Positions 1 to 64,000 of a stretch of 64,000 nucleotides of DNA are shown in pieces. The DNA lies in NCBI GenBank assembly GCA_033439255.1, contig JAVRDV010000017.1, positions 62,001-126,000 on the forward strand. Direction: 5' to 3'. The stretch comes from Hericium rajendrae (lineage: Eukaryota > Basidiomycota > Agaricomycetes > Russulales > Hericiaceae). A program made the position numbers and the translations under genes. The notes beneath the pieces are model-generated. The model saw only the letters and a program-made list of their open reading frames with translations. It was not told the origin of the DNA and did not search any database. Position 1 is the first letter of the stretch; every line of letters begins with the position of its first letter.

Positions 1-539
1 GTAGTGGTTCTGAACAGCTATCAATGGAAAGAAAAGGGGAGGAGATGGAAGAACACTGACCACAGGCATATACAAACCAGTGCCATCATTGATGGCTGCG
101 ATCCCATGGTGGAAGTCGTAGGCATTGATCTTGCCCTGCAGTGTAAGTTGTGGAAGAGTCATAAAGCTGATAATGTGATGACCGTCTGGGGCTGATCAAC
201 GGTAGTGGGAAACCATCATGCACGGAGAAGCTGCACGATTGGGAGCGACGAGCTGAGGATCTCACAGCTGCAGTAGTTGATTGCGACTTTGTGAAATCCT
301 GTAACATCCATGACCACCAGACCCTGTACATCAGTTGCAACCTATACCAGTAGTAATAGGAGGGAGGGTTCCAATTGTACCAGTCACAGTATAAGCAGTA
401 TTTTCAGGTGAAATGGAATGTTTGAAATCACCAATGTTTTGCATAAAATATGTTTTACATAAAAAAACATATGCAGAATACAGCCACAAAAACACATTAT
501 ATTCCAAAAAAACATATCGGCCGAGATCTTAAGGATCTC
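1..539. other. no recognisable gene; short dispersed repeat near 331-375
   Basis: Short open frames exist on both strands but none shows a recognisable domain or a clean intron pattern. A sequence around 331-375 (CAACCT.TACCAGTA..AATAGGAGGGAGGGTT type) recurs on the opposite strand around 8069-8116, next to the broken end of the KDZ gene there. It is probably the edge of a dispersed repeat. Nothing else in this stretch can be supported. Confidence 0.5.
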
Positions 540-547
540 AGCCTGTT

Positions 548-925
548 CCACTACCTACGCACTCGCCGGCACTTTCCTGTGCACCATTCGCCGGCGCTTC
601 CTCTCGTGCTTGCTGGTGCTTCCTCTTGTGCTCGCCGGCACTTTCCCTCACGCTCGCCAGTGCTTCCCCGTGCACCACTCGCTGGCGCTTCCTCTCGTGC
701 TCGCCGGAACTTCCTCTTGCGCTCGTCGGCACTTCCTCTCGCACTCGCCGGTGCCTCCCCTTGTGCTCACCGGTGCCTTCCCTCGCGCTTGCCGGTGCCT
801 CCCCTTGCGCTCGCCGGTGCCTCCCCTCGTGCTTGCTGGTGCCTCCCCTTGCGTCACTGGTGTCTCCCCTCGCATCACCAGCATCTCCCCTCGTGCTCGC
901 GGCACCTTCTCTCGTTTCGCCTGCA
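548..925. repeat. 22-bp GC-rich minisatellite
   Basis: A degenerate tandem array with unit close to GCTCGCCGGTGCCTCCCCTT plus two bases; successive units between about 730 and 850 are exactly 22 bp. Because 22 is not a multiple of three, every frame stays open through the array. This accounts for the several overlapping Ala/Pro/Ser/Arg-rich open frames of 70-350 codons on both strands here. They are not evidence of genes. Confidence 0.85.
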
Positions 926-1189
926 CCTTCTCTTATGCCAAATTCCTGCCTGCCGTTCCTGCTCCTGCCCCGCGGTCATGTACACGCTGCATGCACGTTG
1001 CACATGCTGTGCACCGCACGCCCGCTGCAGAGCGTGCGCGCCGTGGTCCGGTCGGCACAGGCAGTACGCACCCTTGCCATCCACTGTGCTCACTGTGCAT
1101 CTGCCATGCCCTACCGATGGCTCCCCGCGTGTGGTGTAGGTGGGCAAAATTCACGCGAAGGGGGCCAGGGTGCGGCGCTAGGGAGTGGG

Positions 1190-1665
1190 TACGGCGCTGG
1201 AACGCTCGGGGCTGAAGCGCACGTGCTCAGGCTGAAGCGTGCTGGCTTAGGGCAGAGAGGTGCTGGCGTGGGGTTGGGACATGCGGGCATGGGGCTGGGA
1301 TGCGCGGGTGTGGGGCCGAAGCGTGTGGGTGTGGGCGCGAGCTTGGGGCTGAGACACCGCTCGGGGCTGGAAACGCACACGCTCGGGACTGAAGCATGCA
1401 GGGCTGGGGCGCAGAGGTGCGGTCGTGGGATTGGGGCTGAAACGTGGGGACTGGAGCTGAAGTGCAGGACTGGGGCTGAAAAACACGGGACTGGGGCTGG
1501 GACGCACGGGCTGGGGAATGAAGCACGTGGGCACAGGCATGGGTTCGGGGCTGAGACACATGGGACCAGGATTGGGACACGCACGACTGGGATTGGGACA
1601 CGCAGGGTGAGGATTGAGACACAGGCGCTGGGATGGGATGCGAGCATGGGGCTGGGAGGGACAGT
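1190..1665. repeat. G-rich degenerate short tandem repeat
   Basis: An array of variants of TGGGGCTGGGAYGCRCGGG, about 16-20 bp per unit. The units are more diverged than in the neighbouring 22-bp array. The frames left open on both strands are compositional. Confidence 0.75.
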
Positions 1666-1684
1666 GCATCTGGAAAAAGTGTCC

Positions 1685-1935
1685 ACACTACTTTAGCCTA
1701 CAGTAGAAAATATGGTCTACAGTAGCTATAATAGATCATATATTTTCTGTAGCATCTGTTGATAGGTGGGTCTCTATTACAACTACAGGTAGCCATCTGT
1801 AGCCATCTGTAGTGATCGATAGCAGTCTGTAGATGGTATATCTACTATAGCTTATGTTAGCTACTGTAGCTTATGTTAGCCACTGTAGCTTATGCTAGCT
1901 ACTGGAGTGCTATATTGCAGTATGTGAGATTCAGT
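1685..1935. repeat. CTGTAG/CTATAG-rich AT segment
   Basis: Repeats of TAGCTACTGTAGCTTATGT (three near-copies around 1850-1905) and CATCTGTAG lie between GC-rich blocks. Similar CTATAG-rich DNA forms the subterminal parts of the CATCTGAG elements at 14.0-16.8 and 17.7-20.35 kb. This may be the end of a related element, but no boundary could be fixed. From 1936 to 2089 nothing is recognised. Confidence 0.5.
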
Positions 1936-3644
1936 ATAATATATAATCCACAATAGTCCCTCATATCACCTCTCCAACAATATATCATGCAAAACATTTT
2001 AATTTGGCCAGTTACAACTGTACACTAATAGTACTGATACATAAAATCTCCCCCTCTATATTCTTCTATACCCACAGCACCCAGTGCCTCGTGGGAACTG
2101 TTTTGATGTAGCAAAACAGTTCCCACGCACTGCAGGAGGCAGCATGGGCATGCAGGAGTCAGCAGGAGCAGGTGCGAGTCGGCGTGGGTGCATGGGCACC
2201 AGCATGGGCACGCTGGAGTCAGCACGGGCATGCAGGCATTGGTGCAGGAGCATGCAAGTTGGCAGAGATGCGGGGCATTGGTGCATGTGCATTCGAGTCG
2301 GTGCGTGCATGTAAGAGGCGGCATGCGGGAGTCGGCACAGGTGGGTGGGAGAGGATGGGAGCGTGTGGGAGGCAGCACAGATGCGGGGGAATCGGTGCAG
2401 GTGCACGGGCATTGGCATGGGTGCCAGAGGCGGCAGAGGCACGCGGGAGGCAGTACCAGTGTTCAGAAGTCGGTGTCGACGGGGAGAGGCAGTAGGAGCG
2501 CGCGGGAGGTGGTGGGAGCACGCAGGAGGTTGCGAGGGCGCACGGGAGGCCTCGAGGGCATGAGGGAGGGCGGCGGTGCACGGGAGGCACCACGAGCATG
2601 CGGGACGCGGCGAGGGTGTGCAGCGGCAACGTGCGGGAGGCGGCGGAAGCACGCTAAAGGCAGCGGGGGCGTGCGAGAGGCCCAGGGCATGCACAAGAGG
2701 TGCAGGAGGGTGTGGAGGCTGTGCGGGAGGGCGTGGAGGCCACACGGGAGGGCGTGGAGGCCGCGCGGGAGGCCACGGCAATGCGCGAGAGGCTGTGGCG
2801 ATGTGCAGGAGGCCGCAGCGATGCGCGGGAGGCCGCGGGGGGCACGGGAGGCCGCGGAGGTGTGCAGGAGGGTGCAGTGGTGCGCGGGAGGGCATGGGAG
2901 TCGCAGTAGGTGGTGAAGGCGCACTGGAGGCCTTGGCAGCGTGCGGCGGCGTGCTGGAGGCGGCAGGGTGCACGGGAGGTGGCGAGAGGGGCGCGCGGGA
3001 GGTGCAGGGGTGCGCTGGAGGCGGTGATCGCACGCTGGTGGCCGCGAGAGCGTGCGACGTGCACGGGAGGCGGCGGCGGTGCGCTCAAGGCAGCGGGGAG
3101 GTGCGAGAGGCCGAGGGCACACGCAAGAAGCCGCAGGAGGCTGCGGGCACGCGCTGGAGGCCGTGGAGGCATGCGGAAGGTGGCACGGGCACGCAGGAGC
3201 CGTAAGGGTGCACAGGAGGCTGTAGGGGCGCACGGGAGGCTGTAGGGGTGCGCAAGAGGCCGCAGGGGTGTGCTGGAGGTGGCGAGTGCACACTGGAGGT
3301 GGCGAGCATGCACTGGAGGCGGCAAGGGCGTGCAGTGGTGTGTGAGAGGCAGCGGCGGTGCACAGGAGGCGGCGAGGACGCATGGGAGGCGGCGAGGGTG
3401 CGCTAAAGGCCATGAGGGCATGCTGGAGGCCGTGAAGGTGCATGGAAGGCGGCAGAGGTGCACTGGATGCCGAGAGGGTGTGCGGCAGCGTGTGAGAGGC
3501 GGTGGCAGCATGCGGGAGGCAGCGGCAGCATGCAGGAGGTGGTGGTGTGCTTTGGAGGCAGCAAGGACATGCAGGAGGTGGCGAGGGTGCGAGTGAGTTG
3601 GTGGGAGCATGCGGGATGTGGCGACGACCTGTGGAGTACAAAAT

Positions 3645-3678
3645 GAGAGTATTGCTCATGGTGTCGAGTGATACTCTC
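3645..3678. repeat. GAGAGTATTGCTC stem-loop (copy 1)
   Basis: GAGAGTATTGCTC pairs with GAGTGATACTCTC across a short loop and is followed by ATTAGTATAATAAA. The same stem-loop with the same ATTAGTA downstream motif is found at 4192-4224 (inverted), 15511-15540 and 19133-19168. Each time it lies at the junction between GC-rich repeats and AT-rich DNA. Confidence 0.65.
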
Positions 3679-3975
3679 TCAATTAGTATAATAAAGCTAC
3701 AATAAAACTATAGCCACACACCTGTACTCTCAGCCCAGCAGGGATGAAAAAAAGACACTTAAGAGAAAAGTTCCCGGGTGAGGAACGAGTGGGTAGGTGG
3801 AAGAAGATGATGAGGTGGCAAACACGGACAGGGACTTGTGTGCACATGTGTTGCGCACGGAGTCGCACGGCCCGATGCATTTTTGTTGACCATATATGAG
3901 CAATAAAACAGCACGGCGCGCACCGGGCCGTGCCTGCAATGTTTCGACTTCGAACAAAAAAAAAAAATGCGGGGC

Positions 3976-4015
3976 GCGTGGAAAATGTTTGGCTGCAGCC
4001 AAACACGTCCCACGC
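3976..4015. repeat. internal dyad centred on CTGCAG
   Basis: GCGTGG, a spacer, GTTTGGCTGCAGCCAAAC, a spacer, then CCCACGC form an interrupted palindrome. It resembles the dyads at 2090 and 5464 and is followed, like the one at 5464, by CACGCTCCA. It may be the terminus of one of two back-to-back elements making up the 2.1-5.5 kb block. Confidence 0.6.
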
Positions 4016-4191
4016 TCCATTTTTTTACTCTAAGTCATTGCTCAGAACAGCGAAAGGTGCATGTCCGTTCACCAAATCACCACTCACACACCTTTTACAG
4101 GTACCGTAAATGGTGCTCACTACAGGACAGGCCAAAGAGGGCCGTATGGTGTGTAAATAAAAATCTTACGCCCTTACTTCGCACTAATGCA

Positions 4192-4224
4192 GAGCGTATC
4201 GCCCATTATATGGGCAATACTCTC
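4192..4224. repeat. GAGAGTATTGCCC stem-loop (copy 2, inverted)
   Basis: GAGCGTATCGCCCAT and ATGGGCAATACTCTC pair across two bases. Read on the minus strand it is followed by ATTAGTGCGAA, matching the downstream motif of the other copies. It mirrors the copy at 3645, in keeping with the mirrored architecture of the block. Confidence 0.65.
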
Positions 4225-5500
4225 GTTTTTCACCTCTCGTTCACACCACGGTGCTCATGCACCCACAGCCTCCTCCACAAGTTGCACCGCTACCCCCACT
4301 TCTCCACGTCCGTGCCGTCTCGTGCCCGCTGCTCTTGTTTCCTCTGCACCTACTGCCTCCCGCATGCTGCCGCTGCCTCCCATGTGCCCTCAAGGCCTCC
4401 AGCACGCTGCCGCTGCCTCCTGCATGTCGCTGCATGCCCTTGCAGCCTCCAGTACACCTGTGTCACCTCCTGCATGCTCTCGTTGCCTCCTGCGCGCCCA
4501 TGCCATCTCTCGCGTGCCCCCACCGCCTCCTGCACGCTGCTCCACACCCTCGCGGCCTCCAGCGCATGCTTACTGCCCCCAGTGCGCCCCAGCGGCCTCC
4601 CGCGCACCCCCACAGTCTCCAGCGTGCCCTCATGGCCTCCCGCGGCCTCCCACATGCCCCTGCGGCCTCCCAAGCACCCCACTGCCTCCCGTAGGCCCCC
4701 ACGGCCTCCTGTATGCCCTCGCCACCTCCCACACGCCGCCGCATGCCCTCGCTGCCTCCAGCGCACCCCTGCAGCCTCTCGTGCACCCCTATAGCCTCTC
4801 GCGCGCCCCTACAGCCTCCTGCGCGCCCCTACAGCCTCCCTTGCGCCCGTGCTATCTCCTGTGCACCTGCGTCGGCTCGTGCACGCCTGCGTCACCTTCC
4901 ACACGTTTGCGCCAGTTCGCGCATGTCCCCGTTGCCCCGTGCATGCCCGTGCCATCTCCTGCGCGCCTCCATTGCCTTGTGCATGCCCCCATTGCCTCCC
5001 ACGCACCTGCGCCATCTCCCGCATGCCTGTACCGTCTCATGCGCGTCCACGCCGTCTTCCCCACACCAGTGCCGCCTCCCCCGTGCTGCTGCCACCTCCC
5101 TCCATGTGCTGCGCGTTGCCTCATGCATGCCGGTGCCATCTTTGCACCGGCTCACGCACGCTGGCGCTGTCTCGCCCCTGCTACCTCCCGCATGCTGGCG
5201 CCGTCTCCTGTGCATCTACACCATCTCCCCCACACCGGTGCCATCTCCCCCACACCAGTGCCATCTCCCCCACACCGGTGCCATCTCCCGCGTGCCTGCA
5301 TTGCCTCCTGCACACCCGCGTTGCCTCCTGCATGCCCACACCACCTTGCCCGCACACCTGCTGCCTTGCTTGCATCAATGCCCAGCTGCGCATGCCTGTG
5401 CCCAGTCCCTCCAGCCCATGCCAAGTTGTGCATGCTCCCACTGACTCCCCATGGATGCAAAATGTGGGAATTGTTTTGCTGCAGCAAAACAGTTCCCACG

Positions 5501-6990
5501 CTCCACTCAGATATTTTGAAGGAGACACATTAGAATTTTGTACATTAGATCATATTTGTAACTACTGTAAGTCCAATAAGAATTATTGTGAACATTCATC
5601 ATGAAATCAAAGGGTGATTTGGGCATTTAAGCATGCTTTTGAGAGTGTAAAATAGCTCAGAGCGAACATTTTATTTTTGTGATCTACCAGTGCTACAGGA
5701 TGTACGGTAGCTGCAGTTCTGGCTTTGTAAGATTGCCAGGCCTCCGGATATCAAACCGGCAGCTTATGGTAGCCAAAGCTTGGTTACTATAGCCAAGGCT
5801 TGGCTACTGTAGCCATACCTCGGCTATCACCCAAGAAACCGTTTTTCCTGATGTGGGCTGGAGGCAGGGGCTCTGGCGTGAGCGTGCAGTTGCGAGGGCA
5901 CGTGCGGGGTTGTCGGGCAGGTGGTGTGTCACACTGCGTGAGTGCGCAAATGTGCAGGCGATGCCCGATGCACCTTTGCGAGCGCGCGGGAGGGGAATGT
6001 GCGGACGGGCGTGGGTGTCGTTCTAGCTGCGTGCGGTGCCACGTCAGCACATTGGTGGGCTGATATAAGAATATTTCGTTAGTATACCATGTAGATATGA
6101 GGAAAGAACAAAAAAACTTATGAATTTGTGGGCTATTGAGCCCTACAGTGTCCTCACTTGATGGGAGGAGAAACAGGACAGAACAGGCTACAAGCCTTGT
6201 GGCACGGTTCGGCAATTGCCGAATTAGGCTACATGGCTCGTCCCCGAGTCGTCGAAGGGTACTTTTACGAGCGAATAAATTCAATTAAATGATAACAATA
6301 ATACAGCAGATGTATATAGTTTTAATACAATAGAATACGAACTTTGGAAGGAATGCAATTTAATGCAAGAGAGAAACTGCTAGAATACTGATAAGAAAGT
6401 CTAAAACGCAGAGAAGACTAAATGCGTCGAGCTCGAATCCTAGCCTCGGGCATGCCGGGCACCAGATTCAAGTCACAATTCTGTGGCGCTCTCCCTTCTC
6501 TTCCTCTATCAGTCAATACACTTACATTGGACGGTACTCTAGCAGTATATGACGATTTTACTGTATTTGTTTAGGCTTCCAATAATTAGGATCTGACGAG
6601 ATACTGTTGGTTTCGGTGAATAAAGAGTATTTCTCATTGTATTTCTTGTCTCACTGTCCCGAATCACATTAAAAAAAATTATAACGTCTCCTATAGACCT
6701 ATAGTATCATGATACATGGTTAAGCTTAATTAGTTTTGTGAATCTCGATGTACTAAAGCCTAACTACGTAGATTGTACTCTAGGGTTACCCTAAGGTTAC
6801 AATGATTTCATTATTTTAGCTCTTATAGAGCTCTAAATATTTCGCTGCTTGGGATATGACTTAGATACTATTCTATGTACATATTTACATTCTAAGGAAT
6901 AGTCAATATATTAGTGACCACATCCCAGAGCCATCCTGTCCTCGAACGTCAGCCATCTCGGCCTTCAGCCACTGACGCTCGGCGGTTGCC
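5501..6990. other. no gene recognised
   Basis: Mixed AT-rich intergenic DNA. Tandem-like TAGCCAAGCTTGG motifs occur at about 5770-5825. The stretch about 6150-6290, with a self-complementary CGGCAATTGCCG near 6208, resembles repeat-derived DNA. No open frame with a domain or splice pattern was found. Confidence 0.5.
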
Positions 6991-7615
6991 GAGCTGCTCC
7001 ACAATTGGTCGTGGCTTGTCCCCCTATGTACGCCCCACAGCCTCGCCTGCCCACCCTCCTTCCTCTGCATGCCCACGCTCTTGCCGCACCTCGTCACCCT
7101 TCCCACTCACCCTCTTCTGCTCGCACCCCACCCGCACATCGTCCGCCTTCAACGCTACGCGACCACATCCTCCACGGCTCCCAGCAGTCATCCGCCCCCT
7201 TCTATGCAGCCCGGACATGCACAGAAGTGTGCGCAAGATGCTTCGGATGCGCAGGAACCCGCCTGCAACGGTGTAGATGTGCCCAACACCCGCGCTTGTG
7301 CGCGTGCGGCACCAGCATTCACGCGCACGACAACACCCGGCACGTGTGCTCGCAACCCCTACGCATTGCGCGTTGTGCGCCCCGCCCTTGTGACACTTGC
7401 GCCGGCTCGCCAATGCCTGCACATGATGTGCAGTACCCTGGCAGCGGTATGCAGAACGCAGCCATGGTGTACACCCCCCAGCACGTGCGCTCGAGCCCCA
7501 TCGCCCGTGCGCTATGTCTAGCGCCCATGTGGAATACCCCGACAATGGCATGCAGCAACAACGCAGAGTCCGGGCAGTGGCACATGGTGCGTAGCACTGT
7601 GTTAGTGGTCGCCAG

Positions 7616-7735
7616 CGACGACGACAGCAGCAGCGACAACGATGGCAGCGACGACGATGGCAGCAGCGATGACAATGGCAGCAGCGATGACAATGGCAGC
7701 GATGATGACGGCAGCGACGATGATGGCAGCAGTGC
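7616..7735. repeat. trinucleotide (GAC/GAT/AGC/GGC) repeat
   Basis: Imperfect triplets encode Ser/Asp/Gly/Asn runs on the plus strand inside a 294-codon open frame (7005-7889). The rest of that frame is Pro/Ala/Arg-rich and unrecognisable, and the opposite strand is open over nearly the same interval, as expected from GC-rich composition. It is reported as a repeat, not a gene. Confidence 0.7.
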
Positions 7736-8061
7736 TGTTGACGTGCCTCACGGCAATGGTGCCGGAGAGCGAGTGGCGGTGGGGATAGGCAGGCGCAGGC
7801 ACGGCCGAGAGTGGGACGTGCGAGCGAGCCAGTGCGTAGCCAAGTGCTCGCATAGCCAAGGTGGGAGGCGGGAGGCGGCATGCACATAGCCAAGACGGGA
7901 AGCGCTCAAGGTGGGCATGGTGCCGAGGGGAGCCGTTCGAGTAGGTGCACTAAGTGCGTAGCAGCGAGTAGTGTACAGCCCAGATTTTATTATATTTATA
8001 ATGATTTTTTCGGATTTATAATGAGTGATTTGAATGGCCCAGATTGGGTCCTGAACCCTCC

Positions 8062-8932
8062 CTAATTACTGGTACAGATCACAACCCTCCCTCCTATTGT
8101 TACTGGTACAGGTTGTAAATGGGTTACAAGGATGCCTCCCATGACGGTTAACATCCCCTCGCATGGACGCGGATGTGGGCAATGTCGTCCGTCGTGACCC
8201 AACTGGATGCGTAGACTGGCCTCCTGTAGTGTATATCTGCTAAAGAGGCCGTCACGCCAGATCTACCACCCACATCGTCAGTCAAATGCCATATTGATGA
8301 TGTAAAGCGTGGCACTTACCTGAATGCGATGAAGTGAAAGTGTACGGTGCACCAAGGTCATGCAACCAGCATAGAGGAGTTGTCCTTGGGTGCAATTAGT
8401 GCACCGAAGAGCGCCAATCACTTCCTCACAGCCGGAGCACAATGGAGGGGTTTCGAAACTACCTAGGCCCTCGAGTCGCAGCAGTTCGTCAAGGTATGTG
8501 TCCTGATACTTGATCCACATTTGGACAGGATCAATCTAATTGCACATTTAGCCTGGAAGTCCCCAGATGTAAACAATAATAAAAGACACTTACTCTTGCC
8601 TGAGATGAATTTGCATCACAGACAATGATATCATTGTCATTGCCTTGGTCCATGTCGTATGCGTCGTCGTGTGGTATATGTTCGGCACCTGAATTTTCTG
8701 TTGGCCCTACCGAAGGTGTTTCGATTTCTGCATGGAATTGCGTGCGCTGAGTCGGTCTCTGTTGTTTCTGCTGCGGCACATTGAGGGTGACATGTCGATG
8801 AGAGGTCGAAGCACAGGGAACAGTGCTCAGTGTACCATGAGTAAGCAGGTGTTCGGTAGGACACTCCATTGCCCAGACACCACCCATAGGCACCATGACT
8901 GGAACATCGTTGTGCTTGCGCTTGCGACCCAT
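8062..8932 (-). pseudogene. KDZ transposase N-terminal fragment with CxC2-like cysteine cluster
   Basis: Three minus-strand exons keep one frame: 8594-8932 (113 codons, starting MGRKRKHND), 8320-8535 (72 codons) and 8062-8262. Donors are GTAAGTG and GTAAGTG. The second exon carries WIKYQDTYLDELLRLEG followed by C-x2-C (CSGC), C-x2-C (CTNC), a further Cys, then H..H in LVHRTLSLHRIQ. The third continues IWRDGLFSRYTLQEASL, IQLGH and CPHPRPC. This order matches the CxC2-like cluster found at the N-terminus of Kyakuja-Dileera-Zisupton (KDZ) transposases of basidiomycetes. After CPHPRPC the homology stops and the frame runs into a dispersed repeat. The catalytic RNase H-fold part is absent, so this is a truncated relic. 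The domain call is from the motif pattern only. Confidence 0.75.
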
Positions 8933-9194
8933 GTGTGTGTCGATGGAGGATAGGTCGAGAGGTCGGAAGGAGTCTGCGCAAGCATCCTGGGTAGTACTTC
9001 GTTGACCGACTTGTGCCCCATGGAGTGATGAGGCGCATGACCATGATTTGTGATGACTAAAACATATTATGCATCTGATGTCAACCGCTGCATCAAGACT
9101 TATTATCTGGGTGTATCTTGCTTTGAACAAGTCAATAAAATGTAGTTATTGAACTAAGCAGATGAGATAATTTCAAAGACTTCATAATGACAGC

Positions 9195-9930
9195 TCAGAC
9201 TAGCATAAAAGACGTGACACAGTACACAACGAAGTTGGTAAGTTGGTAAGGCGCATTGCCAAATGAAATCATCTCGCACACTATGGATCGTACGAGCCCA
9301 AAATCAAAAATGATAATGGCACCGAAAGAACAACCTGTGAACACTGAAGGAAGATTAGCATGGCCACGAATGCAATGAATGAGCACGTACCAAGCACCAA
9401 CCCAGATAAGATGCCATGCCTCAGCCCTCCACCTATACATGAACTCCGCTTGGTCAACACGTTTGAGCTCTTGATGATATGCAGCGATGAGACGGCGTAG
9501 ACCGTGGACCGCACTTAAATCAGTGGGACATCCTTCATGACACTTAATAAGCTCAGCTTGCTTCTCATGTAGAAAGGCTTTGAAAGGTTGCTTCCAGGCA
9601 TCCTTGTATTTCTCTTTGAGTGACTTGCGAAGTGTCAGCAACTCGTCCCATCGGCGCTCTTCGTCCTGTGCCATCTCTTGGGTACGAGACGGGTCATGGC
9701 TGCCCAACCACGATATGATCGAATTGCTGCCAAAAGGAAGGACATGTCAGTGACAAGAAGGATTCTATGTAGCGAGTACTTACACACCAGGCCCTGTAAA
9801 AAGGGAAGACGGTCCATCCTCTTCTGGGCGGGCTGCATCTCTAAGCTTCGCCACTTGTCCGATCTTGCGATGACCACTTGTACTGCAGCGACGATACTTG
9901 CGCTGATACTCTACACATTCTTGATGATGC
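9195..9930 (-). pseudogene. unrecognised minus-strand spliced gene
   Basis: Exon 9784-9930 (HHQECVEYQRKYRRCSTSG...) joins in phase to exon 9726 onward (NSIISWLGSHDPSRTQEMAQ...) across a 57-bp intron with a GTAAGT donor and TTGGCAG acceptor. That is strong evidence that it was a real gene. The product is hydrophilic, with a charged helical stretch (DEERRWDELLTLRKSLKEKY) and an AYHQELKRVDQAEFMYRWR segment. A further small intron (donor GTACGTG near 9393) may follow. I do not recognise the family. It lies in the same orientation as the KDZ fragment and the RNase H1-N-like gene, so all may be cargo or coding parts of one decayed transposon. The 5' and 3' ends are not resolved. Confidence 0.5.
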
Positions 9931-10600
9931 CTAGAAGAGAAAACCTTGAGCTGGAGGACAGATAATTAGGTGAATTAAAAGATACCACATGTAATAGGTC
10001 ATGGTGAGAGAGGGAAGAGACGACAAGCATTAGTGCATGGTGCGGCACAGCTTCTGGCATCTCTGACTCATCTTGCTTAGTATCCTGCATGAGGTGATGC
10101 TGAAGCAGATTATGCAGACAAACACATTCTAAAAATTTGCTGAAAGGTTGGGGCAAAACAGAAGATACATCACCATTATTTTCAAGATTTGTCGTTCACC
10201 CAGTCATCTACAATATACAAACAAATGGCATTTTGGCCTGTGGTCATGTGGCATGACTTCAAAGTCAAAAGGCCATTCAAATTGAAGGTTCACTCGTTTA
10301 TACTTCATGTTCGGACACATTGGGGGCAGAGCACAGTTATATTGGCAACGGGGTGACACAGGAAGAGGCTACAATGGCCACGAACATGTACGAACCACAA
10401 TACAAGCAACAACATATAGATAAGCTGCAGGTAAACAGGGCCGTGGGGAGACGAGCAGTAGACAAAAGAGATATCCAGTGTTGAAACCAGGGTGTAAGCA
10501 TCAGAAGTGTCCAGGCACAGAAGCGTTGATGGAGTCGAGGTCATATGTATGTATGTATGTATATTGAAAGAAAGGCCCTGCCCTGGGTGCAAACACTTAC

Positions 10601-11481
10601 AATGGATGGTCATCAAGCCAAGCCATGACCTCCTCGCGCGTGCAGAACTTCTTATACATGGACCTAAAGTACCCAAACATGAGCAGAGCAGTTTCCTGCC
10701 ACGTGTCGAAGACACCGTGGTGGTAGCCATGAGCCATGGCATAGTAACGGCAAGGGGGATCCTGCACTGCAATGGTGGGCATTGGATCCACATTGGACCT
10801 GGAGGCTTGCCCCGAGGGATCGCTGTAATGCTAGATGGACATCAACATCCACACGCAGGTAGGTAGGATACAACGGATACTTACAATGGACACATGATGA
10901 TTCTGCGCAGGGCTCAGCCCCGGGATATTGACATTGATGTTGATGGAGATCCCTGGAAGTGCACTTGGGGAGGCAGATGAGCTAGATGTCGTCTGGCTGG
11001 ATTGAGTGGAAGGAGTGAATGTCCCACCATGTGGTGGAACAGGGACAGAGGTGGTGGTGCGAGGGGTAGCAGCATGCTTAGTAGCAGCGGGGGACGCTCT
11101 GCCAGGCCCCGACTGGTTGCCAAGCCCAAGGCCTTGCATATATTCAGCAAGTCGAGCACCCTCTACCGCACGGAGGTGAGCTTCCTCAGCAGCACGGCGG
11201 CACACTTCCTCAGCATGGTGGCATGCTTCCTCAGCAGCACAGTGGCAAGCCTTGGCAGCATCCAAGCGAGCTCAGATGTGAGCTTCCTCTTGAAGCCTGA
11301 GATGGAGAGCCCAAGCGCTGTCCACTGACTCGCAGGTAGGGTACCGCTGGAACATGGCATTTGAAAAGCCATTGACCAAAGGCGTGACCCGGTGCCTTGA
11401 AAGCATGGTGAGTATGCCTTTTTGGTCTAAGGGAGATACATCGAGCTTACCATCCACAAAATATCCCGGTCTGGCGACCAT
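10601..11481 (-). pseudogene. RNase H1 N-terminal (hybrid-binding)-like domain protein
   Basis: Exon 10885-11481 joins in frame to exon 10601-10830 across an intron with donor GTAAGTATCC and acceptor ATCTAG. The first exon encodes GYFVDGKLDVSPLDQKG, an Ala/Glu-rich helical repeat (AAEEACHHAEEVCRRAAEEA) and a Ser/Thr/Pro linker. The second ends in YYAMAHGYHHGVFDTWQETA and GYFRSMYKKFCTREEVMAWL. This is the pattern of the RNase H1 N-terminal RNA/DNA-hybrid-binding module (Y-x-V-x-x-G-x-x-x-G-V/I-x-x-x-W ... YKKF-x-T-x-E-E-A). No RNase H catalytic domain is seen. A TGA (11272-11274) interrupts the first exon inside EEAHI.ARLDAAKA and could be an Arg CGA hit by C-to-T, or mark an unannotated intron. 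The exon continues past 10601 through a further GTAAGT donor. Confidence 0.6.
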
Positions 11482-12170
11482 GGGTGATGATAAATCCTCG
11501 CATCCTGTCCATCGTCACTCTGGGGCTGCGACATGGGAGGGGACAGCGGCTGGGGCTGGGGTGTGGGAGGTGGGGGCACTCACTCAAACTCCGCAGCATC
11601 GATGTTGCCGATGTTGACCTCAGAATCCCCATCATCAAATGCTGGGGGGGCATCGTACAATTCATCCTCATCGGCATCAGCTTAGAGACATGTCAGACGT
11701 GGCATGCGATGAATGATTATGACTAGTACACTTACTAACAGTCTCAACTGTCAGGGGCAGGGGACGATCGCTTCATGTGCCCTGGCTGGCGGAAGTCTGG
11801 CCAGAACCCCTCTGCCCGCCAACATCCATGGCAGGATGACCTGCCCTGGCGAGACAGGCAGAGGAGCTAGGAACAGACTTGGAGGCAGGGGTCTCAGGCA
11901 TGAAGGACAGAAGGAAGGAAGGGATAAGGGAGGTAAGCTCACTGGGCAGGCCTATATGTGAGGACGGAGTATGATAAAAATGGTAACATACTTTCCCATA
12001 CTCAGACCTTCGACACGATTGTTCGACAACGTTCATGTGGCGAGCCCTCCTTTGCATCATATCGGATTCGCCCTCGACAGCTGTCCCACGGCCTACGAAT
12101 GGGAGGGAGCCGGATGCCCATTGGACAAGAGGAGTGTATCCCTTCGCAAGCAACCTCTATGCTATGCCAC

Positions 12171-12172
<2 letters not shown>

Positions 12173-12201
<29 letters not shown>
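12173..12201. repeat. poly(A) run of about 28
   Basis: A long A-tract on the plus strand lies between two minus-strand gene remnants. No polyadenylated retrocopy or target duplication could be attached to it, so it is treated as a simple homopolymer. Confidence 0.7.
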
Positions 12202-12203
<2 letters not shown>

Positions 12204-12434
12204 ACTACAAACTCGGGACAGAACAGCGACCACTCCAAGCGTGCTTGGGCCACCGAGCCGAAACTTAAAGTGCTCCGCAAATTAATTCTGGCACATCTGG
12301 AGGCCAAGGCAGCGAACAAACTCAGCGAGTTTTGGCCCGTGGCCAATAGTCGCTGGTTCAATGACTTCTCCCACACCGACAAGCCACCCGAAGGCAATGA
12401 ACCACCTATTCGAGAGGTGAGGATATTCCAAAAA

Positions 12435-13612
12435 TTAATATGCAGGGGTAGGCGTCAAAACAGGTGGTGGTAGTGGGGCCCGAAGGGTATCAAGGCGGGT
12501 AGCTTGTTGCTGAGCGAGATTCTCTATAACTGCTTGAGATAGTGCAAGTTCTGCAGTGGTTAAGAAGAGGGTACTGGCCTGCCAAAACCACAGGTCACTT
12601 TCTTCTATGAGGCTGGGTCTCCAACTGACTACAAGCCGATTGGTGTCGGAGCGGTATGTGTAGTAGTTGTTGGTTACTGGGTTGAAGGTAATACCTGGGG
12701 GAACAACAAGTGGTGTGGTGCGAGCAGGGGGAGAATCTGCACTAGGAAGGGTGACGGTGGGAAGCGGTGGGGTAGCGGGTGGTTGGTGGCGGTGTTCTGT
12801 GGCTGCAACGTCGAAGTCGTTAAGCTCAAGGTCTGCCTGGTCGTCACGATCAGCGAAGTACCACTGTGCGGGACCGTCCTTGTCCTCATCTGGAGTGACA
12901 AAGTCTATTCGAACGATGCCAGAAAGGGTGTAGATGAAGTATTCATCGAGCAAGGCAAAGACACCAAGTGGGTATGGTTCTGTGGTCTGGAAACGGGGGT
13001 CGGTGGGATCAATGGTGAGGTCTAGAGGAAGTCAGCCGCGACTGGGCAACGACCAAGAGCACAAGGGTACAGGGGGTCTGAGTACGGGGTTCTGAGGAAT
13101 CGGTGGCCGAGGTGTTCTCTGGCCCACACAGGCTCAGGCGAGGGTTCGGGTGTGAAGAGACCTAGTGTGCAAAAGGGGAATGAGGTCGATGGTAGGATAC
13201 TTGCAGGGGATTTTCGGTTGGGTTGGTGACAGTGGTAAGCAATGTCCGAGGCACCGAACATGAATTCTTGCAAGTCAATGTCAAAGGAAACTCGAATTCG
13301 AACGTATAAGGCAATGGAGATAGCACCTGCACGTGGTTTCCACGACCTCAATCGAAACCAAACTCCTTCGGCTTCCCAACGCTTCACAGCACAATAGCGG
13401 AGGAGGGGGATGAGTGCACTGCCCTCGATGGTGTTGGCGATGAGAAAGGGGAGATGAGGTTGATGGAATGGATGTCGAGATTCGGTGAAGATGTCGGCAG
13501 TGAAGGGTTCAAAGAAGAAAGGTATGATGGGCAATAGTAGGGAGGTGAGGTGGGTGTATGAGAGATTGTGCAGGTGTCGGGACTCGGTCGTAGACAGCAG
13601 AGAACCACCCAA
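12435..13612 (-). CDS. hypothetical protein, minus strand, probably two or more exons
   Basis: A 172-codon frame (12435-12953) begins in-frame with DLTIDPTDPRFQTTEPY just upstream and reads LLDEYFIYTLSGIVRIDFVT, then a Pro/Thr-rich linker and WFWQASTLFLTTAELALSQA, ending in TPTPAY. Upstream a 196-codon frame (13022-13612) ends at CTCTAG, which could serve as a splice acceptor joining the two. Composition and codon pattern look like protein (balanced residues, no repeat bias). I recognise no domain. The neighbouring minus-strand genes suggest transposon-associated or recently transferred DNA. Confidence 0.45.
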
Positions 13613-14011
13613 GTCACCAGCGATGATGGGAGCGAGAGAGCAGAGAGCGACTAGCAGCGCAGTGACCTGTATTGGAGGTACAGTACAGTACAGACGAAAT
13701 GGACAATCTAGGGAAATAGGCGAGCGACAGGGAGCCTATAAGTACTGGGACGACAATGGGAAAAGAACAATGGACACCATAACGGGTCGAACAATAGAGT
13801 GAGAACAATGGTGGCCAAAAGGAGAACAATAGGATGTCCCAAAGGGGAACAAGGGCATGGGTGAAGGATAGCCCCAGGTCATGTGAGGAAGTGAACATGT
13901 GATGGGGCTGCTGGAGCACATGACCGACGTGATGCCTTGATGGCAGAGAAGAAGGCGGAGAGAAATGGAGTGATCTGTGACACTGCATGCAGTTGAGGAA
14001 TGAGGAGCACA
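13613..14011. other. no gene recognised
   Basis: Purine-rich plus strand with repeated GGAACAAT/GGAGAACAAT motifs, immediately left of the CATCTGAG element. Open frames are compositional. Confidence 0.4.
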
Positions 14012-15510
14012 CATCTGAGAAATCTGTTTTTTATATAGCAGCAAGTCATATTATGGGCTCTATCAGTGAGCTATGAGGGCTATGAACTTGGACTATTCAG
14101 CTATGTGGAGCTATGGGGCCTATGATAGCCTCTATAGCATGAAGTGTTAAATACATAGGTGGCCATAGCCTCTATAGCTAGGGGTGCCATATACATAGGA
14201 CTATGATACTTACCAAGGGAAACTATGACTACTATGGCTACTATAGTCCTTATGATGGGTCATCTAGGTAGTCAAGACATTTAAGTCAAAAATTTCTTAT
14301 ATTCAAGGTGTAGACTACTGTAGACAAATCTAACACCATCTAACTAGTAAACGAAGGTTCTGAATAGACCTCGCACCCTCGCACCTCTTGCACATCACCA
14401 TCTGTGTATGCACGGATAGGTGCACTCTTACCCGTCCGATGCATGCTGTCGGGCAGATGGTGATGTGGATGGGCAGGGCGATGAAGCAGGATGCACGAGC
14501 CGTGCGCGAGCTGGCATGGCCGTACGTGGCTGTATGCGCACGCATGGGGCGAGGCGACCATGTGCGGCATGAGGCATCAGCGCACGGGCCATGCATGGGA
14601 CGAGATGAGGTGCGCGGATCGTGCGTGGCCGCATGCGAGCTGACGCAGCCGTGCCTGGCTGTATGCATGTGCATAGGGTGAGGGGGCCATGTGCGGGGCA
14701 TGGCGCCGATGTACAGGTCACGCGTCGGGCGGGGCAGGGTGTCGCAGATCGTGCATGGCTGCACGCGAGTCAGCACGGTCACGCAGCCTATGCGCAGGGT
14801 GAGGTGATCATGTGGGAGTCATATGCGGGGCAGGGTGTCAGTGCACAGGCCATGCCAGGCCAAGTGGGGTGCACGAGTCGTGCTGGCTGTGGGCACGCTT
14901 GTGTGGACCCGCCTGGTCGCGCGCTTGCATGTTGAAGCTGGAGCGGATGTATGCGGGGCATAGCATCGGCGCACAGGCATGCGCAGGGCGGGGCGAGGTG
15001 TGGCAGATCATGCGTGGCCACGTCGCGAGTCGGCACGGTCTTGCTTGGCCTTGCTCGTGCAGGTCAGACCACGCAGGCTTGTCACCGTGCATGGCCGTGT
15101 GTGCCCAGCCAAGTGTTTCAGCTGTGAGCACATTGTCGATGGTGAGATGGACCCGCACGAACCTGTTGAGGACGTGTGGGGGGGTTGTTGAGGGGATCTG
15201 AGGGCGCTGGAGCCGGGCGAATGACGTGTCATGCCCGTTGCTACGGCAACGAGGCAGCACGATGCGGATGCAGATGCCATCGTCGGCGGATGGGGCAACT
15301 GGAGGTTCGCGGGTGTGAGCGAGGGCGTGGGGGCCGAAGCGCGAGTTGTTGAGCTTGCGGGCATGCAGTTGGTTTCGTGCACGGCTGTTGGTGATGCGCA
15401 GGGGATCGAGGCTGCCGGCGCCGTGTTCAAGAAGTGGGCAGGACACAGGCGATGTGGCAGAGAGAAGGCGACAGGGGAGGGGAGTGAGGTGTTGCGGGTG
15501 TCGAAGAACA

Positions 15511-15540
15511 AGAGTATTGCTCGAAAACGAGCGATACTCT
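15511..15540. repeat. GAGAGTATTGCTCG stem-loop (copy 3)
   Basis: AGAGTATTGCTCG pairs with CGAGCGATACTCT across AAAA and is followed by TTTATTAGTACGAA and AATAAA. This is conserved with copy B although the flanking GC-rich DNA differs considerably, suggesting function in the element (transcript end, processing site or transposition signal). Confidence 0.65.
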
Positions 15541-15987
15541 CTTTATTAGTACGAACAATACGAATAAAAAGTTTGGTTATACTTGCCTTTACCCCTCTAT
15601 ACCCTATCGAGATCCTTCTGCATTCGATCCGACAAGTTGATGGAAAGAGGAACGGCAGAGGAACAACGAGAGAGGAGTGTGGTGGTAAGGATAGTATGAG
15701 ACGACGTCGAACTTGATGTGCCTTCGGTGCTTCAGCTACCGAACGCGTGCGAGTTCGAGTGTTTCAAGCGTAGTAAATCAAATAAAATGGTTTAAATTCT
15801 GAAAAAAAGGGAACAGCTATAAATCATCTATTACATCGACCCATATGAGGTGAGTATCTAACTCAGCTGCTATAAGCTACTGGCCAATGAACAGAACTTA
15901 GGAAAATCTGGCACTTAGCCTCTGATGCAAGTGCTCGGCACTGCCCAGCCCAGTCTCGGCAGCCGCATTTGGCTTCCGCTTGCCACG

Positions 15988-15998
15988 TCTATATAAGG
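15988..15998 (+). promoter_or_regulatory. TATA-type promoter of element A
   Basis: TCTATATAAGGC is followed at about 25-35 bp by a long pyrimidine tract (CTATCTCTCTCTCTCTTCC) and CACTACCATC, a typical fungal core promoter layout. An ATG and a GTAAGC donor follow near 16089. The same arrangement is kept at 19588 in copy B. It suggests that the AT-rich right half is transcribed with an early intron. Confidence 0.6.
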
Positions 15999-16804
15999 CA
16001 TGTGCGACGTGCTATCTCTCTCTCTCTTCCTCACCACTACCATCCCTCGTCTTTCGGCACTCTCCCTTCTCCTGCTTCAAGTCTCTGATGTTCGGTAAGC
16101 TGTTATGTTGTTGTTATATTGTTTTGTTGTTCACTAACCCTACTATTCTTTGTAGACTTTTACACTTTCGCTTTTATTATGTCAAGTAAGTCTTATATTT
16201 TTCTATATCTGTATCTTGTATACTGACTTTGTCCTTAGATTATTTTCGCTTTTTCTGATCTATGAAGTAAGTCTTTATTTATCTTTTATCTTTAAGTTTA
16301 TCTTATCTTATCTTTGTATATTTTGTTATCTTATCTTGGGGTGTTGGTTTGAGTAGTGTATCATAGATCTGTAGTGATGCTTGTAGCTTTGTTTTAAATG
16401 TATTGTAATTTAACATTGTTTTAAATATAATGCTTTTAATTTTCGATGTTTTAAATGTTTGAGATGCAACAAGACTGAAATTTATACTATATTTGAATAT
16501 TTGAATAATATTTTAGCACTTTTAAGCAGTATATAAGACAGAGGCAATATAGAGTGGATAGCAGTCATACTAACTAGGCATAATATGATAACATAGATAT
16601 ATTACATAGCTGACATAGCTGTGATAGTCATTATATGCTATAGCAGCTATGATAGCTATGATAGCTTATACTCTATGCTATCATAACTCTATGTAGATTA
16701 CCTCACTGCTATGGAGTAGCTATGTAGAAAAGAGGACTCCTATGGTCCTATCAGAGCTATGTAAGCTACATAGTATCATATACCAGTGGTCCTTTTCTCA
16801 GATG

Positions 16805-17039
16805 CATGAGCGAGAGTGCAAAAGTCTGTGCATGTGAGTAATCAATGAATGTTAGTCAAGCCATATTGCTACAGCAATGAGGCTCAACACTTTGTTGTTG
16901 CTGGCCTCCTACATGCAATGTGTGCTCTCGAGAATGTGTGCGGGAGGTAAAGAATGGAAGCCGAGGCATGGGATTGACATATTGACAAGGAGAATGTGAG
17001 CACGACATAAATATCGAAAGCGAGGGTGATAGTGAGGAG
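16805..17039. other. short unique segment between element A and the LTR
   Basis: No gene. A small dyad ATTGCTACAGCAAT lies at about 16866. The last five bases before the LTR are AGGAG; the matching duplication downstream was not found in this window. Confidence 0.4.
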
Positions 17040-17558
17040 TGTTAAAAACTGTACATTTCATTTCTTAACTTGACATCACTCCCTTCGACATCCCCACCAT
17101 GGTCAATGTCTCGTTGTTCTATTCCATTTATTTAACCATATCTATATGCATGCATGGACTCTGTTGCACTGCCTTGATCCACTATTCGTTTCCATCATGA
17201 TCGTTGCAGTGCTCTCCTATTTACTCTCTCATCATGTTTCATCCCTATCATGCACAGTATGATGCTGTGCAATGCACAGTTACTACCATTACCTTAGATA
17301 TGACTTACGGCTGTGCATCCTCCTGTATTTAATCGGTTGAGCTGAGTCCCTTAGACCTCAGCTTAACCACTTTGCAACTCTATAGGATTTACCTCCTGTC
17401 AGTTGCCAGTGCCCTTTAAGTCCCTCTGCTTTACACTTCCCTCTCTCAATTGCTCTCGACTCTCTTCATTGTCAATCACCTCTTAAGCAGATCAGCCTTT
17501 GTTGTTTGTGTGTAGCCTGAGCCCCTACTCGGTCACTATAGGACGTCAGTCCTTAGCA
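17040..17558 (+). mobile_element. 5' LTR of an LTR retrotransposon fossil (519 bp)
   Basis: The segment starts TGTTAAAAACTG and ends CCTTAGCA, and the same 519-bp length and sequence type recur inverted at 22536-23054 as a solo LTR. Here a leader (17559-17664) follows instead of a flanking duplication, so this is the 5' LTR of a longer, broken element whose Gag-like part resumes at 20351. The match between the two LTRs is clearly imperfect, so the family is not very recent. Confidence 0.75.
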
Positions 17559-17664
17559 CTTGGTTAAGCTCTCCTACTGCTCACCCTGGTCTACAGTCTC
17601 GACAACAGACTGCCACCATTCCATCCACCATCAAGAGTCTTCCATGAAGATTTTTAGGGTCCAC
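17559..17664 (+). mobile_element. leader of the LTR retrotransposon fossil
   Basis: The sequence between the 5' LTR and the inserted CATCTGAG element B starts CTTGGTTAAGCTCTCC, which could hold a tRNA primer-binding site. I could not assign the tRNA. Confidence 0.45.
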
Positions 17665-18501
17665 CATCTGAGAAAAGAGATTTTTATATAGCAACAAGTC
17701 CTGTTATAGGCCCTATCAGTGAGCTATGGGGACTATGAAGTTGGACTGTTCAGCTATGTAGACCTATGGGGCCTATAATAGCCTCCATAGCATGAAGTGT
17801 TAAATACATAGAGGATCATAGCCTCCATAGCTAGGTGTGTCATATACATAGGATTATGATACTTGTTAAGGGAAACTATGACTACTATAACTACTATATT
17901 CACTGTTGTCAGCTGACTAAGCACTCAAGACATTAAAGCAAATTTTTTCTTATATTTGGAATACACTACCACAGACAAGGGTACAACCATTAACTACACT
18001 CGAGTGGATAAGCGCACGCTGTCGGGCATGCATGAGCAGGCACGCTTGGCGCAAGCATGTGCACCAGCGTGGACATGCGCAGCTGCGCGCTCGCATGAGA
18101 GTGCATACGCGCATGTCCCGGGGGAATACACGCGCAGTCGGCGCCTCGGTCTTCGCGCGCTCACTGGGCCGAGCGTGGTCGCACACTCCGGAGAGGCTGT
18201 CGAGGCGTGTGCGCACATCGAGACCTCGCGCAGGTTTACGCACCGTGCGCGGTTGTGCCCGGGCCTGCATAGACATGCGTGGCTGCGCGCCTGCATGCAG
18301 GAGTGCGTCCGTGCACTGGCGAGGCCGTTCGCACGCGCACAGCCACATGTCATGTCCGCGAGCACATTGCTGACGGCGTGGGACGTGTTGGTGCATCCAT
18401 ACCATGTGGGGGGTTGCATGCGAGCCTGTTGAGGGCACACGGCATTGTCGTGGGCATGCGAGGTGCGCAGTGGGCACGGCAGGCCGGGCAAGGGACCTAA
18501 A

Positions 18502-18536
18502 GTCGCACCTCGTTGCTGTAGCAACGAGGTGCGACG
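18502..18536. repeat. near-perfect dyad GTCGCACCTCGTTGCT / AGCAACGAGGTGCGAC
   Basis: A 34-35 bp palindrome with one central mismatch lies inside element B. Copy A has a weaker counterpart at about 15237-15250 (GTTGCTACGGCAAC). The dyads at 2090, 3976 and 5464 are also centred near CTGCAG/CTGTAG. Confidence 0.6.
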
Positions 18537-19132
18537 GTGGTGACAGTGGCGCGGGTGTCGAGGAGATGGGTGATGGGCTCGGGATGTAGGCGCGGGTTGT
18601 CGGGGCCTCATGCGGGCTTGCATGCCATGCATCGCCATGCGCAGGAGTGCGTGGGAGTGCGTGCACGCACTGGCTGGCCTGTTCGCAGAAGTGCGTGGCC
18701 GGGTGCGCTTAGCCACGTGTCATGGCCACAGGCATGTTGTCGATGGCAGGGAGGTGGTGATGTGCGGGGTGGGTAAGTCCGATGAACCTGCACGGACCTG
18801 TTGAGGACGTGCGGGGGTTGTTGAGGAGACGCGAGGGCACGGGCGAACGACATCATGCTCTGTTGCCACGACAACAAGGCATGACGACATGGACACGAAT
18901 GCTGTCATTGATGCACAGAGCGCGGGAGGCAGGAGGTGAGAGGCGGGAGGCTCGTGGATGTGGGCGTGGGCATAGGCGTGAGGTAGGTGATGCGCAGTGG
19001 GTCGGGGCTGCCAGCAATGTGGTTGAGAAGCGGGCATTGTGCTGACAGGGCGGCGGAAAGAAGGCAACATGGCAGAAAGATGGCGACGGGGGAGGAGAAG
19101 TCGAGCAAGGCATCACGGAAGTGGAAGAATGA

Positions 19133-19168
19133 GAGAGTATTGCTCGTTCTCGAACAGGCGATACTCTC
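19133..19168. repeat. GAGAGTATTGC stem-loop (copy 4)
   Basis: GAGAGTATTGC pairs with GCGATACTCTC and is followed by TTTATTAGTACGAA. It has the same position and downstream motif as in copy A. Confidence 0.65.
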
Positions 19169-19587
19169 TTTATTAGTACGAAGAATGCTAATAAAGAGTT
19201 GAATTTTACTTACCTTGACCCCTCTTTGCCCTATCGAGACCCTCCTGCATTTGATGCAACGAGTCAATGAGTAGACAAACGGCGGAGGGACAAGAGAAGA
19301 GGAGGGTGGTGGTATGAGAGTCGAACTTCGATGCGCTACCGAATGCACGCGAGTTCAAACATTTTGAGTCTAGTAAATCAAATAAAACACTTTAAATTCT
19401 GAAAAAAAGATTACATCCACGATTCATCACAACATCGAATCGTATGAGGTGAGTATCTAACTAATCTACTATTAGCTACTGGGCAACGAAGTGAACTTAG
19501 CAAAATCTAGCACTTAGCCTCTGACGCAAATGTTCGGCACCGCCCGGCCTGGTCTCCGCAGCCACATTTGGCGCTCTGCTCGCCATG

Positions 19588-19598
19588 TCTATATAAGG
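19588..19598 (+). promoter_or_regulatory. TATA-type promoter of element B
   Basis: TCTATATAAGGC followed by CTCTCTCTCTTTCC and CACTACCATC aligns with the copy A promoter. Conservation between two diverged copies supports function. Confidence 0.6.
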
Positions 19599-20350
19599 CC
19601 TGCGCGATGCACTGTCTCTCTCTCTTTCCTACCACTACCATCTCCCGTCTTTCGTCATTCGCTCTTCTTCTGCTCTAACCTTCTTATGTTTGATAGGTTG
19701 TTATGTTGTGTTCTTGTCCACTAACCCTAATGTTCTTTGTAAACTTTATATTTTTGCTTTTTCTTTTCTTTGGTATGTCTTATGTTCTTATGTATCTCTT
19801 TTGTCTTGTACTAATCTATTAACCTATGTTTAGATCATGTTTTCGCTTTTTCTTATCTTATCTTATCTTATCTAGCTTGACTTGATTATAAGTTGCTATC
19901 TATTATAGTTTTATAGGAATTTGTAGTCTTGTATAAATGTATTGCAATGAGATATTGTTTATAATATAATGCTTTTAAATTTTCAATCTTTTGAAAACTT
20001 TAAATATAATAAGTCAGGTTTATATTGGATTTATATCTTTTGATATTTTGATAGTACTTCTGAGTGACATATTTAACAGAGATGACATAGGGTAGATAGA
20101 AGTCTGAATAACTAGATATAATATGATAGTAAGGATATATCACATAGCTAACATAGCTCTTATAGCTATCTTATACTATGATAGCTATAATAGCTACCAT
20201 AGCTACTGCCTTATTCTATGGTAGCTATATAGCCCTATGTAGATTACCTTGCTACTATGAGATGGCTATGAAGAAAAGGAGACTGCTATAGCCCTATTAG
20301 ATTTATGTAGACTATATAGTGCAATATACCTCTGGTGTTTTTCTCAGATG

Positions 20351-21576
20351 ACTTCATATACCGGAGTCACCCCCCATCAAACATCACCATTGCTCTCCTT
20401 GTTCCCCTATACCTTCCTCTCAAGGCATCAGATAACAAATTAACAGACGAACAAAGGGCATATTGTCACTACCTGGAGGAGGATCAAGCAACCCCTTACC
20501 GAATCTGTAGAATCAAGGCGTGGCCAAAACTCTACACCTACAATGAAGCAGCAGACCTCCTTGACTACAACAAGGAATTGATATACCATGATGAAGGCAG
20601 CAAACTCATAAGGATTTGGAAAAAGGAAAAGAAAGTCACTACTATCCAGGATCATATCCCAGCAGAGGCTTACAGAAAGAACTATCTACTTGAAGGAGAA
20701 TGACACAAGAAGATAGTCCAACAATCTGGACATGTAATTCTCTCTACTCTGACATTTCCTAGGACTGAATCATCTATCTACCTCTATGACAATATCCTCA
20801 AAATCCACTACTGGTTTAACCACAGAACACACCAAATCTATATTCTATATGGAACAACTTGGGATGCCTCAATCCAGAAAGAACAGGTCACCCTTACCAG
20901 ACCTGTCACCTATTATGACTCCTACCCCACCTTTTCCTATCTGGCCGGTGAACTTGAGGAACTCCAGAGTTCTAGAGCAGTATCTCCCATTGAACCCTCC
21001 ATCTCCCTACCTTCCATCCCAGGTCCCATCTCTGAAACATTGATTCCTCTACCCAGAACAAGACAGCAATTTGGAACCCTCTGATAGCTCTCTCCTCACA
21101 GTGAGAACCATTAGAAGATCCATCCTTGAGCCCTTCAATCTAACACCAGACCCTGCACTCTGCCCATTACCCTTTACCACAGACCCAACCCACGACCTCT
21201 TGGGACTCGGAGATCTCCAGAGAACTATTGACTCAGCAAACAGTGACAGTGACAAAGAAGATGCAATGGCAAAGGGTCCAGATGTCAATAAGCTGACATT
21301 TTTCATGGGTGTTTGTACCAAGCTCAAGGAGTTCATCAGCCAATGCAAACTCCATTTCAAACTTAAAGCCAATTGATTCTCTGATGCAGCCATACAGATC
21401 TACTTTGCCCTCTCCTACATTCAGGGAGGCACTGCAGGACCCTGGGCAGCCAAGTACTTTGACCAACTTGATGAACTCAAAGAAGAGGGAAAAGAAGCCA
21501 TTATCTGGGCCAAGTTCGAAGGAGACCTCTGCAAGCAGTTTGGAGAGATTCATGCAGCAGAATCTACACTCTTTGA
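20351..21576 (+). mobile_element. Gag-like remnant of the Ty3/gypsy-type LTR retrotransposon fossil
   Basis: Plus-strand coding pieces resemble the Gag region of fungal Ty3/gypsy elements: an FMGVCTKLKEFISQCKLHF-type segment and an ALSYIQGGTAGPWAAKYF-type segment, preceded by a Lys/Glu-rich N-terminal portion. The region is broken in a few places and lacks any visible protease, reverse transcriptase or integrase. It is cut off at 21576 by the Helentron-like element. Together with the LTR at 17040 and the leader it forms one old, interrupted element. Confidence 0.65.
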
Positions 21577-22111
21577 CTTGGGGAAAATGGGCCGATGCTT
21601 CACGTGACAAGATGATCTCTTTTTTATTATTAGTTACATTCAACTTGGAGGAAGAGGGATGATGCTTCACATAACAAGATGATTTTTTTTTCAATTGTTA
21701 GTTATATTTAGAACAGTGCATAAATGAGTAAAGTCTCACTGGTCAGATTGATTATAAATTGTGGCCCAACTACATAGCAGTTATAGCACTATGAAACTAG
21801 GCATAGCATTGGCTGGCAGCTATGTAGATTTTACATTTTTGAGATGGCTGCACATCTATGCTTACATATGTTGCTATACTGTTAAGTTATATATACTACA
21901 TAACACTATTATCAGAGTCATAGCATCATTGGTTGAAAGTTTAGTACAAAGAAAACTCATTTTTTGGACATACAAAATTGATTTTTTTTAACATTTAATC
22001 AATGTTTTTGAGTGTAAAAGTTGATTCTACATGTAATATATCAATACACATAAGTTTTACCTGTCAAGCATTAAACACATTTATTATAAATTAAAACACA
22101 AGAAAAAACAA

Positions 22112-22195
22112 AATGGCCAGAGGTGGAATTGAACCTGAGCAAACACCTTAACAGCCGTTAAGGCATTGCTTACATAAGCAAAACTCGGTTTTTGA
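22112..22195 (-). other. tRNA-like (pol III promoter-like) segment
   Basis: On the minus strand GGTTCAATTCC (22125-22135) is a perfect B-box match, about 40-50 nt downstream of an A-box-like region near TGCTTATGTAAGC. The segment ends TCTGGCCA, as do the tRNA-like segments at 25072 and 61224. It does not fold convincingly as a tRNA and is probably tRNA-derived, SINE-like DNA inside the element. Confidence 0.45.
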
Positions 22196-22535
22196 AGTGC
22201 AACATCTCCCTGCTAGCCTTTTCTTCAGACAGTTGTTGAAGTCAGTGGTCCCTCTACCAGTAGCTGTAACACTTTCAGACTACTTCTTCCCTCAATGTGG
22301 GTGGATGGAGAGGATGTCTACCCGATGGCTGTAGTGGTTGTCCTGTATGTATCTCACTTGCTGATGTGACAGACTAATTTCATTTTAGCTCTATCAATAC
22401 TGCACCAACGAAGGTGGATGAGGGCTCATTGAAAGTAGATTTGTAGCTGCTTTTAGATGATATCTTGTGAGTTATAATAGCATCACTGGTAACCAAGATA
22501 TAGAGGTATGACTGATTGATGATGTGGCAGATATA

Positions 22536-23054
22536 TGCTAAGGACCAACGTCCTGTAGTGACCGAGTAGGGGCTTAGGCTACACACAAACAATAAAGGCT
22601 GACCTGCTCAAGAGGCGATCGATGATGAAGAGAGTCGAGAGCAATTGAGAGAGGGAAGCGCAAGGCAGAGGGACTTAAAGGGTACTGGTGACTGACAGGA
22701 GGTAAATCCTATAGAGTTGCAAAGTGGTTAAGCTGAGGTCTAAGGGACTCAGCTCAACCGGTTAAATACAGGAGGATGCACAGCTATGAGTCGTATCTAA
22801 GATGATGGTAGTAACTGTGCATTGCACAGCATCGTACTGCGCATGATGGGGATGAAACATGATGGAGGAGTAGATAGGGTAGCACTGCAACGATCATGAT
22901 GGAAATGGATAGTGGATCGAGGCAGTGTGATAGCATCCATGTGTGCATGTAGATATGGTTAAATAAAGGGAATAGAGCAATGGGACATCGATCATGGTGG
23001 GGATGTCGAAGGGAGTGATGTCAAGTTAAGAAATGAAACATACGGTTCTTAACA
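22536..23054 (-). mobile_element. solo LTR, minus orientation (519 bp)
   Basis: This is the inverted relative of the LTR at 17040-17558, reading TGTTAAGAACCG ... CCTTAGCA on the minus strand. It is flanked by a perfect 5-bp duplication ATATA (22531-22535 and 23055-23059). No internal retrotransposon sequence remains, consistent with LTR-LTR recombination after insertion into element E1. Confidence 0.85.
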
Positions 23055-23444
23055 ATATATTGGATCATATCTTCACTTTTGGTGATCTGATCTTGCATTC
23101 TAAACTGCTTTGCAATGCTGCTATATAGTATGTTCCAACTCAGATTACTGCTTGTTGATTGATTCATTTGTTGCAGAGCTATAAGACAGTCATTGTTTAC
23201 AGTAGGCTAACTCTTGGATGCATGTTTTGCTTATGTAAGCAGGTGCTAATACTTCATTCAGCTGCATAAGTCCTGTGGGATCACATCACTGAGAGTCTTA
23301 GAACCCAGCGCCACCAATAAATTGCATTTTTGGCTCATTTAAGTAATAAACAGTATCTAACTTTGTTTGCTGTATATCGTTTTACTGGCTCTGTCTTTCC
23401 GTAAGCAGTAAATTGTGTTGGAGACTGGTCTTCTGATAGGTCCA

Positions 23445-25060
23445 GACAAACTTGAGAACAAGTGAATCGGCAGAGAACTGACCAGTTTAGCTAGAATTCA
23501 AACATTTTAGGGGGGAAAACAAAGAAATGCTTCGCATTCTGTGAGTTTTGGACCACTCTAGACACATGAGGTATAGCTAGAAAGCTCTAAATAAGTAGAT
23601 TTAGATGCACTTGAGAACAAGTAAATCAGTGGAGAATTGGCCAAGTTAGCTTAAGTTCAAGTATTGTAGGGGGAAATGAAGTTAAGATCATTTGGATAAT
23701 GATGATTGGTTGATTTCTAACCAGACAGGAAGCCTAGCATAGCTTAGAAAGCATCATCTGAAAGCAGCTGTCAATGTGGTTTTGACAAGCTCTAATACAC
23801 CCTGATTGGTGTCAGATTTAGAGACCTATAAATAAATTAGGTCAAGTACCTCCTGGTTCCAAACCATCAACCACTCAGCAGATGACTTAGAGATACCCAC
23901 CGAGCCTTGCAGCCAACATGACAAGCATGCAGAATGTAAAGCTCATGAGGAAGCAAGACTTTACTGCTCTCACACTTCAGCATCGAGTTTTGATTATGTA
24001 ATCAGTCTTCAAAACCATAGATTTATAGGCATTTTTGTACTTATAGTATACTATAAGAGTAAACATTGTACTAATACTAATTGCTCATTGATTATATCAT
24101 TTTTAGTATTAGCAATAATAAATAAAATCAAAAATCAAAAAAATCTGACATGAACTGGAATTGAACTTGCAAACTCAGGTGCACTTTCACCATCGAGTTT
24201 TGATTATGTAATCAATTCTCACGACCTCTCAACGGCCGTTGAGAGGTAAGATCACATGACTGAACTGAGACTTCAAGCCAACCCTATCAATTATTGTGTT
24301 GTCTTGTTGTCTCCTTCTGATATAACAAGTCTGTTCAGTATATCTTATATCAAAGAATGCTATAAATTAGTAAATTCCAATACACTTGAGAACAAGTAAA
24401 TCTGTCAAGAACTGACTGAGATAGCTAGAGATCAAGCATACTAGAGTCAATACAGGAGTGCTTCGCATTCTGCGAGTTTGGCACCAATCAAGATGTATAA
24501 AATATGACTCAAAAGCTATGATTGATTAGATTCTGATTCACTTGAGAACGAGTGAATTGGCTAAGAACTGATTGAGACAGCTACAGATCAAGCAAACTAG
24601 GAGAAAAATACAGAAATGATTCGCATTCTGTGAGTTCTACAGGGATCATAACACATAGACTATAGCTAGAAAGCAATGAATAAGTAGCATCCAATCCACT
24701 TGAAAACGAGTGAATCGGTGAAGAATTGACTAAGATAGCTAAGGATCAAGCATACTAGGAGGAAAAATACAAAAGTGCTTTGTGTTCTACAAGTTCTGCA
24801 CAGATCAAAATGCATAAAATATGAATAGAAAGCTATAAATGAGTAGATTCAGATGCACTTGAAAACAAGTAAATCAGCCAAGAACTGACTGGGCTAGCTA
24901 GGGATGAAGCATACAAGAGGGAAAATACAGGAGTGCTTTGTGTTCTACAAGTTCTGCACAGATCAAGATGCATAAAATATGGCTAGAACATGAGGAATGA
25001 GTAGATTCTGATGCATTTTAGAATGAGTGAATCAGTCAAGGACTGATCAAGTTACAGTCA
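23445..25060. repeat. about 157-bp tandem monomers inside E1
   Basis: Starts of the GAGAACAAGTGAATC motif fall at 23454, 23613, 24388, 24544, 24702, 24861 and about 25019, spaced 156-159 bp within each cluster. Each monomer also contains TTCGCATTCTG.GAGTT and TAGCTAGAAAGC. Related monomers occur at 60690-61190 in E2. Subterminal tandem arrays are common in Helitron-class elements. Confidence 0.75.
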
Positions 25061-25071
25061 AAGAAAAATCA

Positions 25072-25147
25072 GGCCAGAGCAGAAATTGAACCTGCAAACT
25101 CGTCAGATTGATAATCTTGCAATTATATAAGCCAACTGCCAAATGGG
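25072..25147 (-). other. tRNA-like segment at the 5' end of E1
   Basis: The minus strand reads CATTTGGCAGTTGGCTTATA, then GAGTTTGCAGGTTCAATTTC and TGCTCTGGCC. A-box (TTGGCAGTTGG) and B-box (GGTTCAATTTC) are spaced about 40 nt. It aligns with 61224-61300 of E2, where the B-box is the consensus GGTTCAACTCC. It lies within 150 bp of the 5' terminus in both. Confidence 0.55.
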
Positions 25148-25220
25148 GGTAGTTACTGTTGAGCATGTTGTTTTCGATAGGAAAACCCGGTATAGAGTAA
25201 ACGATTCTAAGGAATCGTAA

Positions 25221-26050
25221 ACAGGTGCTGATAGGTTTGCGCCTGAGTGCACTTGCACTTGCTGCCAAATTTCATAGTTTTCTTGCAGCCTGTCTGACCC
25301 TGGACACTTCACAATGAATGGTTTCGGAACCATTGTTCGGAGCTCGAAATGTGGCTGTCGAGTGTTGCCGGTTGCCATGCCAGAGGCTAGTGATTTAGAT
25401 TCTACTAAGTTGGCTTGCTGGTGCAGCAATGTACATTACAGTAAGTACAAATGTAGCTCATATATTGTGTAGAGATAGATGATATACAACTTGACTTTTA
25501 AGTACTGGCCAACTCAACTCCAGCCCCAACTCCAACCCAACCACCAATCCAACCACCAATCCATTTCATCCCAACCTCAACCGATGTGATGGCAAAAAGC
25601 TATTTTGTGGTAAGTAGTCCAATTACTGTAATCACTATATACTACAATTTACTATACAATCTGACAATTGATTTAGCTTTATGGTTGTCTATACTATGCT
25701 GTTATTTAAGACTGACTGTAAGAAAAGCATGGCAGGCCGTAAGGATAGGGCTCGCAGGTCACATACAGAAAAGAAAGTATGTGATGAGTATGTCTCAGAT
25801 GTCACATCCCACTGTCAGTCACACTGTCTGGGTTTTGGCAGTCCGAATGTATGGTTCGGGCTCATTAGTAAGTACCACTTTTGTACAGTGGCCAAATTGG
25901 CCAGGCAAAAAACTCGGCGCCTAAATTTTGACGAACATGGTGAAGCTCGGTGGTTTGAGAGCAAGAGGAGTGCAGTGAGGTTGGCTCAGCAGTCTTAATT
26001 GGGAAAGAAAGCTTGTATGGTGTGGTTTAGCCCAGTGTTGAGCAGGTAGC
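25221..26050. other. unassigned segment with weak coding potential
   Basis: A minus-strand frame (about 25225-25429) encodes MATGNTRQPHFELRTMVPKP and a Trp/Gln-rich stretch, cut on its C-terminal side by element E1. A plus-strand frame (25681-25998) encodes an Arg/Lys-rich peptide with FGSPNVWFGLISKYHF. I recognise neither. They may be fragments of a gene disrupted by insertion. Confidence 0.35.
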
Positions 26051-26052
26051 TG

Positions 26053-26477
26053 GTGATTGTAGAATGTTGAAACATCTCCCATCTGAAGAAACATGACTTA
26101 GAGAGATGTTAGTCTATACTCAGTCTGTGATGTGAAAGACTATATTGCAGTACCTTAGAGAGACATTAGTCTATAGTACAAGTAGAGTCAGTAAAGATGA
26201 AACTCATAAGTAATGCAAGATATGCTCACCTCAGTCTGTGATGTGAAAGACTGAGGTATCTGAGCGAACGAGGGAGCCCTTATATAGTACTGAGGGCTCT
26301 GCATATCTACCAATCAGAAATTGTACAGTAATCATACAGCATGGCATAATGGATTGCTCATCGCATGGGAACAGCATCAGTCAGCTCACTAAGGTATCAG
26401 TAAGCGTATGTCAGAGTGTATTACTAACCTGTACAGTAAGGCTATGTAAATGTTCCATGTGATTCTGCAATCACCAA
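26053..26477 (-). repeat. LTR-like or short-TIR element (about 425 bp)
   Basis: Ends TGATTGTAGAAT and ATTCTGCAATCA are inverted relatives. The minus strand has CTATATAAGGGCTCCC, a TATA-type promoter. It could be a solo LTR (TG...CA) or a small TIR element. No clear target duplication was found, so the family is left open. Confidence 0.4.
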
Positions 26478-27615
26478 AGTCCAGATCGTTCCAGATCTTT
26501 CCATAATTGTTGTCATCGAGACTAGTGTCATCAACCGATTTCAACACCATCTATCGAAGGACAAAGCTAGACTCCAATTGAATAGTTTGGGCCAGAAGCC
26601 TAAGGAATACTGCCCACATTTTGACACATTTGGGTGGCTATTGCTAACATATATTGCCATATATGACTATTTATTACCATATATGGCAATAATTACATAG
26701 CTGAGTATGAACATTTTCTCATAATTTAATTTCTTGATCCTGAGGAGGAGAAAGCATCGGAATGTCAGTGTTTGCTCTATCATTGGAGGATGAAATAGTA
26801 GGTCATGGACACTGTACATGTACATGCAATAGTCTATAGGAGGAACAATGGAGAGGTTTGACCATGTATTGAACAGGGAATCTTGAAAACATGTAGAGTA
26901 GTCAGTATTTTCTCACTTGAAAGCATCTCCTGACTAAAAACAATTTTTGCAGGTCTTGTGAAAATTATGAGAGATGTTATGAAGCATATTCTCACTGATG
27001 AATGGAATTTAGATACACATCATTGAAGCATGGGTTCAAATCAAGGCAATTTTTGAGTCGAGCTCAGCCTCAACAGTTGCACTTTCTCGACAAAAAACTT
27101 ACAGGCATTTTCACAGCATAATACACTCTCAGGTGTTTTTTTTTACATGCAGATAACCTGTGAGAAATACCTTACAGAGGCAAGTTTGTTTGAGTGAGCC
27201 TCGTGGAGGCACAATGCGACAAGATGGACAATCTCATAAACTTATTGAGGAGCTTGCTCCCCTACAATATGGACTAGCAGGGCCCAGGACTTAGGTGACT
27301 AAGCACACTGGTGCGCACCTAACCAACTAAGTGGGAACCCCATGAGAACCTGTATGCAGCTGCACCAGCATGCATCAGCATTCACCAGCATTCACCAGCA
27401 TGCGCCAGTGCAAGTGCGCACTGATGTGTCGCCTGGCCCGGGATCTTCCAGCGCCTCGTGACTTCTGTATGACTGCAACCAGGTTCAAAGCAAGTTCAAA
27501 GAGCAGCTTTGCACTCGAGCCTCTCTTTTCTCCCTCCCTTCCTCCCTCTGCTCTTGCTCATCTCAGGTGTGTTTTAACTATTTATTGTGATAAATCAGTA
27601 CTAAAATCTTGCTAG
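26478..27615. other. no gene recognised
   Basis: AT-rich DNA with a hairpin-forming ATTGCCATATATG...CATATATGGCAAT at about 26652-26694. A short GC-richer block (27360-27560) with CACCAGCAT repeats follows. The 5' end of the Helitron may lie here, but no convincing 5' TC terminus was identified. Confidence 0.4.
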
Positions 27616-28289
27616 ACTCAATGCCAACAACAGATCCTACTTTGCTAGCTGACAAAGCTGCACATCATAATGAGAAGAGATGAATGCAGCCTGATGAGCT
27701 CATTCAATTATATGGATATCAAGGATCTGCTCCTATCCCTGCTATGTCCTCTCAACCAGACCCTTCTCCTGATCCATCTCTAACATCACTGCCTCAATTT
27801 CCTATTGTACCTAGAGCAGGTCTATTGCAGACTGGAGGTGCTGGCCCTTCATGAATTCCTATGACCCCACCACATTATCATCAGAGACTTACACAAATAA
27901 TCAGACCAACTCATAGTATGTAATTGTATCACATTCTATTTATATTGAAGATGATCATGCTATAAAATTAGATTATAGACAGGCTGAAAATCATTTGGCT
28001 GGTAATTCAATTACTCCTCCATCGCCAAATGAAAATGATGGTGAGTAAAATAAATTCAAGCTATGATGATATTTACTTTTTAAAATAGAGTCCAATACAT
28101 CTGCTCCTGAAAGCAGACTTCTTCATTCTCAGAGAACACCTGGTATGCCAGCAACTTGTGAAGCATCTGAAAAATGAGTTCGCAGATATTGTGGTCTTTT
28201 TCCATCTCCTGAGGATGCTCTGAATCATTCTAATCTTGGCAACATTGATGATGCTCTGGATGCTTCTAATCTTGACATTTTGGATGCTA

Positions 28290-28294
28290 TGATA

Positions 28295-28388
<94 letters not shown>
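28290..28388 (+). repeat. (GAT)n microsatellite
   Basis: About 33 uninterrupted GAT/ATG triplets, continuing as GTGATGATGATGATGAT after the E3 insertion (29889 on). It encoded an Asp run in the Helitron N-terminal protein. It was the target into which E3 inserted. Confidence 0.9.
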
Positions 28389-28390
<2 letters not shown>

Positions 28391-29197
28391 ACGATTCCTT
28401 AGAATCGTTTACTCTAACCCACTTTTCAACTCAAAAAAGATGACACCCAGCCAATGTAATGCCTTTTATAGTAATAATTTCTCACATCTTAAAGTAAGGT
28501 TGTAGGTTCGATTCTGACAATTGTCATTTTTGTGATTTTAAATGTTTCTTAGAGATATCAGTCTACTAAATCAAATTTAATTAGTGTTCAACTATATGCA
28601 TATGTAAATCAATGCTAGTCTTATTAGAACTGAAAGATTTTAGTATAAGAAAGTGCAAACTTGTTGAAATAACAGATAAACATATTTAATAGGATATTCT
28701 GCACCTTGTTATTGATGTAAGTGAGTGGGATGTATGATAACATGATAAAGGCAGATTTTACCTCTTCAGAACATTTTTTTCCATGAGAATAGGTTCAGAA
28801 ATGACTGAGATATGAGCAAATCACTTCAAAAGATACCTTTGAGGAGAAGATCATAGTGATTGCATCATAGCGGCGCAACGAGTGGCGCTATTTACACGCT
28901 AAAGATACCGTTGGACAGATCTAATTCATACCTTTCCAACGGTATATTGTACAAGACGATCGGGTAAGTATTGAGAAAACGCGGTAGCAATTACTGAAGG
29001 GTTGGTATTAGAGGTAGGGGCAAACTTGTTGAGGCCATATCTTTTTATTGACTCATCCAATTGTAGTGTACCTAGCGTCGTTGAAAAGGCATAATAGAGA
29101 TCTTTCTGATGCAACCAAGGGACCGGTGATATCTCCAGTCTTTAAGGAGGTACACTCAAATTATCACAAAACCTCCTATTTAACTATTTTCAAGGTT

Positions 29198-29297
29198 TTA
29201 CATAATCCGCAGCACGGGCAAAATGACATACTCCCGTCCCATGACATCATGAGGGGGACGGGAGTACGTCATTTTGCCCGTGCTGCAGATTACATAA
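29198..29297. mobile_element. 84-bp hairpin MITE with 8-bp target duplication
   Basis: The element 29206-29289 is almost entirely an inverted repeat, starting TCCGCAGCACGGGCAAAATG and pairing with CATTTTGCCCGTGCTGCAGA, stem about 35 bp. It is flanked by TTACATAA on both sides (29198-29205 and 29290-29297). Eight-base duplications indicate hAT-type mobilisation. It is nested in E3. Confidence 0.85.
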
Positions 29298-29620
29298 GCA
29301 ATTTATAAGCAGGAAAAAATCGAAAAAATCATTCAAGTCTAGGGGCAAATCATCAAATCATCTGAGAATAGGCACATACTGAGTAGTGTAAAAAATCAGT
29401 AAAAATCGTGTTAATATGGCCATTGATAGTACTACTCAGAAACACTTGAGTTTATGTTTATAGCTAGAGAATTGACAGAGATATAGCCAAATTACTGATT
29501 TAGACCCCCCTAGAAGGCAAAAATAAAATCAATCTAGGCAACATACAACAGTTGACAGACTTTCAAAATTTCAAAGGCCACACTTATGTACTTCATAAAT
29601 GTAAACACAATTTTTGAGAA

Positions 29621-29668
29621 GTCACATGCAACAGCAAGCCTGACCAGGCTCGCTGTTGCACGTGACCA
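29621..29668. repeat. loop-less palindrome, about 46 bp
   Basis: GTCACATGCAACAGCAAGCC is followed immediately by its near-complement GGCTCGCTGTTGCACGTGAC. It could be a tiny fold-back MITE or cruciform; no target duplication is evident. Confidence 0.55.
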
Positions 29669-30538
29669 TCATTTTGTCATTAGTTCAACTCTTGCTGGTA
29701 ACAAAGTTTAAAAATAAGAGATAAGTGTAAAACAATATACTTTGAAGATGGAGATCTTTGCAGCATTATAATACTAGTATATTCAATTCTCTATTATCTT
29801 ATTAATTCTGTGAGAATAACACTACAAAGTTAGAACAATTCAAAAGGAATCGTATTGCCGTGCAGAGCATCGGCCCTCTTCCCCCAAGTGATGATGATGA
29901 TGATATTGCACCAATAAGACTTTTTGATAATGCAAATGTAGCTGGTGCTCAGACACAGAATTTAAATGCTGCTGGTGCTCAGATACAGAGTTTAAATGCT
30001 GCTGGTGCTCAAACACAAAATCTCAATGCTATTAGAGATATTACAGATGATGTTTTTATTACTGGGGGTCAGCCACAGTTAAATGATGCTCAGAAAATGC
30101 ATATCAATAATGCTATCTTCTAATATCACTGTATCATCTGGTCATAATAATGAGCTTCACAATTATAGTTCTGCATGTCATGTAGGTGGTGCTTGAACAT
30201 CTCCACCTGCTCATCATAGAATTCAAGATACATATGCTCATCAGCCACATCCTGCAGATCCTCAGAGACTATGGTGCACAAAGTCTGGCCATTGGGTTCA
30301 TATATCTGTATCTGGACAAATGAGACAATATGAGAGATGTCATGAAAGAGAGAGTTCAGCTCAAGCTCATCAAAATCAGAGAACTCTCAATGCATAAGCA
30401 GAAATTCAGCTTAATCAGTAGATTGATCCACCTGCTGCACCTGAGGCTTCTGTTATACATGATAATTCTAACAATGCTACTCAGCTTGATGCAAATAAGC
30501 CTTCTTCAGATCTGGCTATATCTGCTCAAGATCGAGCC

Positions 30539-33500
30539 TTGTTACAAAAGTGCTGTGAAAAATTAACGAAGATTGAAATGGAAACATGTCTGCACTGTCA
30601 TGAAAGATGGTTTGACCTTAATGTTCAAAATGGTCACTGTGTTAAATGTCATGCAAAAAATAATTCTACCAAATATCAGAACAGCAACAAGATGTATTCA
30701 GGACCAGGTGCACCAAATAATTTGTCTGAATTGACACAAATGGAGAAAATGCTTATTTCTCCTATACATTCAATGATTCAATTATGACAAGTACATGGAG
30801 GACAAACCAAATATCAAAGTTGTACTTGCAATTTTCCATGTGATAATGCAATGTTTCATAACAGATTGCCATTATTGCCTGCTGAATGTGATATTATTAT
30901 TATGTGAAGAACTGGCACTAATGCTAACTCTGAGCACAAATTTCAGGACTTTCGAGTCTGCAGACATTCAGTTCAACAATGGCTTGAGTATTTGAAAGAC
31001 AATTATTCAACATTTAGAAATAATTGCATAACCATTGATTATAATTGTCTTAATCAATTACCAGAAAATGCTTTGATGCATGAGCAATGTCAAAATGTGC
31101 AGCAGCAGGAGATGAATGATGCTTTACAAGAACAAGGACCACCTGAGGAAAATGCAGAAGCTGATGTCAATGTTGATGATAATGAACCACTATTCTCTAG
31201 AGGTTTTGTACCAAATACATCTGAACGATCAACAGTCATTCAACAGTTGCATGCTGCTGTAACAAATAGTAATGATTCAATCATTCTGACTATGCCTCAT
31301 ATATGTGGTACACCAATTAATGAGCATGGTGATGAAAGGATTGCTATCAATGCATTTCCTACTCTATTTCTTACAGGAGAGGGAGATTTTAGAGAGCATG
31401 GAGATATTAAAGTTGACATGGATGATTGGGCTGCACATTTAATTCGACTTGAAGGAGGTCGATTTGCTCAACATCCAAGATTTCGATATTGGGCACTAAA
31501 TACAATCATAAGACATAAAGCTAAGAGTTCAGCTTGATGGTATCTAAAAAATCATCAAAATGATGCTCAACTATCAGTTGAAGATATAAGAGAACTTATA
31601 AATGAGAATCAGGCTCAAAATTTAGCTCAATGTGTTTCACATGCTGGAGAAACACTGCCTGGATCTAGATCATACTGGCCAAAAGGTCGATATGATCTTA
31701 TTGCTCAAATAAATAAGAGCGCCATCATATAAATCACCCTTAGTATTCTTTACAGTGTCAGCTGCTGATATTCAACGATCTGATTTACATTCTCACATGC
31801 CTAATCATATACTAGATGTTGAAGATGCAACATCATATAAATGTCGAATGGCAGATTTAAATAAAAACTCTGCTATAGTAGAATTTTACTTTCAAAAAAG
31901 ATGAAAGATCTTTTTTCATGAGTTTCTACAGTCCAAATTTAAAATTGTAGATTATTGGTGGCAATATGAGTAGCAGCATCAAGGAAATAGCCATGTTCAT
32001 GGATTTTTATGGATACCTGATGCACCATCAATTGATACTATGGATTCAAAGAATCTTGATTATTTAAAACAGTTTATTGACTACTGGGATCAACATGTAT
32101 CATCATGGCATCCAGATCCTAATTGTCCACCTGCTGCTATTCATCCATGTGCACAAGAGTTTGCAACTTTACAAGATACTAAAAAAGAATTGGCTGAAAT
32201 GTTAAATCATGTTCAAAGATAGAACCCAGTCTTGACAATACAAGATGCACACCAGGATATTGTGAACGTCAAAAAAAGGCACTGGTGAAAATTTCTGCAG
32301 ATTTGGATATCCAAAAACATGTAGAGATGAGAGCATTTATGCAAAAGAAGATGGAGATAAATTTGTTGAATTTCACACATGTAGAAATGATAATTTGTTA
32401 AATCCATATAATGCTGCATTTATACTAGGATGGAGAGCAAATATTGACTTTTGTCCTGTTATTGATAAAGAGGCTGTAATTGCTTATATTACAAAGTATG
32501 CAAGTAAAGCAGAAACTTCATCAGCTTCATATTATGATGTTTTACAATCAGCTATCAGTCATCTAAAGGATAGTGATCCAAGTGGAATTGCTTATCAAAA
32601 AATGCTATCAATATTTGTATCTGAGTGAGATATATCTAGTCAAGAGACATGTCATATTTTACTAGTTAAAAGTCTGATTTGTAGCTCTCATCAATATCGC
32701 TCATTATGTGTTGCATCTAATCAAACTGATAAAGTAATTGATTTTGAAAGAAATACAATAGAAAAATTAGATCTTATGACTCGTTACAAAAAGTGGAGTA
32801 AAGGTGTCATAGAAAATGTAACATTGTTAGATTTTGCACAATACTGGAATACAAAAGGGCAAAGATATAGTAAAAGAGGATCAAGAGGTGTCTTACCTTT
32901 TATTGTAGATGTATGGCCTTGATTTAAACCTGATCAGGACAATGCTGATATGTATGAGAAATACTGCTATGCACAACTAATTTTAAATCATCCATTTACT
33001 GGAGATCCTGAAATTACATTGAAGGCAAATTTTCCTGATTGGAGTACAGCTTATAAGAGCTTATGTGTTGATCATAATCATATACATGATGATACTCTTC
33101 CAGCTGCTGAAGAAATTGAAGAAATTGAAGAGGATGATGATGATGAAACTGTTGTTAATGAAGAAGAAGATGCAGATAATGTGATTGCTGATTGGATGTG
33201 TGACGCTGCTCGATGTCCAAATCAACAGGTTGAAGCTGAGCTTGACCATTTGGGTTCATGTGATATAGATCTTGCATATGATTGGATTGAGAACTCTCCT
33301 TCAAATCAGGATTTAATTAAAAACAGTATAGAATGGCTAAATGCACAAACTAAAGAATCTCCAAATGATTATATGCAAGAACTACCAGAAGTTGACTGGC
33401 ATAATCTTAAGGGTGAACAATGTGCTATATTTCTGAAAGTCATGGCCTACTTTAAAAACCTTAAAACATTAAATGAGGATGATCCAAAGCCAGAACCTTT

Positions 33501-35007
33501 TTTAATCAATGTTGATGGAACAGCAGGTACAGGCAAGTCTTTTCTAATCTGGCCGATTTCAAATGCTATGAGAGAATTGTACCATGATGAGATCCAGGAC
33601 AATAGAGATCCTGTTGTATGTCTAGTACCAACTGGTGTATCAGCATTTGGTATTCAAGAATGGACTTTAAACTTTGAAGCTTCAATTCCTGCACAAGATG
33701 GATCATCATTTGAGCAATTAGGTCAGACAGCTTTAGCCAGACATCAAACTAGATGGAAATATACAAAATTACTTATCATAGATGAAAAATCTATGGTTGG
33801 AACTTTTATGTTTGGCAAGTTAGACAGAAGATTATGTCAGGCATTTCCAGCTCAAAGCCATCATATAATGGGTGGTCTTCCCACTTTGTTGTTTGGAGGT
33901 TTTGCTCAGCTTCCTCCTATTGGTAATAGTACATTGTTTTCAAAAAATCAGGCAAATGTTGGACATTTAGCATTAAGTACAAAAGGTCGAAAACCCTATA
34001 AATCATTTAATCAATCTGTTACATTGCAAACAATTTTTAGACAAGCAGGAACAGATCCACAGCAGGTTGCTTTTAGAGATGCCTTACTTCGATTAAGAAC
34101 CTACACAAATACAGATGAGGACTACACTCTATTTTCATCACGATTCTGAGATATATTATCTGCAGAAGAAAGGTCATCATTTGATGATGTTATATATATA
34201 CTGCCAAAAAAAGCAGCAGTACTTCATCTGAATAAAGTTCGTCTGTTAAATTTAGGAAAGCCAATCTTACGATGAAAAGCAAAGCATAACTCAAGAGAGG
34301 CCAAACATGGAAGTAAAGATGATGCTGAAGGTCTTCCTACTGAGATACTATTAGCTGAAGGTGCTAAAGTTATGTTAACTAGAAATCTCTGGACATCAAA
34401 AGGTGTGTTATTTTCTTGATCGACTTCAATCAGAGACTAACTCTATTATAGGATTGATCAATGGATCACAAGGTGTCATTGAGAAAATCTGGTTCTCTAG
34501 TGGATCTGATGTCCAGTCACATCTACCTGCAGTAGTATGGGTAAAATTTGATGGATATTCAGGTTTGCTTCATGATTTTATTAATACATAAAATAACTGA
34601 TATATGTTCTAACAGGACCTGATCATAACATACTTGGGATTCATCCTAGATGTGTTCCTATCATTTCTGTAACATCAAAGTGGGAAAAAGGTGGTAGAAC
34701 TCTTTCTAGAAGCCAGATGCCTCTCACATTAGCATGGGCTATCACCATTCACAAAAGTCAAGGATTGACTTTGGATAAGGCAGCCATTGATCTTGGAGAT
34801 AAGGATTTTTCTTCTGGTCTTTCATTTGTTGCCATCTCTTGTGTTCGAACTCTAAAAGGTTTAGCATTTAGATCTAGATTTGATCATACTCGACTTCAAA
34901 AACCTCAAAGTTCAGCTATCTTAGATGCTCTTACTGAGGATACTTTATGCAGAAATAACCTTCCTTTAGACAATGACTGGTATGGTATTGACATGAATGA
35001 GTACTGA
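30539..35007 (+). pseudogene. Helitron Rep-helicase (RepHel), left copy
   Basis: Rolling-circle initiator fused to a Pif1-type helicase. In order: a zinc-finger-like N-terminal region (CLHCHERWF, HCVKCH, about 30590-30655); Rep domain with the HUH motif in GNSHVHGFLW (about 31985) and the catalytic double tyrosine in AYITKYASK (about 32485); helicase Walker A GTAGTGKS (about 33520), Walker B LLIIDEKS (about 33770), QTIFRQAGTDPQQ (about 34035) and C-terminal [17 protein letters not shown] (about 34730). At least seven stops break it, for example at 30785, 31535, 31987, 32626, 32920, 34147 and 34273. Most are TGA where Arg is expected or TAG where Trp is expected. The longest intact piece is the helicase, 32950-34149. 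Confidence 0.85.
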
Positions 35008-35126
35008 GAACAGTTTTATGATTATGAACACTAGCTACAAATGATGTATTTATCAAAAATTCTTCAAGTCAAATATTGTAATAAACATTGTATTTTTAAA
35101 TTCGAATTTAGCAAGCTCCCCATTCT

Positions 35127-35159
35127 CAGGTGGACATTTCCACCTGCCATCGAACCTAG
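35127..35159 (+). repeat. Helitron 3' terminus: hairpin plus CTAG
   Basis: CAGGTGGA-CATT-TCCACCTG forms an 8-bp perfect stem, then GCCATCGAAC and CTAG, followed by T. This is the textbook Helitron CTRR terminus with insertion before T. Confidence 0.85.
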
Positions 35160-37560
35160 TATTCATTACTGAGCCGTGCGCAGCGCGGCCGCTCCAGCGA
35201 TTTTGTGCATGCTGGGTGATCCAAAGATGTATCTATTGGTATTTTTCTTGCGGGGTAGTCACTTGAACGAACTGACGACCAGAAGGCCGTGCTTTGCGCG
35301 GCAGAAATTCGAATATTTTATTCGAATAAAAATATTCGAATATCTTTTGGCTTGCACACCTATGGGCATACTGCCAAAAAAACGGGTTTCTTCCCGGACG
35401 TCCGGGTTTTGTCACGCGGCTGTCCGGGTTTTTTCCCCGGACATCCGGGGATGGCCGGCAATTCCCGAAAACCCGGACCGGACCGTCCGGATCCGGGAAA
35501 AAACGGCAGTCCGATAGTGGGTGTGGGCGACCTAGGACCTAGCTGAGTTCGAAACCTAACGGAGTTCGAAACTCGGCGGCACCTCGCGAGACTCTTGTAC
35601 AGTCGATGATATCTCGCTCGAATGTCAATCATTTCAGTCCAGCTAAGCTCAAAAATTATCTGGACAGACAGAGTTTTATATTTGCTCAATATCGTGTGAT
35701 ATGCAGCTATCTCAGCGACAAACGGCAAGACGAAGGTTTGCCTTCGGAGGCGAAGACCTAGCGGAGTCCAAAAGGGTTCCCACGATTTAATTGCAGGACT
35801 TCGTACGAGAAGATGTGCGGGTGCCGTCGAAAAGGTGTATCTCGAGCTGCCCCAGGTACTTCAATAAAAGAAGCTTGAGAGTATATTACTGTATGGCATA
35901 TTATGATTGCTTTAAAATTGGAGGTCAGGCTATGCTTCAGCGAGAATGTAGCACGAAAAGTTGAGCATACTAAGTACACATGGTACGTGCATTGAAATTG
36001 GCCCCGAAGGGGCCCGAAAAAAAATCAGTGGTCTTTGGGAGTGAGCGGGCTTCAGAATATATCAGACCATCTCCTAGCATTATAGCTTCTTAGTTGCTGG
36101 ACAGCTAGTGTACCCTGTATGATGCATTCGTGAACAAATCCTGCTGTAGAACATTTATTACATTGCCGCGCGAAGCGCGGCGCATTCTACGCCTCGAGCA
36201 ACCTTTCGACAGTCTTTCTCATGTTCTCAAGTTGCGTGAAACTCGATGCGTCAATGTACGTCGACGCGACGAGTCCAAGACGCGACTGGCACTGCCGCGC
36301 TTCGCGCGGCGGAAATTCGAATATTATATTCGAATAAATATATTCGAATATTTCTCCTGGCCGTCCACACCTATAAATGGACTGCCGCAAACGACATGAC
36401 CCGGACTTCCATAAGTGACTACTGTACTGTAAGTCGAACAATCTGCGTCATTTATTGTTGTCGATCTGGATAACACGTGACCAAAATGTTGAATAGCTCG
36501 GCGCTTCGGCTGGGATGCGGTCTTCAACCTACAGTAACTCGCCATTTCCACGACCCCAGTGCTGCGAAGGGCCCTTCGTTGTTCTGGCTCGTTGGATTGG
36601 AAAGGCTGCTCCGCGTTGCTGTGTGTGCTTGGGAATGCATGCGGCGATGCTGGGTCACCTAGATGGAAGGGGGTGGTGCGCTCCGGTGCAACAGCTCTGG
36701 CTCGAGGCGTGCTTGCATGCCCCTGGGTCCAGCTCCTTGCGTTTCCCCAGACGCACGGCAGCTGTCTTCCATTGAGTGAGGGAGGGAGCGCATCTTACGC
36801 GCATTCCTTGGGCAGCAGTGCGTCGAGACTGACGTCGCCCCGGCCGCACCCCAATGCGTCGAGACTGACGTTGGCCGCCCATGAGGTGGAAGCACTCCTC
36901 GGCGGGGACAGGACCACGGTCCTCCCCTCTGCTGTTCAAGGTCAGTTCCGCGTTTCTGCTTGTTATCCAAGGTCGGTGTCAAGTTTCTGTTTTCCGTTCA
37001 GTCGGTTTTTCTTCCATCTGTTGTTCAAGGTAGGTTTTCCATCTCTCTGCTGTTTGAGATCTTCAGGGTTGATAGGGTGGACGGTTGAGGAGAAAGGGGG
37101 CATGTTGGTGTTTCGTCGTAAGGCGCTTCTTTGCTGATTATAATGAAGTAAATCATTCCAGCCATGATGTTCGCACATTCGTCTCTGATTCCCACGACTG
37201 TTGCAGTTCTAGGCATCTTATTTTCTATTGTGCCGCAAGACTTTATGGCTAGGATTTGGGTAATGCTCTGTTTCTCAAGAATTTGGCCACACTGCAGCAC
37301 TGGTGGAAAAGGATCAAACCGACAGAAGCTTATGGGTAAGTGGATGGCCCATTGATGATATGCAGAGCTCATGCTGGCAGGTTACAGTTCTCCTTTTCAG
37401 GTAGGTAATTGTTTCGATGAAAGAGCGTTTGCCCTTCCAGAGAGCACCTCGTAAAATTGTAGGTCAATTCTTTGTGCTGGAATAAGTACTGCCGGAGCGT
37501 TGTGTTGGGGTTTTCTTGCATTTAGATTGGATCAAGCTGTGGACATTCTGTCATCCGCCT
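35160..37560. other. arm segment with ATTCGAATA repeats and GC dyads, no gene
   Basis: Two related segments, 35280-35375 and 36290-36380, share a GCCG.GCTT.GCGCGGC dyad, then ATTCGAATATT.TATTCGAATA and CACACCTAT. A small TIR-like unit starting ACTGCCAAAAAAACGGG and ending CGGGAAAAAACGGCAGT spans about 35371-35512 and is packed with CCCGGA motifs. Palindromes GCCGCGCGAAGCGCGGC (36165) and GGCCCCGAAGGGGCC (36001) also occur. The rest, to 37560, is repeat-like with GTTCAAGGTCGGTTT-type repeats near 36940-37035. Mirror coordinates are 52404-54804. Confidence 0.6.
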
Positions 37561-37564
37561 AATT

Positions 37565-37630
37565 AGACCGGTGACCGTCTCTCTAGACATAGAAAGGCGA
37601 GCGATCTGTCGTAGACAGACCGGTCGATCT
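37565..37630 (-). repeat. AGATCGACCGGTCTGTCTACG motif, left arm copy
   Basis: A 65-70 bp motif: on the minus strand AGATCGACCGGTCTGTCTAC, then CTCGCCTTTC, then GTCTAGAGAGACGGTCACC. Full copies occur here, at 52334-52399 and at 41204-41268; a half copy lies at 47774-47802. Its two halves are imperfect inverted relatives, so it may be a miniature element or a transposon terminus. Confidence 0.65.
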
Positions 37631-37739
37631 CAGCGCGCCACATCCCTTTTCGGATGAACGCAGCGTTATGCTCCTCAATATACACCATTCAACGCATTGC
37701 ATCTCAAGTTCTCATCCTCCTGTACTCTATATAACTGAC

Positions 37740-38095
37740 AGCTTACCTGAGCTGTTCGCACTGCATGTCCGTCCCAGCGACTTCAAGGAGCACTGCAGCG
37801 TGTTCGCGGGCTACCACTCGTGCTTCCGGGGCTTCAAGCCCGCCGCCCGGCGAGGACCGCAAGCTGAGCTGGCGGAGTACGCGAAGGTGCTCAAGCAATG
37901 CTTCCCCGACATCGAACAGATCGTGATGAAGGTCATGGCGGCGCGCAACGCGCCCGCCGGCAAGGGGCTCAATCGCGTTTGCGTGCTGACGAATGGGAAG
38001 CGCGAGTGACTCGACAGGCTGCCCGTCGTGCTGAATAGGGCCGCACGCTGCAAGAGCATGGCGACGAGCCGGGGTCACCAGTTGTCTACCACGTA
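37740..38095 (+). pseudogene. O-fucosyltransferase-like gene fragment (left arm, outer)
   Basis: The frame reads LPELFALHVRPSDFKEHCSV, FAGYHSCFRGFKP, then AEYAKVLKQCFPDIEQIVMK and VCVLTNGKRE, then TGA where Trp would be expected. Fungal GDP-fucose O-fucosyltransferase-like proteins typically have ALHVRRGDF.EHC and, about 80 residues later, V.V.TNGKREWL. The RRGDF motif is altered to RPSDF and only a roughly 100-codon piece is present, so this is a captured, non-functional fragment. GC-rich third positions contrast with the AT-rich Helitron nearby, suggesting a host gene origin. Confidence 0.55.
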
Positions 38096-39184
38096 ATGTA
38101 GCCTCTGCATGATGGTTTTTGGGAACCACAGTATACCATGTAGTTCTTATACTGCGGCGGTGGTACTGCCCCAAATTGGCCCCAAACACATCGAGCCAGC
38201 ACCGAGTTAGCACCGAGCCAGCACCGAGCCACCAATATGGTCATCCAGGACGGCTGCATTGCGACTGTCCGGTACTTGGTCCGGCAGCAACATACATTGT
38301 AATCCTCTATCCTGCATACGCTGCAGCGACTGCACTCACTTTGCATCCCGTTGCTCAGCCGTGCAGACAAGTTAGAGAACATGATAAGTATAAATAATAC
38401 CGTATCAAACGATTGTCTATGAAAGCTTTGCTATATTTTATCAAATCATATCTTCGACGCAAAATCTACCGTCCAGACGGGGTGGTGCCCGCAGGGCCGT
38501 GCTATCAAGTCAAACATGTGACATCTGAAATCTGATTTCCAAATTTGGAAATCCAGTTTTCAGTGGCTCGCGATGTGGCTCGGTGGTGCAGCTGAAGCAA
38601 TTTTACAATGATGTTCTCAGGTTGTGTCGCGCAGGGCACCGTTCGAAAGCTATGCTTAACGGCTTTCAGGAACGTCTGAAATGTCAGCGTTGCATCCTTG
38701 TATTCCTTGTATTGTAACGATATGCCTAAAACAAAATTTGACCCCATTATTTTCAGAGATTTTGCCCCTGGGGCATGAGTTCTGCACCTATCATGATGAT
38801 GACGGCTTGTCCAAAAGTGATTGATGAGGGCCTTCAGCCGAGCCAAAAACATTTAAGTATCGCAGATTACAGCCATTTGCGATTGGAAATTATGCGAAAT
38901 CGCCGCGCGTTTGCGGCGGCGGTGGCGTTCGGTCCACACCAGTCCGGAGACTAGTAAGTAAGCATGTCGGCACCAAAGACAATCAATGTATGTTGCTACC
39001 GGACAGTCGCGACGCAGCCGTCCTGGATGACCATGTTGCCCTTGATACCACAGTGCAGTGGCTCGGTGCTGGCTCGGTGCTGGCTCGGTGCTGGCTCGAT
39101 GTGTTTGGGGCAGTACCGCCACCGCAGTATAAGAATTACATGGTATACTGTGGTTCCCAAAAACCATCATGCAGAGGCTACATT

Positions 39185-39545
39185 ACGTGGTAGACAACTG
39201 GTGACCCCGGCTCGTCGCCATGCTCTTGCAGCGTGCGGCCCTATTCAGCACGACGGGCAGCCTGTCGAGTCACTCGCGCTTCCCATTCGTCAGCACGCAA
39301 ACGCGATTGAGCCCCTTGCCGGCGGGCGCGTTGCGCGCCGCCATGACCTTCATCACGATCTGTTCGATGTCGGGGAAGCATTGCTTGAGCACCTTCGCGT
39401 ACTCCGCCAGCTCAGCTTGCGGTCCTCGCCGGGCGGCGGGCTTGAAGCCCCGGAAGCACGAGTGGTAGCCCGCGAACACGCTGCAGTGCTCCTTGAAGTC
39501 GCTGGGACGGACATGCAGTGCGAACAGCTCAGGTAAGCTGTCAGT
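39185..39545 (-). pseudogene. O-fucosyltransferase-like gene fragment (left arm, inner, inverted)
   Basis: Inverted duplicate of the fragment at 37740-38095 within the same fold-back element, with the same protein sequence and the same stop after TNGKRE. It reads toward the first copy, so transcription through the element would give a hairpin RNA. Confidence 0.55.
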
Positions 39546-39575
39546 TATATAGAGTACAGGAGGATGAGAACTTGA

Positions 39576-40445
39576 GATGCAATAGGACCCCCGACAACCC
39601 CCCCCCAAAGGTTCGATCCGCTCCAAGAGGCTCGTTACCGACAGACCTCCAGGGTCGGCCGCAGCGCTCGGTATACGCGCCGCGGATCAGACCTAGCATT
39701 TGGGCGAATCGTTACCGCGCCCAGTATCAGAGCTCGAAAAATCAGTTTAAATAAGAAAGAAATTGTATTTTTCTCCCAGCGTATCTAGACATCCCCAAGC
39801 AACACCGCAGACAACCCGTCCTGCACCAGCACTGTCATGCCCTTGTCTCACTCGCATCGCACTGTCTACTCAGCTGCGCCAGACGCGTGCGCATGCGCGC
39901 GAACCGCGAGCAGCCACGGGTGCTGCCCTTTCACCGCGAGGATATAATGCGAGAAAGGATCTACGCCCTAAAGGACATCTGATAGGACCCAACATGCCTC
40001 AACAGGCATACTATCATGTCTTACCTATGGCCTTCGGTGTATACGGCGTGTCTGCCCCCGGTGGACAGATGCTACTTGGCATTATTGCGGCGCTGAGAAA
40101 CGGCACCGCGGTCCATCTGCATCAGCTCGAAATAGCTTGTGAAGGAAATCCACGACATCGTGCTTGAATTCACTGCTCACTATATACCGGTGCAATATCC
40201 TCTGAAGAGGACAAATTTTGAAGAATATTTCATCCCTTCATTTGGCCGAAATGGGTCAGCCGTGTTACCGCGCGGCGGATCAGACCTCGGCCGGTGCTGG
40301 CTCGGTATACGCATCAAACTTAGAGATTTGGGCTAAATTTGGGCCCTCGTTACCGCCATTTCCTCAGAGCTCCGGCGCTATGCGCCGTTTGGTGAACGCA
40401 CCCGGATCGAACCCTTGGGTGGCTTGTCGGGGGTCCTGATGCAAT
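39576..40445. mobile_element. hAT-type MITE, 854 bp, left arm
   Basis: Element 39584-40437 has inverted ends AGGACCCCCGACAA ... TTGTCGGGGGTCCT extending about 35 bp (through CGGATCGAACC). It is flanked by a perfect 8-bp duplication GATGCAAT (39576-39583 and 40438-40445). Removing it restores the mirror symmetry of the fold-back element. No transposase. Mirror copy in the right arm: 49527-50380. Confidence 0.9.
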
Positions 40446-40533
40446 GCGTTGAATGGTGTATATTGAAGAGCATAACGCCGCATTTGAGCATCACGTGAAG
40501 TCATCCGAAAGGGATGTGGTGCGCGGGTCTTGC

Positions 40534-41175
40534 GCTACGACGTGGCACAGATTTGTTATTGTGCACATTAGAATGTCAGCTACAGTACTAATTCTCGATT
40601 GACTACATTAGAGAGCATAGAGTGGTCCTCAAGTTCGATAAATAACAGGTTCGTATTATATTCCAACAGGGCAGTGGAGAGTACTTGTACAGTGGTGTGT
40701 GTGCGAAGACAGCAGAACGTTAACTCAAAAGTGATGAAAGTTCAGTCCTGTACTGGTGCTCATGAAATTTACAAAATCCATGATGGGGAGAAGTGAGCGG
40801 ACACGTGCGCTCGGTGGAGAATAGCAGGAGGTGCGTGGTATCAGGCATGGGCGCGGGCAATGCTCTCATTGCATGCCTTATGGTTTGCTGGAAGAAAGGA
40901 TAAGGCGCCACATGCATGAGATGGACACATCTGATGGATTGCAGGATCTCAAATGAGTTGAGCAGAGATGCAGTTGCCGACGAAGATGAGAATAAAAGCT
41001 ACGAGGTACTACAAGGTGTGACTGACACCAGCATGGGTGCGGGGTGGCATAGATAGTCATCAATCATCATGTAGTTTACTAATAGTGGAAGTGGACGACA
41101 CGTCTCAGTGGAAGTCGGAGCTTCAACCGACTTCCACTGGCTCAGACTCACTTCCACTCTTTTAGTATATACTCG
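40534..41175. other. no gene recognised
   Basis: Inner end of the left arm and the first 95 bp of the unique centre. Small open frames here mirror those at 48901-49430 and show no domain. A short mirror motif of the AGTGGAAGTCGG type occurs at about 41090-41160. Confidence 0.5.
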
Positions 41176-41203
41176 TAGGCGCGCGTCCTAGTAATTCATA
41201 CCC

Positions 41204-41268
41204 AGATCGACCGGTCTGTCTACGACAGCTCGCCTTTCAACTATGTCTAGACAGACGGTCACCGGTCT
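41204..41268 (+). repeat. AGATCGACCGGTCTGTCTACG motif, central copy
   Basis: It overlaps the left central TIR. It shares its sequence with the arm copies (37565, 52334), showing that the arms and the centre carry related termini. The right central TIR (47769-47839) has only the first half. Confidence 0.65.
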
Positions 41269-41285
41269 ATCTGAGTCCTACCAAC

Positions 41286-41850
41286 CTAGCGAGATCCCGT
41301 CCTCCACACCGTGTGGGCGCTTGCGCTCATCCCCGACGAGTTGGATGAGCCGACCTCTGCTATCGATGACGATGCGCTTTCGCGTTCAAGGCACCGTTCT
41401 CGCGGCTGTTGTACATCAACTCGGAAGGGCACGACATCCACCCTTGTGTCAAAGTCCACCTGGTGTGTATTCCGTCGAGATACCGTGCGGTCGCGCGTAT
41501 GCTTCACGAAAACCACCTCCTGCACAGCCTTGGCACTCGGCATGAACACAGCATCGACGACGCACCCCGTCTCCGCATTCATGACACACATGTGGTGTAT
41601 CTGCCGGACGTGCGCACCGCAGTCGACATTACCCACATGATGGTGCGCCGTCTCCTGCTCTGCTCTTTAATTTCCAGATGTGGGTGCAAGCCCCTGGTGT
41701 GCGGTGCGTGCTCCTGGAGAGCACAGTGCATCACCGCCGACCGGAGGACGTGCCATTCTGTGCGATGCGGATTGCCACTCCCAACAGGCATGACATTCAC
41801 AATGAAAACTTACTGTGACATAGCATCTGCATTTTTCGCAGCACTTCATG
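41286..41850 (-). pseudogene. unrecognised minus-strand gene fragment
   Basis: A 116-codon frame (41286-41636) reads VRQIHHMCVMNAETGCVVDA, VFMPSAKAVQEVVFVKHTRD and a Ser/Arg-rich tail. Upstream, KCCEKCRCYVTVSFHCECHACWEW (41740-41850) is Cys-rich and may be a zinc-binding piece. It lies downstream of and in the same direction as the PHD-like gene, so it could be its 3' exons or a separate decayed gene. Family not recognised. Confidence 0.4.
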
Positions 41851-41987
41851 ACTATTTCATGTACATACTGCCCTCCGTAATATTTTCCATCAAATGTCGC
41901 TATTCACGAGCTTTGCCTGCAGCTGAGAAAACACAAAATTGATTGATTCCAACTTTTACAAAGGCCAACATTGATTACCGACTTGCA

Positions 41988-43461
41988 CTACAATGCTGCA
42001 CCCTGACACCCAGGGCACCAATAATAGTCTATATTGTCGTCGGAGTACCTCCCCATAACTTCCTCCACTGCACTCTGCACCTGGCACTTTTTGTCCATCT
42101 TCTTCGCCTCTTGGTCTTCCAGGATCAACTCCGACCTTTTCGCCAAAGTCGTCAGCCAATCCTCTCCCAGGTCCCCATCATCATAAAGCTGGGACCGAGT
42201 TCTTCTACGTTGGAAAGCCGATGCTGCTCGATTCCATCCAATCTCCTTTGCCCACCCCAGTGCACACACCAAAAGCCGTTCGATGCTCATGGGCGCACCT
42301 CCTTCTCGTGGCACCCGTGCAATGGGAAGCCGGAGCAATGCCTGCAAAGTTATTGGGTTTCCGTCGAGCTTCTCCTTCGAATCAAAGTGCTCTTGGCCCC
42401 ATTGGCCAAATGCTGTTCCACCTTGAACGTCCTCGTACCGTTGGCAGCACACCACATGGTACCATTTTTCACATGTCACACACCAACGAACCTCTTGCTC
42501 TGCTGTATCGTAGAGCTGATCTTTCTTGCAGCCTTCATTCTTGCAGATTCTCTTCCACTGCCACCAAATGGCTTGTTACATCATGGCAGATGGAAATAGC
42601 ATGAAAGAATTTCTCACCTGCATTTGCAGATTTCCATTGTGGATCCCTGACAGCGTCATCCGCTGGTAGTAATCTTCCCGTCTCAGATAGGGCATGCTTG
42701 TCGTGTCATCATCAAAGATGGCCACAACGCAATGGCCTTGCAGCCCGACCGTCAGAGACATCACTCCAACTTCACCGGAACAAGCCACTCACCATTGAAA
42801 ACATCGAGATAGAGGAAGTCTACCCAGTCGGTGAGCACCCGTTCGTGATAGCCCAACTTTTTCCCATTTCTGTCCCCAGCGACCGGTCACCTTCTCCAGC
42901 TAAGAACCCGATGAGATGACTTACAACAGATCAAAAGAACGGATGTGTTTTTTCCTCCCCCTTCCCTTTTTTTCCTTCCTTTCCTCCAAAGCCACCTCAA
43001 GGTCTGAGGCACTACAGAACCAATGGACCTTTGCAATGATGTCTTGCTTTGTTCACCGCAAACCATTCTGCTGTCAGCTCTCATCTTCTATTTCCCACAG
43101 AAACCAAGGCTTACAGTCTCTTTGTTCTTATATAATTTTATTTCATCGATGGCAGCAAGCCAATGCTCTGACCAGCAGTTTGCCTGGGCCCTTTCTGCTG
43201 ACACGTAGACCCTTGTGGATGAAACCAGTCAGTCCGTCCACCGTTTCCCGCCAAATAAATGACTCACGTGTCTTGTGGATGATACGTTGTCGACTTCAAC
43301 CGGCCAGAATCATATTTGGACTTCACTAGCAGGACATTATCGATCCGTCACATTTTCCTCTCATCGTTCAGAGAAAAGAGCATCTCACCAGTCATGGACC
43401 GGCAACGAGGCAAACTTTCAAACACTTCTTCCGTGATCTGCAAGTTAGCGGACATTTTGCC
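41988..43461 (-). pseudogene. PHD-finger-like protein gene (possible chromatin reader)
   Basis: The last exon (41988-42557) joins in phase to the preceding exon (ending 42618) across a 60-bp intron (GTGAGA...TGGCAG). It encodes ICKNEGCKKDQ, then WCVTCEKWYHVVCC, and ends YYWCPGC: C-x4-C, C-x2-C-x4-H-x2-C and C-x2-C, the ligand order of a PHD finger with a long insertion before the final pair. Upstream pieces (YHERVLTDWVDFLYLDVF, VAIFDDDTTSMPYLRREDYY, and MSANLQITEEVFESLPRCRS at about 43461) could form a BAH-like domain, but they lie in different frames and at least one break is likely. PHD modules bind histone tails in the nucleus. It is downstream of the dioxygenase on the same strand. Confidence 0.5.
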
Positions 43462-44619
43462 ACAAGAGAAGCTTGTAGAATGACGATTGGGAGGGAGAGA
43501 GAAACAAAGTGCAGACCAGGATCCACTGCCAACAAAGCAAGCCAACGACGAGAAATAGAATCGCTACCATATCAGTATACAGATCTCGCTTGCTCGACAT
43601 GCCGATCAATCTCGGCTGCTTGAGAGACTCAAAAATGTGAATTGAACGCCTTGGCTTGGTTCGAGCTGAGAACTGTAAGTAAGAGAGGCTGTGGAAGCTC
43701 ATAATATTAGCTCAGTTCAAACCTGCCAGAGGTAATAAACCCGAAGGTCGAAGGCGAACGTCGACTCGAAGGTCCTGCGGCGCAGCACCACATTCGGTAA
43801 GCTGTCGTGACTCGTGACCGATCGTTACGAAACCGTTTCGCCTTACGGGATCGCCGGCTCGTCGCCGTCCCCGATGGCGAGCTCAGATTTTTCCACTTGT
43901 TACTTGTATCTCTTGAAGAATCTCAAATCATTTGAGAGCTAATGATTTCTGTATCCATGAGGGGAGCATGAGCATTGTTTTTGGCAACTCAGCTGATTAC
44001 GGGCATGTGTAATATTGTTATTCTTAAGGCAACTTGAATAAGTATCTTTCCCTTGATCTGTCCTCAGCTTGGATGAGGCCAGAACTTGGGAATAATGCAA
44101 CTGATACACACAAAAATGGAACTGCGACAATGCGCTCAAGAAAGCATGACTCATCGACGAGGGAAGCGATGAGTGCGAGCCTGTCGACACCGCAGAGCGT
44201 GGCAACTGCAGGCGCTGGTAGAATGACGGAGTGGCGAGGCTGTCATCGCGCCTTCAGCCACAAGGCCTTCGAGTCGACCTTCGCATTCGACCTTCGCATT
44301 CACCTTCCGCAGGTTTGAACTCCACTATTGTCTGATGATGATGACCCCGCGACTTAGACTTCTGAAATGCGATAGCAAGATTGGTTGTTGTTCTTCTGAT
44401 TTGATACCTGCCAAACTGCAGACATCCTGGGATCAACAATTACGGAATGTTGAGACTTGAAAGCCGATTTCAACTAAACATATTCAAAGTATGTAATGAG
44501 CAAGAATCAGACTGTGTGTCCTTGAAATCAAGAGCAACGGTGCACAGGGGGGGGTCTGCTCCTCCTTGTTAAATGTCGAACCAGGCTCCGTCGTTCATGT
44601 CCACCACAGCAAGATGTTC
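43462..44619. other. intergenic segment with inverted CGAAGGTCGA repeats
   Basis: It separates the PHD-like and dioxygenase genes. CGAAGGTCGAAGGCGAACGT (about 43744) and its inverted relatives CCTTCGAGTCGACCTTCGCA (about 44264-44311) bracket about 570 bp and may mark a small TIR element. No supported gene. Confidence 0.4.
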
Positions 44620-46247
44620 TTATGTATCAGGTGCCGTCCCATAGCACGTATGTTTCCCCCATAACGGAGGCTTCCCTTCCAGGCAATTCAGACTGGGCTT
44701 TGGTGAGAAAAATACCGTCGATATCCTGCCCGGTGTTATCGTCCCTTCCTCCTCCACACCCGGTGTCCAAGTTGACACCTGGTGGGCCAACATCCCAGCA
44801 TATCCAAGGAAAACATCGCCAGGACGATAGCTGCCACAAATGTTGATATCAGACCTTCTCTGCCCATCAGCGAGGAGAAAGGGAACTGCTTACTAGAACC
44901 TCACTTTCAGGCCAGGGACCTCCATGTACCCACCCTCAAAATTGCCTACCGGAAAGGTTGCAGTGGGGCCTCCGTCGTTCTTATCGTAGTGAAGGTTTGA
45001 TTGAAGCTTGTACACAATCACCCTTCCCAGCCACGGTCCAGGGTCTGCCTCCTCCCACACCCCTGCCGCAAATGCCGTTTGGAATTTCTTGTACATCTCC
45101 GGGTGCAGCACCTCAAACATCGCAGATAACTCCTGGGCAATCTCCCTCGTGTTTCGCATATACCAAGAAATTGCCGTCAAAGATTGTGAATTATAAAACA
45201 TGTCCTTTGACGGACCGAAAGACTGAAAACGCCCGCCCTCCTCATGTTAGTATGCCAACGTTATGCACTACCTAGGGCTTACCTCCGGCAGGCCTTGGTG
45301 ACCCTGAGGGTACCAAGCATGAATGAGGGACAAAGTCCCCATCTGCTCCTCTTTTTCTTCACCGGTAGGCGTCTTGTACTTCATCAGGTAGGCATCCTCG
45401 TCCTTGGGCTCACCGATCGGATGTCGTTTGCCCGCTTTCGGTGGCTTCGGCTGATTTTTTGATGCTAAAAACTGGACTGCCTGCTGATAGCTGGGCAGCA
45501 GCCGTTTCTGGCATGGAAAACATTAGAACACAGATCGCAATAACATGGAGGGACATGGGGGAGGAGGGGAAAGAAGAGGATGCAATAATCTACTTGCAGA
45601 GATACCGTCGTGGACAAGCTGTTTCCCTTCCTGCAGTCCTTGCTCCATGTCCTCCAGCGTACGACCTAGGTACTGCCGGTCCAACGGCTGTGGCTGAGAT
45701 GCCTTAAAGCAACAATAAACACTTATTTTTTTCCTCCAAAACATGCATCTCACCCCGTTTGTCCGCACTTGGTCATCCTTCCACCTCAACGCAAGATAGC
45801 TCGCTATCAGCTTGCCGTTTTTGTCTACAAATCGCGCCGAAAATGGGATCACAGGCGTGCATTGCAGCTCGCCGTAGCAGAATGTCCTCTGCGTATCCAG
45901 CGACTTCTCTATCCTGCTCTCCGACTCCAACTCCTCCATGCTCCGTTCGATCTGGAACACCGGCGCATGGTTCTGGAAGAGCCTCGCACGGTAATGAGCA
46001 GAATTCTTGTCCTTCTCAGCCAGCTTGCTCTCTGAACGTGCCAATTTTGGGAAGAAATGGCGACGGATGCTCAGTGCCTCAATTTGAGGCCCTTCAACCT
46101 TGCCCCGCTAAGCCAGACATCATTAACAGCAGCCCAAAACAACACTGTATCCTCAGCACGTACCTTTGTCTTCTTCTTACTCCTGCCATGCCCAGATCCA
46201 CTGCTTTCCTGGACCTTCTGTCCTTTCTTGCCTTTGTGCGGTGACAT
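44620..46247 (-). CDS. TET/JBP-like 2-oxoglutarate/Fe(II) dioxygenase
   Basis: Six minus-strand exons: 46164-46247, 45754-46107, 45606-45693, 45283-45507, 44894-45222, 44620-44830; introns mostly 51-64 bp with GT-AG ends and a TACTAAC branch site in intron 4. About 430 residues. After a Lys-rich N-terminus, exon 5 gives NLHYDKNDGG (Fe ligands H-x-D, near residue 329), TFPVGNFEGGYMEVPGL, then across the GTAAGC intron RFYYRPGDVFLGYAGMLAHQ (distal His, near 377) and TITPGRISTVFF (2OG-binding Arg, near 398). All ligands are present. Such enzymes oxidise 5-methylcytosine or thymine in DNA; a relative acting on protein or RNA is possible. One doubt: the best exon 3 donor (GTATCT at 45605) is out of phase with exon 4, so one junction is wrong or carries a one-base shift. 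The other junctions checked are in phase. Confidence 0.65.
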
Positions 46248-46364
46248 CACAATAGAGCAGAAAAGAGGGATGCGTCACATTCCAACATATATCACGTGAT
46301 TGTTTAGATCACGTGTTGTTCGGCCAGACACCCATTACATAATCGTCGTATCGGCCGCCGGCGA

Positions 46365-47168
46365 GCATACCCAGGACCCCGGATAATTAGGACTTATCTC
46401 ATGTCATGGTCCGGACATTTTTGGGGCCTTTTGACCGAAAAAGCCATGTTCAAGTCCGGACAAATCGACCCCCTGCCGGTCGGGAGGCCATGTACGTGGT
46501 CCGGACATGGGATAGCAGGTACTTGATAACCCATGTAAGAGTCCGGACGCTGGCCCCGATCCACGCCAAACCCACTAAAACATCAAGTACTCGTGCGGCG
46601 TCTGCAGGCGTCAGCACACCAATCATGGCCAAAACCGCGCGAAAGCGGCCTCCAACGCTGTTCGTCGGGGCGGCGCTTCTCCCTCACGCGGTGATTGGCC
46701 AGAGTTTGCAATGGCCACACAATACGCCCTATCCGGTTGGCACATCACTCGACAATGCTCATCCCCTGCAAGAGTCGTGTATCGCGTGGGTACGAAGAGG
46801 AGAGCTGTTGACACAAGTCCAGCTACAGTGAGCGTTTGTTGTTTGCCGTGCCGCAATAACCAATATAACACCTATTATCATCCTGTTTGGCCGAAAGTAC
46901 AGCATCAAGCCTCTGAGTGGCTTGGAGTGGCTCGTAACGCTTCTAGGGAGCGGCGCGAGCTCGATTTCTGCATTCTGGGGCGATTTTTGCGAAATTCGAC
47001 CAGCAATCGTGTACATAGTCCGGACAAATCATGCCGGGCCAGCTGGAAGCCATGTCCAGTCCGGACAAAAATTCGCCCCAACCGACCTCCAGTCCGGACA
47101 TTTTTAAGGGCCGATTTTGAAAATTCTGACATGGCCTTTGTACTGATTATCCGGGGTCCTGCATACCC
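46365..47168. mobile_element. hAT-type MITE (788 bp) upstream of the dioxygenase gene
   Basis: Element 46373-47160 has inverted ends AGGACCCCGGATAATTAG ... TGATTATCCGGGGTCCT and is flanked by a perfect 8-bp duplication GCATACCC (46365-46372 and 47161-47168). The interior contains many GTCCGGACA motifs. It begins 125 bp upstream of the dioxygenase ATG, so it now supplies its upstream region. The first bases AGGACCCC are shared with the arm MITE, suggesting one hAT family. Confidence 0.9.
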
Positions 47169-48345
47169 TTGCTCACCCTTGTGACATCGTGACATCTTTA
47201 GTAAGCCAAGTCAGCCTAGTGATCCGGTATGGTACACCGAGGCTAACTAGGCTTCGGACACCCTTATCGAGTGGTCGATGCAGAACCTCGGAGCCTCGTC
47301 GACTTGAGGGCCTCTCACATCGCTGTTGGCACGTCATCGACTGATGGCGGGCCCCGGGCGCCCGCGGATCCCGCCCCACCGTCATACGGAATCCCCATCA
47401 AACGCCCTTCCGCCGCGTCGTCCGCGGCGCCAAGGCCCCTCGTCCCTGTCGCCGATGACGACAACGACTATCCCCGGTTTCCCGTACCTTATCTATGACA
47501 ATATATATATTTTTGGAAAGCGTTTCTCACGCACTTCATGACTATTGAGGTCTCAGAGCGATTAGGTATGGTTTTCATGTTGTCTACCCTGCAATTTCCC
47601 TCATATGTCTGGGTCGGCGCCGGACATGAATGGGCACCAAATTGGCCGAGCACTGGGCTAATACGGACATTTTTGGGCCTCTTCAGGCAGGGTTGTGTGG
47701 GCCATATCGCGGACATGAACGGGGCTCCCGGAAGAGGTCTGGTCCATGCCGGACATGATGTCTTTTGGCCATAGTTGAAAGGCGAGCTGTCGTAGACAGA
47801 CCGGTCGATCTGGGTATGAATTACTAGGACGCGCGCCTATTTTGGGCGGTCGGGCCATAGGTGGGCGCTGAGCGAGCTCTAGCTGAGTTTGAATTCTAGC
47901 GGACTTCGAATTGTAACGGGCTTCGAAAATTGGTGCCTTTTTCGGCAGGAGCCACGCTTAGTCATTGCTGTTGCACTTTGTAGCTGCTGCGAACAAATGT
48001 TCTGTAGCCCGCAGCATATCTCCGCACGCTGTGTAACTTAGCGTTTCGCGTTTTCCATATGAACGCAGATAGTATGAAATTTTTCGAGACGTGCAGAGCT
48101 ACGCAAAGTGTGTAGATTTAAAATCTTCGATAGTGATATGGCCTGTCACATGCTCTCTGCCTCTCGGGCAAATGCCATGTTCTGTGCAGCTTTGGTGTGT
48201 CCAGAAGGCCATCAATATAATAGGAAGACAATACTCTTGAGTTATCTGCTCCCAGTCTGTACACAAACACTGCTATTTGCACAGAAATGATGTATCATTG
48301 TTGCATCAAGTGCTCATCTCGGGTGCGAGCTGTTTGGTAAATGGA
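47169..48345. other. no gene recognised
   Basis: It includes the right central TIR (47769-47839). Left of it are more CGGACAT/GGACATTTTTGGGCC motifs (47620-47760) resembling the neighbouring MITE. Right of it are GAGTTTGAATTCTAGCGGAC motifs like those at 35540 in the arm. Short frames show no domain. Confidence 0.4.
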
Positions 48346-48517
48346 TGACTTTCCGCGGCCTTATTTTTATTCTATGATATGTTTTGGAGGTCATTTAGAT
48401 TCAAAGTCCGCTGATTTGCACGACCTGATTGGATGAGGAGGTCATTTTGGATGTTAGCGAGGCATTTGAAATGGCCTCAGGAATATCATAACATAGATTT
48501 AAGGCCGCGGAAAGTCA
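48346..48517. mobile_element. 172-bp TIR MITE
   Basis: TGACTTTCCGCGGCCTTA at the left is inverted at the right as TAAGGCCGCGGAAAGTCA, with further pairing of TATGATAT/ATATCATA. No clear target duplication. It is non-coding. Confidence 0.65.
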
Positions 48518-49518
48518 CCCAATATCGAGCTTCGAGCATGCTGATTCAACATGGATGATAGACATGACATGCTTGCATTTTTTTCCAGTTGCAATCTGAC
48601 TGACAGAGAGGTTGTGCAATGCACCGAGCTACTGACAGTGTGCCGCCGAAGGCGGCCAGAAAAATATTGATTACATCTGAAACTTGCTGAACTCTCAGGG
48701 GAAATATCATGCATTGTCTGCATCGTGAGTATACTAAGCATCCCCGAGCACGCGAACATTGAGTGTAACCGAGAAACCATGTAGAACTTGCGAGGCATGC
48801 TGCCTCGAGTTAATTTAATTCTTTTCGAATTAATTAATTCTTTTTCCGTCCAAAGTATGCCCACCTATAACTCGACTGCCCAAAGTAAACTGCATGATGA
48901 TTGATGACTATCTATGCCACCCCGCACCCATGCTGGTGTCAGTCACACCTTGTAGTACCTCGTAGCTTTTATTCTCATCTTCGTCGGCAACTGCATCTCT
49001 GCTCAACTCATTTGAGATCCTGCAATCCATCAGATGTGTCCATCTCATGCATGTGGCGCCTTATCCTTTCTTCCAGCAAACCATAAGGCATGCAATGAGA
49101 GCATTGCCCGCGCCCATGCCTGATACCACGCACCTCCTGCTATTCTCCACCGAGCGCACGTGTCCGCTCACTTCTCCCCATCATGGATTTTGTAAATTTC
49201 ATGAGCACCAGTACAGGACTGAACTTTCATCACTTTTGAGTTAACGTTCTGCTGTCTTCGCACACACACCACTGTACAAGTACTCTCCACTGCCCTGTTG
49301 GAATATAATACGAACCTGTTATTTATCGAACTTGAGGACCACTCTATGCTCTCTAATGTAGTCAATCGAGAATTAGTACTGTAGCTGACATTCTAATGTG
49401 CACAATAACAAATCTGTGCCACGTCGTAGCGCAAGACCCGCGCACCACATCCCTTTCGGATGACTTCACGTGATGCTCAAATGCGGCGTTATGCTCTTCA
49501 ATATACACCATTCAACGC

Positions 49519-50388
49519 ATTGCATCAGGACCCCCGACAAGCCACCCAAGGGTTCGATCCGGGTGCGTTCACCAAACGGCGCATAGCGCCGGAGCTCTGA
49601 GGAAATGGCGGTAACGAGGGCCCAAATTTAGCCCAAATCTCTAAGTTTGATGCGTATACCGAGCCAGCACCGGCCGAGGTCTGATCCGCCGCGCGGTAAC
49701 ACGGCTGACCCATTTCGGCCAAATGAAGGGATGAAATATTCTTCAAAATTTGTCCTCTTCAGAGGATATTGCACCGGTATATAGTGAGCAGTGAATTCAA
49801 GCACGATGTCGTGGATTTCCTTCACAAGCTATTTCGAGCTGATGCAGATGGACCGCGGTGCCGTTTCTCAGCGCCGCAATAATGCCAAGTAGCATCTGTC
49901 CACCGGGGGCAGACACGCCGTATACACCGAAGGCCATAGGTAAGACATGATAGTATGCCTGTTGAGGCATGTTGGGTCCTATCAGATGTCCTTTAGGGCG
50001 TAGATCCTTTCTCGCATTATATCCTCGCGGTGAAAGGGCAGCACCCGTGGCTGCTCGCGGTTCGCGCGCATGCGCACGCGTCTGGCGCAGCTGAGTAGAC
50101 AGTGCGATGCGAGTGAGACAAGGGCATGACAGTGCTGGTGCAGGACGGGTTGTCTGCGGTGTTGCTTGGGGATGTCTAGATACGCTGGGAGAAAAATACA
50201 ATTTCTTTCTTATTTAAACTGATTTTTCGAGCTCTGATACTGGGCGCGGTAACGATTCGCCCAAATGCTAGGTCTGATCCGCGGCGCGTATACCGAGCGC
50301 TGCGGCCGACCCTGGAGGTCTGTCGGTAACGAGCCTCTTGGAGCGGATCGAACCTTTGGGGGGGGGTTGTCGGGGGTCCTATTGCATC
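49519..50388. mobile_element. hAT-type MITE, right arm copy
   Basis: Mirror of the left arm MITE: element 49527-50380 with duplication ATTGCATC on both sides (49519-49526 and 50381-50388). Its presence in both arms at the same site means that insertion preceded the inverted duplication or was copied by gene conversion. Confidence 0.9.
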
Positions 50389-50418
50389 TCAAGTTCTCAT
50401 CCTCCTGTACTCTATATA

Positions 50419-50779
50419 ACTGACAGCTTACCTGAGCTGTTCGCACTGCATGTCCGTCCCAGCGACTTCAAGGAGCACTGCAGCGTGTTCGCGGGCTACC
50501 ACTCGTGCTTCCGGGGCTTCAAGCCCGCCGCCCGGCGAGGACCGCAAGCTGAGCTGGCGGAGTACGCGAAGGTGCTCAAGCAATGCTTCCCCGACATCGA
50601 ACAGATCGTGATGAAGGTCATGGCGGCGCGCAACGCGCCCGCCGGCAAGGGGCTCAATCGCGTTTGCGTGCTGACGAATGGGAAGCGCGAGTGACTCGAC
50701 AGGCTGCCCGTCGTGCTGAATAGGGCCGCACGCTGCAAGAGCATGGCGACGAGCCGGGGTCACCAGTTGTCTACCACGT
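50419..50779 (+). pseudogene. O-fucosyltransferase-like fragment (right arm, inner)
   Basis: Mirror copy of 39185-39545. It has the same LPELFALHVRPSDFKEHC ... TNGKRE frame and the same stop. See the left arm copies for the family argument. Confidence 0.55.
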
Positions 50780-51868
50780 AATGTAGCCTCTGCATGATGG
50801 TTTTTGGGAACCACAGTATACCATGTAATTCTTATACTGCGGTGGCGGTACTGCCCCAAACACATCGAGCCAGCACCGAGCCAGCACCGAGCCAGCACCG
50901 AGCCACTGCACTGTGGTATCAAGGGCAACATGGTCATCCAGGACGGCTGCGTCGCGACTGTCCGGTAGCAACATACATTGATTGTCTTTGGTGCCGACAT
51001 GCTTACTTACTAGTCTCCGGACTGGTGTGGACCGAACGCCACCGCCGCCGCAAACGCGCGGCGATTTCGCATAATTTCCAATCGCAAATGGCTGTAATCT
51101 GCGATACTTAAATGTTTTTGGCTCGGCTGAAGGCCCTCATCAATCACTTTTGGACAAGCCGTCATCATCATGATAGGTGCAGAACTCATGCCCCAGGGGC
51201 AAAATCTCTGAAAATAATGGGGTCAAATTTTGTTTTAGGCATATCGTTACAATACAAGGAATACAAGGATGCAACGCTGACATTTCAGACGTTCCTGAAA
51301 GCCGTTAAGCATAGCTTTCGAACGGTGCCCTGCGCGACACAACCTGAGAACATCATTGTAAAATTGCTTCAGCTGCACCACCGAGCCACATCGCGAGCCA
51401 CTGAAAACTGGATTTCCAAATTTGGAAATCAGATTTCAGATGTCACATGTTTGACTTGATAGCACGGCCCTGCGGGCACCACCCCGTCTGGACGGTAGAT
51501 TTTGCGTCGAAGATATGATTTGATAAAATATAGCAAAGCTTTCATAGACAATCGTTTGATACGGTATTATTTATACTTATCATGTTCTCTAACTTGTCTG
51601 CACGGCTGAGCAACGGGATGCAAAGTGAGTGCAGTCGCTGCAGCGTATGCAGGATAGAGGATTACAATGTATGTTGCTGCCGGACCAAGTACCGGACAGT
51701 CGCAATGCAGCCGTCCTGGATGACCATATTGGTGGCTCGGTGCTGGCTCGGTGCTAACTCGGTGCTGGCTCGATGTGTTTGGGGCCAATTTGGGGCAGTA
51801 CCACCGCCGCAGTATAAGAACTACATGGTATACTGTGGTTCCCAAAAACCATCATGCAGAGGCTACAT

Positions 51869-52224
51869 TACGTGGTAGACAACTGGTGACCCCGGCTCGT
51901 CGCCATGCTCTTGCAGCGTGCGGCCCTATTCAGCACGACGGGCAGCCTGTCGAGTCACTCGCGCTTCCCATTCGTCAGCACGCAAACGCGATTGAGCCCC
52001 TTGCCGGCGGGCGCGTTGCGCGCCGCCATGACCTTCATCACGATCTGTTCGATGTCGGGGAAGCATTGCTTGAGCACCTTCGCGTACTCCGCCAGCTCAG
52101 CTTGCGGTCCTCGCCGGGCGGCGGGCTTGAAGCCCCGGAAGCACGAGTGGTAGCCCGCGAACACGCTGCAGTGCTCCTTGAAGTCGCTGGGACGGACATG
52201 CAGTGCGAACAGCTCAGGTAAGCT
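51869..52224 (-). pseudogene. O-fucosyltransferase-like fragment (right arm, outer)
   Basis: Mirror copy of 37740-38095, giving four copies of this fragment in the window, two in each orientation. Confidence 0.55.
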
Positions 52225-52333
52225 GTCAGTTATATAGAGTACAGGAGGATGAGAACTTGAGATGCAATGCGTTGAATGGTGTATATTGAGGAGCATAACG
52301 CTGCGTTCATCCGAAAAGGGATGTGGCGCGCTG

Positions 52334-52399
52334 AGATCGACCGGTCTGTCTACGACAGATCGCTCGCCTTTCTATGTCTAGAGAGACGGTCACCGGTCT
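52334..52399 (+). repeat. AGATCGACCGGTCTGTCTACG motif, right arm copy
   Basis: Mirror of 37565-37630. From here to 54804 the arm repeats, in reverse order, the non-coding segment described at 35160-37560, with no supported gene. Confidence 0.65.
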
Positions 52400-55300
52400 A
52401 ATTAGGCGGATGACAGAATGTCCACAGCTTGATCCAATCTAAATGCAAGAAAACCCCAACACAACGCTCCGGCAGTACTTATTCCAGCACAAAGAATTGA
52501 CCTACAATTTTACGAGGTGCTCTCTGGAAGGGCAAACGCTCTTTCATCGAAACAATTACCTACCTGAAAAGGAGAACTGTAACCTGCCAGCATGAGCTCT
52601 GCATATCATCAATGGGCCATCCACTTACCCATAAGCTTCTGTCGGTTTGATCCTTTTCCACCAGTGCTGCAGTGTGGCCAAATTCTTGAGAAACAGAGCA
52701 TTACCCAAATCCTAGCCATAAAGTCTTGCGGCACAATAGAAAATAAGATGCCTAGAACTGCAACAGTCGTGGGAATCAGAGACGAATGTGCGAACATCAT
52801 GGCTGGAATGATTTACTTCATTATAATCAGCAAAGAAGCGCCTTACGACGAAACACCAACATGCCCCCTTTCTCCTCAACCGTCCACCCTATCAACCCTG
52901 AAGATCTCAAACAGCAGAGAGATGGAAAACCTACCTTGAACAACAGATGGAAGAAAAACCGACCTTGAACGGAAAACAGAAACTTGACACCGACCTTGGA
53001 TAACAAGCAGAAACGCGGAACTGACCTTGAACAGCAGAGGGGAGGACCGTGGTCCTGTCCCCGCCGAGGAGTGCTTCCACCTCATGGGCGGCCAACGTCA
53101 GTCTCGACGCATTGGGGTGCGGCCGGGGCGACGTCAGTCTCGACGCACTGCTGCCCAAGGAATGCGCGTAAGATGCGCTCCCTCCCTCACTCAATGGAAG
53201 ACAGCTGCCGTGCGTCTGGGGAAACGCAAGGAGCTGGACCCAGGGGCATGCAAGCACGCCTCGAGCCAGAGCTGTTGCACCGGAGCGCACCACCCCCTTC
53301 CATCTAGGTGACCCAGCATCGCCGCATGCATTCCCAAGCACACACAGCAACGCGGAGCAGCCTTTCCAATCCAACGAGCCAGAACAACGAAGGGCCCTTC
53401 GCAGCACTGGGGTCGTGGAAATGGCGAGTTACTGTAGGTTGAAGACCGCATCCCAGCCGAAGCGCCGAGCTATTCAACATTTTGGTCACGTGTTATCCAG
53501 ATCGACAACAATAAATGACGCAGATTGTTCGACTTACAGTACAGTAGTCACTTATGGAAGTCCGGGTCATGTCGTTTGCGGCAGTCCATTTATAGGTGTG
53601 GACGGCCAGGAGAAATATTCGAATATATTTATTCGAATATAATATTCGAATTTCCGCCGCGCGAAGCGCGGCAGTGCCAGTCGCGTCTTGGACTCGTCGC
53701 GTCGACGTACATTGACGCATCGAGTTTCACGCAACTTGAGAACATGAGAAAGACTGTCGAAAGGTTGCTCGAGGCGTAGAATGCGCGCGCTTCGCGCGGC
53801 AATGTAATAAATGTTCTACAGCAGGATTTGTTCACGAATGCATCATACAGGGTACACTAGCTGTCCAGCAACTAAGAAGCTATAATGCTAGGAGATGGTC
53901 TGATATATTCTGAAGCCCGCTCACTCCCAAAGACCACTGATTTTTTTCGGGCCCCTTCGGGGCCAATTTCAATGCACGTACCATGTGTACTTAGTATGCT
54001 CAACTTTTCGTGCTACATTCTCGCTGAAGCATAGCCTGACCTCCAATTTTAAAGCAATCATAATATGCCATACAGTAATATACTCTCAAGCTTCTTTTAT
54101 TGAAGTACCTGGGGCAGCTCGAGATACACCTTTTCGACGGCACCCGCACATCTTCTCGTACGAAGTCCTGCAATTAAATCGTGGGAACCCTTTTGGACTC
54201 CGCTAGGTCTTCGCCTCCGAAGGCAAACCTTCGTCTTGCCGTTTGTCGCTGAGATAGCTGCATATCACACGATATTGAGCAAATATAAAACTCTGTCTGT
54301 CCAGATAATTTTTGAGCTTAGCTGGACTGAAATGATTGACATTCGAGCGAGATATCATCGACTGTACAAGAGTCTCGCGAGGTGCCGCCGAGTTTCGAAC
54401 TCCGTTAGGTTTCGAACTCAGCTAGGTCCTAGGTCGCCCACACCCACTATCGGACTGCCGTTTTTTTCCCGGATCCGGACGGTCCGGTCCGGGTTTTCGG
54501 GAATTGCCGGCCATCCCCGGATGTCCGGGGAAAAAACCCGGACAGCCGCGTGACAAAACCCGGACGTCCGGGAAGAAACCCGTTTTTTTGGCAGTATGCC
54601 CATAGGTGTGCAAGCCAAAAGATATTCGAATATTTTTATTCGAATAAAATATTCGAATTTCTGCCGCGCAAAGCACGGCCTTCTGGTCGTCAGTTCGTTC
54701 AAGTGACTACCCCGCAAGAAAAATACCAATAGATACATCTTTGGATCACCCAGCATGCACAAAATCGCTGGAGCGGCGCGCTGCGCACGGCTCAGTAATG
54801 AATACTAGGTTCGATGGCAGGTGGAAATGTCCACCTGAGAATGGGGAGCTTGCTAAATTCGAATTTAAAAATACAATGTTTATTACAATATTTGACTTGA
54901 AGAATTTTTGATAAATACATCATTTGTAGCTAGTGTTCATAATCATAAAACTGTTCTCAGTACTCATTCATGTCAATACCATACCAGTCATTGTCTAAAG
55001 GAAGGTTATTTCTGCATAAAGTATCCTCAGTAAGAGCATCTAAGATAGCTGAACTTTGAGGTTTTTGAAGTCGAGTATGATCAAATCTAGATCTAAATGC
55101 TAAACCTTTTAGAGTTCGAACACAAGAGATGGCAACAAATGAAAGACCAGAAGAAAAATCCTTATCTCCAAGATCAATGGCTGCCTTATCCAAAGTCAAT
55201 CCTTGACTTTTGTGAATGGTGATAGCCCATGCTAATGTGAGAGGCATCTAGCTTCTAGAAAGAGTTCTACCACCTTTTTCCCACTTTGATGTTACAGAAA

Positions 55301-57876
55301 TGATAGGAACACATCTAGGATGAATCCCAAGTATGTTATGATCAGGTCCTGTTAGAACATATATCAGTTATTTTATGTATTAATAAAATCATGAAGCAAA
55401 CCTGAATATCCATCAAATTTTACCCATACTACTGCAGGTAGATGTGACTGGACATCAGATCCACTAGAGAACCAGATTTTCTCAATGACACCTTGTGATC
55501 CATTGATCAATCCTATAATAGAGTTAGTCTCTGATTGAAGTCGATCAAGAAAATAACACACCTTTTGATGTCCAGAGATTTCTAGTTAACATAACTTTAG
55601 CACCTTCAGCTAATAGTATCTCAGTAGGAAGACCTTCAGCATCATCTTTACTTCCATGTTTGGCCTCTCTTGAGTTATGCTTTGCTTTTCATCGTAAGAT
55701 TGGCTTTCCTAAATTTAACAGACGAACTTTATTCAGATGAAGTACTGCTGCTTTTTTTGGCAGTATATATATAACATCATCAAATGATGACCTTTCTTCT
55801 GCAGATAATATATCTCAGAATCGTGATGAAAATAGAGTGTAGTCCTCATCTGTATTTGTGTAGGTTCTTAATCGAAGTAAGGCATCTCTAAAAGCAACCT
55901 GCTGTGGATCTGTTCCTGCTTGTCTAAAAATTGTTTGCAATGTAACAGATTGATTAAATGATTTATAGGGTTTTCGACCTTTTGTACTTAATGCTAAATG
56001 TCCAACATTTGCCTGATTTTTTGAAAACAATGTACTATTACCAATAGGAGGAAGCTGAGCAAAACCTCCAAACAACAAAGTGGGAAGACCACCCATTATA
56101 CTTGGTGGAAGAGGGCCAATGCTGTGCATGGCAAAACGATTCCTTTTTTTTTATCATCAATGAAGCTATATAAATTACCATCATGTATGGCCATGTACAG
56201 GTATACTGACATCTTGCATGCAGGCCTGTACCTCATGTCTTATACTTGGCATGTAGCATTGTGCTGGGGCCAGTGCCTCATGCATGCCTGCTACACCTCA
56301 TGCCAGCTCACTATGCCTCATGTTCACTGGTCACACCCTATGCTGATCTACCACATCTCGATGTACCTTGTGGATGGGCCAGTGACAGCTTAGAGATGAC
56401 TACAGCTGAATGTGAGCATGTCAGCCAGCATAACTATATACATGCATTGTGTGTTGCTATGTGCAGGTGTGTCACCTGCCTGTACCTTGTGCCTCATGCC
56501 TCATACACAGACATACCAAGCCATGCATAGGCTTAGTGCCTTATGCATGCTCATCATGCTACACTACATCTTGCATACAAGCCACCATCCTATAGATGCT
56601 TACTGTACTTCATGTACAGGCCCACAGCATCTTGACACTCTGCACATGCTTGCAGCATCCTGTGCATGGCCACCACACCCTGTTGATCTCCTGTACAAGC
56701 TAGTAGCAGCCTTACATATGGGCCTGTATGCCTTATGCTCACCCTCTATGCCTCATGCATGGCTCTCAATATCTCACACATCCTCACTGCACATTGCATC
56801 TTATATATAGGCCCACTACAGCTTAACATTGGTGAGCATGGCCACTGGACCTCCTGCACAGCTATGACACTTATCATGCCTTGTGCATGAACCTAGTGCC
56901 TTATGCACATATGTACTTTTGTTGTGCCTTACCAGTGCACACATGCCTGCACATAGCTCTACCTGTACATGATGTGTACCATTGTGCATGTGTGCACTGT
57001 TTGAACTTGTAATATACTTGATTGTACTAGTAGCTATATGAAATATAATTGATTTTGGCTTTATATCTCTTGTACCTGATTGATCTGAGACAGTACTAAT
57101 AGCAGAGATCATAGTAGGGACCATATAGATCAGAGCAAGCCTTTGAATTTATATGATTTGTACAACAACTATAGCTATCCTTCAAAAACATGTAGCACTA
57201 TATAGTGTCCAACTACTGTTATGATAGCTATGATAGGCCTCATAGTCTTACATAGTTGAGAACTGTGGTGGCATAAATAGTGATAGACCTTATAGTGCTA
57301 TGATAAAACATATAGATCAATACTGGGCTATATGAAATTTCAATTTTTCAGATGATACACACTACACCAACTCATATATGCACTCTTGGCTCACATTTTT
57401 TGACCTATGCATACTTTTGTTGATTAGCTTACACATGTATCAACCTATGAGCATCACAACAAACTTATGTATGCTTCTACTACCTCATACATTTTCTGTT
57501 AGCCTGTGTACCTTCTATTGATTTGTATGCATTGCTGCTAGCACCAAAGGCAGAATTTAATTTCTATATTTGGATTTTTTTTTCTGACTTTTACAAAAAA
57601 TAACATAAATCATATCAGTTTTTTTTTTAATAGAGCTTATATCTCTTCAATGTATAATCTAGTCAGTATTTTTCTATTTTACATGCATAAAATACTATAA
57701 AAATTGAATTCTTACCTTCAAATCATATTTTGTATACTGGCAGAAATTAGTGACCAAATATGGCAACTACTTTCTGGTAAAATTGCCTGTCGATTAGCAT
57801 GAAGGTTTAGAGTAACAAAAAACTTATACAAATACCTGAGAGCATCAATTGTGCAAACATCACTTTAAGTATATTA

Positions 57877-59419
57877 GGGTTCAACACAAGTGCACTCGTG
57901 GGTGACTTAGATCTGAACTTGCAGGTATTCAATCTGTCCAAGGTGCTGACCTGGATCCATGCAGATTTGCACCACTGGGTGATCTGGAGCTGCAGGTCAG
58001 GTATCTGTGACATCACAGATCACTTGCAAGTCAGTTGGTCTTAAAGTTGTATCTCACTTTTACGATGCCCTCCTCTTTGTTTTTTCATCTTAATCCTTCC
58101 CTTTTCACCATATCTCCTCAATTCAATGGCAGGATGGGTGTTATGGAGATTCGAGAGGCTTCTAGGTGAGTCCAAAAGCCTTTTATTTCATTGTACTGTG
58201 CTGATCTCAGGAGTCTCACTCGATAACAGGCAAGGCTCTCATTTTTCACTGTTCTTCGACAGGTTTCATGATGTTTGATGAGTTTCATGACATTCCACCA
58301 TTTTTTGACATCATCCACCATATTTCGTGTACCATCTGTGCTTCTCCCATCGTCCTCATCAACAGGTCAACCAGCCAACCGGCCCTCACCCATCTTCAAC
58401 AACCAGCACTCATGTGCACCAGAAATTTAATTCCCACTCACAACAGTAAGAGCATGCACAGTGCCAGTCTAGCGCTGCAACTGCAAGGCCCACAATGCCT
58501 GTCAGGTCTTGTTGCTACAGCATTGTTGCTACAACAGCAAGGCTTGACATCTTTTTGCTGATCATCTGAGCAGTGTCTAGCATGCCTCAACAATACGCAG
58601 TTGTCTACAAACAGCTTTGCATATCCTTGCATGTCTGAGACAGTGTGCATCTACCAATACATGCCCTGCCAGCATACACATTTTTGACTGCATGCCCCCA
58701 CCATCCCATAGTCCATTGCTCAAACTACATGTGTGCATTCATGCCCATGGACATCACACATGCCACTATGCATGCTGTCATATCATTCGTCTGACAGAAG
58801 CCCAATGTGAGGCAAGTTTTATATGCCATTAGTGCTATTCAACAATCAAAATGCACCCTCCCGGTCTCATTCCCAATTTTCATCCAAGCTGGTGATTATC
58901 ATTTGTGTGTGCATGCCCACAGCTATGCCAGTACACCAGCACCCACATATGCTCCCCTTGCACATGTGCCAGCTCATGTGCACACACATACTCAAAGCTG
59001 CCCCACCGGCATGCACATGCCCATGTCGATGCCACAAGTATGTCGCATGCAGCCTTTTGAATCCATGCCTTGCTTGTAGACTTTATACACTTCATGGGTA
59101 TGACAAGATATAGTGATAATGGGCATATGTGATTGAAGCTGTAAGTTAGTGTTGGCAGATGACATATAGTATGTAGTTAGTTAGGGATCATGACATATAG
59201 ATTTGAACTTTGCAATATAATATGTTAACCAAAATAAAGTTTGGATAGCAGGTTACCCACAGGTCACTCACAGGTCAATGAGTTTGAGCACAACCTTGAT
59301 CTGGATTTGTATAGGTCTCAGCCACCAGGTGATCTGGATCTACAAGTTAGATACCTGCAGGTCAATTTTGTGGGTATACCCATGTTGATCTACAGGTGAC
59401 TCTGACTCGTGTCGAACCC
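57877..59419. mobile_element. TA-flanked TIR element nested in E2 (1543 bp)
   Basis: Ends GGGTTCAACACAAGT and (inverted) GGGTTCGACACGAGT are flanked by TA on both sides, suggesting a Tc1/mariner-like target. Subterminal regions both contain repeated CTGCAGGT/GATCTGGAT/GGTGATCTGGA motifs. The interior (58030-59110) has fungal-gene-like composition but no recognisable domain. Probably non-autonomous. Confidence 0.6.
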
Positions 59420-60690
59420 TAAAGCATATAAAAAAACACTATTTAATCTAATCTAATCATGAGTAGTTCAGCTCCTACCTCTGATAACTCTACATTTTCT
59501 GCTATGTTATATATCTTAGTACCTGATTATATATATAATCTGGTATGTAATACAGTACACACTTGTCATATCTTATTATAATCAGCTCGATATATGATAT
59601 ACACTATTATATATGCTTATATTATAAATACTTGTAATATCTACAAATCAAACAAGATTCAAGATTGAATATATGATCAATGTCAAACATTGTATTGTTG
59701 AACAAAGCTAATGACCAATCACGTGATCAATAGCAGACCTTGTTCGGCCGCACAAGGTCTGGTGGCTGTGCTTAGCTTATGTCAGCAGTAGTTGATGTTG
59801 CGCTCTCTGCTTTCTCTTCTTTTCTTCAGATAGCTTTGAAGTCAGTGTGATACTACCAGTAGTGCACACTAACTACAAGGCTTGGACACGCCCAGTTCCC
59901 ATCTACAGTGAGTTGCGGCTGAGGTGTCCAATGATGGTGTAGGGCCATCACCAACTTTTTGGATCTCTTCTGATGATGTGGCATAGAGATTGCACCATGG
60001 CCCTCTCAATACCACATGAATCAGAATGAGTGAAAGCTTGTTGGAATCAGATTTAGAATAGCTTTAGAATAGTGCCATAAACAGCAAGATAGCATGGCAA
60101 AATGCTGATCTATTGAACTATATGTCCGTGATGATGTGGCAGACTAATTGCTTTATAGCTCTGCTGATACTGCATCAATCATAATGTATGAGGGCTTATT
60201 GAAATTGGATTTACAGTAGCTTTCTAACAGTATAGTTTACAACATTATAGCACCACTTGTTGTTGAGATAGGAGACAATACTCTTTTGCTGATGTGGCAC
60301 ATAAATCGAGAAATATCTCTGCTTGGAGTGATCCGATTTTCATATTCTAAATTGGGTTGGAAAGATGTGATCAAACGTATTTGAACACAATTTACCGTTT
60401 GTCGATTGATTGCTTCGTTGCAGAGCTATAAAGCAATCACTGTATACAGTGTATTGGCTCTGTAGGCAACTTATGCTTATGTAAGCGGGCGCTAAGACCT
60501 TGTTCGGCCGCACAAGGTCTTGTAGGATCACATGACCGACTCTCAGGACCCACTGCTACCGATAAATTGCATTTTTTGCTCATTTTATCAATAAGCAGTA
60601 TGTACATTTGTTTCCTGTGTATCATTTTAGTGGCTGTATCTTTCTATAAGCAGTAAATTGTGTTAGAGACCAGCTTTCTGGTATATTTGG
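59420..60690. other. E2 interior shared with E1, no gene
   Basis: The region 59790-60680 aligns with 22190-23440 of E1 (minus the solo LTR): TTTTCTTCAGA.AG.T.TTGAAGTCAGTG, GATGTGGCAGACTAATT.C.TT.TAGCTCT and GATAAATTGCATTTTT.GCTCATTT. It is non-coding in both. Confidence 0.55.
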
Positions 60691-61190
60691 ATGCATTTGA
60701 GAACAAGTGAATCAGTTGAGTACTGATTAAGTTAGCTGGAGTTCAAGCATTCTAGGGGGAAAATGTAGAAACAATTTGCATTCTGCGAGTTTTGCACCGA
60801 TCCTAACGCCTAAGGTACCGTCAGAAAGCTATCAATAAGTAGATTCTGATGCATTTTAGAACGAGTAAATTGGTTGAGAATTGGCCTAGTTAGCTAGGGT
60901 TCAAGCATTTTAGAAGAGGAAAAAAGAAACACTTTGCATTCTGTGAGTTCTTAACCGATTTGGATGCATGAAGTATGGTAGCAAAGCTATAAGTGAGATT
61001 TAGACGCATTTGAGAACGAGTAAATCGGTGAAGAATGGACTGAGTTAGCTCAAGTTCAAGTGTCATAGAGGGAAAATGTAGAAATTCATTGCATTCTATG
61101 AGTTCTGCACAGATCAGGGTGCAAAAAATACTATCAGAAAGCAATAAATGAGCAGATCCAGATGCATTTGAGAACAGGTGAATTGGTTGA
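60690..61190. repeat. about 155-bp tandem monomers in E2
   Basis: GAGAACAAGTGAATC-type motifs recur near 60709, 60858, 61012 and 61170, with TTGCATTCTG.GAGTT between them. These are the same monomer family as at 23445-25060 in E1. Confidence 0.7.
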
Positions 61191-61223
61191 GAACTGATCA
61201 AGTTACATTAAATCAAGAAAGTT

Positions 61224-61300
61224 TGGCCAGAGCTGGAGTTGAACCTGCAAACTCGTTAGATTGAAGATATGTGATTATATAAGCCAACTGCCTAATGGGC
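61224..61300 (-). other. tRNA-like segment at the 5' end of E2
   Basis: On the minus strand an A-box-like TAGGCAGTTGG (61284-61294) and a consensus B-box GGTTCAACTCC (61235-61245) are spaced as in tRNA genes, and the segment ends CTCTGGCC. Anticodon-arm pairing is poor, so it is tRNA-derived rather than a functional tRNA gene. It may serve as an internal pol III promoter. Confidence 0.55.
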
Positions 61301-64000
61301 ATAGTCATCGTTTTGGTGTCGTTTTCACTATGAAAAGGCGGTATAGAGTAAACGATTCTAAGGAATCGTAATGATGGCTTTGAGCTGGAAATGCCTGACA
61401 TAATCTTCTGTCTAACTTGCCAAACATAAAAGTTCCAACCATAGATTTTTCATCTATGATAAGTAATTTTGTATATTTCCATCTAGTTTGATGTCTGGCT
61501 AAAGCTGTCTGACCTAATTGCTCAAATGATGATCCATCTTGTGCAGGAATTGAAGCTTCAAAGTTTAAAGTCCATTCTTGAATACCAAATGCTGATACAC
61601 CAGTTGGTACTAGACATACAACAGGATCTCTATTGTCCTGGATCTCATCATGGTACAATTCTCTCATAGCATTTGAAATCGGCCAGATTAGAAAAGACTT
61701 GCCTGTACCTGCTGTTCCATCAACATTGATTAAAAAAGGTTCTGGCTTTGGATCATCCTCATTTAATGTTTTAAGGTTTTTAAAGTAGGCCATGACTTTC
61801 AGAAATATAGCACATTGTTCACCCTTAAGATTATGCCAGTCAACTTCTGGTAGTTCTTGCATATAATCATTTGGAGATTCTTTAGTTTGTGCATTTAGCC
61901 ATTCTATACTGTTTTTAATTAAATCCTGATTTGAAGGAGAGTTCTCAATCCAATCATATGCAAGATCTATATCACATGAACCCAAATGGTCAAGCTCAGC
62001 TTCAACCTGTTGATTTGGACATCGAGCAGCGTCACACATCCAATCAGCAATCACATTATCTGCATCTTCTTCTTCATTAACAACAGTTTCATCATCATCA
62101 TCCTCTTCAATTTCTTCAATTTCTTCAGCAGCTGGAAGAGTATCATCATGTATATGATTATGATCAACACATAAGCTCTTATAAGCTGTACTCCAATCAG
62201 GAAAATTTGCCTTCAATGTAATTTCAGGATCTCCAGTAAATGGATGATTTAAAATTAGTTGTGCATAGCAGTATTTCTCATACATATCAGCATTGTCCTG
62301 ATCAGGTTTAAATCAAGGCCATACATCTACAATAAAAGGTAAGACACCTCTTGATCCTCTTTTACTATATCTTTGCCCTTTTGTATTCCAGTATTGTGCA
62401 AAATCTAACAATGTTACATTTTCTATGACACCTTTACTCCACTTTTTGTAACGAGTCATAAGATCTAATTTTTCTATTGTATTTCTTTCAAAATCAATTA
62501 CTTTATCAGTTTGATTAGATGCAACACATAATGAGCGATATTGATGAGAGCTACAAATCAGACTTTTAACTAGTAAAATATGACATGTCTCTTGACTAGA
62601 TATATCTCACTCAGATACAAATATTGATAGCATTTTTTGATAAGCAATTCCACTTGGATCACTATCCTTTAGATGACTGATAGCTGATTGTAAAACATCA
62701 TAATATGAAGCTGATGAAGTTTCTGCTTTACTTGCATACTTTGTAATATAAGCAATTACAGCCTCTTTATCAATAACAGGACAAAAGTCAATATTTGCTC
62801 TCCATCCTAGTATAAATGCAGCATTATATGGATTTAACAAATTATCATTTCTACATGTGTGAAATTCAACAAATTTATCTCCATCTTCTTTTGCATAAAT
62901 GCTCTCATCTCTACATGTTTTTGGATATCCAAATCTGCAGAAATTTTCACCAGTGCCTTTTTTTGACGTTCACAATATCCTGGTGTGCATCTTGTATTGT
63001 CAAGACTGGGTTCTATCTTTGAACATGATTTAACATTTCAGCCAATTCTTTTTTAGTATCTTGTAAAGTTGCAAACTCTTGTGCACATGGATGAATAGCA
63101 GCAGGTGGACAATTAGGATCTGGATGCCATGATGATACATGTTGATCCCAGTAGTCAATAAACTGTTTTAAATAATCAAGATTCTTTGAATCCATAGTAT
63201 CAATTGATGGTGCATCAGGTATCCATAAAAATCCATGAACATGGCTATTTCCTTGATGCTGCTACTCATATTGCCACCAATAATCTACAATTTTAAATTT
63301 GGACTGTAGAAACTCATGAAAAAAGATCTTTCATCTTTTTTGAAAGTAAAATTCTACTATAGCAGAGTTTTTATTTAAATCTGCCATTCGACATTTATAT
63401 GATGTTGCATCTTCAACATCTAGTATATGATTAGGCATGTGAGAATGTAAATCAGATCGTTGAATATCAGCAGCTGACACTGTAAAGAATACTAGGGTGA
63501 TTTATATGATGGCGCTCTTATTTATTTGAGCAATAAGATCATATCGACCTTTTGGCCAGTATGATCTAGATCCAGGCAGTGTTTCTCCAGCATGTGAAAC
63601 ACATTGAGCTAAATTTTGAGCCTGATTCTCATTTATAAGTTCTCTTATATCTTCAACTGATAGTTGAGCATCATTTTGATGATTTTTTAGATACCATCAA
63701 GCTGAACTCTTAGCTTTATGTCTTATGATTGTATTTAGTGCCCAATATCGAAATCTTGGATGTTGAGCAAATCGACCTCCTTCAAGTCGAATTAAATGTG
63801 CAGCCCAATCATCCATGTCAACTTTAATATCTCCATGCTCTCTAAAATCTCCCTCTCCTGTAAGAAATAGAGTAGGAAATGCATTGATAGCAATCCTTTC
63901 ATCACCATGCTCATTAATTGGTGTACCACATATATGAGGCATAGTCAGAATGATTGAATCATTACTATTTGTTACAGCAGCATGCAACTGTTGAATGACT

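Follow-up and report, generated by a model that had tools for sequence, protein, structure and literature searches.

We identified an intact, intron-bearing gene of Hericium rajendrae, present at a single locus, which probably encodes a deeply diverged Fe(II)/2-oxoglutarate dioxygenase of the TET/JBP type. The window, which means the whole stretch of 64,000 nt that was analysed, is contig C17 (JAVRDV010000017.1), positions 62001-126000, of an assembly of 46.8 Mb and 19 contigs. The gene lies on the minus strand from ATG 46247 to TAA 44622-44620, just the interval given by the initial annotation, and its six exons encode 435 aa (Table 1). TET/JBP kinship of the predicted protein is well supported by profile comparison, and we consider it highly probable.

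Table 1. Position of the gene parts and of the neighbouring features in the window
Feature	Position	Strand	Characteristics
Inner left arm	37001-41080		
Left arm's own insertion	about 41083-41160		About 75 bp, MITE-like; also in C18
Perfect 70-nt inverted repeat	41176-41245 and 47770-47839		Brackets the island
PHD-like ORF	41991-42575	-	Stop-to-stop, 195 aa; on the strand of the gene; PHD match under the cut-off (E 0.033)
MITE-like element	43714-44328		Inverted ends; directly 3' of the gene; 70% copy on C8
Exon 6	44620-44830	-	YRPGDV, distal His H382 (44784-44782), 2OG Arg R401 (44727-44725), TAA
Intron 5	44831-44893	-	GTAAGC...TGGCAG, 63 nt
Exon 5	44894-45222	-	Helix motif REIAQELSAMFEVLHPEMY, HYD (H334, 44991-44989; D336, 44985-44983), D339, T343, GNFEGG
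Exon 4	45283-45507	-	Motif GTLSLIHAWYPQGHQ (start 45339) at the 3' end, matches CcTet 221-235 GVLTFAPAWWPVGHE
Intron 3	45508-45597	-	GC-AG, GCAAGT donor
Exon 3	45598-45702	-	
Exon 2	45754-46107	-	N-terminal region without family match
Exon 1	46164-46247	-	ATG and basic Lys/Gly/Ser-rich N-terminus, MSPHKGKKGQKVQ...GRSKKKTK; counterpart C18:7100-7186
MITE-like element	46371-47160		Adjoins the gene on its 5' side; C3, C7, C9 and C13 have copies of about 85%, C11 a part
Right arm's own insertion	47845-48883		About 1-kb element; also in C18
Inner right arm	48884-52963		100% complementary to the inner left arm; arms 4,080 nt

The coding frame, read in the DNA, runs without a stop for 435 codons through the six exons. 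When the coding sequence of the first model (441 codons) was shuffled 2000 times, the mean number of stops was 20.7 and the fewest was 7. GC content by codon position was 0.56/0.42/0.62, and that of the first-model introns was 0.46. The CpG observed/expected ratio of the coding sequence (0.723) is the same as that of the whole window (0.722), so it gives no sign of protection. The introns are GT-AG apart from intron 3, and intron 4 carries a branch-point-like TACTAAC. For intron 3 the GC-AG boundary was taken because it is needed to keep the frame; with either of the GT donors that were examined (45605 and 45593), exon 4 would be read in the wrong frame. For intron 5 a 45-nt version (44904-44860), giving 441 aa, was rejected: that protein had no Pfam match at E<=1 and its core none at E<=10. 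The blocks aligned by hhalign to other TETs indicated the GTAAGC donor and the TGGCAG acceptor, and the longer intron restores VPGLKVRFYYRPGDV, as in TETs. We infer the splicing of the six-exon model from frame and homology, on which the splice sites rest, and the choice of intron 5 was partly made for the better match with TETs. Two points of the clean introns described before needed correction, the GC-AG boundary of intron 3 and the limits of intron 5.

In the Pfam search with the corrected model, Tet_JBP (PF12851) was the sole family at E<=10, with E 1.3e-5 for residues 246-407. The match covers model positions 4-161 of 164, nearly the whole domain, with a score of 24.9 bits that is below the curated Pfam cut-off of 34.9; residues 1-237 had no Pfam match. 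It was the correction of intron 5 that turned no match at E<=1 into this result. The profile check agreed with the proposal of a TET/JBP-like dioxygenase; the outcome named as its refutation, a non-TET 2OG family as best match, was not observed. The corrected protein compared by hhalign with six TET ORFs of its own genome plus CcTet scored 68.6 (probability 96), against at most 25.9 for 200 shuffles. With the correction the score on the AG profile went up from 44.1 to 57.0; on AG plus CcTet it had been 58.8 and became 68.6.

Because intron 5 was partly picked for fit, the shuffle tests of the first model are the cleaner proof of kinship. The first model scored 33.7 against the six own-genome TET ORFs (100 shuffles, <=20.2) and 43.3 against the AG-only profile (200 shuffles, <=21.95). 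As background for the AG profile we used 186 ORFs of >=150 aa from positions 1-41000 of the window and from 15 other stretches; a known TET scored 983 and a TET-like ORF 31.0, while none of the remaining 184 exceeded 20.5. Three non-TET 2OG ORFs of the genome (two PF13640, one PF03171) scored 10.7-15.1 on the same profile. Pairwise alignment of the first model with CcTet recovered the upstream motif only, and 13 of 1000 shuffles were as good. The best PDB sequence match of the corrected domain was Naegleria Tet (NgTet1), at a weak E of 0.043. A single-sequence AlphaFold2 model, in which intron sequence was read through, had a pLDDT of 30, too low to be of use. PF20515 had no match in this genome, nor in 14 control genomes, so that null result is uninformative. 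One weak own-genome match (C2:2234621, E 0.167) was inspected at the sequence level and dropped as chance.

The signature of the Fe(II)/2OG superfamily is complete: the HxD...H triad is formed by H334, D336 and H382, and R401 follows after a 10-residue insert behind the distal His. Every catalytic ligand listed in the initial annotation (H-x-D, distal His and 2OG Arg) is present. The H, D, G, H and R positions are invariant when the first model is aligned with CcTet and with two TETs each from the AG and the Plavaka side. In the alignment R401 corresponds to CcTet Arg385, the loss of which is reported to abolish activity (PMC11040006).

Compared with the AG type and CcTet, the gene has the same collinear blocks, G.L.....W..QGH, E.A..SA....HP..Y, HxD, P.L....Y.P..V, the distal His and the Arg, with the upstream motif GTLSLIHAWYPQGH common to the gene and CcTet. 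Its length is also similar, 435 aa against 415-430 aa of the CcTet PDB chains. However, identity is only 17-26%, the insert before the Arg is found in the gene here, and the base-reading places hold Asp339/Thr343 instead of Gly331/Asp337 of CcTet. PMC12730594 defines the AG type by Gly or Ser at position 331 of CcTet and Asp at position 337; at the first of these base-reading places, the AG ORFs of this genome that were inspected carry Gly or Ser, and the gene has Asp339 and Thr343. The AG type is borne by Kyakuja/Zisupton elements, whereas the gene here is at a single locus and has no KDZ neighbour among the matches listed.

The PE type of Agaricus and Pezizomycetes is described as far from other TETs, with Agaricomycete members (PMC12730594), and the gene here is likewise far from other TETs. 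By definition the PE type has HxE instead of HxD (PMC12730594), but the gene has HxD (HYD). NgTet1 (PDB 5cg8, 4lt5) shares HxDxxDxxP[ST]...GNF and PGDV and base-reading residues of the same kind; the likeness is limited to 57 query residues with a weak score, and Naegleria is not a fungus. The Plavaka-side TET-like ORFs (C2:33965 and C14:67218) share the core HxDxxD, P.GxFxGG, GD, H and GxR.S.VF. They differ in being dispersed, the upstream helix was not seen in the two stretches inspected, and all six ORFs on that side are 6.7-7.7 kb from a Plavaka match. A tree of 11 rows gave the gene a branch of 4.08, apart from both AG/CcTet and the Plavaka-side pair; with none of eight inner branches starred and a long-branch warning, it appears to nest in neither group, without firm support. 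Judged by these residues and the Pfam score, the gene fits neither the AG type, nor the PE type, nor above-cut-off Pfam membership.

The genome has 46 PF12851 matches (38 above the cut-off), and its transposase matches number 172 for KDZ and 132 for Plavaka; together with the AG-type TETs, these transposases point to an Agaricomycete. At least 36 of the 46 Tet_JBP matches have KDZ within 7 kb, and at least six have Plavaka within 8 kb, all six being below the Pfam cut-off. The remaining four have neither partner among the matches listed, with Plavaka at least 39 kb off or on another contig. KDZ linkage is the rule in this genome, and this gene is an exception: the nearest KDZ, among the best 150 of 172 matches with the weakest unlisted, is about 45 kb away. 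The matches listed place no KDZ or Plavaka in the window and no Plavaka on C17, and neither these genome matches nor 30 window ORFs gave a transposase in the same element as the gene. No scattered copies having termini and target duplications were found; the copies found were those of C17 and C18. For the DNA of 44329-46370, C18 was the sole other match among 68 listed (40 of 96 candidates scored), and the protein search of the own genome with the first model (six of six candidates scored) also gave C18 as the sole other copy. In the searches of the own genome, viral contigs, phages, NCBIfam and PHROGs, the query was the first-model protein, whole or as its C-terminal portion. No relatives were found among phages with the first model, among plasmids with the gene DNA, or with the N-terminal query and in further searches; in viral contigs, one stretch found with the first model was confirmed by tblastn. 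The linkage of mushroom TETs with KDZ to which the initial annotation pointed holds for this genome. For this gene, KDZ linkage or carriage by an element, and with it the proposed element-borne modifier, is not supported.

Several observations belong beside this survey. The four partnerless matches are C1:1705501, C12:2182408, C5:1141088 and C16:858996; the first two are the top-scoring Tet_JBP matches of the genome and may be host TETs. The six sub-threshold Plavaka-side matches are C2:33965, C2:3866436, C4:1122998, C4:348987, C9:549710 and C14:67218. Plavaka-borne TETs are given as PE type with HxE in PMC12730594, unlike C2:33965 and C14:67218, which carry HxD. Another TET-like ORF, with HLDSSN and Tet_JBP E 0.0057, is at about 15.0-15.6 kb of C17, and a KDZ match (C17:17222) is about 1.6 kb from it.

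A gene outside any recognised autonomous transposon could be a host gene or cargo that lost its carrier. The second reading, which we consider somewhat unlikely, is that a TET/JBP gene was carried by an unknown or degraded transposon, maybe with the PHD-like ORF, that its transposase was lost or is unrecognised, and that it lifted the methylation of the carrier. The genome-wide association with KDZ and Plavaka speaks for it, as do Helitron pieces in both palindrome arms, the perfect inverted repeat of 70 nt around the island, and the 11 transposon lineages, Helitrons included, that are reported to carry TETs (PMC12730594). But the gene has one locus and a near-identical duplicate, the 68 matches listed (40 of 96 candidates scored) include no further one for 44329-46370 or 41081-43713, and KDZ and Plavaka are lacking from the window among the matches listed. 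The 70-nt repeat, found only here and in C18 among the matches listed, looks like the innermost edge of the palindrome. Counter-silencing was proposed for transposon TETs (PMC12730594); with no carrier seen here, such a role lacks the carrier that it requires.

The palindrome has its midpoint at 44982, within the gene, which is located in the non-palindromic spacer, so its place at the heart of the palindrome was correctly noted before. The palindrome extends over 31234-41080 and 48884-64000 and past the window. The outer arms span at least C17:52001 to 175307, with blocks 99.5-99.9% identical. The arms are near-identical despite their own insertions, which hints at gene conversion, and the presence on two contigs with different flanks counts against a plain assembly artefact. 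The PHD-like ORF has full matches in C17 and C18 only, with two weak others at E 0.8-1.0, and might be a neighbour gene or a partner.

D339 (in HYDKND) and T343 are at five and nine positions after the first His, and they align with Asp234 and Ser238 of NgTet1 (HKDNLDITPS). The base-reading pair is reported as Asn1387/Thr1393 in hTet2 and Asp234/Ser238 in NgTet1, with 5mC as the substrate, and hTet2 Asn1387 and NgTet1 Asp234 as reading N4 of 5mC (PMC11040006). The Asn/Asp found at the fifth position after the His in conventional TETs is present here as D339. With D339 and T343 the gene follows the pattern of conventional TETs and not that of CcTet. From residues and kin, oxidation of 5mC in DNA is the likely function. 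We judge it fairly probable that the product is an active oxygenase of nucleic-acid bases, and for 5mC as the substrate the chance may be slightly short of even.

The folding, activity, substrate and localisation of the product are predicted as follows. Fe(II) would be held by H334, D336 and H382, and 2-oxoglutarate would be bound by R401. The base, most likely 5-methylcytosine, would be flipped from duplex DNA, held by D339 and T343, and then oxidised stepwise. The basic N-terminus might act in nuclear import or in contact with DNA. As to its setting, the gene stands alone between two non-autonomous repeats, outside any recognised autonomous transposon.

It is unlikely that this TET/JBP-fold 2OG oxygenase acts on RNA or another substrate instead of 5mC in DNA. 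Such a substrate would be matched with the very long branch in the 11-row tree and with the reactions of JBP and CMD1, which are described as unlike that of TET (PMC12730594). CcTet needs Asp337 for its 5mC activity, and Thr at this place abolishes it, according to PMC11040006; T343 here would count against a simple 5mC reading, in a comparison made less sure by a two-residue gap around the second base-reading place. On the other side, the pair D339/T343 is that of conventional TETs, whose substrate is 5mC.

A near-identical duplicate is located on C18: positions 1-22508 correspond with 99.8% identity to C17:101059-128846 (from 39059 of the window to past its end), without a 5.27-kb insert. 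In the gene copy on C18, exon 5 lacks one nucleotide at a CCCC/CCC homopolymer, which causes a frameshift, and there is one substitution, T404M. The two contigs differ at 29 columns in 17 kb, several of them likewise at homopolymers; for the frameshift, decay and an error of assembly are equally likely. The initial annotation took intactness as a sign of selection or recent arrival; the window copy is indeed whole, and its close relative carries this frameshift. That the gene died recently, the window copy being readable but unexpressed or decaying, is quite improbable: the C18 changes, the repeat-rich surroundings and the detectable expression of 4 of 46 TET genes reported for L. bicolor (PMC8889193) would agree with it, but the window copy reads through all 435 codons and keeps its ligands, and the C18 deletion is at a homopolymer like several other differences of these contigs.

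Fungal TETs are treated in print mainly as transposon cargo, and CcTet was shown to have an unusual chemistry on 5mC and 6mA. If a fungal TET stands alone and reads 5mC with the conventional residues, it would make a better candidate for a host demethylase and be easy to test; none of such kind is named in the literature searched, namely titles and abstracts with few subscription papers. A transposon-free lineage of mushroom TETs with NgTet1-like base reading, acting as a host enzyme with a possible PHD-like reader as partner and sheltered in the loop of a gene-converted palindrome, seems improbable as a whole. Since one wrong intron can hide a TET from Pfam, automatic gene models may undercount fungal TETs.

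Around the gene, the left arm holds a Helitron-type helicase that stops and changes of frame break into pieces. When 30 other ORFs of the window were compared with Pfam, the above-cut-off matches were Helitron pieces only, PIF1/AAA helicase in two ORFs and DUF6570 in one, and both arms hold such pieces. This agrees with the earlier remark that nearly all other genes are broken, as far as the sample of ORFs goes. A 1.5-kb non-autonomous Helitron-like repeat is at 28389-29889; its end TTACGATTCCTTAGAATCG has 213 exact copies in the genome, against none of the reversed control. The segment common to C17 and C18 stops exactly at the end of that repeat (C17:128846; C18:22508). The gene as passenger of a large Helitron was considered and dropped, as 28389-29889 is a many-copy repeat and the segment merely ends at its tip. 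A Helitron-like element of 5.27 kb is found three times in the right arm (56100-61371, C17:133429-138709 and C17:164625-169902) and is missing from the corresponding sites of the left arm; at 61371 it interrupts a PIF1-like helicase ORF. The helicase piece at 32923-34146 has a CpG observed/expected ratio of 0.154 (window 0.72) and GC of 0.36 (window 0.47), which reads as methylation-type decay.
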